The notes beneath the pieces were generated by a model that saw nothing but the letters and a program-made list of their open reading frames with translations, had not been told where the DNA came from and ran no database searches. From Alcaligenaceae bacterium (lineage in GTDB: Bacteria; Pseudomonadota; Gammaproteobacteria; Burkholderiales; Burkholderiaceae_B), in assembly GCA_013416395.1 (NCBI GenBank), contig JACCEP010000013.1, positions 1-64,000 of the forward strand: a DNA stretch of 64,000 nt, read 5' to 3'. Made by a program: the position numbers and the translations under genes. Position 1 is the first letter of the stretch. Each line of letters begins with the position of its first letter. Positions 1 to 64,000 of this stretch are shown in pieces.

Positions 1-127
1 ACCGTGATCGCCGATCATCCGGTGAATCGGGTTGACGAACTGCTGCCCTGGAACGTTACGCTTTAACCATCGGTCACCGTCAATTATCTTGGCCGGTCCG
101 TCAAGACGGCCTTGAGCGGGTGCTTAC
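1..127 (+). mobile_element. Right end of an IS66-family insertion sequence (transposase C-terminus and terminal repeat)
   Basis: The first 66 bases read in frame as the last 21 residues of a protein containing HPVNRVDELLPWN and then a stop; this is the characteristic C-terminal motif of IS66-family TnpC transposases (HPxNRIDELLPWN). About 60 bases later the minus strand begins GTAAGC at position 127, matching the GTAAGC-type terminal repeat of IS66 elements, so the element probably ends there. The rest lies left of the window, so completeness cannot be judged. The transposase identity is a motif match; the exact end is inferred. Confidence 0.75.
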
Positions 128-591
128 ATTGACTACGCGCATGCAGCTCTTCCTCTTGCGCTCGAGCTTGGATCGCACTCGGCATGGTCACATGCTGCGA
201 CGAACAGCGCCCCAATAACGTCAGCATTTGTTCAACGGCGAGCGATCTGAAGCACTTTAAGCTCTTTCGGGTAAACCTTGGTGTGGGTGGGGAGTTAACG
301 ACGTTGGGCAACTGAAACTGGGTAAACCCGGCCGACGAAGGCCCACGGCCAAAGTCATCAAGTGCAGCGCACGAATAGTCTCACTGGACTTACGGAAAAG
401 AGAGAGCATCTGGGCGAGCGCACGATAGCAATGCTGACGTGAACGGCCCACGATACAAACGAATTACCCCTCTTATCCGGAAGCAGGTCATATTTTCGCC
501 AGGTGATCAAGAATCTCATTCGATATGGTGCTGATCAAGTCCAACAACACAATCCGACGCGAATCATTTGATCATTCAAACAAGCTCGTCA
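128..591. other. Stretch without an assignable gene between the IS66 end and the first enzyme gene
   Basis: About 460 bases. Short open frames exist on the minus strand (around 84-311 and 257-451), but they have no recognisable family, overlap each other in different frames, and one crosses the IS end. I see no tRNA, strong terminator or second IS terminus. This may be the remnant of an older gene cut by the IS. Confidence 0.5.
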
Positions 592-1737
592 CTACTTCTT
601 GTCGAATCCAAGGCCCTCGATCAATGGAAATGACGAAAAAACAGATTCGTCCACATCCATTCCAATTCCGGGCTTTTCCTGCGGTGCCACGCAGCCGTCC
701 TGACCAATCTCGAAGGGTGAACCGAATAGGTCCCGCAACGGGTTGACTCGCGAGACGCATGCTTCAAAATACCCGGCGTTATCGATAGACGCCAGAAAAT
801 GAATGGTACTGGCCATATTGATTCCACCTGCAGAGCTGTGCGGGTTGATCGGAATACGCCATGCTGACGCAAGCGCTGCAATACGCATAGCTTCCGTAAT
901 GCCTCCAGTCTTGGACAGGTCGGGCTGAAATATCATGACAGCTCGATCCTCGATGAGCCGTGCGAACTCATAACGAGTGTAATGATTTTCCCCAGCAGCA
1001 ATTGGGACACGAAGGTCGATCTGCGCCGCAGATCGGTAGGACGCAAAATCATCACAGGCAAATGGTTCCTCGAGCCATTCGACGTTCAGTTCAGCCAAAG
1101 CCGGCATGACGCGGCGTACGTCCGCCAACGTGTAGGCCGTATTTGCATCCGTCAGAATGGCAATATCGCTTCCTAAAGCTTTGCGTACCGCAGTGATGCG
1201 AGCAATGTCGTTTGAGGTCGTGTCACCTATGCGCAACTTGACCGCGCGGTATCCTTGGTCCACATAGCTTTGCGCCTCGTCAGCCAAGTTGTCGGGTGAC
1301 TGATATCCGAGCGCGACGCCACCTGCGTATGCTGGAATGCGTTTTGAGACTCCCCCTAGCATGCGATAGAGAGGCATGCCAGCTGCTTTGGAACGGATGT
1401 CCCACAGCGCCATGTCGATTCCGCTCAACGCCAAGGCAGCGCCAGCACCCAAACCGTGGCTTGCAAGCTGCATTCGATGGGCCAGATCCCATATGCCAAC
1501 GACATTACAAGCGTCCATACCCAGCAAAAGCGGACCTAGCGTATTGTTGATTACGCTGGCCACGGCGCCCGGGCTGCGCCCGGGATGCGCTTCGCCGTAG
1601 CCGATCAAACCATCTGAGGTGCAAACTTTAACGATAATGACATCGCGCTTACGAGCTGTGCCAATTCCCATGGCAACGGATTGACCCTCCGGAAATCGAA
1701 ACGAAAGAGGGATTGCTGTGATGCTGTCAATTTTCAT
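592..1737 (-). CDS. Mandelate racemase / muconate lactonizing enzyme family protein (enolase superfamily)
   Basis: A 381-residue enolase-superfamily enzyme, which would abstract a proton alpha to a carboxylate to racemise, cycloisomerise or dehydrate an acid. Visible elements: N-terminal capping domain to about residue 130, then the barrel with a K167-L-R motif, metal ligands D197 (TDANTAY), E223/E224 (LEEP) and E250 (GENH), D273 in QPDLSKTGG, H300 in NPHSSAGG and E325 in FEACV. The His/Asp pair with the late Glu points to the mandelate-racemase subgroup; the second base of the usual KxK is Arg here, so the substrate may differ. It begins 20 bases after the Bug receptor gene and is probably co-transcribed with it. 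The exact substrate cannot be read from sequence. Confidence 0.88.
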   Translation of the reverse strand: MKIDSITAIPLSFRFPEGQSVAMGIGTARKRDVIIVKVCTSDGLIGYGEAHPGRSPGAVASVINNTLGPLLLGMDACNVVGIWDLAHRMQLASHGLGAGAALALSGIDMALWDIRSKAAGMPLYRMLGGVSKRIPAYAGGVALGYQSPDNLADEAQSYVDQGYRAVKLRIGDTTSNDIARITAVRKALGSDIAILTDANTAYTLADVRRVMPALAELNVEWLEEPFACDDFASYRSAAQIDLRVPIAAGENHYTRYEFARLIEDRAVMIFQPDLSKTGGITEAMRIAALASAWRIPINPHSSAGGINMASTIHFLASIDNAGYFEACVSRVNPLRDLFGSPFEIGQDGCVAPQEKPGIGMDVDESVFSSFPLIEGLGFDKK

Positions 1738-1757
1738 GCTATTTTTCTCGTCAAGAA

Positions 1758-2747
1758 TTATTCGAGCCTGGCGCCCGACTCTTTAGCAACTTTGCCCCAA
1801 CGTTCGGTTTCAGCTTCCAGATATTTCTGAAATTCTTCCGGTGTGCTGGGCATCGTGTCTACACCCATACTTGTCATGCGTGTCTTGAAGTCAGGGTCAT
1901 TGAGCACAGCCACCATATTGGTATTAACTTTGTCTATGACGGACCGAGGCGTGCCCTTGGGCGCAAGAAACCCAAACCAGACATTCACCTCAAAATCAGG
2001 CAAGCCTTGCTCGGCAATGGTTGGAATTTCAGGAGCACCTGAAGAGCGCTCTTTGGTAGATACGCCCAGCGCCCGTACCTTCTGTGCCCGCACATGGGGG
2101 TAGACGGCTGGCACTTGATCGAACAACATTGATATCTGACCAGCGAGCAAATCTTGCATAGCCTGTGCACCGCCTTTGTAGGGCACGTGCACGAAGTCTA
2201 TACCCGCTTGGGAGCGCAGCATTTCACCTGCTAGATGGCTAGAGCTGCCGTTGCCGCTCGACCCTTGAGTCAGCTTACCGGGGTTCTCTTTAGCATATGC
2301 GATCAGCTCAGTCAGTGTAGTCACGGGCACTGCAGGGCTAACAGCCAGAATATTCGCTACACCACCGTAGAGGCTGATGGGAGCGAAGTCATGTATCGGG
2401 TCGAAACTGAGCTTGGGATAGATCGCCGGATTAATCGCCAGACCGATGGGCCCCATCAGCAGCGTGTAACCATCGGGCTTCGCGCGAGCTACATAATCCA
2501 TACCAATGTTGCCTCCCGCGCCAGGGCGATTCTCGACAATGACAGTCTCTCCCATTTTTTTTGCGAGCTCGTCCGCCATCAACCTAGCAAGCGTCGTAGT
2601 GGTGCCCCCGGCACCAAAGGGAACCACTACCGTAATCGGCTTGTCAGGATAGGAATCCGTCGCTGCCGACGCGAGTCCAACGGTGAACAAGGATATGGCT
2701 GTTAACGAAACGGCGCGCCCAAGGCAGGCCTTAAAAGAAAATCGCAT
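1758..2747 (-). CDS. Bug-family (TctC-like) periplasmic substrate-binding receptor
   Basis: A 329-residue secreted receptor of the tripartite tricarboxylate transporter type, which binds carboxylate-like solutes in the periplasm. The chosen start (MRFSFKACLG) has a GGAG eight bases upstream and gives a clean signal peptide ending near LASA/ATDSYP; the longer open frame from 2813 would run through the operator region. Family motifs PDKPITVVVPFGAGG, ENRPGAGGNIG and HVPYKGGAQAM are present. No TctA or TctB membrane partner lies nearby, so it must use a distant transporter or act as a sensor. Its gene leads the operon with the enolase-superfamily enzyme, suggesting both handle the same acid. Confidence 0.9.
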   Translation of the reverse strand: MRFSFKACLGRAVSLTAISLFTVGLASAATDSYPDKPITVVVPFGAGGTTTTLARLMADELAKKMGETVIVENRPGAGGNIGMDYVARAKPDGYTLLMGPIGLAINPAIYPKLSFDPIHDFAPISLYGGVANILAVSPAVPVTTLTELIAYAKENPGKLTQGSSGNGSSSHLAGEMLRSQAGIDFVHVPYKGGAQAMQDLLAGQISMLFDQVPAVYPHVRAQKVRALGVSTKERSSGAPEIPTIAEQGLPDFEVNVWFGFLAPKGTPRSVIDKVNTNMVAVLNDPDFKTRMTSMGVDTMPSTPEEFQKYLEAETERWGKVAKESGARLE

Positions 2748-2793
2748 GAGTATGTCTCCTCGCGGACTATCAGAATAGGTGTGCACAAAGCAC

Positions 2794-2827
2794 ATTATAA
2801 TTGGTACTACCAAACTGGTACCGCCAA
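2794..2827 (-). promoter_or_regulatory. Promoter with double FadR/GntR-type operator upstream of the Bug receptor gene
   Basis: A perfect palindrome TTGGTACTACCAA (2801-2813) contains TGGTNNNACCA, the consensus bound by FadR-subfamily GntR regulators. A second copy with one core mismatch, CTGGTACCGCCAA, follows at 2815-2827, 14 bases centre to centre. A TATAAT hexamer on the minus strand at 2799-2794 abuts the first site, so a bound repressor would block the promoter. No GntR gene is in the window. The palindrome is observed; the regulator class is inferred. Confidence 0.55.
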
Positions 2828-3130
2828 ATTATATGTTGCGAATTCAGGTTCGTCTAGTAGATAAACTCGTTATATAGAATCCTCGTTATGCTCTGGCATT
2901 TTGGCGCGCGTATTGAGTCTACCAAGGCGTTGCCCTGTAGATTTAATTTATAGAAAAGGGAAGGTTTATCAGAAAACAGCGCATAAAATAGAAGCAGGCA
3001 ACGAATACTTCAGTACACACTCAAGCTGCAGCTGTTAAGAAGCTATTTCAAATGGGTTCTACTGCAGGCTCCCATACTTATCAAACACAAACCCCTTTTA
3101 CGTACGGACAGCCAGCAGCAGTGCCCTCAC
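2828..3130. other. Intergenic region between Bug gene promoter and cytochrome c gene
   Basis: About 300 A+T-rich bases with no open frame I can support and no obvious terminator or RNA gene. It lies upstream of the Bug operon and downstream of the cytochrome c gene, both on the minus strand. Confidence 0.5.
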
Positions 3131-3448
3131 CTACTCCGGCTTCAAACTCGAAAGGAATGCCGCAATATTGGCGATATCTGTGTCAGAAAGAGGTGCCGCC
3201 ATGGGCTGCATGATCGGGTTCACGCGGGTTCCATCGTGAAAAGCCTTCAGCTGGTCGATCAGATATTGCTCTTTCTGGCCTGCCAGATTGGGGTAAATGG
3301 GCGCGATCGAAATCCCTTTTGCCCCATGACAGGCTACACAGGTCGTTTCAAATAATTTTTGGCCCACGGCTGCATCGGCTGCACTGGCAACCGTCGCCAC
3401 CATAAGCCCTGCACTCATCGCACTAACAAGAATGGCTGTTTTCAACAT
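3131..3448 (-). CDS. Small periplasmic class I cytochrome c (c553/c4 type)
   Basis: A 105-residue monohaem cytochrome c for periplasmic electron transfer. It has a signal peptide (to about ASA, residue 23), one haem-binding motif C37-V-A-C40-H41, and methionines M80 and M83 as candidates for the sixth ligand. AGGAG lies nine bases before the ATG. It is downstream of, and in the same orientation as, the two molybdenum hydroxylase genes; IorAB-type enzymes commonly pass electrons to such cytochromes, so it is the likely acceptor. The 275-base gap means co-transcription is not certain. Confidence 0.9.
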   Translation of the reverse strand: MLKTAILVSAMSAGLMVATVASAADAAVGQKLFETTCVACHGAKGISIAPIYPNLAGQKEQYLIDQLKAFHDGTRVNPIMQPMAAPLSDTDIANIAAFLSSLKPE

Positions 3449-3723
3449 AGCGTATTACTCCTATAGCTTCACTTTCTCTGTGGCTATCGGAGGATGTTAT
3501 CTAGGAGGCCACAGGTTTTGGCTTACACAACGCCAACCACAATGCGACGTACGTAACGGCTCGGCCAATTTATACGTCGCCCCAAAAAACCAGCTTTAAT
3601 AACGACCTCAATGACAATGACTACAAGGCCTTCAGCGTATTCGCGTACGTTGCCTCTACGTCAACTGCCAGATTGGCCGCCCGGCCACTTCGTACACCAC
3701 AGTACAAAGTGGCCAGAATCTAC

Positions 3724-5976
3724 TTAAGTCGTCGCCCGCATAGCACTTGGTGCCGTCTCCAGCGCCTTCTTTACGCGCTCTGGTGTAAACGGCGCCGTGC
3801 GCACGCGCCCGCCGGTGGCATCAAAGATGGCATTGGACAGAGATGAAGGAATCACGGCACAAGCTGGCTCGCCTGCACCCCAGGCTGGCTGATCTGGCCG
3901 ATTGATCAGAACAATGTCGATTTTCGGTATTTCAGGAAAGGTGATGATGGGGTAGCTTCCCCAGTCCAGGCTTGTAATATGCGACTCATCCCACTTCATT
4001 TCTTCCATCAAGGTGCGCGACAGCGTCTGCACGACACAGCCTTCGATTTGCGCCTTCGTGCCGTCGGGATTAATGATCAGACCGCAATCATGCGATATTA
4101 CAAACCGTGTAACGTGTACCTTGCCACTGTCGAGATCCACCTCGACCTCACACACAGCAGACACATAAGTGCGCTTATTGTCATAGAACACGTAGGTAAA
4201 GCCGCGGCCTTTTACCACGCCGCTGCCAATATCTTCGCGTGGCGACGGCCGAGTATCCCACCCCGCCTTGTCGGTACAGGCTTTGATACAGGCAATACCA
4301 CGCTGGTCCTTCAGATACTTCAGGCGAAATTCCACGGGGTCTGCTCCCGCCGCTGCGGCCAGTTCATCCATAAAGCACTCATTGGCGAACGTGTTCTGCA
4401 TGCGCCCCGGCCCACGCAGCCACGACGGTCGAAATGGCGTCGTGTCGACCTTTTGCACCGTGGACAACAGGTTAGGAAACTCATACGGTGGATAGGCATC
4501 GCTTTGCATGTTGCCCGGCATCATGTTGTCGGCATTCTGCACGCCGGCCAATCCTTCTTGCAGGCTTCTGGCCAGCAACGGAACCTCAGATTTGGCTCCC
4601 CAATTCGGTAACCAGGTGACAAAATCCCAGGCCACTACGTTGCCTTGGTCGTCCAGCCCCGCCTGCAGATCTGCAACATAGGGGGGTGATTTTGGATCCC
4701 AGCCGTGCTCGTCCTGCCGCATCCACTGAACCCGTACCGGACGGCCAACGGCCTGCGATAAAACAACGGCATCCGCTGAGGCGTCTTCGTGCCCGTTGCG
4801 TCCATAGCAGCCAGCGCCCTCCAGATAGATGATGCGGATTTGCTCGAGTTTCATGTTCAGCATGGCAGCCATCTGGCGTTGCAGCCAATGCGTGGCTTGC
4901 GAGGCTGACCAGATCAGTACCTTGTCACCGCGTACGTCCGCTACAGAACAGGATGGGCCTATAGAACCATGCGTTTGCACCGGGTATTCGTAGGTTGCGC
5001 TAATTTTTTTTGCGGCTGTGCTCAAGGCCTGACCGGCATCACCAACCTTTTTGGAAATCAGGGTCTGCTTGATCGGCGTTTTTTTGACGACATCATAAAC
5101 TTTATCCATGGCGGGCAGACCATTCCAGTCTGACCACTCGCACTTGACCGCTTCCATGGCTTTGATTGCACCCCATTCGGTATTGGCGACCACGCCCACG
5201 AAATCACCCTTGACGACAGTTTGGACGAAGCCCTCCACTTTTTTTGCCTCGCTATCGTCCACCGACTTCAGACTGGCCTGTATGCCGGCCGGGCGCACGA
5301 CGCGACCGTGCAACATACCTGGCAACCTGAAGTCCTGCATATACATAAATTCGCCGGTCACCTTACCGGGGATATCAACACGCGGGATGGACTTGCCGAC
5401 GATCTGAAATGCATTGGCCTGTTTTAGCGGAACCTTATCGTCAAAGACCACATCAAGCACGTTTCTACTGCCAACCACGAGTTCGGCATAACTCAGTTGT
5501 TTGCCATTACCCGAAATTACACCGTCCTTAACGTGCAAATCAGCCACGGGGACATTAAGCTTGGTCGCTGCGCCCTCCAGCAAGGTTCGCCGCGCACAGG
5601 CCGCCGCCTTGCGTAGTTGAAGGCCAGCCGCTTCAATCGAAAGGCTGCCCCAGGTCGGGCCCTGATCGGGCGTGAGGTAGGTATCGCCCTGTACGATGCA
5701 AACGGCATCGAATGGCACGTCAAGTTCATCGGCCGACATTTGCGTAAGCGCTGTCTCTACGCCGGTACCCAGCTCCACGTGGCCACTGAAAACGGTTACC
5801 CGGCCGTTACCATCAATGGCCAGCCAGGCATTCTGTTGGCTAAAATCCTTTGGAGTCTGGCCAATTTCTGGAAGATCAGCCGCCAACACCTTCGGAATCA
5901 AGCCCTGCATAGAAAAACCCACCAGCACGGCGCCACCGGTTTTCAGCAGCTGCCTGCGTGTCATGGTCATCGTCAT
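3724..5976 (-). CDS. Molybdopterin-binding subunit of an IorB-like (isoquinoline 1-oxidoreductase type) dehydrogenase
   Basis: The 750-residue large subunit of a xanthine-dehydrogenase-family enzyme that hydroxylates N-heterocycles or oxidises aldehydes at a molybdenum cofactor. The chosen start (MTMTMTRRQLLKTGG) follows AGGAGG and lies one base after the small-subunit stop, and it exposes a twin-arginine signal (TRRQLLK), so the folded enzyme is predicted to be exported by Tat. The C-terminal WGAGEPACAV segment carries the Glu expected near the molybdenum. The single-chain IorB architecture is implied by its length and the absence of a separate FAD subunit. Substrate is unknown; heterocycle and aldehyde are both possible. 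Confidence 0.9.
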   Translation of the reverse strand: MTMTMTRRQLLKTGGAVLVGFSMQGLIPKVLAADLPEIGQTPKDFSQQNAWLAIDGNGRVTVFSGHVELGTGVETALTQMSADELDVPFDAVCIVQGDTYLTPDQGPTWGSLSIEAAGLQLRKAAACARRTLLEGAATKLNVPVADLHVKDGVISGNGKQLSYAELVVGSRNVLDVVFDDKVPLKQANAFQIVGKSIPRVDIPGKVTGEFMYMQDFRLPGMLHGRVVRPAGIQASLKSVDDSEAKKVEGFVQTVVKGDFVGVVANTEWGAIKAMEAVKCEWSDWNGLPAMDKVYDVVKKTPIKQTLISKKVGDAGQALSTAAKKISATYEYPVQTHGSIGPSCSVADVRGDKVLIWSASQATHWLQRQMAAMLNMKLEQIRIIYLEGAGCYGRNGHEDASADAVVLSQAVGRPVRVQWMRQDEHGWDPKSPPYVADLQAGLDDQGNVVAWDFVTWLPNWGAKSEVPLLARSLQEGLAGVQNADNMMPGNMQSDAYPPYEFPNLLSTVQKVDTTPFRPSWLRGPGRMQNTFANECFMDELAAAAGADPVEFRLKYLKDQRGIACIKACTDKAGWDTRPSPREDIGSGVVKGRGFTYVFYDNKRTYVSAVCEVEVDLDSGKVHVTRFVISHDCGLIINPDGTKAQIEGCVVQTLSRTLMEEMKWDESHITSLDWGSYPIITFPEIPKIDIVLINRPDQPAWGAGEPACAVIPSSLSNAIFDATGGRVRTAPFTPERVKKALETAPSAMRATT

Positions 5977-5977
5977 A

Positions 5978-6439
5978 TCAAGCCTCCTGGGCTGCGCGCA
6001 TGACGGCCGCAATAATTCTGGGGTGTGTGCCGCAACGGCACAGGTTCTCGGCAAGGGCCTGTCGCACGTCGTCCTCGTTGGCATCGGGATGACCATCCAA
6101 AAACGCCTTGGCGGTCATAATCATGCCGTTAATGCAATAACCGCACTGTGCCGCCTGCTCATCAATAAAGGCCTGCTGTATTGGATGTGGTTTGGTGCTG
6201 GAGCCCAGCCCTTCTAGCGTGACGATCGCCCTATCTTTCACCGAAGATACGGGCGTAATACAGGACCGTGTGGCCTTTCCGTCCAGGATGACCGTACAGG
6301 CCCCGCATTGACCTAATCCACAGCCAAAGCGAGGGCCTCTGAGATTAAGAAAGTCCCGCAAGACGTATAGCAAGGGTGTACTTGGATCGACTGCGACCGC
6401 CTGCTTACGGCCATTGACATCGAGCGTTATGGATTGCAT
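5978..6439 (-). CDS. (2Fe-2S)-binding subunit of the IorAB-like dehydrogenase
   Basis: A 153-residue iron-sulfur subunit that carries electrons from the molybdenum centre. The plant-ferredoxin-type cluster is held by C40, C45, C48 and C60, and the second cluster by C99, C102, C134 and C136 (QCGYC and LCRCG), the usual spacing. It has no signal peptide of its own and is expected to be co-exported with its Tat-signal partner, whose start is one base beyond its stop. An IorAB pair lacks the FAD subunit of xanthine dehydrogenase, consistent with a cytochrome acceptor encoded downstream. Confidence 0.93.
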   Translation of the reverse strand: MQSITLDVNGRKQAVAVDPSTPLLYVLRDFLNLRGPRFGCGLGQCGACTVILDGKATRSCITPVSSVKDRAIVTLEGLGSSTKPHPIQQAFIDEQAAQCGYCINGMIMTAKAFLDGHPDANEDDVRQALAENLCRCGTHPRIIAAVMRAAQEA

Positions 6440-6557
6440 GTGTTGTCTCCTTAATTAGTAGCTGTGCCTACTGGAGACGGGCCTGGGCAGTCATGCAGCA
6501 TTACCGCGTCAAGTGCGTCCTCAGACGTTCGTCCGTACATCACAACATCGCCGTCAT

Positions 6558-6571
6558 TGACCATGTGGTCA
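6558..6571. promoter_or_regulatory. Perfect palindrome upstream of the IorAB-like operon
   Basis: TGACCA-TG-TGGTCA is a perfect 14-base inverted repeat about 120 bases before the start of the iron-sulfur subunit gene, in a 274-base non-coding stretch. It resembles an operator for a dimeric regulator, but no regulator gene is adjacent and the family cannot be named. Confidence 0.35.
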
Positions 6572-6713
6572 TAGCTATTACAGCAGGGTAGCTGCAGCTC
6601 GCTGACAACCTCCTGACAACGCACTATGCACGCGTATGCGGCCTGCCAGACCGTGGCCTCGCAAGCCGTTACCCTATGCCAGTTCAGCCGTGTTTATCTG
6701 GCGGAAATAACAA

Positions 6714-8198
6714 TCAATTTAAGTTGGTCGCTGCGACCTGCACACTCCAACCGCCCCCCAGCGCGCGCACCAGGTCGACGGCCAACGCGGCACGTTCACC
6801 GTCCAGCCTCACCGTTGCCAGCTGTTGCTGCAAAACGGCACGGTCGGCATCGATAACATCCAGATAGGCGATAGAGCCTTCGCGATACTGCGTGCGCGAC
6901 AGGTGCGCCGCGCGCTCGGCCGAGACCAACGCCTGATCCTGCACTGCCGTCTGCTCAGTGAGAATACGCAGCCCCGAAAGGCTATCTTCCACCTCGCGAA
7001 AAGCCTGCAAAACGGTTTGCCTGTAATTGGCCACATCTTCGGTGTAACGCGCCCGCGCATTGTCCATCTGCGCCGTACGCGCACCGCCATCAAAAATCGG
7101 CAAGGTCAGCGCAGTTCCGATGAGCGGCCCAAGCAGAAAAGCCCGGCTGCCCCAGTTGAAAAGCTCTCCCAAACCACTGGACTCATAGCCGAACCCGCCG
7201 GTCAGCGTCAGACGTGGGAAGAATGCCGCCTTGGCGGCCCCTACCCGCGCATTGGCCGCCGCCATGGCATACTCGGCCGCAGCAATGTCAGGACGACGCT
7301 CCAGCAGCGACGAAGGCAACCCAGCAGGTATCTGTGCATTGACCCGCGAGATGGGCGCAGGTGCTACCGAAAACTCGGAAGGTGGCTCGCCCAGCAGTAT
7401 GGCAAGCCCGTGCTCGGCCGCGACACGCTGCCGTGTGATACCTAGTGCCTGGGCGCGCGCCGTTGACAGCTCGGTACGCGCGCGTGCCTGGTCAAGCTCG
7501 CTAATTTCACCGAGCCGGTAGCGCTGCTCAATCAAGTCCAGCGTTTTGGCGCGCAATGCAACCGTGTGCGCCAGCAGCTCCTGCTCCGCGTCCAGGCGTC
7601 GTATCAGAAAATAGTTTTGCGCTACATCGGCCTGCAGAGCCAGACGCAAGGATTCAAACAATGCGGTGCTCTGCAAAGTGTCTGCCTGCGCCGCATCCAC
7701 GGTGGCAGCAACGCGGCCAAATAAATCTGCCTCGTAAGACACACCCAGCTGCGCCCGCCAGAGCGTCTCAGGCGAATTTGCTGCATCATCAGACAAGCCT
7801 AGTGATGCATTGGAAGCGCGCTGGCGCGATGGCCCAAAACCCGCGTCCAAGGTCGGAAAACGTGCCGCTTTTGCGTTGCGCTGCAGCGCGCGCGATTGCT
7901 CCACCCGTGCAGCCGCAGCCTTGAGGTTTTGATTTGCTGCCAGGGCCTGGTCTTCCAGCTTGTCCAGCAGTGGTTCATTGAAAATTTCCCACCAGCGACC
8001 ACGCGTCAGTGCCTCTGCAGGCTGGGCCGCTTTCCAATGGCGCGCCGCCTCAGGTGTGAGCCGCGCCTCCTTAAACACCGCAGGTACATCCTGTGCTGGG
8101 CGCTCATAATGCGGCCCGACGGCGCACCCGCTCAAGACCAGCAAGAGGGCAATCAAGCCGGAAAATCGGTGTAGCGCATGATTGTGTGTTGTGTTCAT
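6714..8198 (-). CDS. Outer-membrane efflux lipoprotein, OprM/NodT family
   Basis: The 494-residue outer-membrane channel of a tripartite RND pump. An N-terminal hydrophobic stretch ends in the lipobox LSGC (Cys25), then AVGPHYERP, typical for NodT-family channels, with two homologous outer-membrane-factor halves. AAAGGAATAAAC precedes the ATG. It is the last gene of the adaptor-pump-channel operon and begins 14 bases after the pump stop. Resemblance of the pump to MexF suggests an OprN-like role, but the exported compounds cannot be read from sequence. Confidence 0.93.
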   Translation of the reverse strand: MNTTHNHALHRFSGLIALLLVLSGCAVGPHYERPAQDVPAVFKEARLTPEAARHWKAAQPAEALTRGRWWEIFNEPLLDKLEDQALAANQNLKAAAARVEQSRALQRNAKAARFPTLDAGFGPSRQRASNASLGLSDDAANSPETLWRAQLGVSYEADLFGRVAATVDAAQADTLQSTALFESLRLALQADVAQNYFLIRRLDAEQELLAHTVALRAKTLDLIEQRYRLGEISELDQARARTELSTARAQALGITRQRVAAEHGLAILLGEPPSEFSVAPAPISRVNAQIPAGLPSSLLERRPDIAAAEYAMAAANARVGAAKAAFFPRLTLTGGFGYESSGLGELFNWGSRAFLLGPLIGTALTLPIFDGGARTAQMDNARARYTEDVANYRQTVLQAFREVEDSLSGLRILTEQTAVQDQALVSAERAAHLSRTQYREGSIAYLDVIDADRAVLQQQLATVRLDGERAALAVDLVRALGGGWSVQVAATNLN

Positions 8199-8212
8199 GT
8201 TTATTCCTTTCC

Positions 8213-11200
8213 TTACTGTCCGCTCGTGCCGGGCTGCTGGCTCGCACCGGATATATGGCTTGCTGCCGCATCAGGGGCCTCGTTCTTGCTACGGCCTTTA
8301 CTCACGGCCTGCCCTGCCAGCCTTAGCACCACGTAGAACACGGGGGTTAAAAAGAGCCCGAAGAAGGTCACACCCAGCATGCCGAAGAACACGGCAACAC
8401 CCATGGCATGGCGCATTTCAGAGCCAGCCCCGCTGGACAGCACCAACGGCAGCACACCCATGATGAAAGCAATAGAAGTCATAACAATGGGACGGAGACG
8501 CAAACGACTGGCTTCGACGGCGGCCTTGACCACAGTCAGGCCCTGACGCTCAAGCTCTCTGGCAAATTCGACGATAAGAATGGCGTTTTTGCAGGCCAGG
8601 CCTACCAGCACCATCAACCCTATCTGGGTAAATATGTTGTTGTCGCCACGCGTCAGCCATACGCCCGTTAACGCCGCAAGAATACCCATGGGCACAATTA
8701 ATATCACCGCCAGCGGCAAGGCCAGGCTTTCATACAAGGCAGCAAGCACCAGAAAGACCAGCAACACGCTAATGGGAAACACCCACACGCCAGCATTGCC
8801 CGCCAATATTTGTTGGTAGGTAAGGTCGGTCCATTCAAATTTCACACCGCGCGGCAACACTTTTGCGGCAACACGTTCTGCTGCCTGCTGGGCCTGATCC
8901 GACGAGAAACCCGGTGCAGGCCCGCTGTTGATGTCAGCGGCGGTGTAGCCGTTGTAGCGCACCACCATTTCCGGCCCAAAGCCCGGCGACACCTGTATCA
9001 GCGAAGACAACGGCACCATCTGGCCATTGTTGTTGCGGGTTTCCAGTCGCAGGATATCTTCAGGCTGGGAGCGAAATGGCGCGTCGGCCTGGGCACGCAC
9101 CTGAAACACGCGTCCGAAGCGGTTGAAATCATTTACGTACAGCGATCCCAAATAAATCTGCATCGTATCGAACACATTGTTAATGGGCACGCCCAGTTGC
9201 TTGGCCTTTATGCGATCAAGGTCAACGTCCAGTTGTGGAACATTAATCTGATAGCTGGAAAACGCAGGGCCAAGCTCAGGGGTTTTCGCCGCCTCGGCCA
9301 AAAATGCCTTGGCTGCCTTGTCCAGTTCTGCATAGCCCAACGCCCCATGGTCTTCAATCTGCAGCTTGAACCCGCCAACCGTGCCCAGCCCCATCACCGG
9401 CGGCGGTGGAAACACCGCAATGTAAGAGCCGTCGATTTCGGAAAACTTGGCGTTGAGCGCGGCGGCGATATGGTCTGCCGAAAGCCCGGCATGCTTGCGG
9501 GCTTCAAACGAATCCAACGTTACAAAAATAATGCCAGCGCTCGAACTGTTGGTGAAACCATTTATGGACAGGCCAGGAAAAGCGATCGAACTTGCAACAC
9601 CCGGCTCATCCAGCGCAATCTGGCTCATCTGGCGGATCACCTTTTCAGTGCGATCCAGTGAAGCGCCACTTGGCAATTGGGCAAAACTGATTAAATACTG
9701 CTTGTCCTGGGCGGGCACAAAGCCACCGGGCACCATGTAAGAAACCCCCAGCGTCATGGCCAGCAGCAACACATACACGCCCAACGACGAAGCCTTGCGG
9801 CGAATTACGCCAGACACGCCTTTGGCATAGCGATCTGACGAACTGTGGAAAAAACGATTAAAGCGTTTGAAAAAGCCACCAAATAAACGATGCATCCCGC
9901 GTGTCAGCCAGTCAGGCTTCTCGTCACGGCCTTTTAGCAGCAAGGCGGCAAGCGCAGGCGATAGGGTCAAGGAATTGATCGCAGAGATCACCGTAGAAAT
10001 GGCAATTGTGACGGCGAACTGCTTGAAGAATTGCCCGCTTAGCCCCGTCAGGAAGGCCAGGGGTACAAACACCGCCACAAGGGTCAGCGCAATAGCAATA
10101 ATGGGGCCACTGACCTCTTGCATGGCGCGATACGTCGCCTCGCGAGGGTTATGGCCTTCTTCAATATTTCGCTCTACATTCTCGACCACCACAATGGCAT
10201 CGTCGACCACAATACCAATCGCCAGAACCAGCCCAAACAGCGATAGCGCATTAATGGTGTAGCCAAAAAACAGCATCAAAGAAAATGTGCCTATGATGGA
10301 CACAGGCACGGCCAGCAAAGGAATAATCGACGCCCGCCAGGTTTGCAGAAAAACAATCACGACGAGGACCACCAGCGCAATCGCCTCGAGCAAGGTCTTG
10401 ACGACTGCCGTAATGCTGGCCCGCACAAACTGCGTCGGATCGTAAGCGATCCGGCTTTCCAGCGAAGCCGGAAAATCTGCAGACAACTCTTTCATCGCTG
10501 CCCGAACCTGATCCGACACGTCAAGCACATTGGCGCCCGGAGACTGCATAATGGCCAACCCAACTGCAGGTTGATTGTCCAGCAATGAGCGCAGGCCGTA
10601 CTCGGAAGCGGCCAACTCAATGCGAGCAACATCGCCCAGCCGAGTCACACCGCCATCAGCAGAGGTTTTGAGAATAATGTCGGCAAACTCGTCCTCGGTC
10701 TGCAGGCGGCCACGCGCGTTAACCGAAAACTGTGTGGCCACCTCAGACGCCGTCGGCGAAGCGCCGATTACCCCCGCTGCCACCTGCACATTCTGTTCGC
10801 GGATGGCTGCGACAGCATCGCTGGCAGTCAAACCACGCTGCGCCATTTTTGCGGGATCCAGCCAGACCCGCATGGAGTAATCGCCTGCTCCCCATACCTG
10901 CACCTCGCCCACGCCAGGTATGCGGGCCAGCCTGTCCTTGACGTTCAGCACAGCATAATTGCGTAAATACGTGGCATCGTAGTGATTATCAGGCGACACC
11001 AGATGCACCACCATGGCCAGCGCTGGGGACGTCTTTATGGTTGTTACACCCAGGCGCTGCACGTCTTCAGGCAAGCGCGGCAAGGCCTGAGAAACCCGGT
11101 TTTGCACCAGTTGCTGTGCCTTGTCCGGGTCCATGCCGAGGTTAAAGTTAACGGTTACGGCAAGATTGCCGTCACTATTGGCCTGAGACTGCATGTACAA

Positions 11201-11431
11201 CATGTTCTCAACACCATTAATGGCCTCCTCCAGCGGCGCGGCCACGGTTTCCGCAATGACTTTGGGGTTGGCGCCTGGATACTGGGCGCGAACAACCACC
11301 GACGGAGGCACGACCTCAGGATATTCAGAGATAGGCAGCTGAAAGAGTGCCAGCGCGCCAGCCAGCACAATAAGCACAGACAAGACCCCAGCAAAAATGG
11401 GTCGGTCAATAAAGAACTTGGAAATATTCAT
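8213..11431 (-). CDS. RND multidrug efflux pump, inner-membrane permease (MexF/AcrB-like)
   Basis: A 1072-residue proton-driven HAE1 exporter. It begins MNISKFFIDRPIFAGVL like MexF/BpeF, has two large periplasmic loops, twelve predicted membrane segments, and the proton-relay aspartates in TM4 (GIVVDDAIVVVENVERN). It lies between adaptor and channel genes with 12- to 14-base gaps, so one transcript is likely. The overall likeness is to the MexEF-OprN/BpeEF-OprC group, which also sits beside a LysR regulator. The C-terminal tail past residue 1040 is polar and poorly conserved. Confidence 0.95.
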   Translation of the reverse strand: MNISKFFIDRPIFAGVLSVLIVLAGALALFQLPISEYPEVVPPSVVVRAQYPGANPKVIAETVAAPLEEAINGVENMLYMQSQANSDGNLAVTVNFNLGMDPDKAQQLVQNRVSQALPRLPEDVQRLGVTTIKTSPALAMVVHLVSPDNHYDATYLRNYAVLNVKDRLARIPGVGEVQVWGAGDYSMRVWLDPAKMAQRGLTASDAVAAIREQNVQVAAGVIGASPTASEVATQFSVNARGRLQTEDEFADIILKTSADGGVTRLGDVARIELAASEYGLRSLLDNQPAVGLAIMQSPGANVLDVSDQVRAAMKELSADFPASLESRIAYDPTQFVRASITAVVKTLLEAIALVVLVVIVFLQTWRASIIPLLAVPVSIIGTFSLMLFFGYTINALSLFGLVLAIGIVVDDAIVVVENVERNIEEGHNPREATYRAMQEVSGPIIAIALTLVAVFVPLAFLTGLSGQFFKQFAVTIAISTVISAINSLTLSPALAALLLKGRDEKPDWLTRGMHRLFGGFFKRFNRFFHSSSDRYAKGVSGVIRRKASSLGVYVLLLAMTLGVSYMVPGGFVPAQDKQYLISFAQLPSGASLDRTEKVIRQMSQIALDEPGVASSIAFPGLSINGFTNSSSAGIIFVTLDSFEARKHAGLSADHIAAALNAKFSEIDGSYIAVFPPPPVMGLGTVGGFKLQIEDHGALGYAELDKAAKAFLAEAAKTPELGPAFSSYQINVPQLDVDLDRIKAKQLGVPINNVFDTMQIYLGSLYVNDFNRFGRVFQVRAQADAPFRSQPEDILRLETRNNNGQMVPLSSLIQVSPGFGPEMVVRYNGYTAADINSGPAPGFSSDQAQQAAERVAAKVLPRGVKFEWTDLTYQQILAGNAGVWVFPISVLLVFLVLAALYESLALPLAVILIVPMGILAALTGVWLTRGDNNIFTQIGLMVLVGLACKNAILIVEFARELERQGLTVVKAAVEASRLRLRPIVMTSIAFIMGVLPLVLSSGAGSEMRHAMGVAVFFGMLGVTFFGLFLTPVFYVVLRLAGQAVSKGRSKNEAPDAAASHISGASQQPGTSGQ

Positions 11432-11443
11432 GGATGGTCTGGC

Positions 11444-12694
11444 TCAGGAACGGGAAGATGAGGCGGGAGATGCACTCTCGGTAGCGGGCGACTGCGCTTG
11501 ACCCACCTTGGAGGACGCCGGGGAGCGCATTGCGACGTCGGGCTTGGCATCGCCCACTGCCACGCGCGCCTGCACAGAGTCGCCGGGCCGAACGCGCTGC
11601 AAGCCACCTACGACGATGCGTTCGCCTTCGGCAAGGCCGGACTCAACGATTCTTGATCCGTCGCGCACAGGGCCCAGGGTTACCTCGCGGTAATTGACGT
11701 GGCTCTTGGCATCGACCACCAATACATAACGCTTGCTCTGGTCTGTTCCAATTGCCTTCTCATCAACAAGCACAGCCTGACGGGCTGTGCGCGTGCTAAG
11801 CCTGACTCGTGCGTACAAGCCAGGCAGCAGCGCGCCGTCGGCGTTATCAAATACCGCGCGAACCCGTATCGTTCCTGACGCGGTATCCAGATGGTTGTCG
11901 ATGGAGACGACATGCCCTTGTCTTGGGTAAGCTTGATCGTCACCCAGGCCCAGTTCCACTGGCATGATTGCCTGCGGATCCAGCCTGGCCTTGTTCAAGA
12001 AACGCAAAAAGCTTTGCTCGTCCATGTCGAACGAGGCATACACCTTATCCACCGACACCAAAGAGGTAAGCACCGGTGCACCCGGGCCCGCCTGCACTAC
12101 GTTGCCCAGCGTCACTTCAGCGCGTGACGCGCGTCCCGAAATAGGCGCAACCACACGCGTATGTTCAAGATCGAGCTGAGCGGCCTGCAGTGCCGCCGCC
12201 GCCGAGGCCTCTTCGGCTTTGGCAACGCGCGCAGCATTGCGCTTTTCATCCACATCACGGCTGGCAATGGCATTGGCGGCCAGCAGGCGTTTGCCTCGCT
12301 GCAACTCGGAGGCGGTAAACGCCGCGCGCGCCTGGGCGGCTGCGAACCGTGCGGTGGCCTGATTCACACTGGCCTCGTAAGGACGTGGATCAATCGTAAA
12401 CAGCTCATCGCCTTTGTGCACCAGGCCCCCGTCTGCGAAATGCAGCGCCGTGATCGCACCCGATACCTGCGGACGTATCTGCACGTGTTCTACGGCTTCC
12501 AGACGCCCTGAATAGGCGTGCCAATCGACGATGGCTTTGCTGTGAACAACGGCAACATCGACCACGGCGGCGAGGGGCTGGTCGGCGGGTGTGTTTTGGG
12601 TGACACCTGCATTCGCCCGATAAATGGTGATGGCGAACAGTGCCGCGGCCAACAAGCCCAGCGGCACCAAATAGCGTTGGCGAATCGGAAACAT
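11444..12694 (-). CDS. RND efflux periplasmic adaptor (membrane fusion protein)
   Basis: A 416-residue adaptor linking the pump to its outer-membrane channel. The chosen start (MFPIRQRYLVPLGLL) has AAGGA seven bases upstream and gives a single N-terminal membrane anchor; a longer frame from 12766 is not supported. A lipoyl-like half-motif (VQIRPQVSGAI), an alpha-helical hairpin (about residues 85-165) and a beta-barrel with the ISGRASRAEVTLGNVV motif follow. The tail is rich in Ser, Ala and Pro. It is the first gene of the efflux operon, divergent from the LysR gene. Confidence 0.93.
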   Translation of the reverse strand: MFPIRQRYLVPLGLLAAALFAITIYRANAGVTQNTPADQPLAAVVDVAVVHSKAIVDWHAYSGRLEAVEHVQIRPQVSGAITALHFADGGLVHKGDELFTIDPRPYEASVNQATARFAAAQARAAFTASELQRGKRLLAANAIASRDVDEKRNAARVAKAEEASAAAALQAAQLDLEHTRVVAPISGRASRAEVTLGNVVQAGPGAPVLTSLVSVDKVYASFDMDEQSFLRFLNKARLDPQAIMPVELGLGDDQAYPRQGHVVSIDNHLDTASGTIRVRAVFDNADGALLPGLYARVRLSTRTARQAVLVDEKAIGTDQSKRYVLVVDAKSHVNYREVTLGPVRDGSRIVESGLAEGERIVVGGLQRVRPGDSVQARVAVGDAKPDVAMRSPASSKVGQAQSPATESASPASSSRS

Positions 12695-12848
12695 CTTGCG
12701 TCCTTGTAAGGAAAAGAGCACTCGACAATGAAGCTGCGACGACATGCGTAAGCGCGTCAGTTGCAATTCAAAACACGATCACGTGTATGCCGAGGCGGAG
12801 AAGAGTTGTATTATTGATTCTTTGCAAAAACAGATAAATATCGTTTTT

Positions 12849-12867
12849 ACGGGAACACTGTTCCCGT
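12849..12867. promoter_or_regulatory. Candidate operator in the efflux/LysR divergent promoter region
   Basis: A perfect 9-base inverted repeat with one central base, ACGGGAACA-C-TGTTCCCGT, sits 48 bases before the LysR start and 155 bases before the adaptor start. It is flanked on both sides by T-runs and by related CGTTTT/ACGAAC sequence. Its place in a divergent promoter beside a LysR gene makes that protein the first candidate ligand; the arm sequence is longer and more symmetric than a typical T-N11-A box. Confidence 0.5.
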
Positions 12868-12914
12868 TTTACGAACAATCACTTCACACGCTTAGCCGGA
12901 CCCAGGAGAAGTTC

Positions 12915-13931
12915 ATGGATCGTTTCCAGGCCATGCAGGTATTTACCCACGTCGCCGACGCCAATAGCTTCACACTGGCTGCCGACAATCTGGGTTTGCC
13001 ACGCTCAACCGTCACCACCACTATTCAAAGTCTTGAAAAATCACTTCGGGTACGATTGCTCAACCGCACCACGCGCCGGGTTAGCCTCACACCTGACGGC
13101 GCGTCCTATTACGAACGCTGTCGACAGATACTGGCCGATCTTGAGGATGCAGAGTCACTTTTTCTGGATGGCAACCGCATCCCGCGCGGGCGTCTGCGCA
13201 TCGATGTTCCGCCTTCGATAGGCCGCCTCATTCTTGTACCCGCGCTCTGTGAGTTTCACACGCTTTATCCAGATATCGAACTCGCACTGGGCATGAGTGA
13301 CCGGCCCGTAGACCTCGTACAAGAGGCCGTAGATTGCGTAATACGGGTCGGAGAACTTGAAGACTCCTCTCTGGTGGCCAAACGTATTGGCACTTTTGAA
13401 GGCGTTACCTGCGCTGCGCCTGCCTACCTCGAAAAGTATGGCGAGCCGCATTCCGTCGAATCGCTGGCTGACCACAGGGCTGTTCATTATTTTTCGGGTC
13501 GCACCGGGCGAATTATCGACTGGAGCTTCATGATGGACGGACGCGCAACCGATGTCGCCGTCAAGGGAGTCATGTCGGTCAACGACGCCGAAGCCTATGT
13601 TACATGCGGCCTGAAGGGGTTCGGCCTCATCCAGCCTGGGCATTACATGGTCGCCCAACATTTGGAATCAGGCGCACTGCGCGAGGTACTTACACACCTT
13701 AAGCCGCCCTCAATGCCGATTTCTGTGGTCTATTTGCACAGCAAACATTTGTCGCCAAAAGTGCGCGTGTTTGTCGACTGGATTAGCGAACTCTTCAAGC
13801 GCTGCCCGTTGCTGGCAGGATGCTCAGAAGCACATGCCAACGACGAAGAGTGCAAGTTTGCAGGCAAGCATAAAACCCAGACTGCGCTGCATGAAATGCT
13901 TCGGCAGGCGGAGGTTGAAAGTGTGTTTTAG
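12915..13931 (+). CDS. LysR-family transcriptional regulator, divergent from the efflux operon
   Basis: A 338-residue LysR regulator, probably controlling the divergent RND operon. The start MDRFQAMQVF follows AGGAGAA; an upstream in-frame extension from 12744 lies in promoter sequence. The winged helix-turn-helix covers residues 1-60 (SFTLAADNLGLPRSTVTTTIQSLEKSL), followed by the ligand-binding domain from about 90 to 295. The C-terminal tail beyond 300 is unusually long and polar. It ends 56 bases from the convergent livF gene. Confidence 0.9.
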   Translation: MDRFQAMQVFTHVADANSFTLAADNLGLPRSTVTTTIQSLEKSLRVRLLNRTTRRVSLTPDGASYYERCRQILADLEDAESLFLDGNRIPRGRLRIDVPPSIGRLILVPALCEFHTLYPDIELALGMSDRPVDLVQEAVDCVIRVGELEDSSLVAKRIGTFEGVTCAAPAYLEKYGEPHSVESLADHRAVHYFSGRTGRIIDWSFMMDGRATDVAVKGVMSVNDAEAYVTCGLKGFGLIQPGHYMVAQHLESGALREVLTHLKPPSMPISVVYLHSKHLSPKVRVFVDWISELFKRCPLLAGCSEAHANDEECKFAGKHKTQTALHEMLRQAEVESVF

Positions 13932-13987
13932 TTTGGGTGGTTTGTTTTGTACCAATCGTGTTGTAGAACAAATCAGCTATGGCGAGC

Positions 13988-14731
13988 TTAGTCGATCTTG
14001 TAGTCCATCCAAGTTGCTACCATCTCTTGCAATGCCGTAGCGCCGTGGAACTCCTCGCCGCGACCTTCAGCTTTGTTTCTACCGAGTTCCAGAATATAAA
14101 CATGGTCCGAAACATTGATGCATTGACGCACGTTCTGATCGACAAGAATAATCGTCATGCCTTCGTCGGCCAGCTGTCTAATTAATCGATATATCTCTTT
14201 GGATAGCTTCGGGGCGATCATGGCTGTAGGTTCGTCCAGCAAAATCACTTTAGGGTCTAAGAGCAGCGCTCGCGCTAACTCCAGAAAGCGTTGCTGCCCT
14301 CCGCTCATACTTGATGCCATGTCTTTGCGCTTTTCGCGAAGAATGGGAAAACGTGCATACACCTGCTCAAGTGCGGACGCAATACGCAGTTTGTCAGACT
14401 TGAAAGGCCAGCAACCCAGCAATAGGTTATCCTCGACCGACAAATCTCCAAAAACGCTTCGATTCTGCGGAACGAATGCCACGCCGTGTCTCGCCCGCTG
14501 ATGTGGCTGAAGCTGAGTGATATCCTGATTGTCGAGCATAATAACGCCACCCTTGTGTGGGCGTAAAAACCCAAACAGAGATTTCAAAACAGTCGACTTG
14601 CCTGCTCCGTTGGGGCCAATGATCCCCGTGACTTCGCCGCGCCTAGCCTGGATATCAACGTCCTTTAAGATCGTGATGTCGCCGTGGTAAGCAACCGTTA
14701 TATTAGACATGGCCATGCGGATCGGATTCAT
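13988..14731 (-). CDS. livF: Branched-chain-type ABC importer ATPase, LivF family
   Basis: A 247-residue ATP-binding subunit of a HAAT-family importer. Walker A is GPNGAGKST (about residues 38-46), the signature is SMSGGQQRFLELARALL, and Walker B is VILLDEP. The ABC signature starts MSGG rather than LSGG, a mild variant. Its ATG overlaps the livG stop by one base (TGATG), showing translational coupling. It is the last gene of the livK-amidase-livM-livH-livG-livF operon. The gene symbol denotes family; the transported solute may be an amide rather than an amino acid. Confidence 0.93.
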   Translation of the reverse strand: MNPIRMAMSNITVAYHGDITILKDVDIQARRGEVTGIIGPNGAGKSTVLKSLFGFLRPHKGGVIMLDNQDITQLQPHQRARHGVAFVPQNRSVFGDLSVEDNLLLGCWPFKSDKLRIASALEQVYARFPILREKRKDMASSMSGGQQRFLELARALLLDPKVILLDEPTAMIAPKLSKEIYRLIRQLADEGMTIILVDQNVRQCINVSDHVYILELGRNKAEGRGEEFHGATALQEMVATWMDYKID

Positions 14732-15441
14732 CAGTCGGCTCCGAGATAGGCTTCAACGACCGCTGGGTTGTTTCTTATCATTTCAGCATCACCTTCGCAC
14801 AGAACCTGGCCCTCATTTAGCACGAAAATATGGTCAGACAACCGATATACCGATGTCAGGTCGTGCGATACCAGCACCACCGAGCACTCGTGCTCTTTGG
14901 GAATGGACTGAATAACTTCGATCATTAGCAATGCAAGCTCGGGGTTGACACCTGCAAATGGCTCATCAAGCAGGATCAATTTGGGGCGCGCCACCATGAT
15001 ACGTGCTAGCTCAAGCAGTTTTTGCTGGCCGCCCGACAGTTCTTCGGCATAGTTATGGGCGAGAGTGTGCAAAGCCACTTTCTTCAGCCACTCGCTACTG
15101 CGCCTGTGAGCTTCGACAGGGGGTACGTTTAGCGGAATCTGAGGTATTTCAAGATTGTCCAGCAAGGTTAATTTGGAAAAAACCTTGGGTACTTGAAAGG
15201 TACGGCCGATGCCCATGGCGGCAACCCGATTAGGCGTCAACCCTATCAATGACTTACCGTCAAAGACGATCTCCCCGCTATCAGTCGTGTACAGGCCATT
15301 AACGCAATTGAGTAGCGTAGTCTTCCCCGAACCATTCATTCCAATAATGCCAACGATCGACCGATCGCGAACCGACAACGATACGCCTTTTAGCGCCTGC
15401 ACACCCCTGAAGCTTTTCTTGATGTCGAGCAGTTGCAACAT
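14731..15441 (-). CDS. livG: Branched-chain-type ABC importer ATPase, LivG family
   Basis: A 236-residue ATP-binding subunit, partner of LivF. Walker A is GMNGSGKTT (about 32-40), the signature is LSGGQQKLLELARIM, and Walker B is LILLDEPFAGVNP, the LivG-type sequence. AAGGGCTGAATC precedes the ATG. It begins 11 bases after livH and overlaps livF by one base. Confidence 0.93.
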   Translation of the reverse strand: MLQLLDIKKSFRGVQALKGVSLSVRDRSIVGIIGMNGSGKTTLLNCVNGLYTTDSGEIVFDGKSLIGLTPNRVAAMGIGRTFQVPKVFSKLTLLDNLEIPQIPLNVPPVEAHRRSSEWLKKVALHTLAHNYAEELSGGQQKLLELARIMVARPKLILLDEPFAGVNPELALLMIEVIQSIPKEHECSVVLVSHDLTSVYRLSDHIFVLNEGQVLCEGDAEMIRNNPAVVEAYLGAD

Positions 15442-15452
15442 TGATTCAGCCC

Positions 15453-16334
15453 TTACCGTTGAGCAGCCCGGCCGAACAGGCCGCTGGGTCGCACATAGAT
15501 GACCACTACAATCATCATGAAGCCAATAATAAGCGCGATGGACGAATTGAAATACACGGCTGAAACTTGCTCAGTCATGCCAAATAAAATCGATGCCACG
15601 AGCGCACCAACAGGATGGCCTAAACCTCCCAAGACAATCAGGATGAATCCGATCAAGGTATAGTCAGCACCTGAAAATGGCGAAAACGCCGGGAAAATTA
15701 ATGCCGTCAACACGCCCGCCACAGCCGCCAAGCCCAGGCCAAGACCGAATGCGATGGCCGATAACTTGTGGACGTCGACACCCACGATCTGTACCGCGTC
15801 GCGATTCATTGTGATGGCGCGTAATGCTTTACCGGTGAAAGTACGGTACTGAAGCCAGAAAAGTGCGACTACCAGCAATAGAACAATAAGCAGCGACACA
15901 ATGCGCAAAGTCGGAATAACTAGTGGCCCCATCATCACGAACGCGGGTTCGATTGAAAAATCAAGTGAGCGGGATTCTGCGTCGAAAATGAGCAGCATGC
16001 TCGCGCCCATGGCGATTGACAAGCCATACGTCATCAGCAGTGAAGCAGTCTCTGGATCATCCGATGTGGCTAGTCGGGCGATCAGCAAATAGTAAAGTCC
16101 ATAACCCAGTACCGTAAAAACGATTAACGACAAAGGCACCGCAAGCAAAGGATTGATATTTAAAAAATGCATGGCAACATATGCGAAGTACGAGCCAAGA
16201 ATAACGAACTCGCCATGCGAAAAGTTCACAACGCGCAGCACGCCGAAAATTATATTTAGGCCAACCCCTATAAGACCATATACGAACCCGACAATCAGAC
16301 CGTTGACCAGCGCCTGCATCGTAAGCGTCAACAT
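15453..16334 (-). CDS. livH: Branched-chain-type ABC importer permease, LivH family
   Basis: A 293-residue inner-membrane permease with about eight hydrophobic segments. It opens MQALVNGLIVGFVYGLIGVGLNIIFG and carries NFSHGEFVILGSY, both hallmarks of LivH. GAGGAATTTGT precedes the ATG. It lies 48 bases after livM and 11 bases before livG. Confidence 0.93.
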   Translation of the reverse strand: MLTLTMQALVNGLIVGFVYGLIGVGLNIIFGVLRVVNFSHGEFVILGSYFAYVAMHFLNINPLLAVPLSLIVFTVLGYGLYYLLIARLATSDDPETASLLMTYGLSIAMGASMLLIFDAESRSLDFSIEPAFVMMGPLVIPTLRIVSLLIVLLLVVALFWLQYRTFTGKALRAITMNRDAVQIVGVDVHKLSAIAFGLGLGLAAVAGVLTALIFPAFSPFSGADYTLIGFILIVLGGLGHPVGALVASILFGMTEQVSAVYFNSSIALIIGFMMIVVVIYVRPSGLFGRAAQR

Positions 16335-16382
16335 ACAAATTCCTCGTACACAGGTGTTCCTGGCAATATGGTTATTTGCAAT

Positions 16383-17357
16383 CTATGCAACATAGCGCCG
16401 CCACTCGGGTTTTCGTCTGAGAAAACTTCCGACAATGCCGCGCGGCAAGAACAAAATCAACGCCATGATGACCAAGCCCAATAGCAACATATTCACCAAA
16501 GGAAAGCGCATCCAAATAAGGTCGTCGATACTTAGCAGTACCAAAGTGCCCAGCACGGGGCCGATAATCGTGCCAAAACCACCCGCCATTGCGTAAACAA
16601 TACTTTTGGCACTAATTAGAATGGCGAACGATGCTTCGGGGTCGACCACGTTTGTGTACCAGGCCTCAATCCCACCCGCCAACCCCGAAAATAGCGCCGT
16701 TACTATCCAGGCCTTAAGACGCACGCGTGGTACGTTTATACCCATCACCGATGCCGCTTCAGCATCGTCCCGGATCGCTTTAAGCATTTTCCCCAAGCGA
16801 GACTGGCTAAGCCACAAGACAAAGATCAACGTGACGGTAAATAAAACCAGAAGGGCGTAATAGCTTTGCAGAGGGTTGTTCGAACTGGCCAGAATCATGC
16901 CTTGACCACCTCCCGCAAACGAGCTGGGCAAGTTAGATATGACCAGACGACACACGACAGCCAGCGCCAGGCTAACAATGGCAAAATACGCGCTACGCAG
17001 TTTCAGAATGGGTGAAAACAGCAAAGACAACAACACAGCTGCCAGGCCGCTGGCACCGATACTGAAGGCAATCGGAAACTCAAACGTCTTGAAACACACG
17101 GCGGTTGCGTAAGAACCTATACCGTAAAACGCCACATAGCCGAAAGGCATATAGCCAGTAAACCCGACCATAATGTTCAATGCACTTGCCATAATGATCC
17201 AGAACATTGCGTAGAAGGCGAATGAGAAGTTACTCGTTACCTGCGGGGTAAATAAAAATATCAGCGCGAGAAAAAGAAAAAACCCGCCAGCTAGCCACGT
17301 CTTCGAATTATTGGTATGAATATTCTGAAGCTCCGTGTTCAGTGCGGTTTGACTCAT
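16383..17357 (-). CDS. livM: Branched-chain-type ABC importer permease, LivM family
   Basis: A 324-residue permease with about nine membrane segments and the LivM motifs GFTGYMPFGYVAFYGIGSYATA and the EAA-like loop IRDDAEAASVMGINVPRVR. Its ATG overlaps the amidase stop (ATGA), so its translation is coupled to the amidase. No strong Shine-Dalgarno site is visible, as expected for coupled translation. Confidence 0.93.
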   Translation of the reverse strand: MSQTALNTELQNIHTNNSKTWLAGGFFLFLALIFLFTPQVTSNFSFAFYAMFWIIMASALNIMVGFTGYMPFGYVAFYGIGSYATAVCFKTFEFPIAFSIGASGLAAVLLSLLFSPILKLRSAYFAIVSLALAVVCRLVISNLPSSFAGGGQGMILASSNNPLQSYYALLVLFTVTLIFVLWLSQSRLGKMLKAIRDDAEAASVMGINVPRVRLKAWIVTALFSGLAGGIEAWYTNVVDPEASFAILISAKSIVYAMAGGFGTIIGPVLGTLVLLSIDDLIWMRFPLVNMLLLGLVIMALILFLPRGIVGSFLRRKPEWRRYVA

Positions 17358-18784
17358 GACGATTCTCGCAAACTCGGAGGTGTGCGCAGGTGCCAGTCAG
17401 TAGCCGATTGAAAAGTGCGCCCCGTCCGAAGTAAAAGGTTTTCGTGCCAGGGCTTGGCGATGAGCTGTACGCCGATTGGCAAGCCTTCTTTGGAAAACCC
17501 TGCTGGCAATGATAACGCACAGGCATCCAGATAATTGACGGTGCGGGTGAAGACCGCCGGTGAGGATTCTTCATCCACCTCTTTGACGGCGCACGCGACA
17601 ATGGGTAACGTAGGTGTCAGCAATACGTCGAAGGACTCCATCCAACGGGTGAATTTCGCAATGGTTTGGCGGCGATTTTCCATGGCAAGCAAATAGGTAT
17701 TCGCGTCGACTTCCTTGCCTTTGACAATCCGCTTTTGCACCCAAGAATCAAACGCCAACGCTGGATCTTCAATATAGTCGGCGTGAACCTGATACGCCTC
17801 GGCGGCGGCAATAATGCTCCAGTGCTGGAACAGCTCAGCAAAGTTCCAGGGTACTTGCACACGATCAATAATGTGGGCACCCAGTGATTCAAGCGTGCGA
17901 ACGGCTTCATCAGTCGCATTCTGTATTTCATCCGTTATGGGCGACGGGTACTGCGATGGCGGCATAACCGCCACGCGGAGCCCCTTGATTGACGTCTGCG
18001 GGTTAATGTCGATGACATATGAAGCACGCCCATGTGTAAGCGAATCACGCTCGTCAAACCCGACCAACGCACTGGTTAGCAGAGCGGCGTCGTGCGCGGT
18101 ACGCGTCAGTGTGCCAATGGTGTCGAAACTTGGCGACATCGGCATATGCCCGTACATGCTAATAAGGCCTTGCGTCGTTTTTAGCCCCGTCAGCCCGTTG
18201 AACCCAGCAGGTATTCGTATCGACCCACCCGTATCGGAGCCAATGGCGGCAGGAACGAGACCGGCAGCAACAGCAACACCCGAACCGCTGCTGGAGCCCC
18301 CAGGCACACGGTGGCAGGAATCCCAGTCCCAGGGGTTGCGTGGTGTGCCCATGTGCATATTGGTACCCCATCCGCCCAGGGCGAACTCAACCATATGCGT
18401 TTTCCCCAAAATGATCATGCCGGCTGCCTGCAGGCGATCGAATAGAGAACTGGTAACTTTACTGGTGCGCGTAGCCCAAGGCTGCGAACCCGCCGTGGTT
18501 ATTTGCCCGGCAATTTCGGCCAAATCTTTCAGTGCAATAGGTAAGCCATGAAGTGCCGGAAGAGGCAAACCGCTAAGCCGTTGCAGATCGGCAGCCTTCG
18601 CTTGCAACAACGCAGCTTCTGCGTATACGTGCACATAGGCGTGCGCCTTTTCATCGTAACGGGCGATACGATCCAGATAGATCTGCGTTAATTCAACACA
18701 CGAATAGTCTTTATTTTGTAGGCCAGCCATTAAATCGGCCAAGCTGGAAAAGGCGATGTTTTTTTGCATTTCTCTCAGACTCAT
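17354..18784 (-). CDS. Amidase-signature family hydrolase embedded in the liv-type operon
   Basis: A 476-residue amidase that hydrolyses a C-N amide bond using a Lys-Ser-Ser triad. The triad is visible: Lys in ALKDLAEIAG, the cis-Ser in GGSSSGSGVAVAAG, and the nucleophilic Ser in GSDTGGSIRIPA. The start is uncertain: MSLREMQKN at 18784 or MQKN at 18769, the latter with a GAGAG close upstream; a longer frame from 18844 would begin almost at the livK stop. It lies between livK and livM, and its stop overlaps livM, so the importer probably brings in its substrate, or it processes the imported amide. It lacks a signal peptide and should be cytoplasmic. GatA is unlikely because no gatB/gatC is nearby. 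Confidence 0.9.
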   Translation of the reverse strand: MSLREMQKNIAFSSLADLMAGLQNKDYSCVELTQIYLDRIARYDEKAHAYVHVYAEAALLQAKAADLQRLSGLPLPALHGLPIALKDLAEIAGQITTAGSQPWATRTSKVTSSLFDRLQAAGMIILGKTHMVEFALGGWGTNMHMGTPRNPWDWDSCHRVPGGSSSGSGVAVAAGLVPAAIGSDTGGSIRIPAGFNGLTGLKTTQGLISMYGHMPMSPSFDTIGTLTRTAHDAALLTSALVGFDERDSLTHGRASYVIDINPQTSIKGLRVAVMPPSQYPSPITDEIQNATDEAVRTLESLGAHIIDRVQVPWNFAELFQHWSIIAAAEAYQVHADYIEDPALAFDSWVQKRIVKGKEVDANTYLLAMENRRQTIAKFTRWMESFDVLLTPTLPIVACAVKEVDEESSPAVFTRTVNYLDACALSLPAGFSKEGLPIGVQLIAKPWHENLLLRTGRTFQSATDWHLRTPPSLRESS

Positions 18785-18850
18785 TACAGCGAAAGCAAGA
18801 ACCAGCCTGCGCGCTTCCAGCGGAACTGCGCAGGCCTGGCACAACCATGT

Positions 18851-20086
18851 TTACTTGCGAGCGTTCCATGCTGGCGCCGGGTCAATCGCCTTCTCATTGG
18901 CAACGGCTTCAGGCCATACGGCTACATATCCTTTGCCCGGTTGTTGTTGCAAAACAGCCCACGCCATTTCCAATTGTTTGCCCGTCTCATCGATGGCATA
19001 TGGGCCTGCCGCCAAGGTCAGCTTGCCTGAGAGCTCAACTGCGGCCTTCTTCATCGCAGCGGCATCGGTAAATGTCCCAGCCTTTTGAATCATTGCCTCT
19101 ACGATCGGGCCTGCACTGTATGCCAACATGGTCTGGAAGTCAGGCTCATAGGCGGCCTTCGGGTGTATACGATTGTAGGCGGCCAGAAACTGATCTCTGT
19201 CGTATCCGGCGTTCACTTTCCAATTTAGACTTGAGTGGTAGTTAGTCGATCCAAAGACGTAATCCGCATCTTTGCCAACAGTCTGAAATTGCGGCGTTGT
19301 TGAATAAAACATATACGTCATCGGGAAGCTAATATTCAACTGGCGCAACTGCTTGGCCATGCTCATTAGATCGCCCTCATACGAGGTCGGATAGAAAACA
19401 TCGGCGCCCAGCGCTTTGGCTTTTTGAATAATGGTGCTGAAGTCCTTTTGGCCTTTAGGATACTTATCGAACATGACCACTTCCAGCTTGTTTTTTTCAG
19501 CAATCTCCTTGGCATTCTCACCAAAAGCCGTTGTAAACGGCTCATCGGAGTACATGATCGCTATTTTTTTATGACCCAGATGCGCGGCAAGCTCAAGACT
19601 TGGGCGCGGCTGATGCGATGCTGGCTCTTGAGTGGCCGAGAATATATTCTTAAATCCCTGCTCGTAAAGTTTATCGTTGGAAGCCGACCAGATAACCAGT
19701 AGCTTGTTCATCCTCTCTGTGATGGTGGCAGCCGCAGCCGTCAGGGTGGATCCGAAGGGAGAGAACAGGAAGTCGACCTTATCGTCTGTAATGAGGGTTT
19801 CGTACACTCGCGACACCATCTGCTTATCACTCCGGTCATCACGCTGAATGAGTTCAATTTTGTACTTCTTTCCATCCAGATCAAGACCACCGCGGCTATT
19901 GACCTCATCAACCCATACTTCCACCCCGCGTACGCCCGATTGCGAAGCCAAGGCAAAGTTTCCAGTTGAGGAAATCGTCATGCCAATACGGATAACATTT
20001 TTCTCCTGCGCCATAGCGCTACCTGTGCTAAGCAATAAGGCGCAACTAGCGCCGCAAATCATCTTTGTGACATACGATAGCTTCAT
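18851..20086 (-). CDS. ABC importer periplasmic receptor, LivK family
   Basis: A 411-residue periplasmic binding protein (Peripla_BP_6 type) that would deliver the solute to the LivHMGF machinery. It has a signal peptide ending near SAMA/QEKNV, then IRIGMTISSTGNFALASQSG and the long two-lobe receptor fold. AGGAGATCACCA precedes the ATG. It is the first gene of the operon, 66 bases before the amidase. Its likeness is to receptors for amides and aromatic or urea-like solutes as much as to leucine receptors, so no ligand is assigned. Confidence 0.92.
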   Translation of the reverse strand: MKLSYVTKMICGASCALLLSTGSAMAQEKNVIRIGMTISSTGNFALASQSGVRGVEVWVDEVNSRGGLDLDGKKYKIELIQRDDRSDKQMVSRVYETLITDDKVDFLFSPFGSTLTAAAATITERMNKLLVIWSASNDKLYEQGFKNIFSATQEPASHQPRPSLELAAHLGHKKIAIMYSDEPFTTAFGENAKEIAEKNKLEVVMFDKYPKGQKDFSTIIQKAKALGADVFYPTSYEGDLMSMAKQLRQLNISFPMTYMFYSTTPQFQTVGKDADYVFGSTNYHSSLNWKVNAGYDRDQFLAAYNRIHPKAAYEPDFQTMLAYSAGPIVEAMIQKAGTFTDAAAMKKAAVELSGKLTLAAGPYAIDETGKQLEMAWAVLQQQPGKGYVAVWPEAVANEKAIDPAPAWNARK

Positions 20087-20682
20087 TGGTGATCTCCTTT
20101 GTTGGGCAGGCGGCAGGTGATTTAGATTGCACCAGTTGTTACTAGCCGCTAGCTAAATTATTATGTTTTCAATCTAATGGCTGCTTTCGGGCACGGTCGA
20201 GCAAGTGCAATGCCGGCAACGATAAGCATGTAATCCCCCCCACGAACTCTGCAACGCAATTAACTCTTTTATAATTTATCGGACTGCAGTAAAACGGTCA
20301 CAACAACACGAGCTCAGAACAAGCCTCAGAGCAAAAATCACATGAACAAGGTGCTCGTATTTTCGTAGACAAAGTAGTTGAATATTCTTTACTTGCCAGC
20401 TCGCGTGAGTCTACTCAGAACATAATAGCAAACCGACTCACCGCCAACTCCTAATCGTAAACGGCTGGCACAGATTTATTCAGCACCTTAAATAACACCA
20501 TCTACGCCTACCATTTAACTGACATAGCGAACTGGCATAAATCCTGAATATTTTGCCCTACTTGAAAAAGGGATACGACCGGGCATTAACCCGTATATTG
20601 CTGTTTAAGATGAACCGTAACGATTGATAGTTTTCCCAATATACGAGCAGGTATAGCCTTTGAACGCCTATTTATGGCACGT
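20087..20682. other. Long intergenic region carrying the liv-type operon promoter
   Basis: About 600 bases with no supported gene. Its right part lies downstream of the acyl-CoA ligase gene, its left part upstream of livK. A small palindrome CTAGC-C-GCTAG (20141-20151) lies about 55 bases before the livK start and could be an operator. The rest is A+T-rich, with scattered short frames and no clear T-tailed terminator. Confidence 0.5.
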
Positions 20683-22164
20683 TCACCCAATCAATGATCG
20701 TTCCAGCGCTTTACGATCGATTTTTCCGACGGAATTCTCAGGCAGCGACTCTACAAAAATCACATCTTCCAAGCGATAAATACGCGACAGTCTGTCGCTT
20801 ACGAGATTCTGGATGGCCACCTTATCTTTACGGTTGGCGTCGGTCGGAACGACGAAGGCGACAGGTACTTCGCCCAAGTCTTGATCGGGCCGTGCCACCA
20901 CGCAGCAATTATTCACATCAGGGCTGCTACTAATCGCCTGTTCGATCAAAGCTGGTGAAATATTTTCACCTCCGCGGATAATGACATCCTTCAATCGACC
21001 TGTAATGTAGAAGTAGCCCTCATCGTCCATGCGAGCTAAGTCGCCGCTATGCAAGGTAGCGGATGCAGCTTCCAACACTCCGTCCTCCTTCGTCCCCAGA
21101 TATCCCAGCATCAGGCTGTCGCCCTCAATGCAGATCTCACCATCGACGTCAGTTTCCGTAATTTCTCGGCCATCGCTCCCGCGCAAAAACACCTTCTGAA
21201 ATGCCAACGCTTGACCTATGGAGCCAACCTTGCGCTTCCCGGGCGGGTTAATGGTCGAAGTGCATGTAGCCTCTGACAACCCGTAGGACACAACAAGCTC
21301 GCACTGAAGAAGGCTTTCGATCTTGGCGTGCAGTGTTTCAGTGATGGGAGCAGACCCACAACGGGCGAACCGCAGGGCAGCCAAACTTTCATCGGTGAAA
21401 TCTAAGCTAAGCATCCGGGAATACATCGTCGGTACGCCAGTAATAATGGACGGACGATGCTTATCCATCAAAGCAGGCATATCTGTCGCGCGGAAGCGCT
21501 CGCCCAATACCACCTGCGCGCCGACCAACAACGGGGTAAAGATCTGATTATTTAAGCCATTGGTGTGATGCAAGGGCATTACATGCAAAAGCTTATCTTG
21601 CGATGAAAGCCCCGTCGCAGGGATCACGCCTTTTGCATTATTCAGCAAACCTTTATGGCTTTGCAGAACCCCCTTAGGCCTACCAGTGCTGCCGGACGTA
21701 AATAACAACAGACCGGGGTCTTCTGCGCGTATATCCTTGCTCCAGTATTTCGCAGCTTCTTGCAACGCATCTACATTCAACACGGCGCACCCGGGGATCT
21801 CGTTGAAACGTACAAGATGAGCAGCGTCAGCTAATACCGTTGTAATGCCGACGGACTGCAGCCTGTCTTGTACTTCCTGCGTACTCAGGCGTGGTTCCAA
21901 CGGGCAAGGGCAGGCTCCAGCGGCCATAACGCCCAAGATGGCAATTACGCTGTTCAGTGAGCGTTCCATAGCCACCGCCACACGTTGCTGCGGTTGTACG
22001 CCTGACCGACGCAAACCACCCGCTATGCTGGCGACCATTTCATATAAAGCGCCATAAGCCACAGTAGCCGTGCTTGCACAGTCCACTAGCGCCACGCGTT
22101 CGGCCCATTCGGGGGAGCGCCACAAGTGCGCGTAAGTATCCAGTAGACTGGTGTTTGGCGTCAT
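20683..22164 (-). CDS. AMP-forming acyl-CoA ligase
   Basis: A 493-residue adenylate-forming enzyme that activates a carboxylic acid with ATP and CoA. The P-loop is LLLFTSGSTGRPKGV, followed by YGLSEAT, the hinge HSGDLARMDDEGYFYITGRLKDVIIRGGENISP, and the catalytic Lys in NSVGKIDRKAL near the C-terminus. It is the last gene of an operon running iclR, caiB-type, crotonase, CoA-transferase alpha and beta, ligase, with a nine-base gap before it. The ligase probably primes the pathway substrate. Chain length or aromaticity of the acid cannot be read. Confidence 0.92.
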   Translation of the reverse strand: MTPNTSLLDTYAHLWRSPEWAERVALVDCASTATVAYGALYEMVASIAGGLRRSGVQPQQRVAVAMERSLNSVIAILGVMAAGACPCPLEPRLSTQEVQDRLQSVGITTVLADAAHLVRFNEIPGCAVLNVDALQEAAKYWSKDIRAEDPGLLLFTSGSTGRPKGVLQSHKGLLNNAKGVIPATGLSSQDKLLHVMPLHHTNGLNNQIFTPLLVGAQVVLGERFRATDMPALMDKHRPSIITGVPTMYSRMLSLDFTDESLAALRFARCGSAPITETLHAKIESLLQCELVVSYGLSEATCTSTINPPGKRKVGSIGQALAFQKVFLRGSDGREITETDVDGEICIEGDSLMLGYLGTKEDGVLEAASATLHSGDLARMDDEGYFYITGRLKDVIIRGGENISPALIEQAISSSPDVNNCCVVARPDQDLGEVPVAFVVPTDANRKDKVAIQNLVSDRLSRIYRLEDVIFVESLPENSVGKIDRKALERSLIG

Positions 22165-22173
22165 GTCATATTC

Positions 22174-22908
22174 CTATCGCAAACTAACCGCTGCATCGCG
22201 CTCAAATACCAGATCTGGATCCAGTTCAGTCAAAGCCTGGATTTCGCGATCACTGGGCAATTCGGTTGGTACCGCTCCCTCATAATCGAACTCGAAACCT
22301 GTACGCTCCTTGACTTCCTCAAGACTGGACTCCGGATGCCACGATTGCAACGCTAGGCGATCATTCTTTTTGATGAATACGGCAATAGGCGTGACAACGC
22401 CATGAAAGCCACCCCAAGATGTCCGAAAGTGCAGCTTCTCTACAAAGGTACGGCGGGAATGCTCAGTACGCCAGGTACAAGCACGTTTGGCCGTGGGCAA
22501 CATAACAGCCCCACCGCCTCCTCCTGGCAAACGCACCTTTGGCTGGCGCCAATCGCCAATGCAAGAGTTGTTGGCATTGCCTTCCCCGTCAATCTGTGCG
22601 GCGCCCAGAAAGGTAAGGTCCATGCGCCCCCGACAACATAAATCGTAGAAATCTTCGTTTGCAAAAATGGACGCAGTGTGCTCTGCCAGCACGGGATCAG
22701 AACTAGAAATGGGGATTTTAGATGGACGAGGGTTCACTCCACCTGCCACGTTTATGTAGACGAAATCCCAGTCGTATGCCTCTTTTGCCATCAAGCAGGC
22801 CAGCATGGGTATGGTGGAGTTCACACCACTGAAAGTGATCTCGTTTGGCCGAATGAACCGCGCCAAATTCGTGACAATATAGGAGAAAGGTGTCCAGTTC
22901 GTGTTCAT
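22174..22908 (-). CDS. CoA-transferase family I, beta-type subunit (IpdB/GctB-like)
   Basis: A 244-residue subunit of the family that includes glutaconate CoA-transferase and the ring hydrolase IpdAB of steroid breakdown. The segments LTFLGAAQIDGEGNANNSCIG and PKVRLPGGGGGAVMLP match IpdB-like proteins closely. Its ATG overlaps the alpha-subunit stop by four bases, so the two form one complex. Whether it transfers CoA or hydrolyses a carbon-carbon bond cannot be decided here; IpdAB is a precedent for the second. Confidence 0.88.
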   Translation of the reverse strand: MNTNWTPFSYIVTNLARFIRPNEITFSGVNSTIPMLACLMAKEAYDWDFVYINVAGGVNPRPSKIPISSSDPVLAEHTASIFANEDFYDLCCRGRMDLTFLGAAQIDGEGNANNSCIGDWRQPKVRLPGGGGGAVMLPTAKRACTWRTEHSRRTFVEKLHFRTSWGGFHGVVTPIAVFIKKNDRLALQSWHPESSLEEVKERTGFEFDYEGAVPTELPSDREIQALTELDPDLVFERDAAVSLR

Positions 22909-23741
22909 TCAACATGCTCCTGCATAACTTCGGGTGCAGCATTAAGATGTGCCTGCAGCGCATCTGAGCCGTTTTCAAGGTATCGTTCCACTGCCGGATA
23001 ATCTATTTCGTATTGAGGCCAACAAGACCCTGGCCAGGCCCCCTGCGGCACAATGGCATAGGCTTGGACCATAAAATACGGAATGAGCGTCACTTCTGGT
23101 TGAGCTTCGAATATCTCAGAATCCACCAAGCGTTCTGCCACAACTAGAACACTCTTGGCAGCACGGCTCATGATGTGATCCCAATGCGCGGTGCCCAACA
23201 CGCGAACGTTGCCTTGCTTGTCCACTTCGTTAGCATGAATCACCGCAAAATCAGGTTGTATCGCGGGAATGACCCAAACTGGATCACCCTTGCCATAAGG
23301 GTCTTCCAATTGTTTCCAGTCATTGATCTCAACCAGATGGCTTCCGTGTATGCCCGCACAGGGCTGGAAAGGAATGCCAAAGGCCGCTGCGCGAAGACCA
23401 GCTGTCAATGTCGCACAAGCATGTTCTTCCAGCTCAAGTTCGCCCTGTTCAATAGCTTTACGATAATTGGGCGCCAAGCCGAAATTTCCTTCCATTGCCA
23501 CTATGCCTGTACGAGCACGCTTGGCAACACCAGCACGACATAGCAAGTCTATATCGTAACCAGGCGATTGCTTGATAATTTCGAGGTTGGCCTTTTTCTG
23601 CCTAACTAGTTCACGCACAAAAGCAAATGGCCCGCGATGCAGAAAGCTGCCGCCAAGCGCAACTGAAGCCCCGTCGGGGATCAGCGCCGTCAGATCTTGG
23701 ATTGACATGCGCTTTTCTTGCTGATTGAATCCAGATGACAT
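22905..23741 (-). CDS. CoA-transferase family I, alpha-type subunit (IpdA/GctA-like)
   Basis: A 278-residue partner of the beta subunit. The start MSSGFNQQEK has AAAGGAGA upstream; an eight-residue longer frame from 23765 would run into the crotonase gene. IPDGASVALGGSFLHRGPFAFVRELV is the glycine-rich CoA-transferase N-terminus, and FGIPFQPCAGIHGSHL follows. It is 20 bases after the crotonase gene and overlaps the beta-subunit gene. Confidence 0.88.
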   Translation of the reverse strand: MSSGFNQQEKRMSIQDLTALIPDGASVALGGSFLHRGPFAFVRELVRQKKANLEIIKQSPGYDIDLLCRAGVAKRARTGIVAMEGNFGLAPNYRKAIEQGELELEEHACATLTAGLRAAAFGIPFQPCAGIHGSHLVEINDWKQLEDPYGKGDPVWVIPAIQPDFAVIHANEVDKQGNVRVLGTAHWDHIMSRAAKSVLVVAERLVDSEIFEAQPEVTLIPYFMVQAYAIVPQGAWPGSCWPQYEIDYPAVERYLENGSDALQAHLNAAPEVMQEHVE

Positions 23742-23761
23742 AATTTTCTCCTTTGGGCGTA

Positions 23762-24481
23762 TCACTCGCCCAGATATTGCCTAATACGCGCTTTAAATCC
23801 TGGTTGCGATGCTGAACGGGCCAATTCGGCCATATCCACATGCGCAGTGTTCACATCTAACGCTTGGTATAAGTTTGCACGCGTGGCCGCATCTAATGCC
23901 TGAGCGATCTGCATCGCCTGATCAAGTAGTAAGGGCCAATCGCTTTCCGGTGTTGCTTCATCCACAAAGCCAATATCCAGCGCTTCGTGCGCATCGAAGC
24001 TACGCGCGCTGCCCAGTATTGAAAGCGCGCGACCGGCACCGACAATATTGCGGAAGCGCCGAGACCCCAACACCAGACCAAACTTCAAGCCCGGCATGCG
24101 AAAGCTGGCGCCGGGCGTGCAATAACGCAGCTTGCAGGCAGCAAACAAATCAACACCCGCACCAAAATTTCGACCTTGTGCCAGCGCAACAGTCAGGCTG
24201 GACGAAGATGCGACGCTTTGCAGTAGGGTCTCGATACGAATCATGCGCAGAACCAAGTCTCCTTCACTTTGCTCTTCATAGCCAGTAAAGTCGAAGCCAG
24301 CACTGAGGTTTTTCCCAGCGCCTTGAAACACAAGAAGAGAGATGTTTTCGGCATGTGCGGCATCCACACCCGTTATCAAGGCCTCGACCAATTCTAAAGA
24401 CAGCGCATTGCGCTTTTCGGCGCGATTCAAAGTGAAAGTCCAGCAGTTCAACTGGCGATCTATGATGAGCTGATCTGACAT
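23762..24481 (-). CDS. Enoyl-CoA hydratase/isomerase (crotonase) family protein
   Basis: A 239-residue crotonase-fold enzyme, somewhat short for a hydratase (about 260). The first oxyanion-hole segment is AGKNLSAGFDF and the second is GRNFGAGVDLFAACKLRYC. In the segment that normally carries the first catalytic Glu (QPE in rat crotonase) it reads RMPGLKFG, and I see no clear second Glu, so simple hydratase activity is doubtful; isomerase, hydrolase or lyase activity is possible. It lies six bases after the CaiB-type gene in the same operon. Confidence 0.87.
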   Translation of the reverse strand: MSDQLIIDRQLNCWTFTLNRAEKRNALSLELVEALITGVDAAHAENISLLVFQGAGKNLSAGFDFTGYEEQSEGDLVLRMIRIETLLQSVASSSSLTVALAQGRNFGAGVDLFAACKLRYCTPGASFRMPGLKFGLVLGSRRFRNIVGAGRALSILGSARSFDAHEALDIGFVDEATPESDWPLLLDQAMQIAQALDAATRANLYQALDVNTAHVDMAELARSASQPGFKARIRQYLGE

Positions 24482-24487
24482 GGCCGA

Positions 24488-25651
24488 TTACTCCGTCACC
24501 TGTGCGTTGCGAAGTTCAGCGATAATCTCCTCATTATGCTCACCAAGTTCTGGGGGACGACGCATAACGCCTGCTGTGCGCGCATCGAAGCGTACGGGCG
24601 ACACGAAGGTGCGAGTACGAGCCCCATTGGGAAGCTCTAGTTCCTGCACCCACTCCATGTGATCCACTTGAGGATCGACCAACACATCAGAATAGTTGTT
24701 GATAGGCGCACAGGGAACACCCGCTTCGCGAAAGCGCGCCAACCAGGTTTCCGCATCTGTCTGCGCGAAGATTGCTTCCAGAATCTGCCGTAGCGCATCT
24801 TGATTTTTAGCGCGGTCTGTCGTGCTGAGGAAACGCGAGTCCTGGAATAGATCTTCACGGCCGACGACGATGCAGACCGATTTCCACAGCGAATTATTTC
24901 CAGCCGCCATGCCGAAGTAGCCATCTTTGCAGCAGAATACTTGGTAAGGTGCGTTACGCGGATGAGCTGAACCCAGCTTCACAGGATCAACCCCAGTACC
25001 AAAATACTGCGACGTCTGCAGTGCAGCAATACCCAAGGTCGCACCCAACATGGACACATCGATATGTGTACCCTGACCTTCCTGTTCAGCCTTTCTCAGC
25101 GCCGTAGCAATGGAAAACGCCGCGTAAAGACCTGCTGTGAAATCACACACGGGTACACCACATTTGACGGGCATGCCATTGGATTCGCCCGTCACACTCA
25201 TCAGCCCACTCATCGCCTGGAGAGTCAAATCAAACCCCCCCTCCTGGCTACGAGGACCGCTTTGACCGTAAGCCGAAATGGAGCAATACACCAGACGCGG
25301 ATTCAGTTCACGCATAGCTGCGTACCCCAGGCCGAGACGATCCATGACGCCTGGCCTATTGTTTTCTATTAATACATCCGCTTGCGAGACGAGATCAGCG
25401 GCCACTTGTCGATCTGTCGCATCTTTAAGGTTCAATGTCACTGACCGCTTATTACGGTTAAGTGAAGCAAAGTTTTCGCTGTAGCCATCAGTGATGGGAG
25501 ACCAGCTTCGCAAAGTATCACCTGTGCCAGGCTGTTCGATTTTAACGACATCCGCCCCCATGTCGGCCAGCAGCACACCGCAAAACGGGCCAGCGGCAAC
25601 ATTGCAGATTTCGATTACTCGAACACCTTTCAACGTAGATTCTTGATTCAT
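24488..25651 (-). CDS. CaiB/BaiF family (class III) CoA-transferase, operon copy
   Basis: A 387-residue class III CoA-transferase that moves CoA between carboxylic acids. The start MNQESTLKGVRVIEI follows AGGAGAAAAAA and overlaps the iclR stop by four bases (ATGA); the longer frame reaching 25861 lies inside iclR. LADMGADVVKIEQPGTGD is the family N-terminus, and Asp in CDFTAGLYAAF corresponds to the catalytic aspartate. It shares an operon with a ligase and a second, unrelated CoA-transferase, so two CoA transfer steps may feed one pathway. Confidence 0.92.
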   Translation of the reverse strand: MNQESTLKGVRVIEICNVAAGPFCGVLLADMGADVVKIEQPGTGDTLRSWSPITDGYSENFASLNRNKRSVTLNLKDATDRQVAADLVSQADVLIENNRPGVMDRLGLGYAAMRELNPRLVYCSISAYGQSGPRSQEGGFDLTLQAMSGLMSVTGESNGMPVKCGVPVCDFTAGLYAAFSIATALRKAEQEGQGTHIDVSMLGATLGIAALQTSQYFGTGVDPVKLGSAHPRNAPYQVFCCKDGYFGMAAGNNSLWKSVCIVVGREDLFQDSRFLSTTDRAKNQDALRQILEAIFAQTDAETWLARFREAGVPCAPINNYSDVLVDPQVDHMEWVQELELPNGARTRTFVSPVRFDARTAGVMRRPPELGEHNEEIIAELRNAQVTE

Positions 25652-26430
25652 TTTTTCTCCTGCGGTGCAAGGCCAAAGTAGCCACCGCGATAACCCATAT
25701 GAGCGGAAAGCTGTTGAGCCGCCTGCAGCACTGCAGGAGCACATTCCGCCATTTTTTGATTTGTGAGCCGCTCTAACGGACCTGAGATACCCAATGCCGC
25801 TACGACCTTGTCCAGGCCATTGAAAACGGGAGCGGCAACGCCCCCTATACCCGGGCGCCATTCGCCACGATTGATTGCATAGCCTATACGGGCCACATCG
25901 GCCAGCTCCTGTCTAAGCGCGGGTAACGAAGCATGCGTGTCATCTGTATGTTTATGGACGGCACTTTCATAAAGCTCGAGATAATCCGGCGCCTGGAACG
26001 CAAGCAGCGCTTTCCCTGTAGCAACAGCGTAAGCCGGCGCTCTGCCCCCCACTGTGGAATAAGCCAGTAACGGTTGCGGGCTATCGATTTTGTCAACATA
26101 GACGACATCTAAGCCATCCAAAACCGACAAATGCACGGTCTCGTTAGTGCAACGTGCCAATTCACGCATAAAAGGCGGAGCGAGTTTGCGCGCGTCAAGA
26201 TTAGCAAGCTGGCGCGCGCCCAACTCGAACATTTTGAGGGTGCAACGATAGGCACCCGTTGCAGTGTCACGTCGCACGTATCCGGCGTGAGTCAGCGTCT
26301 GCAGCGTGCGATGTGTATTGCTGCGCGTTAGACCCACTGCGGCTGCGGTCTGCTCGAGAGTCAGGGCTTCGCCATCCAGATGACTGATTGCTTCCAAAAC
26401 CATCAAGCCTTTCAATAACGTCTTATCCAC
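25648..26430 (-). CDS. IclR-family transcriptional regulator
   Basis: A 260-residue IclR regulator. The winged helix-turn-helix occupies about residues 5-65 (LTLEQTAAAVGLTRSNTHRTLQTLTHAGYV), followed by the effector-binding domain to about 245. It heads the CoA operon (overlapping the CaiB-type gene by four bases) and is divergent from the Bug gene at 26588. A candidate operator, TCCTA-N5-TAGGA, overlaps its own leader, suggesting autoregulation. Confidence 0.92.
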   Translation of the reverse strand: MDKTLLKGLMVLEAISHLDGEALTLEQTAAAVGLTRSNTHRTLQTLTHAGYVRRDTATGAYRCTLKMFELGARQLANLDARKLAPPFMRELARCTNETVHLSVLDGLDVVYVDKIDSPQPLLAYSTVGGRAPAYAVATGKALLAFQAPDYLELYESAVHKHTDDTHASLPALRQELADVARIGYAINRGEWRPGIGGVAAPVFNGLDKVVAALGISGPLERLTNQKMAECAPAVLQAAQQLSAHMGYRGGYFGLAPQEKK

Positions 26431-26435
26431 TTATT

Positions 26436-26450
26436 TCCTATTATTTAGGA
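26436..26450. promoter_or_regulatory. Candidate IclR operator 1 (TCCTA-N5-TAGGA), next to iclR start
   Basis: TCCTA-TTATT-TAGGA, perfect 5-base arms, lies 6-20 bases upstream of the iclR start and would cover its ribosome site or promoter. An identical-arm copy lies 120 bases away before the divergent Bug gene. Two matching palindromes placed one at each promoter strongly suggest a shared regulator. Confidence 0.62.
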
Positions 26451-26555
26451 TCTCTGAAATGAATTCTAGGTGATTTAGTTATAAATTCCAATTCCATACA
26501 GCCTGTCAAACATGTTATATATATCAACATGAAAAATCAAATAATAGAATTCTAA

Positions 26556-26570
26556 TCCTATATATTAGGA
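26556..26570. promoter_or_regulatory. Candidate IclR operator 2 (TCCTA-N5-TAGGA), next to Bug gene start
   Basis: TCCTA-TATAT-TAGGA has the same arms as operator 1 and lies 18-32 bases upstream of the Bug receptor start. Bound there, a dimer would occlude the ribosome site or transcription start of the Bug/FAD transcript. GAATTCTA segments repeat beside both sites. Confidence 0.62.
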
Positions 26571-26587
26571 AATTCAAGGAGACTGGT

Positions 26588-27556
26588 ATGATGAAATCAC
26601 TTCCACGCGTATTGGTTGGCGTTGCGCTGGCTATAACAACCACCATCGCTGCAGCAGCGACTTGGCCAGATGGCCCGGTCAAAATGATTGTTCCTTATCC
26701 ACCTGGCGGCGCAACGGACTTCTCCGCACGAGCCTACGCCGACGAACTGGGCAAGATCCTAAAGCAACCCATCGTCGTGGAAAACAAGGCTGGAGCCGCC
26801 GGCGAAATCGGCGCCCAGTTCGTTGCAAACTCCAAACCCGATGGCTATACCGTTCTGCTGGGTGCTCTTGGCAGTCTCGCCATCAACTCACTATTGCCAT
26901 CCAAGCAACAGCAGTACAAATTTCCTGATGCTTTTGACGGCGTATCCATGGCTACGTCAACACCACTAGCTGTCGTTGTGCGCAGTGATCTTCCTGTGAA
27001 CAACATCCAAGAGCTCATTGCATTAGCCAAAAAGGAGAAAGGCCAACTAAGCTTTGGATCTGCGGGCTATGGATCTTCACAACACATGGTGGGAGAGAAA
27101 TTTCAGTTGGCTACGGGCACCAAGTTGCTGCATGTTCCCTACAAGGGCAGCGGCCCCGCCCTAACAGACCTTATCGGCGGCCAAGTGGATATGGTGTTTG
27201 ACACGATGCCCACCCTTATGGGGCATGTTAATAACCCAAAACTGCGCTTCATCGGCGTAACGACTAAAGAGCGAGCAGCCTCTTTGCCGGATGTACCGAC
27301 CTTGAAAGAGCAAGGCGTTAATGATTTCGACGTCAGCACGCGCTACGTGCTTCTTGCGCCTAGCGGCACACCCAAAGCCATTGTCGAACAACTTTCGCAG
27401 GCTATGAAGCGGGCAGCCGAGGTCCCTCGCATTCAGAAAGCCATGGTGAGCCAAGGCGCCGATGCCGTTCCCACATCGCCAGCGGACACAGATAAGGCAT
27501 TAAAGGATGAAGTCGAGATTTGGTCGAGCGTAGTAAAAAACGCTGACTTGAAATAA
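26588..27556 (+). CDS. Bug-family (TctC-like) periplasmic receptor
   Basis: A 322-residue secreted receptor with signal peptide ending near AAAA/TWPDG, then GPVKMIVPYPPGGATDFSAR and ENKAGAAGEIGAQF, the Bug-family hallmarks, and HVPYKGSGPALTDL. AAGGAGACTGGT precedes the start. It is divergent from the IclR/CoA operon and shares its candidate operators, so it probably captures the acid processed by that operon. No TctA/TctB partner is nearby. It is followed by a strong hairpin and the FAD protein gene. Confidence 0.92.
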   Translation: MMKSLPRVLVGVALAITTTIAAAATWPDGPVKMIVPYPPGGATDFSARAYADELGKILKQPIVVENKAGAAGEIGAQFVANSKPDGYTVLLGALGSLAINSLLPSKQQQYKFPDAFDGVSMATSTPLAVVVRSDLPVNNIQELIALAKKEKGQLSFGSAGYGSSQHMVGEKFQLATGTKLLHVPYKGSGPALTDLIGGQVDMVFDTMPTLMGHVNNPKLRFIGVTTKERAASLPDVPTLKEQGVNDFDVSTRYVLLAPSGTPKAIVEQLSQAMKRAAEVPRIQKAMVSQGADAVPTSPADTDKALKDEVEIWSSVVKNADLK

Positions 27557-27575
27557 TCCTCCTACCTATCGACCT

Positions 27576-27606
27576 ATAGGTGCGTCGTCCTGCGTGACGC
27601 ACCTAT
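27576..27606 (+). other. Perfect 11-base-pair hairpin between the Bug and FAD genes
   Basis: ATAGGTGCGTC (27576-27586) pairs with GACGCACCTAT (27596-27606) around a nine-base loop. No T-run follows, so it is not a classical terminator. It ends 13 bases before the FAD gene start. Such hairpins after receptor genes often protect the upstream message and lower expression downstream; that role is inferred. Confidence 0.6.
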
Positions 27607-27619
27607 CACGGAAATTCAA

Positions 27620-29170
27620 ATGCAACCACACGTCGATCTTGCGCTGGTGGGCGGCGGGTCCACCGCCACATCGTTTCTCGCCCAGCTCATTGAACTTCTG
27701 GATAATCGGGTACATTCTCAACCATGGCGCATACTCGTTTTTGAACCATCGAAACGATTGGGCCCTGGTGGGCCTTATGCGGAAGATCTGTCGACCAATC
27801 TACTGAATATCCCGGCGGGCAAGATGTCTGCCTATGCAAACGATCGCGGCCATTTTTTAAGATGGGTCAACAGCCAAAGCTCTACGCTCTTGGAGCAGCA
27901 CGGCGTAGTCAACACAGATCCCGCCGCATTCTTGCCTCGGCCATTGTTCGGACTTTATTTAACCGAAGTATGGACAACGCTGCTGCAACGCGCTGCACGT
28001 GTGCGCATCGAAATTAAACATATACCCACAGACGTTCGTGGGATAAGCCTCGCTCCAGAAAACAGTGACACCCTGCTTGACACGCCCATGGGCCAATATC
28101 GGGCAAGACGTACCGTGCTCTGCAACGGCAATCTCCCATCGACTACCTTCCCCGAGCTAACAAGTCGCCCTGGCTACTTCAACACCCCTTACCCCGCGAT
28201 TGATCTGGCCCGCAACATCCCGCACAACGCTAAAGTAGCAGTGCTTGGCACTAGCCTGAGTGCAATCGATGCCATCATTGCGCTTAAGGAGAACGGCCAT
28301 CAGACACCACTATTAGCCGTATCCCGCAACGGCCGCCTTCCATCCGTACGCACTATCAATAGCGGCTTATTTCCCGTTAATGCCCCAACCTTGCAAGAGA
28401 TCACGTCATTAGCCGACAACCAAGGTGGTTCGTTGACATTGCAAAGCGCATTTAGCTTTATTCAACAACGCCTAGTGGCTGCAGGTGGCGAACTCGATTG
28501 GGAGGATGTGCTTGGTCAGGGCGATCACCCTCATGATATTCTCAATAAAGAAATTACAGCTTCTACCAGCAAACCTCGGGTCTGGCAAAATATTGCTATT
28601 TCGCTGAATGAAATAATCGAACACATTTGGCGCTTACTGCCAGAAAGCGAAAAGCAGATATTCAATTCGAAGTGGCGATCATTGTGGATGGCTCGTCGCG
28701 CAACCTTTCCAATGAAAAACGCCCTGAAGATCAAGCACTATATTGATGCTAATCAGCTGCGTATTGCGGCCGGATTCGTCGACTGCCAGCCTTGCAAAGA
28801 TACTGGCGGTTACACCATCACGCTAAACGACGCTCAGGGTGAAGTACAGACACATCAAGTGCAGTATGTCGTCAACGCGACCAGCTTTTCAACTAACGTC
28901 AGCCAGACAGACGTACCTTTAATGCGCTCGTTGATACTGCAAGGCTTAGCAGTTCCCGATCCGTACGGGGGAGTACGCCTAGACTTTGATAGCGGTTGCT
29001 TGATAAACGCGGAAGATAAAATAGTGAGCAACATCAGTTTAATGGGCAGCCTCGCCGCCGGCACCTACTTCTGGACCACGTCGCTTGATGTCAATTCGCG
29101 CTTGGCATATCAGCAGGCCAAGCGGATCGCTGAAACTGTACCGCATCTTGCCTGCGTCGAATCGACCTAA
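27620..29170 (+). CDS. FAD/NAD(P)-binding protein (pfam13454 / YdhS-like)
   Basis: A 516-residue protein resembling the FAD/NAD(P)-binding family that includes E. coli YdhS. It opens with a nucleotide-binding fold DLALVGGGSTATSFLAQL and LNIPAGKMSAYA, and has a second dinucleotide segment (AVLGTSLSAIDAIIAL, about residues 200-220). It has no signal peptide. It probably shares a transcript with the Bug receptor, separated by a 63-base hairpin-bearing spacer, and may oxidise or reduce the pathway substrate. Ribosome site is weak. The biochemical role of this family is largely unknown. Confidence 0.8.
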   Translation: MQPHVDLALVGGGSTATSFLAQLIELLDNRVHSQPWRILVFEPSKRLGPGGPYAEDLSTNLLNIPAGKMSAYANDRGHFLRWVNSQSSTLLEQHGVVNTDPAAFLPRPLFGLYLTEVWTTLLQRAARVRIEIKHIPTDVRGISLAPENSDTLLDTPMGQYRARRTVLCNGNLPSTTFPELTSRPGYFNTPYPAIDLARNIPHNAKVAVLGTSLSAIDAIIALKENGHQTPLLAVSRNGRLPSVRTINSGLFPVNAPTLQEITSLADNQGGSLTLQSAFSFIQQRLVAAGGELDWEDVLGQGDHPHDILNKEITASTSKPRVWQNIAISLNEIIEHIWRLLPESEKQIFNSKWRSLWMARRATFPMKNALKIKHYIDANQLRIAAGFVDCQPCKDTGGYTITLNDAQGEVQTHQVQYVVNATSFSTNVSQTDVPLMRSLILQGLAVPDPYGGVRLDFDSGCLINAEDKIVSNISLMGSLAAGTYFWTTSLDVNSRLAYQQAKRIAETVPHLACVEST

Positions 29171-29391
29171 TTTGAGGCAGTCGCTGGCCTCCTAATTACC
29201 AATAATAATAATAATCGAAGCCATCAGCCGCTGTAATGCTTACTTTTAATTATGGAAAATCGATCTGACGCAGTTGAGCGAGCCAGCAACTGCCTATCGT
29301 ACAAACACCTAGCCCTTACCCACACGACACTTAGCTATACTTGTTAAATTAGGGATACAAGAACAAAAACAACACAGCGAAGCTATCACGA

Positions 29392-31398
29392 ATGACCTCG
29401 ATTTCAGTCCGCATTGCCACTGCCATACGCCTGGCATTACTTGGCTGCATGGGGTTTTTATTTGCTAATGTGGCAACCGCGCTGCCCCTACCCCCCTCCA
29501 TCCACGATTGCAATGGCAGCAAAGACCTGATCTTCGCCGCGCATCTGGACGACGACCTGCTGTTCATGAATCCCGATGTTTCCGCCAACATTGATGCGGG
29601 CGGATGCATGCTGACGGTTTACCTGACGGCCAGCGAACGCCGGGCAGGCGAAGACTACATGCTGGCGCGCGAACGCGGCGTGCGTGCCGCCTATGCCTAC
29701 CTGGCAAACAAGCCTGATGTATGGACGCAGGATACGGTTGCTGTAGGCGCTTACCACCTTACGCGCTTCACGCTGACCGGTGATCCAAAGCTGCAACTTA
29801 TACATATGCGCCTGAAAGACCCCTGGCTCGGTAAGGGATGGGGCAGCCTGACCCCATTGAGCCAGACCGAATCCATAGCAGGCAATATGGTCGACACGCT
29901 GGGCTCCTACCATGAAACGTATAGTCGGGCAGACCTCGTGGCCACCATCGCCAGCATCATCCAGGGCTACGGCCCCACCACGGTACGACACCTGGATGAC
30001 ACGATTAACATCCCTTATACCGAGCTGTGCTGGCGCTGTATTGGGCATGGCCACCCCGATCACATTGCAAGCGCCAGACTGGTTCGCGACGCCATTAAGC
30101 TCGCCCATGGCAACTACGCGGAAGTCGCCTATGTCGACTACCCCACGCAAGAACGCCAAATCAACCTGAATGAAAAGGAAATCAACAAGAAGACCGAAGC
30201 GTTTCGCCGCTATGCCTGGAAAGACTACCACGCCTGCCCAGATCCACAGAATTGCATTGCGCCCGCTGGCCCCGAGGCATCGTGGGTCGGCCGCTCTTAC
30301 TATGTATCGCGGCACAACATTACACCCGCACTCTTTACAGACCCAGAAGGCGGCATACTGATACTGGCCAAAGGCGAAGTTAACGACGCCGCCAATATCT
30401 GGAACAGCCGTAAGCAAACCTGGAGCGCACTAGGCGGTCGCACCCCCGATTCACTCGCTTCATTTGCATACCCGGACGCGGCGAACGGGTTTCTGGCACG
30501 TGACGCGCTGGGCATCATCTGGGCCAACAAGCAAAACCCTGATGAGAGCTGGCAAGGATGGCAAGCCATGGTGGGGGCACGATTTCCTCGCCTTCCTACC
30601 GTGACGTCAGAGGGGAAAACAGCAGCGGTTGGGCTTGCCAACGACGGGCTGCTCTATTGGGCGACCGCTTCCAGCACAGAAAACCGCTGGGCAGCCTGGC
30701 AGCCATTGCCGGTGCTGCATCAAGCCACCAGCGAGCTTGCCATAACAACCGACGCGGCCGGTCGACTGGTCATCTTTGCGACCGATGTCGAGGGCAGGCT
30801 TTTTACCGTGCAGCAGATTGCTGCCGAAGATGTAGAACACTGGTCATCGTGGAATGAGATCGCTGCACCGATCGCGCTAGGTGGGCTAGCGGCGCTACGT
30901 AATGCACACGGCCTGATCGAACTCTACCTGCGCGACCGGGCAAACAATCATTTGCTGCGGATCGCGCAGGCGGCCCAACCAGATAGCGCTGCAAACACGC
31001 CCTCCCCAGCCATTTGGAATACGGCCACCGATCTGGGCGTAAGTTTCGTAGGCAAGCCCGCCGTCGGCCTGAACGAGCACGGCGACGTCATCGTCGCCGT
31101 CGTCGATCACCCAGACGGTGCTCTCTGGCTTTACGAAAATGATCAGGCCAAAAAACTGTCGGTCAATGTGGTTTCTTCGCCCGCCTTGCGCGTAATAAAT
31201 GGCGTTTTGTATATCGTGGCCCGTAACGCAGGCCAACTACAGACATATCAGGTTCAGGAATATCGCCAAGGTGTCTGGGGTACTGCGTTAACCATCGCCG
31301 TACCGCCTGCAGGAGGCGGGAGTGCGTTTTCTGTGGGGGTAAGTGGGTCGCCGTTAGCTGTCGTGACAGATAACGGGACACAGGAAAAAGACAATTAG
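29392..31398 (+). CDS. Secreted PIG-L family deacetylase with C-terminal beta-propeller-like domain
   Basis: A 668-residue two-part protein. After a signal peptide (to about residue 31) comes a PIG-L/LmbE deacetylase domain with the zinc motif AAH51LDD and H221PDH224, which removes acetyl groups from N-acetylated sugars or similar. From about residue 330 the C-terminal half contains repeated W-x-x-W segments (TWSALGG, SWQGWQAM, RWAAWQPL, HWSSWNEI), as in PLL/DUF346-type propellers that bind glycans. It stands alone between the FAD gene and the Rpn repeat. The propeller could target the enzyme to a polysaccharide; the target is unknown. Confidence 0.85.
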   Translation: MTSISVRIATAIRLALLGCMGFLFANVATALPLPPSIHDCNGSKDLIFAAHLDDDLLFMNPDVSANIDAGGCMLTVYLTASERRAGEDYMLARERGVRAAYAYLANKPDVWTQDTVAVGAYHLTRFTLTGDPKLQLIHMRLKDPWLGKGWGSLTPLSQTESIAGNMVDTLGSYHETYSRADLVATIASIIQGYGPTTVRHLDDTINIPYTELCWRCIGHGHPDHIASARLVRDAIKLAHGNYAEVAYVDYPTQERQINLNEKEINKKTEAFRRYAWKDYHACPDPQNCIAPAGPEASWVGRSYYVSRHNITPALFTDPEGGILILAKGEVNDAANIWNSRKQTWSALGGRTPDSLASFAYPDAANGFLARDALGIIWANKQNPDESWQGWQAMVGARFPRLPTVTSEGKTAAVGLANDGLLYWATASSTENRWAAWQPLPVLHQATSELAITTDAAGRLVIFATDVEGRLFTVQQIAAEDVEHWSSWNEIAAPIALGGLAALRNAHGLIELYLRDRANNHLLRIAQAAQPDSAANTPSPAIWNTATDLGVSFVGKPAVGLNEHGDVIVAVVDHPDGALWLYENDQAKKLSVNVVSSPALRVINGVLYIVARNAGQLQTYQVQEYRQGVWGTALTIAVPPAGGGSAFSVGVSGSPLAVVTDNGTQEKDN

Positions 31399-31404
31399 TC
31401 AGAC

Positions 31405-31419
31405 GGGAGAGTATCTCCC
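31405..31419 (+). terminator. Short stem-loop after the PIG-L gene
   Basis: GGGAGA-GTA-TCTCCC forms a six-base-pair hairpin seven bases after the stop codon. There is no following T-run, so it is at best a weak terminator or an RNA-end stabiliser. Confidence 0.3.
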
Positions 31420-31633
31420 CTGCGTTCCGGCAATTTAGATACGTCAGCGCTCCGCCCCCCACCTCTAATTCTGTGCCCACACGAAAATCTGCTTGGATAC
31501 CTCAGCCTTCCCTTGCTTGTTCGTCTTTCGACAGCTGCTTCTTTGTTGGTAAGGTGTGAGCTACTTCTCTTTGATGCCGTCGAGGAATGCCGTTACACCT
31601 ATTTTGTCGGTCAACCTTTGTACAAAGAGCGCC

Positions 31634-32805
31634 AAATCACGTCAAACAAATACGCTTTCAATACTTTGGGCATCTAGCAGACTCAATGACCAGTTTTGCA
31701 ATTGATCGATGCTGGCTTGTGAGAGCAGCGTTTGGTAACGCGACGGCAAGGGGCCGAACCTGTGTTCAAGCTGGCGCGCCAGCAGCTGTGCCTGGCCTTG
31801 CAGGATTCCTTGTTGCTGTCCTTTCTGTAGCCCTTTCTGCTCACCCTCGTATCGCGCCTGATCCAGCATATCTTCGGCATCAACCAGCGCCTGTTCTCGG
31901 CGCTCTGCTGCCAGACGTAGCTCTTCATCTGAATACAGCGTTTGCAGATGGGTCAGGGCTTCTTGTACAGGTGGGTGGGTAATTGCAGTCATGGCAGCCT
32001 CATCCAGGTTGTGCAACAGACATGCGATCCAGGCCAGCAACGGCGTAGGCAGTTCACGCAGCCCTTCAGCTTTACGAAGTTCAATTATATGCACTTGCAG
32101 CATTTGCCCCAACTGGATTTGCGGATACTGGCTGTCGCGTAACGTGAAGTGCCAGTTGGCCTTGGCAGGATGCTCGGTAAACAGGTCATGGGCCAGCAAG
32201 CTGATTCCAATTGCCGGTTTAAGATCACGGTAATTTTGCCCGGCCTTCAATTGCCCGGCCAGGCTGCGCGCCACGCCATACACGTTACGCTGGGGCCAGT
32301 GCCGAAAGGGTTGCAACTGCATTTCTATGCCCAAGCGCTGGCCATGGGCATCCTCAGCGAGAATGTCCAGCACGATGTGCTTGCCCTCCAGGTCTGCCGG
32401 CAAAATATGCGGATTCAGAATGTGCCGTACCGTTATGGCTGCGGCGGGGTAGCGTACAGCATTGATCAGGTCAGACAGCAGGTGTGGGTGGCGGCTGAAC
32501 AAGGCTTTGAAAACCACATCGTTGCAAAATGAAAGGCGATGCGTGCGAGTTTGTTGTGCTTGCCTGAACGCATCGAAGCGAAACGCTTGCACGCCGCTAG
32601 TCAGCTGATCAAAGCCTGACCTTGCAGGTGCTCCAACCGCACATTGCGTCGCGTCTACGGACGGCCCTGTCGATGAAGGCGGGTTAACGGATGACATGCC
32701 TGTTTGCCCTTAAACAGTTTGCAAAACGGCAATCTAAAGCAAACTAAAAGGGATAAAAATTAGGCAAACTAGTCCATACGGACAAGAACATCATCAGTGT
32801 TGGAA
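31634..32805 (-). repeat. Long direct repeat, copy 1, carrying an Rpn-family gene
   Basis: About 1172 bases that recur nearly identically at 38219-39402 in the same orientation. Identity begins at AAATCACG eight bases beyond the gene stop, and ends at GTGTTGGAA, 108 bases upstream of the start codon. The only visible length difference is a 12-base unit inside the gene. The shared upstream part includes GTCC-ATAC-GGAC. I see no terminal inverted repeats or target duplications. Confidence 0.9.
31642..32697 (-). CDS. Rpn-family recombination-promoting nuclease (PDDEXK_2), copy 1
   Basis: A 351-residue PD-(D/E)xK-type protein, the family formerly called transposase_31. The nuclease region runs from about FCNDVVFKALFSRHPHLL to VLDILAEDAHGQRLGIEMQLQ, the D...ExQ signature. 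The C-terminal third is helical, with charged QKGLQKGQQQG repeats. An internal ATG at 31992 (MTAITHPP), preceded by GAGG at five bases, could start a 116-residue C-terminal protein. Known Rpn genes cut DNA and some act in phage defence with such a small inhibitor. Near-identical to the gene at 38227. Confidence 0.88.
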   Translation of the reverse strand: MSSVNPPSSTGPSVDATQCAVGAPARSGFDQLTSGVQAFRFDAFRQAQQTRTHRLSFCNDVVFKALFSRHPHLLSDLINAVRYPAAAITVRHILNPHILPADLEGKHIVLDILAEDAHGQRLGIEMQLQPFRHWPQRNVYGVARSLAGQLKAGQNYRDLKPAIGISLLAHDLFTEHPAKANWHFTLRDSQYPQIQLGQMLQVHIIELRKAEGLRELPTPLLAWIACLLHNLDEAAMTAITHPPVQEALTHLQTLYSDEELRLAAERREQALVDAEDMLDQARYEGEQKGLQKGQQQGILQGQAQLLARQLEHRFGPLPSRYQTLLSQASIDQLQNWSLSLLDAQSIESVFV

Positions 32806-32842
32806 GGGGCCTTATTCGCCAACCACACCACTTCTCGCCCTA

Positions 32843-34000
32843 TTAGTCCTCCTCCATGGAGCCCAACCGCTCGCGCAATTCTTTCAGAACATCGTTATTG
32901 TGCTCACCCAGAACCGGTGGCGGTATCACTTCGGTGCTGCGCTCACCGTCAAACGAAACGGGAGAGCGTACAGTGCGGAACTCCCCCATGGTTTTGTGGT
33001 GGCCTGAAACAAGCAGCCCCAGATGCTTGGCTTGTGGATCTTCCAAGGCTTCACTGGCATCGTACATGGGAGCGTGCGGCACATCTTCGGCCTCCAGTCG
33101 GCGACACCATTCCGGTCGTGTCCGTTGTGCAAAAATTGAGCCAAGGATATCAATCAAGGCTTCTTGGTTCTCGATACGCCCGTTACGATCCGAAAACCGA
33201 GGGTCCTTAAACAGCTCGAATTGCTCCATCGCATTGGCAAGGCCTTGCCAGAACTTTTCAGGCGAAGACATATGCAGCGCGAGCCACTTACCATCGGCGC
33301 ATTTCATGACGTACGACTGTGAGACGCTGGGCCGACTGTATGGCCCCATGACCTCACCTGCAGAATAAAAATGAGTAAACGCGTCCAGGTTAAAGTGCGT
33401 CATGGCTTCGAGCATGGACACCTCAACCTTGCGGCCAACACCTGTCTGATGGCGCTCGTGTAGCGCTCCGAGCACACCATACGCAGCATAAAAACCGGTA
33501 ATGGAATCGGCCAGCGCGGGGCCAACAACACGTGGGTTTTCTGGGTTGATAAGAAGGCCTAAAAAGCCACTGGCAGCCTGAGCTACTGAATCATAGGCAG
33601 GTCGACTGGCGGCCGGGCCCGTAGGCCCAAATCCGCTAATCGAACAATAAATCAAGCGAGGGTTTAGCTTGCGCAGACGCTCCTCGCCGACATTCAATCG
33701 CTCAGCGGCCCCCGGTCGAAAGTTCTGAATATAAACATCAGCAGTGCTAATTAACTCGTCAAAGATCGCGAGGTCCTCAGCATTCTTGGTGTTCAACGTG
33801 ACGCTGCGCTTGTTGCGATTGTAGGTTTGGAAGTGTGGGCTGTATAAGCCCCCTTTGAACGCGCGAAACGGGTCTCCCGTTTCAGGTTGTTCTATTTTGA
33901 TGACATCGGCGCCCATGTCGCCCAGCAACATTCCCGCTGCCGGGCCGGTAATAAAGGTTCCTTGTTCCAATACGCGAACGCCATTCAGAACTTTAATCAT
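32843..34000 (-). CDS. CaiB/BaiF family (class III) CoA-transferase, cassette copy
   Basis: A 385-residue class III CoA-transferase. The start MIKVLNGVRVLEQ has GGAG nine bases upstream; the longer frame to 34114 overlaps the lyase-like gene. LGDMGADVIKIEQPETGDPF is the family N-terminus and the Asp in LADSITGFYAAY is the likely catalytic residue. It is the last gene of the Bug, Fe-ADH, citryl-CoA-lyase-like, CaiB set, after a 28-base gap. A CoA donor such as succinyl-CoA would activate the acid that the lyase-like enzyme then splits; this order is inferred. Confidence 0.9.
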   Translation of the reverse strand: MIKVLNGVRVLEQGTFITGPAAGMLLGDMGADVIKIEQPETGDPFRAFKGGLYSPHFQTYNRNKRSVTLNTKNAEDLAIFDELISTADVYIQNFRPGAAERLNVGEERLRKLNPRLIYCSISGFGPTGPAASRPAYDSVAQAASGFLGLLINPENPRVVGPALADSITGFYAAYGVLGALHERHQTGVGRKVEVSMLEAMTHFNLDAFTHFYSAGEVMGPYSRPSVSQSYVMKCADGKWLALHMSSPEKFWQGLANAMEQFELFKDPRFSDRNGRIENQEALIDILGSIFAQRTRPEWCRRLEAEDVPHAPMYDASEALEDPQAKHLGLLVSGHHKTMGEFRTVRSPVSFDGERSTEVIPPPVLGEHNNDVLKELRERLGSMEED

Positions 34001-34028
34001 GATAAAACTCCGGTGCAAATCGTAGATG

Positions 34029-34838
34029 CTAGGTGTGGCTCGCGGAAAAGCCTTCTGGCGTGTCTCCGTCGTAAACATAATCGCGCGTGGCTTGATATGA
34101 CAGTGCAAAGCCAATGGGTTTCTGTAACTCTTCAGTCAGATGCCCGATAAGACCGGCAGTCCGGGCAAGAATAGGCACACCCCTCAAGGCAGTTATTGGA
34201 AAGCCCACACCGAGTAACGCAGCAGGAATAGCCGCCGAAACATTCAACATCAGGTTTTTGCCAATGATCTCCGGGATCACGTTCTCGATCGCGTCAGCTA
34301 TTTGTATGTAAGTCATATCAGCACCGGCCGCTTCAGCCACCCTAAATAGCGCCGACACACGAGGATCGCGCTCTTTATGCAAGGGATGACCATAGCCAGG
34401 AATGGCGCGCCGAGCATTACGATATTCTCCGATCACCTGCTTGGCTGCCTCGCTGTAATAATTGTCGCCGTCAGCACGCACCCTCACCTCTTCAAGAAGT
34501 CTGCCAGCCGTTTCGGAGGCGCCAAGAATCACGGAACCACAACCTAAAATACCGGCCGCTACGGCGCCCTGCAGTGCGTCAGGGGCAGCCGCCAGCGTCA
34601 TCCGACTGGCCTGCACGCTCGGAACGAGGCCATGTTCCGCGATGGCAACCAATGTTGCATTCAACACGGTTGTGGCGGCTGGCGTGGGCTCTTGACCAGT
34701 AACCAATAGAAAAAAATAATCTGTGAAGGATATTTTCCCAATAAGCTCCTGGGCCAGATCCTTTCCTCGCACTACGATAGTTTCTGAGTTCGAGGTGCAA
34801 ATGGCCGAGTGCGGAATAGTTTCTTTACCTATTTTCAT
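34029..34838 (-). CDS. Citryl-CoA lyase-like / small citrate synthase family protein
   Basis: A 269-residue citrate-synthase-fold protein, far shorter than citrate synthase (about 430) and similar to citryl-CoA lyases and to the C-terminal part of ATP-citrate lyase. Start MKIGKETIPH has AGGA upstream, preferred to a 14-residue longer frame. Catalytic-type histidines are visible: H69 in AEHG and H151 in GYGHPLHKERDPR, with R160. It probably cleaves (or forms) a 3-hydroxyacyl-CoA into acetyl-CoA and a 2-oxo acid. It lies between the Fe-ADH and the CaiB-type gene. Confidence 0.87.
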   Translation of the reverse strand: MKIGKETIPHSAICTSNSETIVVRGKDLAQELIGKISFTDYFFLLVTGQEPTPAATTVLNATLVAIAEHGLVPSVQASRMTLAAAPDALQGAVAAGILGCGSVILGASETAGRLLEEVRVRADGDNYYSEAAKQVIGEYRNARRAIPGYGHPLHKERDPRVSALFRVAEAAGADMTYIQIADAIENVIPEIIGKNLMLNVSAAIPAALLGVGFPITALRGVPILARTAGLIGHLTEELQKPIGFALSYQATRDYVYDGDTPEGFSASHT

Positions 34839-34915
34839 GTCGTTCCTGAAAAGCGTGTGCGCGGCGTTGTGCTGGGGCACTTTTCCAGCAAGGTGTGTGT
34901 TCGAAGCAAGCTAAC

Positions 34916-35983
34916 TTATTCAGGCCGCAGCCCTTCGAACGCGTATTGCAAAAGCGTGCGGATGTGGTCGCGTTCGACAGGACAAGGATTCCAGTACGGT
35001 TGCGCGACCGCAATGTCTGCGGCCTGATCCAGATCGGCTGCACGCATGCCTATTGCGCGTAATGCCATAGGGGCACCCAGTTCTTGTGCGAGATCGTATA
35101 GGGCTGAAGCAGCAGACTGATTTGATCGCTGCAACGCGCGGGAGATGCGTTGCATTGCACTGGGTGCGAACGAGGCGTTATACGCCATGGCATACGGAAG
35201 AACGATGGAATGCGTCTGAGCATGCGGCAGATTAAAGCTGCCCCCCAAGGTATGGCACAGCTTATGATGCAAAGCCATACCAGCACTACCAAGTACAGTG
35301 CCACAAAGCCACGCACCGTAAAGGCATTGCTCCCGAGCGTTTACATCATTCTTCTGGTGCTGAAGTTGACGCAGGCCGCTTGCCATGGCTCGTATGCCCT
35401 CTTCGGCCAATAATGTAATCATCGGATTGCTGTCTTGGGCGTACAGGCCCTCTGCAGCATGAGCGATGGCATTCATGCCGCTGGTTACCGAAATATCATA
35501 AGGCAGCCTCAAGGTCAGTTGAGGGTCGTAAATAACCGTCTTTGGCAATACACGGGCATCCTTACCAGTCTTTTTTGTGCCGCCCTCGGTCACACCATAC
35601 ACGGACGTCATCTCCGACCCGGAATAGGTCGTGGGCACAGCCAGTATCGGGAGCCCGGTACCCAAGGCCAGCGCCTTCGCCAGGCCTATCGTGGAACCAC
35701 CCCCAATTGCAATCAGGCAATCGGCATTTGACCTGGTTAATGCAACCCGCGCCTCTTGAACAACTGCCAAGGGTACGTGCATGGTTGCTTGGTCGTAGAT
35801 GGCCGCAGCGCTTTTCCCAAGCGCTTCCGAAGCCTGCTCGGCCAGCCCACGCTGGCGTGCCGTGCAAAGCACGAGCGCTTTCTGCGCCCCTAGCAGGCCG
35901 ATCTCAGCCTTGAGCATATGCCACGCGTCTGCACCAAAAACCACGCGCGTGGGCTGTGCGGTATAGACGAATGGTTCGGGCAT
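34916..35983 (-). CDS. Iron-containing alcohol dehydrogenase, maleylacetate-reductase-like
   Basis: A 355-residue group III dehydrogenase. The NAD(P) region has GGGSTIGLAKALAL, and PTTYSGSEMTSVYGVTEGGTKKTGKD matches maleylacetate reductases. Metal-site-type histidines lie in GMNAIAHAAEG, HHKLCHTLGG and LPHAQTH. The start MPEPFVYTAQ is one base after the Bug stop with no Shine-Dalgarno site, so translation must be coupled. A maleylacetate reductase normally ends chlorocatechol or resorcinol breakdown, but no ring-cleavage dioxygenase is nearby, so it may act on a related 2-oxo or hydroxy acid. Confidence 0.88.
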   Translation of the reverse strand: MPEPFVYTAQPTRVVFGADAWHMLKAEIGLLGAQKALVLCTARQRGLAEQASEALGKSAAAIYDQATMHVPLAVVQEARVALTRSNADCLIAIGGGSTIGLAKALALGTGLPILAVPTTYSGSEMTSVYGVTEGGTKKTGKDARVLPKTVIYDPQLTLRLPYDISVTSGMNAIAHAAEGLYAQDSNPMITLLAEEGIRAMASGLRQLQHQKNDVNAREQCLYGAWLCGTVLGSAGMALHHKLCHTLGGSFNLPHAQTHSIVLPYAMAYNASFAPSAMQRISRALQRSNQSAASALYDLAQELGAPMALRAIGMRAADLDQAADIAVAQPYWNPCPVERDHIRTLLQYAFEGLRPE

Positions 35984-35984
35984 A

Positions 35985-36989
35985 CTAGTTAACTTTTGCA
36001 CCTGAGTTCCTGACAAGTTCAGCCCATTTTTTGGTCTCGTCGGCCTCGAACTTAGCCAAATCTTTGGTAGATTCGCCACCTGGCTCTACCCCTTGTTGCT
36101 TCAGTCTCTCAATCAGGTCCGGATCGGCCAACACATCAGCAGCAGCCTCTTTCAGTTTGGCCATGACGGGCTCAGGCACCCCGGCAGGGGCATACATCAT
36201 GAACCAGGCGACTAAGTCGAAATCACTGTTGGTTTGCTCTGCGATGCTGGGCACATCGGGTGCTGCAATACTGCGTCGACTGCTAGATACACCTATGGCG
36301 CGCAACGCGCCGCTCTTTACATGGGGTAACACGGCAGCGGGGTGATAGAACATGAACTGAACCTCTCCTGACATCACATCCTGCATAGCCATGGCCCCCT
36401 CTTTATACGGGACATGCAGCATCACTACGCCGAGCCGATCTTTAAGTAATTCACCAGCCAGATGACCCGATGTGCCGCTTCCAGCAGATGAGAACATGAT
36501 GCCTTTCGGCGTGTTCGCAGCCTCGGCAAGCTCTTTTACAGAATGGTAAGGGGAATCGCCACTCACCACCAAAAATGTAGGCGTTTGCCCAACGAAAGCG
36601 ATGGGCTTGAAATCTGTTTTTGGTTCATAACCTCGCTTGGAATACAGTTCTGTATTAATGGCATGGGTTCCAACCGTGCCCATCAGAATGGTGTAACCAT
36701 CGGGAGCACTGCGTGCAACCTGCGCTGTACCGATTGTGCCACCAGCGCCAGCCTTGTTGCTCACCACAATGGGCTGACCCAGTTTCTTGGACATTTTGTC
36801 GGCGACGAGTCGCGAAATGGTGTCAGTCGTGGTGCCAGGACCAAACGGTACGACCAAGTTCACTGCCTTCGTCGGAAAGTCCGCAGACAGGGCTGGCGTC
36901 GCCATAAACGCTAAAGGCGCCGAAACAAAAGCGGCCATAAGACGGTACGGTGGATATTTATTAAACGGATTTTTTATAGATAGACTCAT
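35985..36989 (-). CDS. Bug-family (TctC-like) periplasmic receptor
   Basis: A 334-residue receptor, with a signal peptide ending near PALSA/DFPTK, then AVNLVVPFGPGTT and SNKAGAGGTIGTAQV, and HVPYKEGAMAM. The start MSLSIKNP follows AAGGAGGAG; an 11-residue longer frame is not needed. It is the first gene of a four-gene set and its stop is one base from the Fe-ADH start. It is divergent from a LysR gene at 37143. No TctA/TctB partner is nearby. Confidence 0.92.
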   Translation of the reverse strand: MSLSIKNPFNKYPPYRLMAAFVSAPLAFMATPALSADFPTKAVNLVVPFGPGTTTDTISRLVADKMSKKLGQPIVVSNKAGAGGTIGTAQVARSAPDGYTILMGTVGTHAINTELYSKRGYEPKTDFKPIAFVGQTPTFLVVSGDSPYHSVKELAEAANTPKGIMFSSAGSGTSGHLAGELLKDRLGVVMLHVPYKEGAMAMQDVMSGEVQFMFYHPAAVLPHVKSGALRAIGVSSSRRSIAAPDVPSIAEQTNSDFDLVAWFMMYAPAGVPEPVMAKLKEAAADVLADPDLIERLKQQGVEPGGESTKDLAKFEADETKKWAELVRNSGAKVN

Positions 36990-37085
36990 GATTACTCCTC
37001 CTTGTAGTAGGCCTGACTTCATTTATTCATTGTTCTAAAGCTTGAAGCTGGTATCAGTCTAATTGCCAGTTATGAAATACAGAAA

Positions 37086-37100
37086 TGATTGTTTTAATCA
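37086..37100. promoter_or_regulatory. Candidate LysR operator before the cassette LysR gene
   Basis: TGATT-GTTTT-AATCA, perfect 5-base arms, lies 43 bases upstream of the LysR start and about 97 bases upstream of the Bug start, in their divergent promoter region. LysR proteins usually bind T-N11-A dyads in just this place. Confidence 0.45.
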
Positions 37101-37142
37101 GCTATGATCGATGGCATCGATAGCAATCTGAACATTCTCGTC

Positions 37143-38066
37143 ATGGAACTGAGGCACTTACGATATTTCATTGCATTGGCGGGGTCACTTAACTTCACCC
37201 GTGCGGCCGAGCGCGTGCACGTAACGCAGTCGACACTGTCACATCAAATACGCCAACTGGAAGAGGAGATCGGCCAACGTTTGTTTGACCGCAACGGCAA
37301 GCGTGTCGTGCTGACCGAGGCTGGCGAATCGTTTCTGGCTTATGCCAACCGTGCGCTTGAAGTCATCGATGAGGGTCTGGGCGAACTAAAACAGGCCGTC
37401 GCGCCGATTACAGGTACCGTGCACATAGGCACTACATCCACCTTTAATCAGAGTTTTCTTCCCGATTGTGTTGCACTTTTTCTTAGAGAGAACACCACTG
37501 TCAAGATTGTCATTGACGAACTATCGGCCGACGCGATCACTGACGGGCTCATGGCGGAAGAGCTAGATATCGGCATTGGGTACCGACCCGAACTGCAAGA
37601 GACAATAAGGTTCGAACCACTATTCAACGAGGAACTCGCCTTGGTCGTAGCGAACAAGCATATATTGGCAACGCGCAAACGCTTGCGAATAGCCGAGCTT
37701 CATCGCGAGTCACTGGTTCTGTTGCCAAAGAAATTTTCTACCAGACGTCTGCTTGATGAATGCTTTAACGCAGCAGGTGCCCAGCCAAATATCATCGCTG
37801 AAATGAATACCATTCCGGCGATGCTGGGTTTGGTAGTACGAGAACATGTAGGTACTATTGTTGCGCCCAGCGCAATCGCACACCACAGTATTCCTGTACA
37901 AGTGATTCCGCTCGAAGGCCCCACCCCCATCCGCACCCATGGCCTAATGTTCAAGGATGCCCACGAGCAAACGCGAGCCAGCATGGCCTTCAGTGCCCTT
38001 ATCCGTAATCACACAAAGCCTGGAATGTACGGTGCAAGACCAGCACAAGGCGCAGTGGTTTTTTAA
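37143..38066 (+). CDS. LysR-family transcriptional regulator (CynR-like)
   Basis: A 307-residue LysR regulator with start MELRHLRYF, the N-terminus usual for CynR/CbbR-like members; a 13-residue longer frame is not supported. The helix-turn-helix is SLNFTRAAERVHVTQSTLSHQIRQLEEEIG. It is divergent from the Bug, Fe-ADH, citryl-CoA-lyase-like, CaiB operon and probably activates it in response to the imported acid. The Shine-Dalgarno site is weak. It sits just inside the second Rpn repeat. Confidence 0.9.
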   Translation: MELRHLRYFIALAGSLNFTRAAERVHVTQSTLSHQIRQLEEEIGQRLFDRNGKRVVLTEAGESFLAYANRALEVIDEGLGELKQAVAPITGTVHIGTTSTFNQSFLPDCVALFLRENTTVKIVIDELSADAITDGLMAEELDIGIGYRPELQETIRFEPLFNEELALVVANKHILATRKRLRIAELHRESLVLLPKKFSTRRLLDECFNAAGAQPNIIAEMNTIPAMLGLVVREHVGTIVAPSAIAHHSIPVQVIPLEGPTPIRTHGLMFKDAHEQTRASMAFSALIRNHTKPGMYGARPAQGAVVF

Positions 38067-38218
38067 CGATCATCGTCTACGAATATGGGTTTCTTCAGAG
38101 CTTCGCCCACTCATCCAGGGTTATAGCTTTTTGGCAGCGTTTGAGGTACTGCTTTTTGGCTGAGATTGAGGACACCCGCTGGTTCTATCTGACGATCCAC
38201 CTCTGTACACATAGAGTA

Positions 38219-39402
38219 AAATCACGTCAGACAAATACGCTTTCAATGCATTGGGCATCCAATAAGTTTAGTGACCAGTTTTGCAATTGATCGGCGCTGG
38301 CCTGTGAGAGCAGCGTTTGGTAACGCGACGGCAAGGGGCCGAACCTGTGTTCAAGCTGGCGCGCCAGCAGCTGTGCCTGGCCTTGCAGGATTCCTTGTTG
38401 CTGTCCTTTCTGTAGCCCTTTCTGTAGGCCCTTCTGCTCACCCTCGTATCGCGCCTGATCCAGCATATCTTCGGCATCAACCAGCGCCTGTTCTCGGCGC
38501 TCTGCTGCCAGTCGCAGTTCTTCGTCTGAATACAGCGTTTGCAGATGGGTCAGGGCTTCTTGTACAGGTGGGTGGGTAATTGCAGTCATGGCAGCCTCAT
38601 CCAGGTTGTGCAACAGACATGCGATCCAGGCCAGCAACGGCGCAGGCAGTTCACGCAGCCCTTCAGCTTTACGAAGTTCAATTATATGCACTTGCAGCAT
38701 TTGCCCCAACTGGATTTGCGGATACTGGCTGTCGCGTAACGTGAAGTGCCAGTTGGCCTTGGCAGGATGCTCGGTAAACAGGTCATGCGCCAGCAGGCTG
38801 ATGCCGATAACAGGCTTGAGATCACGGTAATTTTGACCGGCCTTCAATTGCCCGGCCAGGCTGCGCGCCACGCCATACACGTTACGCTGGGGCCAGTGCC
38901 GAAAGGGTTGCAACTGCATTTCTATGCCCAAGCGCTGGCCATGGGCATCCTCAGCGAGGATGTCCAACACAATGTGCTTGCCCTCCAGATCTGCCGGCAA
39001 AATATGCGGGTTCAGGATGTGCCGTACCGTTATGGCTGGGGCGGGGTAGCGTACGGCATTGATCAGATCAGACAGCAGGTGCGGATAGCGGCTGAACAAG
39101 GCTTTGAAGACTACATCGTTGCACAATGAAAGGCGATGCGTGCGAGTTTGTTGTGCTTGCCTGAACGCATCGAAGCGAAACGCTTGCACGCCGCTAGTCA
39201 GCTGATCAAAGCCTGACCTTGCAGGTGCTCCAACCGCACATTGCGTCGCGTCTACGGACGGCCCTGTCGATGAAGGCGGGTTAACGGATGACATGCCTGT
39301 TTGCCCTTAAACAGTTTGCAAAACGGCAATCTAAAGCAAACTAAAAGGCATAAAAATTAGGCAAACTAGTCCATACGGACAAGAACATCATCAGTGTTGG
39401 AA
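38219..39402 (-). repeat. Long direct repeat, copy 2, carrying an Rpn-family gene
   Basis: About 1184 bases matching 31634-32805 in the same orientation. The 12-base length difference is one extra KGLQ-type unit. Identity stops abruptly on both sides (after TTGGAA at 39402, before AAATCACG at 38219), so the flanks differ completely. With copy 1 it brackets the 5.4-kb catabolic cassette. Confidence 0.9.
38227..39294 (-). CDS. Rpn-family recombination-promoting nuclease (PDDEXK_2), copy 2
   Basis: A 355-residue protein almost identical to that at 31642-32697. Differences include Cys/Leu near residue 55, His/Tyr in the SRxPHLL segment, Ala/Pro in RYPxAITV, Ala/Val in LKPxIGIS, one extra KGLQ unit, and a slightly different C-terminus (NLLDAQCIESVFV). 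The D...ExQ nuclease signature is intact. An internal ATG at 38589 with the same GAGG could start a 120-residue C-terminal protein. Both copies look functional. Confidence 0.88.
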   Translation of the reverse strand: MSSVNPPSSTGPSVDATQCAVGAPARSGFDQLTSGVQAFRFDAFRQAQQTRTHRLSLCNDVVFKALFSRYPHLLSDLINAVRYPAPAITVRHILNPHILPADLEGKHIVLDILAEDAHGQRLGIEMQLQPFRHWPQRNVYGVARSLAGQLKAGQNYRDLKPVIGISLLAHDLFTEHPAKANWHFTLRDSQYPQIQLGQMLQVHIIELRKAEGLRELPAPLLAWIACLLHNLDEAAMTAITHPPVQEALTHLQTLYSDEELRLAAERREQALVDAEDMLDQARYEGEQKGLQKGLQKGQQQGILQGQAQLLARQLEHRFGPLPSRYQTLLSQASADQLQNWSLNLLDAQCIESVFV

Positions 39403-39648
39403 TGTACGTTTGCAAAATACTGGTTGGTGCAGGGCCTGGTCGTGAACCTCAGTTGTCTTCATCTTGAGTTGGCTACGATAAAAAAGCAGGGTGATCACCC
39501 ACTCTTTGAGCTAGTCGCTCCTCACTTTGTTCAGCCATCCCAGCCATTGTCGATAGAGCCATATTTTGGGCGCGGGCAATGGACGGAGATTTTCATGGTC
39601 CCGCGTCCGATGCGCCGCGCTTAAAGCCTCGGTGTGCTTCTGCCTTGA

Positions 39649-40698
39649 TCAAGCCATCAACGAGGCATTATCGATCACGAAGCGGTACTTCACGTCGCCT
39701 TTGAGCATGCGCTCATAGGCGACGTTGATTTCATCGGCGCGAATCATCTCGATGTCTGCCACAATGCCGTGCTCTGCGCAAAAATCCAGCATCTCCTGCG
39801 TCTCGGGAATGCCGCCGATCATCGAGCCGGCCAGACTGCGGCGCTTCATAATAAGGTTGAACACCTGCGGCGAGGGATGCGGTGTGGCGGGAGCCCCCAC
39901 CAGTGCCATCGTTCCGTCACGTTTAAGCAGCGCGAAGAAAATGTCCAGATCATGTGGCGCGGCAACAGTATTCAGGATGAAGTCGAGGCTTTTCGCATGC
40001 GTGTCCATCTCCTCCGCATGACGCGACACGACCACATCGTCCGCGCCTAAAGCTTTGGCCGCCTCACGTTTGGACTCGGACGTGGTAAACGCCACAACGT
40101 AGGCACCCATAGCATGCGCCAGCTTGATGCCCATGTGCCCCAGACCGCCGATACCCACCACACCGACCTTTTTGCCGGGACCAACATGCCAATGACGTAG
40201 CGGAGAGTACGTGGTAATGCCTGCACACAACAGAGGCGCGACGGCGGCCAACTGCGCCTCAGGATGGGTGATGCGCAGTACATAGCGTTCGTGCACGACG
40301 ATTTTCTGCGAGTAACCACCCAGCGTGTGGCCGGGTGCATCCTGTGTAGGACCATTGTAGGTACCCACCATGTTGTCGCAGTAGTTCTCCAGCCCTTCGT
40401 CGCACTCCTCACAGTGCTGGCAGCTATCAACAATGCATCCGACGCCAACCAGATCGCCGAGCTGAAAATCCGTCACATGCGCGCCTACCGCCGACACGCG
40501 GCCCACAATCTCGTGCCCCGGAACGCAGGGGTAGAGCGTACCTGCCCACTCGGAACGGACCTGATGGAGGTCCGAGTGACACACGCCGCAATAAGCAATG
40601 TCGATCTGTACGTCGTGCGCACTCGGCGCGCGCCGGGTGATACTCAGCAGTTCGAGAGCGCGGTCGCCTGCAAGAGCGCCATAAGCGTTGATAGTCAT
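39649..40698 (-). CDS. Zinc-dependent NAD(P)-linked alcohol dehydrogenase (cinnamyl-alcohol-dehydrogenase/YahK type)
   Basis: A 349-residue medium-chain dehydrogenase that interconverts aldehydes and alcohols. The catalytic zinc site is CGVCHSDLH and PGHEIVG, the structural zinc site is DSCQHCEECDEGLENYC, and the cofactor fold is VGVVGIGGLGHMGIKLAHAMG. The start MTINAYGALA follows AGGAATCGAAATC; a longer frame to 40794 is not supported. The neighbouring LysR gene is degraded, so control by it is lost. A TTTCTAGAAA palindrome lies at 40731-40740, just upstream. Confidence 0.93.
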   Translation of the reverse strand: MTINAYGALAGDRALELLSITRRAPSAHDVQIDIAYCGVCHSDLHQVRSEWAGTLYPCVPGHEIVGRVSAVGAHVTDFQLGDLVGVGCIVDSCQHCEECDEGLENYCDNMVGTYNGPTQDAPGHTLGGYSQKIVVHERYVLRITHPEAQLAAVAPLLCAGITTYSPLRHWHVGPGKKVGVVGIGGLGHMGIKLAHAMGAYVVAFTTSESKREAAKALGADDVVVSRHAEEMDTHAKSLDFILNTVAAPHDLDIFFALLKRDGTMALVGAPATPHPSPQVFNLIMKRRSLAGSMIGGIPETQEMLDFCAEHGIVADIEMIRADEINVAYERMLKGDVKYRFVIDNASLMA

Positions 40699-40876
40699 GA
40701 TTTCGATTCCTGTGTCAATGGGAAAGCTAATTTCTAGAAAATGCGACGCGCACATCTTGCTGACCAAGCGTATGGGCCAGTTCGGCCAGATCATTCACAC
40801 GCCCAATGCGTGTTTATGAGTACGTCGAGTGCTGTCGGCCTTCGCAAACGCTGAGCACGAATAGACCGAGTAACTC

Positions 40877-41180
40877 GCTCAGCATACGCCAGGCCTGCAG
40901 TCCTCGAGTTGTACAACGGTCGATCCCAAGGTCGATGTAACGCTGTTTACCGGCACCGATCCCGAGGCGGCGAACGTTTAATACAGGCCATCGGCCACCG
41001 CTTTTACGAAATTGGACGAGTTAACGGACATGCGGGATAAGCCTGCGGGCACGGTACGCATCACCTGCGCTGAATTTATTCTGCGCACAACACTACTACC
41101 CAAGCTCACCCTTTTATCAAATGAATATCCTGACATAAATGTCGAATTCGACGTGAACTATGGATTTCGGGATAACCAGG
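40877..41180 (+). pseudogene. Remnant of a LysR-family regulator gene
   Basis: Fragments of a LysR gene divergent from the alcohol dehydrogenase. GERLIQAIGHRFYEI is readable at 40969-41013, then the frame shifts and DELTDMRDKPAGTVRIT, FILRTTLLPKLT and EFDVNYGFRD follow to about 41176; about 10-11 bases seem missing at the shift. The wing of the helix-turn-helix is only traceable (CAGCATACGCCAG at about 40880), and everything after GFRD is lost. Confidence 0.75.
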
Positions 41181-41325
41181 GGATTCTTTGTGGATTCTTT
41201 TTCGTCAATACAATTTGACGAGTCTGCGATTAGCGCCCCAAGCTACGTAGAAGACTTTGCTTCGAGCAAGCCACTTGTAACATCAGCAGTTAGCAGTAGG
41301 ATCAGAATGTGGCCAATGATGAAAG

Positions 41326-41363
41326 ACACCATATACTGGCCGTATCCGGCCACTTTATGGTGT
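41326..41363. other. Strong bipartite hairpin downstream of tRNA-Val
   Basis: ACACCATA (41326-41333) pairs with TATGGTGT (41356-41363), an internal loop follows, and TGGCCG (41337-41342) pairs with CGGCCA (41347-41352) around TATC. The tRNA gene on the minus strand ends 39 bases before it. No T-run follows on either strand, so it may be a rho-type or processing signal rather than a classical terminator. Confidence 0.5.
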
Positions 41364-41401
41364 AAGGCGCACAAAATAATGAGGCAGAGCCTGAATTTTA
41401 T

Positions 41402-41476
41402 TGGTGGGCGGTACAAGGTTCGAACTTGTGACCCCTGCCGTGTGAAGGCAGTGCTCTACCACTGAGCTAACCGCCC
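41402..41476 (-). tRNA. tRNA-Val (anticodon CAC)
   Basis: The minus strand reads GGGCGGTTAGCTCAGTGG onward, with a D-arm (GCTC..GAGC), anticodon arm CTGCC-TTCACAC-GGCAG with anticodon CAC at 34-36, T-loop GTTCGAAC, a perfect seven-pair acceptor stem (GGGCGGT/ACCGCCC) and an encoded CCA at 41404-41402. CAC reads the valine codon GUG. It lies beside dnaQ, as tRNA genes do next to dnaQ in other proteobacteria. Confidence 0.95.
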
Positions 41477-41628
41477 CATAAGACGTCGTATTGGCAACAT
41501 TGCGCTGCGCAAACGAGCTTTGGGAAGACCAGAATTGTACACCAGTTTTAAATGCTATCTGATTGAACACAGGCTGCCCGTAACCGACCGTCGCAGCAGC
41601 ATGGCTCACGCGATATCGTTGCCTGCGT

Positions 41629-42381
41629 TCAGCCCCCTGCCACCTCTGTAGACACCGCCACAGCCACCTGAGCTTCGGCATCCACCACCCGCCACACACA
41701 CGGCTTGCCTGCGGTTTCGTCCAGCGCTTCAAGGTAGTTCGCATGTGCCTGCAGTTCATCAGCACCGGCCGAAATCACCTTGAGCACAGAAACATCAACG
41801 GCTTCAACAGGCACGCCACCCGCGCGACCGCCCTCTTCTTCGTTGAAGTCCATGATCAGCGCGTCTTGACCGCGGGTCATGGCCAGCCATACGTCGGCCA
41901 GCAGCTCGGAGTCTAGCAGTGCTCCGTGCAACGTTCGATGCGCATTAGAAATGCCATAACGTTCGCACAATGCATCAAGATTATTACGTTTACCCGGATG
42001 TATCTCGCGCGCGTACAACAGCGAGTCGGTAACCTTGCCGCACAGCGCATCAAAACGGGGCAGACCAATACGCGTCAGCTCCGCATTCAGAAACTTGCAG
42101 TCAAACGCCGCGTTATGGATGATGACCTCAGCGTCTTTGACGTAGTCAACCAGCTGCTGCGCCGTTTCTTCGAAACGCGGGTGCCCTGACAGAAACTCAG
42201 TGGTCAGGCCGTGCACGGCCAGAGCCTCTGGGTCGCTGTCACGATCCGGGTTGAAATACAGATGCAGATGCCGGCCCGTAAGCGCACGATTTTCAAGCTC
42301 CACGCAGGCCAGTTCGACTATCCGGTGGCCTTGCGCCGGGTCGAGGCCGGTGGTTTCGGTATCAAGCACTATCTGACGCAT
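41629..42381 (-). CDS. dnaQ: DNA polymerase III epsilon subunit (3'-5' proofreading exonuclease)
   Basis: A 250-residue proofreading subunit of the replicative polymerase. The DEDDh exonuclease motifs are visible: D7-x-E9 (LDTETTG), HNAAFDCKFLN, and HxxxxD in LHGALLDSELL. The C-terminal part beyond about residue 180 is the polymerase-binding tail, and the Ala-rich end is long. It is 152 bases from tRNA-Val. In E. coli dnaQ lies beside rnhA; here an RND operon lies between them. Ribosome site is weak. Confidence 0.95.
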   Translation of the reverse strand: MRQIVLDTETTGLDPAQGHRIVELACVELENRALTGRHLHLYFNPDRDSDPEALAVHGLTTEFLSGHPRFEETAQQLVDYVKDAEVIIHNAAFDCKFLNAELTRIGLPRFDALCGKVTDSLLYAREIHPGKRNNLDALCERYGISNAHRTLHGALLDSELLADVWLAMTRGQDALIMDFNEEEGGRAGGVPVEAVDVSVLKVISAGADELQAHANYLEALDETAGKPCVWRVVDAEAQVAVAVSTEVAGG

Positions 42382-42705
42382 ATCTGAAAATCACTAAAAA
42401 GAAACAAAGCCATAGCCACGATGGGCGACGGCAAATAAAAGCAATGGGGGGGCGAAACAACAATGTTAACGCATGCGTCTCCATGGGCACACCAACCTCT
42501 TCGGTAGCATTGTCTTTCGGTCGAGGAAAAAGCCCGAACAAGAACGGCCAAGTCGGGCTGCCCAAACTCAGGCTCAACACCAACCTGCCGCAGGTCAATA
42601 CACGCCCCACCTACGGAAGACTAATGTGTACCGGAAACCATTTGCGTTGGCCTGCAAGCTTCTGCAGACCTCAACACGCATTCAGAAGCGCGTCGAGGCT
42701 GGCCA
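42382..42705. other. Intergenic region between the RND pump and dnaQ
   Basis: About 320 bases with no supported gene. It contains one T-tailed hairpin (annotated separately) that would end the RND transcript and leave dnaQ with its own promoter near the 5' gene end. Confidence 0.5.
42526..42559 (-). terminator. Rho-independent terminator of the second RND operon
   Basis: On the minus strand AGCCCGA (42559-42553) and TCGGGCT (42537-42531) form a seven-base-pair stem with a 15-base loop, followed by TTTTCC. It lies about 150 bases after the pump stop codon. The loop is longer than ideal but the T-run is on the correct side. Confidence 0.6.
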
Positions 42706-45700
42706 TCAGGCCTCAGTTGTACTCGCAACAGGCCGCGCTTTACCGGCAATCAGCGTATACGCCACTGGCACCACAAACAACGTCAGCACCGTGCCCAGGC
42801 TCAGCCCACCCACCAGTACCCAACCTATCTGCTGCCGCGACTCCGCACCCGCACCTGTTGCCAGGGCCAGAGGGACCACGCCCAACACCATGGCGCCGGT
42901 GGTCATCAAAATAGGCCGCAAGCGCATTACTGAGGCCTTAATGACTGCTTCCATCATTTCCATGCCTTCGGCACGCAACTGGTTGGAAAATTCGCAAATC
43001 AAAATGCCGTGCTTGGTAATAAGCCCCACCAGTGTGATCAGCCCGATCTGGCTATAAATCGAGAGCGTGCCGCCCGCGAGATACAGCGCTAACAATGCGC
43101 CCGTCATCGACAGTGGCACGGACAACATGATAATGAGCGGATTGCGCCAGCTTTCAAACTGGGCCGCTAGCACCAGATAAATAAAGGCGACAGCCATCAT
43201 GAAAACCAGATAGATGCCACCGGCAGAGTCGCGAAACTCGCGCGATTGCCCATCCAGATCCGTCTGCACCGTGGGCGGAAGAATATCGCGCGCCACTGTA
43301 TTCATGTGGTCCAGCACCTCACCCAGGGCGTAGCCCGGCGCCACCGACGCTTCGACCTTGACGGCACGCAGGCGGTTGAAGTGGTTAAGCGACTGAGGTG
43401 ACACCCCCTCGTTAACCGTCACAAAGTTGGACAACTGCACCATACTGCCGTCACCGGCGCGTACATAGATGTCAGAGATGTCAGCCGGGTCGGCGCGGTC
43501 TTGCTTCTTGACCTGCACGATTACGTCGTACTGCTCACCGCTGTCGCGAAACCGTGTAACTTGCCGCCCACCCAGCATAGACTCCAGCGTTCGCCCGACC
43601 ACATCCACATCGATACCCACGTCAGCCAGCTTGTCACGATGCACCACAACTTTGAGCTCAGGCGTATTAAGCCTAAGATCAGTGTCGATGTTTTGCAGGC
43701 CGGGATAATCGCGCAGCGCATCCGTAAAGCGCTTTACCATGGCATCCATTTCGGGATAAGACGCCTGGCTCATAATCATAAAGTTTACGGGTTTGGAGGT
43801 AGAGCGCTGCCCCAGCGACGGCGGGTTAACCGGAAACGCCCGCACACCCGACAGCGCGCCTAACTGCGGACGCAGTTCTTCAGCAATACTTTGTTGTGAA
43901 CGTGTGCGTTGATCCCAGGGCTTGAGCCTAAGAATGGCAATGCCATCGGTAATGGTTGGAAAGCCAATAATTGACTGATAACCCGCAGACTGAGGGATGT
44001 CTTCGTAAATCTGCTCAACTTTTTCCATGCTGTGCAACATGTAGTCGACGGTCGCGCCTTCAGGGCCACTTAACATGCCGTAAATAACGCCACGATCTTC
44101 CAATGGCGCCAGTTCGCTTTTAACCGTATTAAAAAGCAACACACTGCCGCCCGCCACCACCAGGCCCAGCAACATGACCAGTGTCCTGTGACGCAGAGCA
44201 CGGGCCAGCCCATTGCGGTAGCGTATGGTCAGCCCTTCGAGCAGGGTTTCAATAAAGGTATAAACACGCCCATGGCTAGTTTGATGGCGCAGCAGCGCCG
44301 CGCACATCATGGGCGTTAATGTCAGCGCCACAAAACCGGACACCAGCACCGCGCCGGCCAGCGTCAGAGCAAACTCGATAAACAGACGCCCCGTACGTCC
44401 GGTGGCGAAGGCCAGCGGCGCGTACACCGTAACCAGAGTAAGTGTCATGGCCACAATGGCGAAGCCAATCTCTTTGGAGCCAAGAAGCGCAGCCTCGACA
44501 CGCGACTTCCCTTCTTCGATATGCCGATAGATGTTCTCGAGCATGACGATGGCGTCATCGACCACCAAACCAATGGCCAGCACCATGGCCAAAAGGGTCA
44601 GTGTATTGATGGAGAATCCAAAAAAATACATGACGCCAAACGCCCCAATCAACGATACAGGTATCGTCACGATGGGAATCAGGCTGGCGCGCAGGTTGCG
44701 CAAAAAGAAGAAAATAACCAGCACCACCAGCAGTATGGCTTCGCCTACAGTCTTGTATACAGAATTGATGGACTCCTGAATAAACACCGAGGTGTCGTAA
44801 GTCAGGTCAAGGTGCATGCCTGAAGGCAGGTTTTCATTGATGGCGGCAATTTCGGCACGGGCATAGCGCGAGAGATCCAGCGGGTTTGCCGTTGATTGTT
44901 TGGTAATGCCTATGGTCAGGCTGGGCTTGCCGTTGTAGCGTGCCAGGATCCGATCTGAAAGCGCATCAATTTTCACATCCGCAACGTCACCCAGACGAAC
45001 CGGATACCCGTTGGCCATAGACACGATAATGTCGCGAAACTGATCAATCGACTGCAAGTCGGTCGTTGACATCACAGTGAACTCGCGCTCTTTCGACTCT
45101 ATGCGGCCTGCCGGAATCAGCACGTTTTGCTGGCGCAGCGCGGTCTCTACGTCTTGCACAATAAGGCCATAGGCCGCCAGTTTCGACCGGTCGACATAAA
45201 TACGCATGGACGGCAGGCGTTCACCAAACACGCGCACTTCAGCCGCACCAGGCATCACAGAAAGACGCGTTGTAACGTAGCGCTTGATGTAGTCAGACGC
45301 TTCGATCTCGGACATCTGGCCGGTGGAAACACCCACGTAGATAATCGGCGTGCTGTCCGCTTCTACCTTGCTGATAATAGGCTCGTCGACCTCGTCGGGC
45401 AGATAACGACGTGCACGCGAAACCTTGTCGCGCACGTCTGCGGCGGCAGCGTCGGGATCACGGCTTAGATTGAACTTGATGTTGATGTAACTGATCTCTG
45501 AGCGGCTGCGCGACGTCATCACGTCGACGCCTTCAATGGCCGACAGCTGATCTTCAAGCGGCTTGGTAACCTGAGACTCGACCACCTCGGGCGAAGCGCC
45601 TTTATAGTCGGTGCGTACCGAAACAACAGGCTCATCAATAGCCGGGTACTCGCGAACGGTAAGCCGCTCGTACGAAATAAAGCCAACCAGCACAATGATC

Positions 45701-45756
45701 AGCGACAGCACTGTCGCGAAAACCGGGCGCTTTATGCAGACTTCAGACAGTTTCAT
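42706..45756 (-). CDS. RND efflux pump, inner-membrane permease (second system)
   Basis: A 1016-residue RND transporter with twelve predicted membrane segments. It starts MKLSEVCIKRPVFATVLSL and has the TM4 aspartates GLVVDDAIVMLENIYRHIEEG; the family resembles MexK/MdtB- and VexF-type drug pumps. GAGGGTAGCGCGGC precedes the ATG, 12 bases after the adaptor stop. No outer-membrane channel gene is adjacent, so it must borrow one, possibly the OprM-like lipoprotein at 6714. Confidence 0.95.
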   Translation of the reverse strand: MKLSEVCIKRPVFATVLSLIIVLVGFISYERLTVREYPAIDEPVVSVRTDYKGASPEVVESQVTKPLEDQLSAIEGVDVMTSRSRSEISYINIKFNLSRDPDAAAADVRDKVSRARRYLPDEVDEPIISKVEADSTPIIYVGVSTGQMSEIEASDYIKRYVTTRLSVMPGAAEVRVFGERLPSMRIYVDRSKLAAYGLIVQDVETALRQQNVLIPAGRIESKEREFTVMSTTDLQSIDQFRDIIVSMANGYPVRLGDVADVKIDALSDRILARYNGKPSLTIGITKQSTANPLDLSRYARAEIAAINENLPSGMHLDLTYDTSVFIQESINSVYKTVGEAILLVVLVIFFFLRNLRASLIPIVTIPVSLIGAFGVMYFFGFSINTLTLLAMVLAIGLVVDDAIVMLENIYRHIEEGKSRVEAALLGSKEIGFAIVAMTLTLVTVYAPLAFATGRTGRLFIEFALTLAGAVLVSGFVALTLTPMMCAALLRHQTSHGRVYTFIETLLEGLTIRYRNGLARALRHRTLVMLLGLVVAGGSVLLFNTVKSELAPLEDRGVIYGMLSGPEGATVDYMLHSMEKVEQIYEDIPQSAGYQSIIGFPTITDGIAILRLKPWDQRTRSQQSIAEELRPQLGALSGVRAFPVNPPSLGQRSTSKPVNFMIMSQASYPEMDAMVKRFTDALRDYPGLQNIDTDLRLNTPELKVVVHRDKLADVGIDVDVVGRTLESMLGGRQVTRFRDSGEQYDVIVQVKKQDRADPADISDIYVRAGDGSMVQLSNFVTVNEGVSPQSLNHFNRLRAVKVEASVAPGYALGEVLDHMNTVARDILPPTVQTDLDGQSREFRDSAGGIYLVFMMAVAFIYLVLAAQFESWRNPLIIMLSVPLSMTGALLALYLAGGTLSIYSQIGLITLVGLITKHGILICEFSNQLRAEGMEMMEAVIKASVMRLRPILMTTGAMVLGVVPLALATGAGAESRQQIGWVLVGGLSLGTVLTLFVVPVAYTLIAGKARPVASTTEA

Positions 45757-45768
45757 GCCGCGCTACCC

Positions 45769-46887
45769 TCAGGATGCCGTTGCGCTGACAGGAGGTTTTG
45801 TTATCTCGACTTCCTGACCCTGGGATACCTTCTGCAAGCCAGAGGTAACAATAAGGTCACCAGGCTGTATCCCGTCGATCACCTCCACCCGCCCATCCCG
45901 CCGCATGCCAAGACGCACGGCCACACGCTGTACTTTACCGTCGACAACACGGTATACAAATTGCTCGTCTCCCGAGGGCGAGATAGCCGTCTCGGGCACA
46001 ACCAGGGTGGCATCATCGGCGAACTGCAGTCGTACGCGCGCAAAGATGCCAGGGCGCAAAACATCGTCCGGGTTGGGAACGTTGGCGCGCAACAACAGCG
46101 AGCGGCCACCCACATCTATCAGCGGACTGATGGCGCCCACCTCGCCCTGGCGGCTTTGCCCCGGCAGGGCATCGAAGCTGACGGCAAGCTTTTGCCCCAG
46201 CTTTATGTCACTGAGAAACTGTTCAGGAATACGAAAATCAACTTGAAGCGGGTCAATCGATTCGATAGGCACCAGATCTATGCCTGGGCTGACGTAATCA
46301 CCCACTGACACGGTACGCAGGCCAATCAAGCCGTCAAAAGGCGCCACGATGACAGTCTTGCTAAGGTGGGCCTTGGCCAGCGCCAGCTCTGCCTGCTGCA
46401 CCTTGAACTGGCTGGACGCCTCATCAAGCGCCTGCTTGCTGATAAAACCCTGCTTGGTCAGTTGCTGGGCGCGTCGGTACTTGCTACTTGCCAGGCTGAG
46501 GTTGGCCTGCGCCTGTTGCACCTCGGCACGCACAACACTGTCGTCAAGCCGCACCAGAACCTGACCCTTCTCGACTTTGCCGCCTTCTGCAAAATTAATC
46601 TCAGTGATGCGACCAGTGATTTCCGGGCGCAAAACGACGGAATCCCGGGACCGCAAGCTACCTACGGCAGAGACGCTGCGCGGCATTGAAACCTGGCGCA
46701 CGGCCTCAACCTCCACAACTGTTTTAGATTTAGAGGAGGCAGGGGTACTCTTGCCCGCAGTTGGGGCTGACTTGACCTGCGCTGGCACGGTCTTCTGGCT
46801 GCGCTCCGCCTGCCAGCGGGAGCCGTACACGCCCGCAGCCACACCAAGGGCAAGGACCAGGATGAGCCCTAGGATAGAGAATTTCAT
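45769..46887 (-). CDS. RND efflux periplasmic adaptor (second system)
   Basis: A 372-residue membrane fusion protein. The chosen start MKFSILGLILVLALGVAAG gives a single N-terminal anchor; a 15-residue longer frame has two hydrophobic stretches. It has the lipoyl half-motif VVLRPEITGRITEINFAEGG, a short helical hairpin (about residues 105-160) and the barrel motif FDGLIGLRTVSVGDYV. Shine-Dalgarno sequence is not evident. It is cotranscribed with the pump gene. Confidence 0.92.
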   Translation of the reverse strand: MKFSILGLILVLALGVAAGVYGSRWQAERSQKTVPAQVKSAPTAGKSTPASSKSKTVVEVEAVRQVSMPRSVSAVGSLRSRDSVVLRPEITGRITEINFAEGGKVEKGQVLVRLDDSVVRAEVQQAQANLSLASSKYRRAQQLTKQGFISKQALDEASSQFKVQQAELALAKAHLSKTVIVAPFDGLIGLRTVSVGDYVSPGIDLVPIESIDPLQVDFRIPEQFLSDIKLGQKLAVSFDALPGQSRQGEVGAISPLIDVGGRSLLLRANVPNPDDVLRPGIFARVRLQFADDATLVVPETAISPSGDEQFVYRVVDGKVQRVAVRLGMRRDGRVEVIDGIQPGDLIVTSGLQKVSQGQEVEITKPPVSATAS

Positions 46888-46968
46888 AATTAAAAGCCAT
46901 GCCAGCCCCAAAGTCAGCGGGCTAATAAACAATATTGATTGTTCGTGACTTTAGCACTTGTTATCAAT

Positions 46969-47436
46969 TTATTTCAGTGAAGTTTCTCGCGGCGTCGCTC
47001 TGGCCTTTTCAACGCCCATATTGGCAAGTTCATCAGCGCGCTCATTACCGGGGTCACCGGCATGTCCGCGCACCCAGCGCCAGCTAACTTCGTGCTCGCC
47101 GACCATTTCGTCAAGCATTTGCCACAGGTCGGCGTTTTTTACGGGCTTTTTGTCCGCAGTGCGCCAGCCTCTTTTCTTCCAGTTGGCCAGCCACTCGTTC
47201 ATGCCCTTTTGCACATACTGCGAATCGGTATGGACCACAACAGTACAGGGACGTTTAAGCGCACCCAGCGCCTGGATCACCGCCATGAGCTCCATGCGGT
47301 TGTTGGTGGTGGCGTGTTCACCGCCAAAAAGCGTTTTTTCGTGGCGCCCCTGGCGCAACAGAGCCCCCCAGCCACCTACTCCCGGGTTGCCCTTGCAGGC
47401 CCCGTCTGTCCAGATCTCTACTGGTTTTTGCGTCAT
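46969..47436 (-). CDS. rnhA: Ribonuclease HI
   Basis: A 155-residue enzyme that cuts the RNA strand of RNA-DNA hybrids. The active-site residues are visible: Asp in [13 protein letters not shown], Glu in NRMELMAVI, Asp in VVHTDSQYV, and the late His/Asp in [15 protein letters not shown]. Length is that of the E. coli enzyme. It follows the methyltransferase gene by 34 bases in the same direction and is conserved beside it and dnaQ in many proteobacteria. Confidence 0.97.
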
Positions 47437-47470
47437 TTAATACTGATTCCGTTTAATGCAGGTGTTCGCG

Positions 47471-48253
47471 TCATGATTTTGCATCTTCTTCCTTGAAAGC
47501 ACCCGCCTGTGGCCTTCGGCTGGCCACCACAGCATGCCTTCTTGAGCGCCTCTTCTTGGTTTTCCAGGCGGGCCCCACCAGCCGCATGCCCGCAACCCGC
47601 TTAATGGCCGATACAACATACACTGCGCCGCACACAGGCCACCATCGGTCACCAGCGGCATCCATGAATGCCCAGCGCTCCAGCCAGACTTTGTCGCTGC
47701 AGGCTGGCCGGTAGCAGCCGAAGCGCCCCCGGTCGAGTTCGAGCGACAAAAGTTTGAACCAGTCTTTGATGCGCGGCAATGATACCTGCAGATGCGCTGG
47801 CACGGGCAGAAGCGGATCTATGCCGGGTATGCGATCACTGACACCCCAGAGGCTCCACGGATTAAACCCCGAAATGACCAGCCTCCCCTCGGGAACAAGC
47901 ACCCGTTCTGCTTCGCGCAGAATACGATGGGGGTCAGAAGAGCACTCAAGTACGTGCGGCAACACCAAAAGATCTATGCTTTGCGATTCAAAAGGCAGAT
48001 TTTCAGGCTGAGCGACCAGCGTCGCACCCATGTCAGACGCCTGAAACGACTCTATATGAGTACGTTCTTTATACGGAATGCGGTTGGCCTTGAGCAAATC
48101 CCAATGCGGAAGGCCCACTTGTATGGCATGATAGCCGAACACGTTTCCGACCATTGCATCGATCTGCTTCTGTTCCCAGCCTTGTACATATTGGCCGGGC
48201 GGCGTGTTCAGCCACTCGGCCAGATCCAGAATAATGGGTTGGTCTGCAGACAC
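47471..48253 (-). CDS. SAM-dependent methyltransferase (YafS-like)
   Basis: A 260-residue class I methyltransferase of the YafS type. The upstream reading frame extends to 48400 but runs antisense through gloB; the better start is GTG at 48253 (VSADQPIILDLAEWL), with AGGAG five bases upstream. The SAM-binding core is diverged: NLPFESQSIDLLVLPHVLECSSDPHRILREAERVL is the recognisable part, and ISGFNPWSLWG follows. Start codons of this gene and gloB are only 15 bases apart. The substrate is unknown. Confidence 0.85.
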   Translation of the reverse strand: MSADQPIILDLAEWLNTPPGQYVQGWEQKQIDAMVGNVFGYHAIQVGLPHWDLLKANRIPYKERTHIESFQASDMGATLVAQPENLPFESQSIDLLVLPHVLECSSDPHRILREAERVLVPEGRLVISGFNPWSLWGVSDRIPGIDPLLPVPAHLQVSLPRIKDWFKLLSLELDRGRFGCYRPACSDKVWLERWAFMDAAGDRWWPVCGAVYVVSAIKRVAGMRLVGPAWKTKKRRSRRHAVVASRRPQAGAFKEEDAKS

Positions 48254-48268
48254 TTTTACTCCTGCTTT

Positions 48269-49054
48269 ATGGCAAATACCGAACTCATTCCGATCCCCGC
48301 CTTCACTGATAATTACATTTGGATGGTGCGCAAAGGCAACCATGCGGTCGTTATTGACCCTGGGCAGTCTACGCCCGTTGAGCACGTGCTCGATCAGCAC
48401 GACTTGACGCTGGACGCCATTTTACTTACCCACCATCACGGTGACCACGTAGGTGGCGTGCTCGCATTACAACAGCGAACCGGGGCAGCCGTCTATGGCC
48501 CCGCGCACGAAAAACTGCCAGCCTGTGATCATCGCCTTGTTGAAAACGATACGGTACAATTGCCCAGCGTCGACTTGAAGCTGCGTGTACTTGATGTGCC
48601 TGGCCATACAGCGGGGCACATTGCTTACTATGGCAGCATTGGCCAAAATACGTCTGTTGTTTTTTGTGGAGACACGCTGTTTGCCGCAGGCTGTGGGCGC
48701 TTGTTCGAAGGCACCCCTGCACAAATGGTCGAATCTCTGGGTAAACTAAGCGCTTTGCCGCCAGAAACACTCGTGTGCTGTGCACACGAATACACGCTAG
48801 CCAATTTGCGCTGGGCACTTAATGTCGAGCCCGGCAATAGTGCTTTGCAACAACGTTTTAAGCAGGATACCCAACGCCGCAACCAAGGCTTGCCAACCCT
48901 GCCCTCCACAATTGAGGCCGAACTGAACACCAACCCGTTTATACGGACACTGCAGCCTGAAGTGATAACAGCCGCCGCGCGGTACGCGGCAGCACCTCGA
49001 AACAACCCGATTGAGGTTTTCACCAGTCTGCGCGAATGGAAGAACAACTTTTGA
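48269..49054 (+). CDS. gloB: Hydroxyacylglutathione hydrolase (glyoxalase II)
   Basis: A 261-residue zinc hydrolase that splits S-lactoylglutathione to lactate and glutathione, the last step of methylglyoxal detoxification. The metallo-beta-lactamase motif is ILLTHHHGDHVGG, with further ligands in DVPGHTAGH and FCGDTLFAAGCGR. The start MANTELIPIPAFTDNYIWM is the canonical N-terminus, though there is no Shine-Dalgarno site because the leader is the complement of the neighbour's. An in-frame extension to 47792 is antisense to the methyltransferase and is rejected. Confidence 0.96.
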   Translation: MANTELIPIPAFTDNYIWMVRKGNHAVVIDPGQSTPVEHVLDQHDLTLDAILLTHHHGDHVGGVLALQQRTGAAVYGPAHEKLPACDHRLVENDTVQLPSVDLKLRVLDVPGHTAGHIAYYGSIGQNTSVVFCGDTLFAAGCGRLFEGTPAQMVESLGKLSALPPETLVCCAHEYTLANLRWALNVEPGNSALQQRFKQDTQRRNQGLPTLPSTIEAELNTNPFIRTLQPEVITAAARYAAAPRNNPIEVFTSLREWKNNF

Positions 49055-49070
49055 AGACACGCACAAGCCC

Positions 49071-50456
49071 ATGATCCGCCTGCGCCTATTTCTACTGGTA
49101 ATCGTAGCAGTCCTGGCCGGCTGCGCTACCCAAAACTCCTCCGACAACCCTTACGCGACCTCCAAAAAGTCGTACACCGCCGCCGAAACCTCGCGCACGG
49201 TCGACCTTACCAAACCTCCACAAGACATGTGGGACCGCATCCGACGCGGGTTTGCCATACCTAACCTGCAGGACGACGTCACAGACCGCTGGACCAGCTA
49301 CTACGCTTCGCATCCAGAATCAGTCAAGCGCATGAGCGAACGCGCAGGCAAATACCTTTATTACATTGTCGACGAGCTAAATCGTCGTGGCCTGCCTACC
49401 GAACTGGCGCTGCTGCCATTTATCGAAAGCGCCTATAACCCCACCGCGCTGTCCAGCTCCAAGGCCTCGGGCTTGTGGCAATTTATACCCAGCACCGGCA
49501 AGTACTTTAATTTGCAGCAAGATGGCTGGCGCGACCAGCGTCGCGATACCATCGCCTCTACCAATGCAGCACTCGATTACCTGGCCTATTTATACGACTT
49601 CCAGGGTGACTGGTACCTGGCACTTGCATCGTACAACTGGGGCGAAGGGGCGGTAAAACGCGCCATGGGCAAAAACGCACTGGCCGGTAAGCCTACTGAT
49701 TACCTGTCGCTGAACATGCCTGACGAAACCCGCAACTACGTACCAAAGCTGCAGGCAATCAAAAACATTATTGCCGACCCCGAACACTACGGCATTGTTC
49801 TGCCCAGCGTCGACAATCAGCCTTATTTTGCGAAGGTCGAGAAAAAAGACAATATCGACATCAAGCTGGCGGCCGAATTGGCTGAAATGCCTCTCGAAGA
49901 ATTCAAGTCACTCAACGCCTCGTTCAATCGTCCCGTCATTCTGGCCGAGCACAATCCCACGCTGCTCCTGCCTGCTGACCGTGTTGACATCTTCAACACT
50001 AATCTGCGTGCCTACAAGGGTCGTCTCAGCTCGTGGGATGTCTACAAAAGCTCGTATGGCGAGTCTTATGCATCCATCGCCAAAAAACATGGCGTAAGCG
50101 TAGTCACCCTGCGCTCGGTAAACGGCATCAGCACCAAGCAGAGCAAGGCGGTTGCCCAAACACTGCTTATTCCCACCAAAGACTCAGGCCCTACGGGCGG
50201 CATTATCCTGGCTTCTTATGAACAGCCGCCAAGTCGCGTCACAACTCAGGCTCGCCAGCGCAAAGGCGACGTAACTGTGTTAAAACGTCGCGCCAACGTG
50301 CGCACGCATACTGTCAGAAGTGGGGAAACCTTGTTCGCGCTCGCCAAACGCTACAACACATCCGTCACCGAACTGCGCCGGCTCAACAACCTGAAAAGCG
50401 ACCGCCTTGCAAAAGGCAAGCGTCTCACGGTTCCAGGCACAGGCGTACGCGGGTAA
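49071..50456 (+). CDS. mltD: Membrane-bound lytic murein transglycosylase D with LysM repeats
   Basis: A 461-residue peptidoglycan-cleaving lipoprotein. The signal ends in the lipobox LAGC (Cys19). The SLT domain has LALLPFIESAYNPTAL with the catalytic Glu, then GLWQFIPSTGKYFNL. Two C-terminal LysM-type repeats follow (about 320-375 and 405-455), the second HTVRSGETLFALAKRYNTS. It starts 16 bases after gloB, the pairing seen in E. coli. Confidence 0.95.
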   Translation: MIRLRLFLLVIVAVLAGCATQNSSDNPYATSKKSYTAAETSRTVDLTKPPQDMWDRIRRGFAIPNLQDDVTDRWTSYYASHPESVKRMSERAGKYLYYIVDELNRRGLPTELALLPFIESAYNPTALSSSKASGLWQFIPSTGKYFNLQQDGWRDQRRDTIASTNAALDYLAYLYDFQGDWYLALASYNWGEGAVKRAMGKNALAGKPTDYLSLNMPDETRNYVPKLQAIKNIIADPEHYGIVLPSVDNQPYFAKVEKKDNIDIKLAAELAEMPLEEFKSLNASFNRPVILAEHNPTLLLPADRVDIFNTNLRAYKGRLSSWDVYKSSYGESYASIAKKHGVSVVTLRSVNGISTKQSKAVAQTLLIPTKDSGPTGGIILASYEQPPSRVTTQARQRKGDVTVLKRRANVRTHTVRSGETLFALAKRYNTSVTELRRLNNLKSDRLAKGKRLTVPGTGVRG

Positions 50457-50501
50457 TCTAAAACCAATTACATATTTAATCGAAGAATGAAGGATCACAA
50501 C

Positions 50502-51284
50502 ATGGGTTTCCTTGCAGGCAAACGCATTCTTGTCACAGGTGTTATTTCCACCCGCTCAATCGCCTATGGCATCGCCAATGCATGCAAAGAGCAAGGCGCA
50601 GAACTGGCCTTCACATATGTAGGTGATCGCTTCAAAGACAGGGTTTCAGAGATCGCGGCGGGGCTTGGCAGCAACATTGTGCTTCCCTGCGATGTCGCCG
50701 ACGACGGCCAGATCGACGAAGCCTTCAATCTGCTCAAAGACCGCTGGGACGGCCTTGACGGCCTGGTGCACTCTATCGGCTTTGCCCCGCGCGAAGCGAT
50801 CTCCGGCAACTTCCTCGAAGGCTGCACGCGCGAAAACTTCCGTATCGCGCATGATATCTCGGCCTACAGCTTTCCTGCGATTACGCGGGCAGCCATGCCA
50901 CTCATGAAAGGCCGCAAGGCCTCGGTGCTGACCTTAACCTATCTTGGCGCCGAAAAAGCCATCCCCAACTACAACACCATGGGGCTGGCCAAGGCATCAC
51001 TTGAGGCCAGTGTGCGCTACATGGCATCTGCCCTCGGCCCTGAAGGCATCCGTGTCAACGGTATATCGGCTGGCCCTATCAAAACACTGGCCGCAGCCGG
51101 CATCAAAGACTTCCAGGTCATTTTAAAATTTGTTGAAACCCATGCACCATTGCGCCGCAACATAACCATTGAAGATGTGGGCAATGTAGCTGCATTTATG
51201 CTGTCAGACCTGGCGGCAGGCGTTACAGGCGAAATCACGCACGTTGATGGCGGTTTCTCCTGTGTCATTCCAGGCATGGGGTAA
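50502..51284 (+). CDS. fabI: Enoyl-[acyl-carrier-protein] reductase (NADH)
   Basis: A 260-residue short-chain reductase that completes each fatty-acid elongation cycle. It has the FabI nucleotide motif [15 protein letters not shown], the diagnostic [14 protein letters not shown], and the catalytic Tyr and Lys in YNTMGLAK. The start [11 protein letters not shown] follows AAGGATCACAAC; a five-residue longer frame is not needed. It is the target class of triclosan. It begins 45 bases after mltD. Confidence 0.97.
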
Positions 51285-51293
51285 CTCGCTATC

Positions 51294-51962
51294 TCACCCG
51301 GCCTGCTGCGGCAGCGGAAACACTTGCTCGGGGTTTCCGTCTTGCCAGGCCGGGTATTTGTTCATCACCGAGGCAAATAAAGCGCTTTGCTTCCAAGTTT
51401 GAAGCCACTGCCACAATCGCGGCCAAGGTTGCTGTTCAAACCATTCGACATCAACGTGAGCAAACTGCCTGACAAATGGCGCAACAGCCATGTCGGCCAG
51501 TGCCGGGCGTGCACCAAACAGGTAAGCGTCAGACTTTAGCCGGGTTTCAAGGCTCTGCAGCCAATCTACTGCCGCATCACGCCAGCTCTCGCCTGTTTCA
51601 CAGTCATAACGTTGCGGGTACTTGTAGCGATCCAGGTGGCGTTTGAATGCGCCATCGCACTCAGCAACCAGGTCAAGCATGGAAGGCAGGTTACGCTGCT
51701 CGGGGGTGAGCCAGTTTTCGGGATCATTACGGCGCAAGGCCCACATCATGATATCCAGGCTCTGCTCAACCACTATCCCTTCAGTATCTACCAGTACCGG
51801 CACCGTGCCTTTAGGCGAAACTCGCAATAAGGCCGGCGGCTTTGCGCGCAGCACCACTTCACGCAACTCACAGCGTATGCCACTGACGGCAATCGCCAGA
51901 CGCGCCCGCATGGCGTAGGGGCAACGTCGAAACGAATAGAGAACCGGTAGTGATGCGTGCAC
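51294..51962 (-). CDS. Glutathione S-transferase family protein
   Basis: A 222-residue GST-fold protein. The thioredoxin-like N-terminal domain begins LPVLYSFRRCPYAMRARLAI, with a CPYA motif that resembles omega/Cys-type GSTs, and GTVPVLVDTEGIVVEQS. The helical C-terminal domain follows from about residue 90. Cys-containing members often act as reductases or dehydroascorbate-type enzymes. It is convergent with fabI, with a nine-base gap, and 22 bases downstream of trhO. Confidence 0.9.
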   Translation of the reverse strand: MHASLPVLYSFRRCPYAMRARLAIAVSGIRCELREVVLRAKPPALLRVSPKGTVPVLVDTEGIVVEQSLDIMMWALRRNDPENWLTPEQRNLPSMLDLVAECDGAFKRHLDRYKYPQRYDCETGESWRDAAVDWLQSLETRLKSDAYLFGARPALADMAVAPFVRQFAHVDVEWFEQQPWPRLWQWLQTWKQSALFASVMNKYPAWQDGNPEQVFPLPQQAG

Positions 51963-51984
51963 GGTAAGCCTCAGACCTGATGTA

Positions 51985-53004
51985 TCAGCGTTTAGTGCCA
52001 GGCTTTTGCGCAGCCTTGCGGGCCTGGGCCTCTTTCAGCTTGGCCTGTGCCGCCAGCTCTGCCGCCCGTTTTTTTTCTTCTACACGTTCACCAATATGAC
52101 GCTCTTTGCGCTGCAGCGCGAGCTCGACCTGTTTCTGGCGCTCGCGGAAGCGGGCCTTTTGCTCTTCAGTATGCGTGTCGTGGCAATGAGGGCAACTGAC
52201 CCCTGGCTCAAAAAACGGGGATTTTTTGTCTTCGGGGCTAAGTGGCAGACGGCACGCTCGGCATAACTCGTAATGCCCCTGCGCCAAGCCATGCCCGACG
52301 GACACGCGCTCGTCAAAAACAAAACACTCGCCGTCCCAGCGGCTTTGCTCGGCTGGCACGGTTTCGAGATACTTCAGAATGCCGCCCTGCAAATGATAAA
52401 CCTCGTCAAAACCTTGGGCGCGCAGATAGGCCGTAGATTTTTCACAACGTATGCCGCCGGTACAGAACATGGCCACTTTGTTGCCGCTGGCCAGCACGCC
52501 GCCTTCGACGGACTGCTCACGTACCCATTCAGGGAACTCTGTAAAACTGGTGGTGTGCGGGTTGACTGCTCCGCGGAACGACCCTATGGACACTTCGTAA
52601 TCGTTACGCACATCGACCACCACTACGTTGGGATCATCAATAAGTTGATTCCATTCTTCGGGCGGCACGTAAGCGCCCGCCATGGTCGGTGGGTGCACAT
52701 CTGGAACGCCCATGGTTACGATTTCGCGCTTGAGCTTGACCTTGAGCCGATAAAAAGGCATTTTTTCTGCCCGTGACTCTTTATGCTCCAGCCCGGCCAG
52801 GCGAGGATCGTTGCGCAAATGAGCCAGCACCGCCCTGATGCCGCCCTCACTGCCGGCAATGGTGCCATTAATGCCTTCTCGTGCGAGCAATAGCGTACCC
52901 TTGACGCCTTGCTGCTCGCAAAAATCGAATAAAGGCTGCTGCATTTCTTGAAAATCGGGCAGTTCGACGAATTTGTATAACGCCGCAACGAGGTAGCTGG
53001 ACAT
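51985..53004 (-). CDS. trhO: tRNA uridine(34) hydroxylase (rhodanese-type)
   Basis: A 339-residue enzyme (E. coli YceA) that hydroxylates U34 of tRNA in oxygen-dependent fashion. It has an N-terminal UPF0176 domain, a rhodanese domain with the catalytic Cys in [17 protein letters not shown], and a C-terminal zinc-binding segment CRACRLPLS...[12 protein letters not shown]. The tail is rich in Lys, Arg, Ala and Gln, which may bind RNA. Confidence 0.95.
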
Positions 53005-53176
53005 AAGTAGGTATAAATTTGGTAATGATCGTTCAAAGATCAGTTAAAGCCAGTGGCTGCTGCATCATTCTACCAAGGGCGAACGATTTGCGATGCATAC
53101 CCGGGCCTTAGTTGCTCTGTGATGCTGGGCTTAAAGTATGATTAAGGGCGCTGCGTCCCAACGAAAGGAAGTAAAC

Positions 53177-53503
53177 ATGATCTTGAAACCAACATCTTTC
53201 TTGCTCCTCACACTGGCCCTTCTCGCCGGTTGCGCGGGCGGTGCGTCTAACGTCACCCGCTCCGACACATCCCAAAGTTTTACTACGTCCAATGACAGCA
53301 AGGTGTGCGACGCAGACCCGGCTGAGTACGCCATAGGCCAGAAGCTCACGCCTCAGCTTGAGCAAACGCTGCAAAAAAGGGCTGATGCCAAGCAATTGCG
53401 ATCATTGGGCCCTCGTGATGTCATGACCATGGAATACAACCCACAACGCCTTAACCTCATCGTCGACGACGAAGGCATGCTCACACGCGTGCACTGCGGC
53501 TAA
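53177..53503 (+). CDS. Small lipoprotein of the peptidase inhibitor I78 family
   Basis: A 108-residue lipoprotein. The start MILKPTSFLLL follows AAAGGAAGTAAAC, preferred to a 13-residue longer frame. The lipobox LAGC (Cys18) follows, then the I78 pattern: CDADPAEYAIGQKL at the start and a C-terminal EYNPQRLNLIVDDEGMLTRVHCG. Such proteins may inhibit serine proteases in the envelope. A hairpin covers its stop codon, and the next gene starts 15 bases later. Confidence 0.85.
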   Translation: MILKPTSFLLLTLALLAGCAGGASNVTRSDTSQSFTTSNDSKVCDADPAEYAIGQKLTPQLEQTLQKRADAKQLRSLGPRDVMTMEYNPQRLNLIVDDEGMLTRVHCG

Positions 53504-53513
53504 ACGCCGCAGT
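53493..53513 (+). other. Hairpin enclosing the I78 stop codon
   Basis: ACTGCGGC (53493-53500) and GCCGCAGT (53506-53513) pair perfectly, with the stop TAA in the five-base loop. The structure ends five bases before the next start codon and may couple or damp translation of the following gene. No T-run follows. Confidence 0.55.
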
Positions 53514-53518
53514 CAGCC

Positions 53519-54613
53519 ATGGACTCCATCACTCAGGCCGTGCTTGGCGCCGGCATACAGGGCGCCATGCTGGGCAGGTTTCAGGGGCGCAAGGCGCTGC
53601 TCGTCGGCGCCGTGCTGGCTACCCTGCCAGATCTTGATGTTCTCATCAGGTATGCCGACCCCGTATCGGGCATGATCCATCACCGCGGGTTTTCTCACTC
53701 GCTGATTGTGCTTACCGCCTTGGCGGCCTTGCTAACGCTTTTATGGCGTCGATGGCGACCTTCACCCCACTATAGTGCCGGCTGGCTCTTCCTCACGCTT
53801 TGGCTGGTGCTAGCCACCCATCCCCTGCTCGATGCCTTTACCTCATACGGAACACAGCTGTGGTGGCCACTGCGCCCTATTCCCACCAGTTGGTCCAGCA
53901 TTTTTATTATTGACCCGTTGTTTACCGTGCCGCTGCTCATCATCGTGCTGGCGGCCGCCATTATGGGTAATCGACCAGGCCTCTGGCGCGCCATGCGCTG
54001 GGCGCTTGCGTGGTGCTGCATTTATCTGGCTCTGTCGGTATTTGGAAAGCTGCTGATTGAACACCGTGTACGCCAGGTTTTGCGCCAAGATGGCACACAG
54101 ATACAGGCCATGTTCTCCACCCCAGAGCCATTCAATATTTTCTTGTGGCGTGTGGTGGCACGCACCACTGACGATCATTACGTAGAAACCATTGCAAGCC
54201 TGTTCGACCGCAAACCACCCGAGCACCTGCGCCAGCCATTTAACACAGACCTTGTCTCGACGTTCTCTGGCTCCCCGCAATTGACTGGGCTGCAATGGTT
54301 TACCGGAAACTGGCTGCGTTACGATGCCATCGGCAACAAATTGGTCGTTACCGACCTGCGCATGGGCCTTGGTACCGGCTTGTACTCATTTCGGTTTCTA
54401 ATGGCCACGCGTACAGAGCCTGGTGCGGCCTGGCAGGCGATTACCCCTCAGTACTGGCCACGGGAGCGGGGCCTTGATAAGTTGGGCGCTGTCATGCGAC
54501 GAGTATGGTGGCAAGACCCGCCCTTGCCTCTGGAAAAATGGGCAGCCAACATGACACAAGAGCGCCCGGTGCCACGGCCACTTGATCACATTACCATCCC
54601 CCCTGGTCGTTAG
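53519..54613 (+). CDS. Membrane-bound YdjM/YbcI-type metal-dependent hydrolase family protein
   Basis: A 364-residue protein with about five N-terminal membrane segments and the family motifs LPDLDVLIRY and MIHHRGFSHSL, which carry probable metal ligands. E. coli YdjM is a LexA-controlled, membrane-bound relative. The soluble C-terminal half (from about residue 190) is longer than in small YdjM-type members. It starts 15 bases after the I78 stop and probably shares its transcript. Function is unknown. Confidence 0.87.
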   Translation: MDSITQAVLGAGIQGAMLGRFQGRKALLVGAVLATLPDLDVLIRYADPVSGMIHHRGFSHSLIVLTALAALLTLLWRRWRPSPHYSAGWLFLTLWLVLATHPLLDAFTSYGTQLWWPLRPIPTSWSSIFIIDPLFTVPLLIIVLAAAIMGNRPGLWRAMRWALAWCCIYLALSVFGKLLIEHRVRQVLRQDGTQIQAMFSTPEPFNIFLWRVVARTTDDHYVETIASLFDRKPPEHLRQPFNTDLVSTFSGSPQLTGLQWFTGNWLRYDAIGNKLVVTDLRMGLGTGLYSFRFLMATRTEPGAAWQAITPQYWPRERGLDKLGAVMRRVWWQDPPLPLEKWAANMTQERPVPRPLDHITIPPGR

Positions 54614-54718
54614 CTTCACCTACAAGACAGATAAGTTCTGCTCTGATCCAAACCTAAGCATGCCAAAAGCTAACGGAGTCTCCATCCTTACTGCAATGTC
54701 CGGTACAGGCTGGGCAAT

Positions 54719-55213
54719 CTACCTAAGCTTTAGTGGCAGTGGCAGTGCGGTTTTGTACGAAACCTGCTTTAGCGCAAAACTCGATCGTATTTTGTCGATA
54801 TCTGGGATAGATGTGAGGTGCTCAAGAATAAAGTGTTCAAGTGCTGCCATGTCAGCAACGGCGACACGTATCAGGTAATCGGCATTGCCTGTCATCAGAT
54901 AACATTCCATAACCTCTTCGTGCTCGGTTATGCGGTGCTCAAAATCAGCCAGTGATTTTCTGTCTTGTGACTTTAAGCTTATGTTAATAAAAACGGTAAT
55001 GCCCAGACCAATGGCGGGCGCTTCAACCAGCGCAACATAACCCTTGATAATGCCCGCTGCCTCTAAGGCCTTGACGCGTGCAAGGCAGGGGGAAGGCGAC
55101 AAATGTATGCGCCGGGCCAGCTCAACATTACTGAGCGACGCATCGCGCTGCAGCTCTTCAAGAATGCGAAAATCAGTCGCGTCCAGTTTGGGTACGGCGG
55201 CCTCATAGCTCAT
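54719..55213 (-). CDS. Lrp/AsnC-family transcriptional regulator
   Basis: A 164-residue Lrp-type regulator. The helix-turn-helix is LDATDFRILEELQRDASLSNVELARRIHLSPSP, followed by the RAM ligand-binding domain. It is divergent from the E1 gene, the arrangement of mdeR and mdeB in Pseudomonas putida, so it likely senses an amino acid such as methionine or a 2-oxo acid. A candidate Lrp box lies 23-38 bases upstream of its start. Confidence 0.92.
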   Translation of the reverse strand: MSYEAAVPKLDATDFRILEELQRDASLSNVELARRIHLSPSPCLARVKALEAAGIIKGYVALVEAPAIGLGITVFINISLKSQDRKSLADFEHRITEHEEVMECYLMTGNADYLIRVAVADMAALEHFILEHLTSIPDIDKIRSSFALKQVSYKTALPLPLKLR

Positions 55214-55235
55214 TATGCTGAACCTTATTAAAAAC

Positions 55236-55250
55236 CAAGCATTTCATGCT
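55236..55250. promoter_or_regulatory. Candidate Lrp/AsnC box in the regulator/E1 divergent region
   Basis: AAGCATTTCATGCTG matches the Lrp consensus YAGHAWATTWTDCTR at about 12 of 15 positions and contains the perfect arms AGCAT-N3-ATGCT. ATGCTGAA recurs at 55215. It lies between the divergent start codons, closer to the regulator. Confidence 0.5.
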
Positions 55251-55347
55251 GAAAACCCACGTTTACATCGCGTAGTTCAACACAAAATATGCCTGATTTC
55301 AATGCAAAATGACGTATATCATTTACCCCCTTATCAGGCTACCTCAC

Positions 55348-57963
55348 ATGCTCATGAAAACCCTCGGCCAGCGCATGCTCGACATTGATCCAGAAGAAAC
55401 CAGCGAATGGCGCGACGCCTTTAGTTCACTGATCAACGCTGGTGGCGAACAGCGCGCCATTTTCATGCTCGATTTGCTGCATCGCATGGCGCATGAGCAA
55501 CAGGTCGCCTGGAAGCCTGACGGCGAAACGCCTTACGTCAATACGATTGCGGCTGATCAAGAGGCTGACTTTCCCGGCGATCTCGCCATTGAGCAACGCC
55601 TGTGCGCCATCATGCGCTGGAACGCGCTGGCCATGGTAGTGCGCGCCAATGCGGCCTATGGCGAACTGGGCGGGCATATTGCCAGCTATGCCAGCGCCGC
55701 CGATCTGTTCGAGGTGGGCTTCAATCATTTTTTCCGGGCACGCAACGACGGTACCGGTCAATTGGGTGACCTGGTCTTCTTCCAGCCTCATAGCGCGCCG
55801 GGGGTGTACTCGCGCGCCTTTCTGGAAGGACGGCTCAGCGATGCCGATCTGTCACACTACCGCCAGGAGCTCGGCGGGTTAAGCAATGGGGCGCAAGGCT
55901 TGTGCAGCTATCCCCACCCTTATCTCATGCCCAATTTTTGGCAATTCCCGACGGGTTCCATGGGCATCGGCCCCATCAGTTCCATATACCACGCCCGTTT
56001 CATGCGTTATCTCACACATCGCAATTTGCTTGACTGCAGCGGCCGCAAGGTCTGGGGGGTGTTTGGCGATGGCGAAATGGATGAACCTGAATCCATGAGT
56101 GCTCTCACGCTGGCGGCGCGCGAGGGGCTAGACAACCTCGTTTGGGTGGTCAACTGTAATTTGCAGCGGCTGGACGGGCCGGTGCGGGGCAACACCCGCA
56201 TCATCTCCGAACTGGAAAAACTGTTCTCTGGCGCAGGCTGGAATGTCATCAAGGTGCTGTGGGGCAGCGACTGGGACGGGCTGTTTGCCCAGGACCTCAC
56301 GGGCGAGCTTGTGCAGGCGCTGACCAATACGGTAGACGGCCAGATGCAAACATTTGCGGCGAAAGATGGGCGCTATAACCGCGAACACTTCTTCGGGCAG
56401 AACGAGGCGCTTGGTCGCCTGGTGCAGGGCATGACCGACGAACAGATTGACCAGTTGAAACGGGGTGGCCACGATCTGGTAAAAATTTACGCGGCCTATG
56501 CGGCGGCGGCAAAGCACACGGGCCAGCCCACTGTTATTTTTGCGCATACCAAGAAAGGCTACGGCATGGGCGCAGCAGGTCAGGGGCGCATGACGACGCA
56601 CTCAGCGAAAAAATTCGATGATGAAGCCCTGCTCGACTTTCGAGACCGTTTCGAGTTGCCCCTCAATGATGAGCAGACACGGCAATTGCAGTTTTACAAA
56701 CCAGCCGATGACAGCCCCGAAATGCAATACCTGCACGCGCGTCGCAAATCGCTGGGTGGCTATCTGCCCGCTCGCCAGACCAATGCCGACACACTGCCCG
56801 TTCCCGTGACTGAGTCCTGGGCAAAGTTTGCACTGCACTCTGACGGCCGATCCATGTCGACCACCATGGCTTTCGTTCGCATGATGGGCTCACTGATGCG
56901 CGATGCCACACTGGGGCCGCGCGTGGTGCCTATCGTTGCCGATGAGGCCCGCACGTTCGGCATGGCCAATCTATTCAAACAGGTTGGTATTTATTCCAGC
57001 GTGGGCCAGCGTTATGAACCCGAAGACATAGGGTCCATTCTCAGCTACCACGAAGCCCGTGATGGGCAAATCCTCGAAGAAGGCATTAGCGAGGCGGGTG
57101 CCATATCAAGCTGGGTTGCTGCGGCGACCAGCTACAGTGTGCATGGCATGGCCATGCTGCCGTTCTACATCTATTACTCAATGTTCGGGTTCCAACGTGT
57201 GGGCGATCTTATCTGGGCAGCTGCCGACCAGCGCCCGCGAGGCTTTCTCATTGGAGCAACATCGGGCCGTACCACTCTGGCGGGCGAAGGGCTGCAACAC
57301 CAGGATGGCACCAGCCACTTGTGGGCATCGGCTGTGCCCAACTGCAGGGCTTATGACCCGGCATTTAGCGGCGAACTGGCTGTCATCATTGACCACGGCA
57401 TGCGCGAAATGCTTGAAGAGCAGCAAGACGTTTTTTATTACGTCACCGTCATGAATGAAAACTACGCGCAGCCTGCACTGCCAGAACAGGCATACAACGA
57501 TGTCATACGCGGCGGCTATCATTTTGCCCACTACGGCCCTGATGGCGCGACACAGCGCGTCACCCTGCTGGGCTCGGGTGCCATTCTGGTTGAGGTAATC
57601 AAGGCAGCCGAAGCGCTTGCATTGCAAGGCATCGCAAGTGACGTGCTCAGCATCACGAGCTGGACTGAGCTGTCACGCGAGGGACGGCTTAGCGAAGAAC
57701 AGGCCTTGCGCGGCGAAACCCCCAGCCAGGCTTTCATCGCGCAGCTTTTGCAGCAATGCGAAGGCCCGGTCATTGCCGCCACTGACTATGTGCGGCTGGT
57801 GCCGGAATCCATTCGTGCTTATATCCCCGATGGCCGACGCTACATAACACTGGGCACCGATGGCTTTGGTCGCAGTGACACGCGCGAAGCGCTGCGCCGC
57901 TTCTTCGACGTTGATGCACAGGCCGTCATCAATGCTGCCCGTGTGGCGCTCGGCATGACTTGA
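55348..57963 (+). CDS. Homodimeric 2-oxoacid dehydrogenase E1 component (AceE/MdeB-like)
   Basis: An 871-residue thiamine-diphosphate enzyme that decarboxylates pyruvate or 2-oxobutyrate. The ThDP motif begins at residue 240, GDGEMDEPES and continues through NCNLQRLDGPVRGNT. MdeB of P. putida is the 2-oxobutyrate version, next to an Lrp-type regulator, and the divergent Lrp gene here makes that the preferred comparison; no methionine gamma-lyase or E2/E3 gene is adjacent. The start at 55348 (MLMKTLGQRML) has CAGG at nine bases; earlier frame from 55309 adds unlikely residues. Confidence 0.92.
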   Translation: MLMKTLGQRMLDIDPEETSEWRDAFSSLINAGGEQRAIFMLDLLHRMAHEQQVAWKPDGETPYVNTIAADQEADFPGDLAIEQRLCAIMRWNALAMVVRANAAYGELGGHIASYASAADLFEVGFNHFFRARNDGTGQLGDLVFFQPHSAPGVYSRAFLEGRLSDADLSHYRQELGGLSNGAQGLCSYPHPYLMPNFWQFPTGSMGIGPISSIYHARFMRYLTHRNLLDCSGRKVWGVFGDGEMDEPESMSALTLAAREGLDNLVWVVNCNLQRLDGPVRGNTRIISELEKLFSGAGWNVIKVLWGSDWDGLFAQDLTGELVQALTNTVDGQMQTFAAKDGRYNREHFFGQNEALGRLVQGMTDEQIDQLKRGGHDLVKIYAAYAAAAKHTGQPTVIFAHTKKGYGMGAAGQGRMTTHSAKKFDDEALLDFRDRFELPLNDEQTRQLQFYKPADDSPEMQYLHARRKSLGGYLPARQTNADTLPVPVTESWAKFALHSDGRSMSTTMAFVRMMGSLMRDATLGPRVVPIVADEARTFGMANLFKQVGIYSSVGQRYEPEDIGSILSYHEARDGQILEEGISEAGAISSWVAAATSYSVHGMAMLPFYIYYSMFGFQRVGDLIWAAADQRPRGFLIGATSGRTTLAGEGLQHQDGTSHLWASAVPNCRAYDPAFSGELAVIIDHGMREMLEEQQDVFYYVTVMNENYAQPALPEQAYNDVIRGGYHFAHYGPDGATQRVTLLGSGAILVEVIKAAEALALQGIASDVLSITSWTELSREGRLSEEQALRGETPSQAFIAQLLQQCEGPVIAATDYVRLVPESIRAYIPDGRRYITLGTDGFGRSDTREALRRFFDVDAQAVINAARVALGMT

Positions 57964-58023
57964 AAGCTGGTGTGATTGCGCTTACTGTACGAGATGACTC
58001 AGTATTTGGAACAAGGCGGCCAT

Positions 58024-58494
58024 ATGGATGCACCACAACAAGACCACGATTTTCTTCAGCGCGCGATCGATCTGGCCCAACAAAATGTGGAAAAAGGCGG
58101 CCAGCCTTTTGGTGCCGTGCTGGTCAAAGACAGCACAATACTTGCCGACGGTGTTAACGATGTGTACATAGACTGCGACCCAACCGCCCATGCCGAGATC
58201 CAGGCTCTGCGGCATGCCGGCCACACACACGGTACGCCCACGTTTGACGGTACCACCATGTACGCCAGTGGCAAACCCTGTGCCATGTGCATGTCGGCCA
58301 TGATCATGGCCGGGGTCAGCCGCGTTGTATATGCTGCGGGTGACGACATGGGCGAGCCGTATGGCTGGTCAACGCTGGCCCTGTATGAGCGCATGCAGGC
58401 ACCATTTGGCGAGCAAGGCATACAGGTTGAGTACTTGCGCAATGAGAGCAAACTAAACGCGTACAAGGCATGGAAAAAACGACACGTGCTCTGA
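58024..58494 (+). CDS. Nucleoside/guanine deaminase family protein (CMP/dCMP deaminase fold)
   Basis: A 156-residue cytosine-deaminase-fold protein. The zinc site is HAEI (catalytic Glu) and PCAMCMSAM. The start MDAPQQDHDFL, with AAGGCGG upstream, is preferred to frames starting at 57976 or 57994. Guanine deaminase (GuaD) of the small kind and tRNA adenosine deaminase (TadA) are both related; lack of the typical TadA tail and the family resemblance favour guanine or nucleoside deamination. It is 60 bases after the E1 gene. Confidence 0.85.
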   Translation: MDAPQQDHDFLQRAIDLAQQNVEKGGQPFGAVLVKDSTILADGVNDVYIDCDPTAHAEIQALRHAGHTHGTPTFDGTTMYASGKPCAMCMSAMIMAGVSRVVYAAGDDMGEPYGWSTLALYERMQAPFGEQGIQVEYLRNESKLNAYKAWKKRHVL

Positions 58495-58663
58495 GGCGGT
58501 AATAGGCGCACCTGCAAAGGCTCTGCATCTCGCCGGCGTCCCCGCCCTCGAGACCAAACGTCGCTTTCATCAGGTGCAAAATGAGTGGCAATAAGTGCCG
58601 CCAGCTTGGGGCGTTGCGTGCTTCGCAGACACAGGTCTGGAAAGATCGGCATAGTGCCGTGCC

Positions 58664-59521
58664 TTACGCCTGGCGGCGATAACGCAGCAAGCGGCCTTTA
58701 TACTCCTGCGCACCTTCTTCGGTAATGACAGGCATGTCGTCCAAGCGCTTGTCTTCTTCGAGCGCAAAGCCAAAGTGCGTCATGTTGCGGCTAAAAGCGT
58801 TGCGATGGCCACGATTAGGGTCCACGATCCAGACTTCGGCATCGGCGTTCGCATGGCGATCAATGAACGCGGATAGCGTCACCGGCATATCGGGTTCGTA
58901 CAAGAGATCGCTGCCAATGATGAGGTCATAGCGCCCGCTAAGCGTTTGCTCGCTGAAACCGGCACCAGGCACGGCACGGTCACGAACAATGGGGTCACCA
59001 TCACTGACATCACCTGTCCGGGCGTGGGCTGAGCCGAAGGGCGAGACCCCCTCCTCATGCAGCGGTATCCCTAACAAACCATGGCGTTCAACGTATTGAT
59101 CGGCGGCTGGCGCACTTTCACCCCATTGTCCATAACGATACGTTAGCAAAGATAAATCATTAAGTTTGGCGTTGGCATCGAGAAATGTCTCTGCCAGGGG
59201 ATGGCAGTCGCTGGCCGTAATGTGCGCACCCCGTCGCTGGCCCACAAGACTGGCAAGCCCTAGACCACAACCGATCTCGAGTATGCGTTCGTCCGGGCAC
59301 ACGCGCCGCTGGGCAAGTTGCGTGGCAAGCTGCACGCCAGAGGGCCACATCAGACCAAACAAAGGCCAGGATGCGGAGCAAATGCCTCTGCGCAATGCTT
59401 CGCCAGTGGGATCGTAATATTGCTGTCGATCCAGCAAAGACTGGATAACAAGCCTTCCAGCGCCCGCGATGGCGATGTGCTCAAGCTTAGTTTTATAGCC
59501 AGGCATCGTCATGAAAGGCAA
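58664..59521 (-). CDS. SAM-dependent methyltransferase (predicted nicotinamide N-methylase / family 16 type)
   Basis: A 285-residue class I methyltransferase. The SAM motif is ILEIGCGLGLASL, and an acidic residue ASDCHP follows in motif II. YDLIIGSDLLYEPDMP is the post-motif segment seen in protein-lysine and nicotinamide methylases of this family. It is convergent with the deaminase gene, with 170 bases between. The target is unknown. Confidence 0.85.
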   Translation of the reverse strand: MPFMTMPGYKTKLEHIAIAGAGRLVIQSLLDRQQYYDPTGEALRRGICSASWPLFGLMWPSGVQLATQLAQRRVCPDERILEIGCGLGLASLVGQRRGAHITASDCHPLAETFLDANAKLNDLSLLTYRYGQWGESAPAADQYVERHGLLGIPLHEEGVSPFGSAHARTGDVSDGDPIVRDRAVPGAGFSEQTLSGRYDLIIGSDLLYEPDMPVTLSAFIDRHANADAEVWIVDPNRGHRNAFSRNMTHFGFALEEDKRLDDMPVITEEGAQEYKGRLLRYRRQA

Positions 59522-59866
59522 CCTTAATAACTTAAAGAAATAAAACGCCCTTGAGTATGCGCTATTTCAGCAATAAAAGCCAATAAAAACAAATACCTGT
59601 GAACCCATGGCGGTAGATGCTGGAGTTCGGGCTGGTGCTGAGCCTGGGCTGGGTTGGGCGGGCCATGAGGATCTGACAGCCACAAACGTCGGCATTATCT
59701 GCCATAGCGCCATTCGCTGAAATTTTAAAAATTGTGGGAGCTTTAAGAAATAAGGGGCTATGGGAGCTGTGGCCATTAAACAACCAAAAAATGGCCTAAT
59801 GGGAGCATGAACGCTACACTATGCGCCTAGTTAGCCGCCGAAGAGGCAAAAGGTGGATTCTGACAG
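59522..59866. other. Intergenic region before a small membrane gene
   Basis: No supported gene. It contains TGGGAGC three times (near 59736, 59761 and 59800) and a hairpin GGCCATT-N12-AATGGCC at 59771-59796. A region rich in short imperfect repeats, possibly regulatory. Confidence 0.4.
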
Positions 59867-60184
59867 ATGCAGTCGATTGTGTGGCACGGCCTCTGCATAG
59901 CAGGATCAGCGGGCGTTGCTCTTCTGCTCCGTTCTGCAAAAGGATGTGGCGCGCACTGGCCAGTTCTGGCCCAATTAGCACGGCTTGCAATATGGCTAGG
60001 CTTGAGCCTGATCGTGTGCTGTTTAACACACGTGCTGGCTTTCCTCTACCTGTTCCCACTACTGGCCGGCAACGTGCGTCAAAGTATTCATTGCCTGCTC
60101 TCGGCCATTTTTCGGGAGCGCTGCATGCCCGAAAACCCTAAGTCCCGAGGGCGGCAGACGCAGGCAGATTTCCTGATTTCATAG
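59867..60184 (+). CDS. Hypothetical small membrane protein
   Basis: A 105-residue open frame. Residues 35-75 are strongly hydrophobic (LAQLARLAIWLGLSLIV, LAFLYLFPLL), with a basic tail. AAGGTGG lies a little far (about 13 bases) upstream. The stop codon lies inside the first of three repeats that follow. Composition looks coding, but no family is recognised and it could be spurious. Confidence 0.4.
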   Translation: MQSIVWHGLCIAGSAGVALLLRSAKGCGAHWPVLAQLARLAIWLGLSLIVCCLTHVLAFLYLFPLLAGNVRQSIHCLLSAIFRERCMPENPKSRGRQTQADFLIS

Positions 60185-60290
60185 TTCTCTCTGCAGGCAG
60201 GCTATGTGGAAGGCCCCTGATTTCATAGCTCTCTTTTCAGGCGGGCAGGCGGTTTAGCAGGCTCCCTGACGTCATAGCTCTCTCTTAGGA
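60172..60290 (+). repeat. Three tandem imperfect repeats upstream of mgtE
   Basis: CCTGATTTCATAGTTCTCT (60172), CCTGATTTCATAGCTCTCT (60216) and CCTGACGTCATAGCTCTCT (60265) recur at spacings of 44 and 49 bases. Each is followed within seven bases by CAGG or TAGG, so CCTG...CAGG can close a loop in each. They end about 160 bases before the mgtE start. A regulatory RNA or protein-binding array is possible. Confidence 0.6.
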
Positions 60291-60448
60291 AAAACTGTGT
60301 GGCAGACGCTCAACTTGGGCCTTCCCCACACCAAAGACGCATCGCAACCCACGCCTCGGCACGCCTTCTGCCGGGCTAGACGTATTGCATAAATCCCCCA
60401 GAACACACGAGGGCGTACACCACGCCAAGTCAGAAAGAGAGAATAAGA

Positions 60449-61804
60449 ATGTTTTCAGATACCTTAATCCTGCGCGTCCAAGAACTCCTTTACAAGAAAG
60501 ACTCTGCCGGTGCAGCTGCCACTGTCAACGATCTTCAGTCGGTGGATGCTGCGGCGATTTTGCAGGAGATTTCGCATAACGACGCACTATGCCTGTTGTT
60601 GGCAATGAAAGTGCGCAGGCGCGCGAGCGTGTTCGGATACCTGCCCCCGCAAACGCAAGCACAATTGGCGCAAAGCATGAGTCGCACAGAGCTTGCCACG
60701 CTTTTTGAGCATATGGAGCATGACGAGCGGGCCGACTTGTATAACAACCTTACGCCTGACGAACGCCTTGCGTTGTTACCTGGGCTTGCCCACGCAGAGC
60801 GGGAAGACGTGAGGCTGCTGGCCAGCTACCCTGAAGGCACCGTTGGCTCGGTCATGACCTCTGCCTATGTCACGCTGCAGGCCGATCAGACCGTACACGA
60901 AGCCCTCAATACCATCCGTCATGAAGCCCCCGATAAAGAAACCATTTACCTGGCGTACATCATTGATGAGCAACGGCACGTACTGGGCACGGTTTCATTG
61001 CGGGAACTGATTCTCGCCTCACCCGCCGAACGCATCGACACCATCATGACGCGCGGCCTGATATTCTGCTCGGCCGACTCAGAGCAATCTGAAGCCGCTC
61101 GGCTAATCGCCCACTATGACTTGCTTGCAGTACCTGTCCTAGACAGCACCGGCCAGATTGTTGGCATCGTGACGCACGATGATGCCTTGGACGTCACGCA
61201 GGCGGAAGACACCGAAGATCAGTTGCGACTAGGCGCAGTGGGCAAACTAACTGGATCGCTCAGACACGCCACCGTTACAGCCCTCTACAAAATGCGCGTG
61301 GGCTGGCTGGTCGTTCTGATATTTGGCAATCTCTTCTCTGGCGCAGGCATTGCTCACTTCGAAGACCTGATTGCCAGCATGGTGTCGCTGGTCTTTTTTC
61401 TTCCTCTGCTGATAGACAGTGGCGGCAACGCGGGTTCGCAAAGCGCCACCATGATGGTGCGCGCATTGGCTACCGGCGATGTCAGGGCAAAAGACTGGAT
61501 CAAAATGTTAGGCAAAGAAATGACGGTTTCTATCCTGTTAGGCCTGACCATGGCCGTGGCGGTTTCCTTTATAGGTGTTTTTCGAGCAGGTACCGACGTG
61601 GCAATCGTTGTGGCATTGACCATGGTGGTAATTGTTGCCGTGGGCAGTGTTATTGGCATGTCACTGCCTTTTATTCTGACCCGCTTCAAGTTCGATCCCG
61701 CATCGGCCAGCGCCCCGCTAATCACGTCCATCTGTGACGGCGCTGGCGTACTTATTTACTTCAACATTGCCAGCCTGCTGCTCCCGCTGCCGGGAGCAGC
61801 CTGA
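60449..61804 (+). CDS. mgtE: Magnesium transporter MgtE
   Basis: A 451-residue Mg2+ channel. It has the cytosolic N domain (to about residue 120), two CBS domains that sense Mg2+ (about 130-250) and a five-segment membrane domain from about residue 275. The pore motif DSGGNAGSQSATMMVRALATGD is intact. AGAAAGAGAG lies upstream of the start. Its last codons form a strong terminator. A triple repeat lies 160 bases upstream. Confidence 0.95.
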   Translation: MFSDTLILRVQELLYKKDSAGAAATVNDLQSVDAAAILQEISHNDALCLLLAMKVRRRASVFGYLPPQTQAQLAQSMSRTELATLFEHMEHDERADLYNNLTPDERLALLPGLAHAEREDVRLLASYPEGTVGSVMTSAYVTLQADQTVHEALNTIRHEAPDKETIYLAYIIDEQRHVLGTVSLRELILASPAERIDTIMTRGLIFCSADSEQSEAARLIAHYDLLAVPVLDSTGQIVGIVTHDDALDVTQAEDTEDQLRLGAVGKLTGSLRHATVTALYKMRVGWLVVLIFGNLFSGAGIAHFEDLIASMVSLVFFLPLLIDSGGNAGSQSATMMVRALATGDVRAKDWIKMLGKEMTVSILLGLTMAVAVSFIGVFRAGTDVAIVVALTMVVIVAVGSVIGMSLPFILTRFKFDPASASAPLITSICDGAGVLIYFNIASLLLPLPGAA

Positions 61805-61812
61805 TTGTTTGT
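61777..61812 (+). terminator. Rho-independent terminator formed by the end of mgtE
   Basis: GCTGCTCCCG (61777-61786) pairs with CGGGAGCAGC (61791-61800) around CTGC, a perfect ten-base-pair stem, followed by CTGATTGTTTG. The stem is made by the codons for LLLPLPGA, so the terminator lies inside the coding sequence. Confidence 0.75.
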
Positions 61813-61917
61813 CATGCATCAATGGCCTGCGCGCAGGCTCTGCTAGACTCGTCGGTTTTGTATTTATTCTGGGTACCAACCCAGGCGTCGTCGAATTACC
61901 CCGGAGTTCAGTTTCAC

Positions 61918-63321
61918 ATGACAAGCACTCTTGCTATTGTTGTTTCGCTGTTGCTACTGATGTACCTCGCCTACCGAGGCGTTACCGTTCTGCTTCTGGC
62001 GCCTCTCATGGCGGCCCTGGCTGTTTTGCTTTCGGGTGAAATTGGCCTGTATCTGCCTATTTACACAGATACTTTCATGAAAGCGCTGGGTGGCTATGTC
62101 ATCCAGTTTCTGCCCATCTTTCTGTTGGGCGCCCTGTTTGGCCAGCTTATGGCCGACTCAGGTGCCGCTCACACTATTTCAAACGCTATCGTGGAGCGTC
62201 TTGGCCACAAGCAGGCCATTGTTACCGTCGTCCTCGCCTGTGCCGTTCTGACGTATGGCGGGGTATCGTTATTTGTGGTGGCGTTTGCCATTTACCCCAT
62301 TGCACGCGACCTGTTTCGCACCGCAGACATCCCCAAGCGCCTTGTTCCTGCCACCATTGCGCTGGGCTCTTTCACCTTTACCATGACGGCCATGCCTGGG
62401 TCTCCAGCCATCCAGAATGCCATCCCCATCCCTTACTACGGCACCAACGTGTTTGCCGCGCCTGGCCTGGGCATTATCGCGTCAGTCATTATGCTGCTCG
62501 GTGGGCTTTGGTGGCTGCATTCACGCGCCGCCAAAGCGCGCGTGTCGGGTGAAGGCTATGGCCAGCATGCTGAAGGCGAAGCAATGGCCAGTTCAGATGT
62601 GGACAAAGGTGCCATGTCCCGCATGCCGCTGGCGCTGGCGCTGCTGCCACTCGTGCTGGTGATAGGCGTTAATGCCATTTTTACGTACCTGGTATTCCCA
62701 GGTATTGACATGAGCTCGCTGACAGCACGTTTTCCCAATGTCTCGCCCGCCAAAATGGCTGGGCTGTGGGCATTGATTATCGCGCTCAACGTTGCGTGCG
62801 TCACATTGGTCGTGTCGCGGTTGGGACACTGGAGCAATCTGCGCGCCTCTATCAACAAAGGCGTTTACGGCTTCATGTTGCCGCTGTTCAACACGGCTTC
62901 GGAAGTTGGCTATGGTGCGGTTATTGCAGGCTTGGCGGGCTTTGCCATTATTCGCGATGCCGTGCTCAACGTGACCCCCGGCAACCCGCTGATTTCTGAA
63001 GCCATCGCCATGAACGTGCTCGCAGGCATTACAGGCTCATCGTCTGGTGGCCTGAGTATTGCACTGCAAACGCTCGGTGCCGACTACCTGCGCATGGCAG
63101 AGGCAGCAGGCATTAGCCCCGACCTCATGCACCGGGTGGCCGTAATGGCTGCGGGTGGATTCGACACGCTGCCCCACTGCGGCGCCATCATCACACTGCT
63201 GTCTATCTGCAACCTCACGCACCGCCAGTCTTACCTGAACATTGCCGCAGTAACCATGGGCGTGCCAATGGTCGCCCTGATTGCGGTGATTACGCTGGGA
63301 ACGATGTTCGGCTCATTCTGA
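61918..63321 (+). CDS. GntP-family permease
   Basis: A 467-residue permease with about 12-14 membrane segments, family of gluconate and other sugar-acid/H+ symporters. The start MTSTLAIVVSLLLLMY follows GGAG at 11 bases; a 32-residue longer frame is not supported. GGVSLFVVAFAIYPIARDLF and SGGLSIALQTLG are family-like segments. No sugar-acid gene lies beside it, so the solute is not assigned; D-lactate, gluconate and hydroxy-acids are all known for the family. Confidence 0.88.
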   Translation: MTSTLAIVVSLLLLMYLAYRGVTVLLLAPLMAALAVLLSGEIGLYLPIYTDTFMKALGGYVIQFLPIFLLGALFGQLMADSGAAHTISNAIVERLGHKQAIVTVVLACAVLTYGGVSLFVVAFAIYPIARDLFRTADIPKRLVPATIALGSFTFTMTAMPGSPAIQNAIPIPYYGTNVFAAPGLGIIASVIMLLGGLWWLHSRAAKARVSGEGYGQHAEGEAMASSDVDKGAMSRMPLALALLPLVLVIGVNAIFTYLVFPGIDMSSLTARFPNVSPAKMAGLWALIIALNVACVTLVVSRLGHWSNLRASINKGVYGFMLPLFNTASEVGYGAVIAGLAGFAIIRDAVLNVTPGNPLISEAIAMNVLAGITGSSSGGLSIALQTLGADYLRMAEAAGISPDLMHRVAVMAAGGFDTLPHCGAIITLLSICNLTHRQSYLNIAAVTMGVPMVALIAVITLGTMFGSF

Positions 63322-63333
63322 ACGGCGAGTGAG

Positions 63334-63386
63334 CTGCCCCCAAAAGGCTGGATTGGCGTCCAGGTTTAGGGGGCAGTTGGTTTATG
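63334..63386. terminator. Bidirectional-looking terminator between GntP and LivK genes
   Basis: CTGCCCCC (63334-63341) pairs with GGGGGCAG (63369-63376), AAA with TTT, and CTGGA with TCCAG inside; TTGGTTTATG follows. It lies 13 bases after the GntP stop, between two convergent genes. Confidence 0.7.
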
Positions 63387-63453
63387 CGCAGTGAATGGGA
63401 CTTAGGTCGTTGCGTTAGTCAGCCCCTCTTCACAACTTGGGCTGACTGGCCTT

Positions 63454-64000
63454 TCAGCTCTTTTTAACAAACTTGCAGCTCGACTCACTGAGTGGGCCGT
63501 AGATGTCTTCAGCTGGCAACTTGGAGATGGCTGTGTGATAGTCCCATGGGCCCGAGCTTTCAGACGGCTTTTTCACCTGCAAGAGTGTCATGTCATTCAT
63601 CATGCGGCCGTCCTCACGGATGACACCATTTTGCACAAAGAAGTCATTGACGGGGTTGGCCTTGAGCCAGGCCATAATGGTGTCCGCATCATCAGTACCG
63701 GTTGCGCCAACCCCCTTCAGGTAAGCCTGCGCGGCCGAATAATCACTGGCCTGTATATACGTGGGCATGCGCTGGTTCTTTTCTTCGAAGCGTTTGGACC
63801 ATGCCGTCGCCTCTTCTGATTGGTTCCAGTGCCAGGGCGTCGTAAAGTACATGCCTTGCGTCACGTCCAGACCCAGTGTATGAATATCAAGCACAAAAAC
63901 GGTCAAACCCACAGGGTTCATGGTGGCGTTCAGCCCAAATTCTGACGCGGTCTTGATGGCATTGACGAAATCGCCGCCCGCATTGGCCAGGCCCAGTATT
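63454..64000 (-). CDS. ABC importer periplasmic receptor, LivK family (C-terminal part; gene runs off the window)
   Basis: At least 181 C-terminal residues of a Peripla_BP_6-type receptor; the reading frame stays open to the last base (LGLANAGGDFVNAIKTASEFGL at the edge). MYFTTPWHWNQSEEATAWSKRFEEK, MPTYIQASDYSAAQAYLKGV and MMNDMTLLQVKKPSESSGPWDYHTA are typical of the subgroup for aromatic-acid or urea-type solutes. It ends in CKFVKKS. The start and signal peptide lie outside the window. Confidence 0.9.
   Translation of the reverse strand, partial: ILGLANAGGDFVNAIKTASEFGLNATMNPVGLTVFVLDIHTLGLDVTQGMYFTTPWHWNQSEEATAWSKRFEEKNQRMPTYIQASDYSAAQAYLKGVGATGTDDADTIMAWLKANPVNDFFVQNGVIREDGRMMNDMTLLQVKKPSESSGPWDYHTAISKLPAEDIYGPLSESSCKFVKKS

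Follow-up and report, generated by a model that had tools for sequence, protein, structure and literature searches.

A probable RpnL/RpnS-type gene pair flanks a conserved catabolic operon in a variable region downstream of tRNA-Val in an Alcaligenaceae bacterium

Rpn proteins have been argued to be toxin-antitoxin defence nucleases, with a transposase identity judged very unlikely (Zhong et al., 2023; PMC10327210). In the RpnL/RpnS design set out there for E. coli, an internal start yields a small antitoxin, RpnS, from the tail of the gene, and a C. difficile gene has been seen to express RpnS as well. In E. coli the hypervariable repeat of RpnS sets the specificity between RpnL and RpnS, and a change of one repeat unit in RpnC broke cross-protection (Zhong et al., 2023). 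The E. coli RpnA-E proteins have also been linked to recombination, an effect that was measured on overproduction (Kingston et al., 2017; PMC5350276).

Here we describe a 64,000-nucleotide stretch of DNA from an Alcaligenaceae bacterium, referred to below as the window, in which a tandem pair of RpnL/RpnS type, its members separated by a conserved catabolic operon, probably occupies a variable stretch downstream of a tRNA-Val gene. Both copies are full-length Rpn genes with an intact catalytic motif: copy 1 (31642..32697, minus strand) encodes an RpnL of 351 residues and copy 2 (38227..39294, minus strand) one of 355, the two proteins being identical at 343 of 351 aligned residues. Each combines a PDDEXK_2 nuclease domain (PF12784; E = 2.6e-29 and 6.1e-29, with 103 and 101.8 bits against a cut-off of 27.4) with DUF4351 (PF14261; 3.9e-9 and 6.6e-9), and each matches TIGR01784 (81 and 82.2 bits, cut-off 52.1). 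Residues D60, D111, E125 and Q127 are kept in both copies and are invariant in the five proteins aligned; they were paired by motif with D11, D63, E82 and Q84 of RpnA, which was not itself in the alignment. At the level of the motif, therefore, the D, D, E-x-Q type of E. coli RpnA-E (Kingston et al., 2017) is present in both window copies, although the E. coli proteins belong to PF04754 and the window copies to PF12784. The word 'Transposase' in the title of PF12784 is a family annotation. PADLOC did not match copy 1 and matched copy 2 only weakly, to 'putative invertase', and the AlphaFold model of copy 2 is poor (mean pLDDT 45) except about residues 301-355, its sole confident part, which comprises the end of a long helix and short helices.

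Both copies fit the RpnL/RpnS design of a self-inhibiting toxin gene with an internal, likely antitoxin. An in-frame ATG at codon 236, ahead of the C-terminal domain, is predicted to start an RpnS of 116 residues in copy 1 (31642..31992, minus strand) and of 120 residues in copy 2 (38227..38589, minus strand), each with a GAGG Shine-Dalgarno-like site (31998-32001 and 38595-38598). Methionine stands at this column in 36 of 52 aligned Rpn proteins, and a GAGG or GGAG site lies 4-10 nt 5' of the ATG in 35 of the 36 genes with that methionine, the window copies included, as against 2 of 139 other in-frame internal ATGs in the 33 genes counted first; the glutamate codon that forms the site is GAG in 24 of 24 cases, compared with 39% GAG elsewhere in the same genes (the sequences counted are related, so that p-values overstate their independence). 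This conserved candidate start would extend the gene-within-gene toxin-antitoxin idea from E. coli to the PDDEXK_2 Rpn proteins of Burkholderiales.

Like the E. coli RpnL/RpnS genes, those of the window join a nuclease domain to a small variable C-terminal domain, have an internal start (here predicted from sequence), carry four-residue repeats of varying number and appear to form arrays through direct duplication (Zhong et al., 2023). They differ in belonging to the PF12784 branch, in Burkholderiales, and in flanking a catabolic operon. Copy 1 has a single GLQK unit in its repeat helix and copy 2 has two, the extra unit corresponding to a 12-bp in-frame insertion in the hypervariable repeat of copy 2. 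The repeats begin about 45 residues past Met236, whereas those of the E. coli RpnS set begin 8-20 residues past the methionine (Zhong et al., 2023), a spacing that is perhaps not defining; E. coli RpnA-S, at 5.4 kDa, is also shorter than the predicted window antitoxins. By analogy with the E. coli work, each RpnL would be silenced by the RpnS encoded within it, and a difference of one repeat may leave the two RpnL/RpnS pairs mutually non-protecting. The window would then offer a natural pair that is one repeat unit apart on a 98% identical background.

The duplication reaches beyond the genes. Self-BLAST of the window gave a single repeat pair, on the same strand, joining 31605-32805 to 38190-39402 (1145 of 1213 columns identical, E = 0.0). 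Its core, 31634..32805 and 38219..39402 (plus strand), is 96% identical in the same orientation, with weaker homology running on to 31605 and 38190 (28 of 37 identical over the whole of 31605-31641) and an abrupt end at 32805 on the left and 39402 on the right. An earlier, preliminary description had reported a 1172-base block recurring in this orientation and taking in 108 bases upstream of the gene and 8 downstream. The recurrence and both flanks are borne out (107 of the 108 upstream bases, and all 8 directly 3', are identical), and the length is correct for the left copy, the right one measuring 1184 bp with its 12-bp insertion. Counted over 31642-32805, the copies differ by 45 substitutions in 1164 ungapped positions. 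They share unbroken identical tracts of 224, 144, 122 and 118 bases, the insertion breaking up a run of 197. Two further, diverged rpn copies (78-80%) elsewhere in the genome were overlooked in the preliminary description.

The same description had placed exactly one operon and its regulator between the repeats, and all five open reading frames are confirmed by domain. On the minus strand are genes for a CaiB-type CoA transferase (CoA_transf_3; 32843..34114; PF02515, 2.7e-105), a citryl-CoA-lyase-like protein or short citrate synthase (34029..34880; NF004868, 333 bits, cut-off 193), an iron-containing alcohol dehydrogenase (34916..36079; PF25137, 6.2e-46, and PF00465, 3.1e-30) and a TctC/Bug solute-binding protein (35985..37022; PF03401, 1.1e-72), and divergent from them, on the plus strand, lies a gene for a LysR-type regulator (37104..38066; PF03466 and PF00126).

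In composite transposons that carry catabolic cassettes, cargo lies between two long direct repeats, as it does in the window. The window differs from them in that we found neither an insertion sequence nor clear terminal inverted repeats: of its 53 ORFs, the 35 scanned contain no transposase domain other than that of the Rpn family, and among the longest 25 of 52 inverted-repeat pairs there is no clear terminal pair. The preliminary description had reported seeing no transposase or inverted repeats. The inverted repeats among these 25 that touch the copies are short, and most contain mismatches (20-27 nt at 74-83%; for example 38267-38286 with 39316-39335 within copy 2, at 75%), a perfect 14-nt palindrome inside the rpn gene being the exception. 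Nor does the window resemble an integrase-type island at a tRNA gene, as no integrase domain was found in those 35 ORFs and there is no duplicated tRNA 3' end, the tRNA-Val region matching the window at itself alone. Matches to 156 plasmid records were all below 60% identity, and none covered 80% of the query.

It had also been suggested that the Rpn nucleases themselves drive gain or loss of the cassette through RecA-independent recombination. Overexpressed E. coli RpnA-D do raise such recombination (Kingston et al., 2017), and it has been suggested that RpnL contributes to starting the recombination by which rpn genes are duplicated (Zhong et al., 2023). However, the suggestion that they drive the exchange depends on overexpression, and a strain without the four active paralogues reportedly formed recombinants at the wild-type level (Kingston et al., 2017); Zhong et al. 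(2023) report no evidence for autonomous transposition, and the longest 25 of the 52 inverted repeats include no clear terminal pair. Rpn-driven mobilisation of the operon is unsupported, and we consider it highly improbable.

The rpn array adjoins tRNA-Val(cac) (41402..41476, minus strand), a neighbour not mentioned in the preliminary description, which is 2.1 kb from copy 2; the stretch between them, 39403-41401, holds a gene for a zinc alcohol dehydrogenase (39649..40794, minus strand; PF08240 and PF00107). At the same locus beside tRNA-Val, Allopusillimonas ginsengisoli, the closest relative compared, has one full rpn gene and a stand-alone RpnS and has no operon, its rpn homology starting about 30 bp 3' of the tRNA and the gene about 0.1 kb away. 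The stand-alone RpnS starts 15 nt before the internal ATG, immediately past the full gene's stop, much as E. coli rpnE-ypaA has a stand-alone RpnS 3' of a full gene (Zhong et al., 2023), and it contains two repeat units where the full gene contains one. A PDB sequence search with it gave no match to the solved RpnA-S (7TH0) or to other entries. Because a close relative is without the operon at this spot, the locus evidently changes over time.

Ordinary homologous recombination between the copies could remove or add the intervening genes, and the preliminary description went further in suggesting a loop-out island. In an active island of this kind, RecA-dependent recombination between the copies would excise or amplify the 5.4-kb cassette appreciably often in living cells. 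The long direct repeats with their identical tracts are of the kind such a unit would have. The cassette is indeed absent from A. ginsengisoli, both at the locus and, save for three short matches (44-92 bases), in the whole genome, but a clean loop-out scar at that locus is ruled out as it stands by the extra RpnS and by the further absence of the 2 kb corresponding to 39403-41401. Of 44 informative sites, the first 8 include 7 at which copy 2 agrees with A. ginsengisoli and the remaining 36 include 28 at which copy 1 does so, a pattern like that of a single exchange between the repeats (changepoint, permutation p = 0.011), although it is not significant (p = 0.14) once the null preserves how the sites cluster. 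We regard an active loop-out island as possible but doubtful, an assessment that does not exclude the other alternatives discussed here, whose probabilities need not sum to one.

That both copies are mosaic was overlooked in the preliminary description. In the N-terminal linker the copies are identical (167/167) and copy 1 matches A. ginsengisoli at 121 of 167 positions, whereas at the 3' end copy 1 matches copy 2 at only 37 of 48 positions and A. ginsengisoli at 45 of 47 (contrast by Fisher test, p = 2.8e-10, for segments picked after the alignment had been viewed). Uniform old paralogues are ruled out by this switching of similarity along the gene, again in segments picked afterwards, and the mosaic DNA shows that sequence has been exchanged in the past between the copies or with other rpn alleles. 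One account would be a Campbell-type single crossover, in which incoming foreign DNA with the operon and an rpn allele of its own recombined into a resident rpn and left two hybrid copies. The sequence downstream of copy 1, like its 3' end, resembles A. ginsengisoli (35/37), and the 3' end of copy 2 is less like A. ginsengisoli (36/47) and somewhat nearer the other two rpn genes of the genome (39/48 and 40/48) than is that of copy 1 (34/48 and 37/48). Yet the 5' ends of the copies are nearly identical and equally distant from A. ginsengisoli (90/108 each), so that a later conversion must be added, and copy 2 adjoins 2 kb of other DNA instead of the resident right flank. Recent transfer is, moreover, not required, since the similarity of a core-like gene to its counterparts in two operon-bearing genomes (82-83%) is on a par with that of the best-conserved operon genes. 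We regard this origin, too, as possible but doubtful. The reading that we favor is the broader one, of an rpn array whose copies recombine and at which cargo is gained or lost; the array would have arisen either through duplication or through a single crossover that took up DNA with a second rpn.

The operon itself is an ordinary conserved catabolic unit, a cargo that lies outside the Rpn system. The same gene order occurs, with no Rpn nearby, at 6 of 14 loci fetched from other genomes, in several genera of the family, which argues that the nucleases did not build it. This distribution, together with a conservation no higher than that of the core-like gene, would also suit an operon that is ancestral and has been lost from A. 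ginsengisoli and other members of the genus, with rpn on both sides by chance. Against this, the lyase marker (E <= 1e-60) is missing from three of four genus relatives and in the fourth is only 49% identical, with two stops; furthermore, none of the window flanking genes tested had a match within the 19 kb taken at the six full-order loci. We think chance flanking of an ancestral operon unlikely.

Rpn pairs of this sort are not confined to the window. At least 10 close same-strand pairs were found in at least 9 of 58 Rpn-bearing genomes, five of them with 1-5.5 kb in between, and a near-identical pair with cargo and unequal repeats recurs in genomes G127, G832 (one of its two pairs) and G888. 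In G127 a RelE/HTH module lies between genes that are 98.8% identical in DNA and four repeat units apart, a pair not seen in four other genomes of its genus. Pairs of rpn genes supply homologous repeats on either side of unrelated cargo, a point relevant to the ways in which rpn arrays reshape genomes. A more adventurous idea is that an unequal-repeat pair forms an addiction bracket: as each RpnS would guard its own RpnL only, deletion of the cargo would remove one antitoxin and leave a toxin unopposed, and the cargo would be kept. A. ginsengisoli, which is cargo-free and has both repeat classes, looks as if an orphan antitoxin had made the loss survivable. However, among pairs at least 85% identical the repeat number differs in 6 of 7 neighbours and 11 of 15 non-neighbours (a further pair, L159, was left out for masked stretches in one member), no clear excess that would make neighbouring Rpn genes special, and in one neighbour pair, L158, the repeat numbers are equal. 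The lack of a clear excess, and the view that RpnS is released and not degraded (Zhong et al., 2023), weaken the addiction idea, which strikes us as quite improbable.

Adjacency to a tRNA is no rule for rpn genes, being seen at 4 of 46 loci scanned: the window, A. ginsengisoli and two others (L122 and L140) in which the tRNA is about 1.4 kb from rpn. The 5' part of the repeat (32698..32805 for copy 1 and 39295..39402 for copy 2, both minus strand) is promoter-like, with an imperfect palindrome, TTGTCC-N4-GGACTA, followed by AGTTTGCCTAAT and then by TTTTTA-N17-TAGATT, the -35/-10 assignment having been made by eye. As a general rpn operator, TTGTCC-N4-GGACAA was rejected; it occurs with at most two mismatches 5' of 9 of 36 genes, compared with 36 of 2284 control stretches that include the sites themselves; a looser expression found 18 of the 36 genes and 30 of the 2284 controls but was mis-spaced and missed the window's own sites. 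The upstream pattern had no exact match in viral contigs, which were searched as a check for phage carriage. The own-genus 12-mer AGTTTGCCYAAT, chosen after upstream sequences from other genera had been viewed, is found with up to three mismatches 5' of 16 of 30 rpn genes from other genera, as against 229 of 1780 control stretches.

The analysis shows, at the level of DNA, two complete rpn genes with a conserved candidate internal start and a difference of one repeat unit, and a relative that lacks the operon lying between them. The same-orientation repeat of the preliminary description (31634-32805 and 38219-39402) was recovered by self-BLAST of the window, which found no further repeat pairs, and the 108 bp said to be shared upstream of the gene differ at a single site; the five intervening genes (CoA_transf_3, citryl-CoA-lyase-like, Fe-ADH, TctC/Bug and a divergent LysR) were likewise identified by ORF and domain. 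Each repeat copy comprises one complete Rpn gene (copy 1, 31642-32697; copy 2, 38227-39294; both on the minus strand) and its upstream region, and 31642-32805 differs from copy 2 by 45 substitutions over 1164 ungapped positions and a 12-bp insertion in copy 2. Two more rpn genes, 78-80% identical in DNA, lie on other contigs of the source genome. Both window proteins have a PDDEXK_2 domain followed by a C-terminal DUF4351 (Pfam), and match TIGR01784 (NCBIfam; Rpn family recombination-promoting nuclease/putative transposase). Residues D60, D111, E125 and Q127, invariant across five aligned Rpn proteins, fit by motif D11, D63, E82 and Q84 of RpnA, where changes to A, or Q84K, are reported to have abolished all three phenotypes that were assayed (Kingston et al., 2017). 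The earlier suggestion that the Rpn nucleases themselves drive recombination at the locus is disfavoured, as a deletion result reported in the same study is contrary to it (Kingston et al., 2017).

In E. coli, rpn genes are described as also yielding, from an internal start, a small C-terminal protein, RpnS, that blocks the toxic full-length RpnL and whose four-residue repeats vary in number; for RpnC, one extra repeat in either RpnS or RpnL broke protection, and an extra repeat in both restored it (Zhong et al., 2023, preprint, PMC10327210). The window copies fit this gene-within-gene design, as far as can be judged from sequence. At codon 236 both have an in-frame ATG with GAGG upstream, a candidate internal start, and copy 2 gains one GLQK unit in the repeat region from its 12-bp insertion (351 aa in copy 1, 355 aa in copy 2). 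In an alignment of the 52 Rpn proteins, out of 56 matches, that reach 180 residues or more, 36 had Met at this column, the remaining 16 being a more distant subgroup or fragments, and 35 of the 36 genes have GAGG or GGAG 4-10 nt upstream; in the 33 genes counted initially, such a site precedes 2 of 139 other in-frame ATGs. The site-forming Glu codon is GAG in all 24 single-Glu genes, as compared with 39% GAG elsewhere, and in all nine two-Glu genes the pair is GAG-GAA, giving GGAGGAA; since the aligned genes are related, p-values for the internal start are only descriptive. Counting against the fit, the predicted window RpnS is longer than those of E. coli, and its repeats start ~45 residues after the Met rather than the 8-20 reported there (PMC10327210).

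The preliminary description had proposed testing related genomes that have a single Rpn locus for absence of the cassette, and Allopusillimonas ginsengisoli is a relative without it. There the order is the left flank (window 29293-31588), an RpnS-only copy, a full rpn, ~30 bp, tRNA-Val and dnaQ; neither the cassette nor the 39403-41401 stretch with its zinc dehydrogenase is present at the locus, and the whole genome has nothing of the cassette except three short matches. The RpnS-only copy repeats the rpn 3' end directly behind the stop of the full gene; it carries a DUF4351 ORF and begins 15 nt before the equivalent of the codon-236 ATG, which lends independent support to the candidate start; the arrangement resembles the E. 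coli rpnE-ypaA pair described by Zhong et al. (PMC10327210). The full gene has one GLQK unit and the stand-alone RpnS two, so that in both species each class of RpnS is represented once. Two of four genus relatives have one rpn each and the other two none.

Comparison with A. ginsengisoli also indicates, from the mosaic DNA of the two copies, that these have recombined. Along the N-terminal linker they are identical (167/167) and each matches A. ginsengisoli at 121/167, while at the 3' end of the gene they match each other at 37/48 and copy 1 agrees with A. ginsengisoli at 45/47 positions (differences 0:46 and 11:2, Fisher p 2.8e-10, for segments picked after viewing the alignment). Mismatches between the copies are clustered, with a longest identical run of 224 bases (permutation p 0.0026, in a test that ignores codon constraint), and the 3' end of copy 2 is somewhat closer than that of copy 1 to the genome's other two rpn genes. 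There are 44 informative sites: in the first 8, A. ginsengisoli agrees with copy 2 at 7, and in the remaining 36 it agrees with copy 1 at 28, the pattern expected of a single exchange between two-copy and one-copy states; the changepoint is, however, not significant with clustering kept (0.14). The operon may have been placed between the rpn copies by duplication or by single-crossover uptake, and ordinary homologous recombination would be able to remove it again.

The cassette is ordinary cargo. Its lyase-like marker was detected in 33 of 200 genomes of the family, including the window's. Stretches of 19 kb were fetched for 14 of these 33: six carry the complete set of five genes, ordered and oriented relative to one another as in the window, and eight only part of it, and no Rpn match falls inside any of the 14 stretches. 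Five of the 33 also carry PF12784 (G000, G024, G063, G070 and G175), and in those other than the window's genome the marker and PF12784 sit 222 kb apart or on separate contigs. For a core-like pump gene, with no close match in the g40 genomes, identity to G021 and G105 is 82-83%, compared with lyase identities of 84 and 80% and an Fe-ADH identity of 65%, so similarity favours neither transfer nor loss.

PF12784 was found in 19/200 family, 12/399 order and 29/369 class genomes, 58 in total because the window's genome is counted in each set. These contain at least ten close same-strand rpn pairs in at least nine genomes, picked by eye from match tables and a lower bound, as scoring in the order and class sets was limited to seven candidates per genome. 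In five pairs 1-5.5 kb separates the genes: besides the window's, L114 encloses RelE-like and HTH genes, both just below Pfam cut-offs; L158 and L159, both in G832, enclose respectively a glycosyltransferase and Uma2 and NERD-like genes, the latter locus containing masked stretches; and the cargo of L160 has no Pfam family. Repeat-region length is unequal in nine of the ten pairs, and the L114 genes, although four repeat units apart, share 98.8% DNA identity. On the boldest reading, an unequal pair would retain its cargo, deletion removing one antitoxin and leaving its toxin unopposed. We consider this unlikely: among Rpn at least 85% identical, repeats differ in 11/15 unlinked pairs as against 6/7 neighbour pairs, and the difference therefore reflects general hypervariability; the L158 pair has equal repeats; and Zhong et al. 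(PMC10327210) view RpnS as released, not degraded. Arrays of rpn formed by direct duplication have been described (Zhong et al., 2023, PMC10327210), so rpn pairs as such are not new. That paper is also the only one found to mention DUF4351 in the open-licence PMC literature, where we found nothing joining the Rpn family, direct repeats and a genomic island and, Zhong et al.'s supplements lying outside the search, neither a codon-236-type internal start in Burkholderiales PDDEXK_2 genes nor catabolic cargo between rpn pairs.

Several further observations concern rpn loci elsewhere. L159 (G832:C1:1875000-1886000, partly masked) is a dense array of whole and fragmentary rpn copies interspersed, in repeated blocks, with NERD-like and Uma2 nuclease genes. 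Putative stand-alone or decayed RpnS occur at L163 (2716-3030, in G063), G010:C5:83590-83997, in a genome with no PF12784 match, and G137:C4:1169701-1170138; the first has a stop inside the match and the last immediately follows the 5' part of an rpn, so both of them could be broken rpn genes.

Around the locus itself, tRNA-Val and dnaQ are ~150 bp apart in the window as against 3.8-8.2 kb in three genus relatives (G001:C22, G003:C22 and G004:C10), G003 also having a 52-bp partial match to tRNA-Val 17 kb away, and the tRNA-Val/dnaQ junction appears to be a hot spot for insertions. Window 13943-29292 (15 kb) has no match at the A. ginsengisoli locus; it mainly encodes catabolic and transport functions (ABC transporter, amidase, CoA transferases, Bug protein) and its GC is 51%, as compared with 53-57% in other stretches measured. 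Between the zinc dehydrogenase and tRNA-Val (40795-41401), broken frames resemble by eye a LysR substrate-binding domain, perhaps a decayed regulator. Finally, a promoter-like element, AGTTTGCCYAAT, upstream of rpn (window 32698-32805 and 39295-39402) recurs in other genera, at L114, L117-L119, L133-L135, L138, L143 and other loci, and at no more than three mismatches is found at 16/30 other-genus rpn genes as against 229/1780 control stretches. In several rpn genes it is preceded by an imperfect palindrome, GTCC-N4-GGAC, and it could be an operator, perhaps one read by RpnS.
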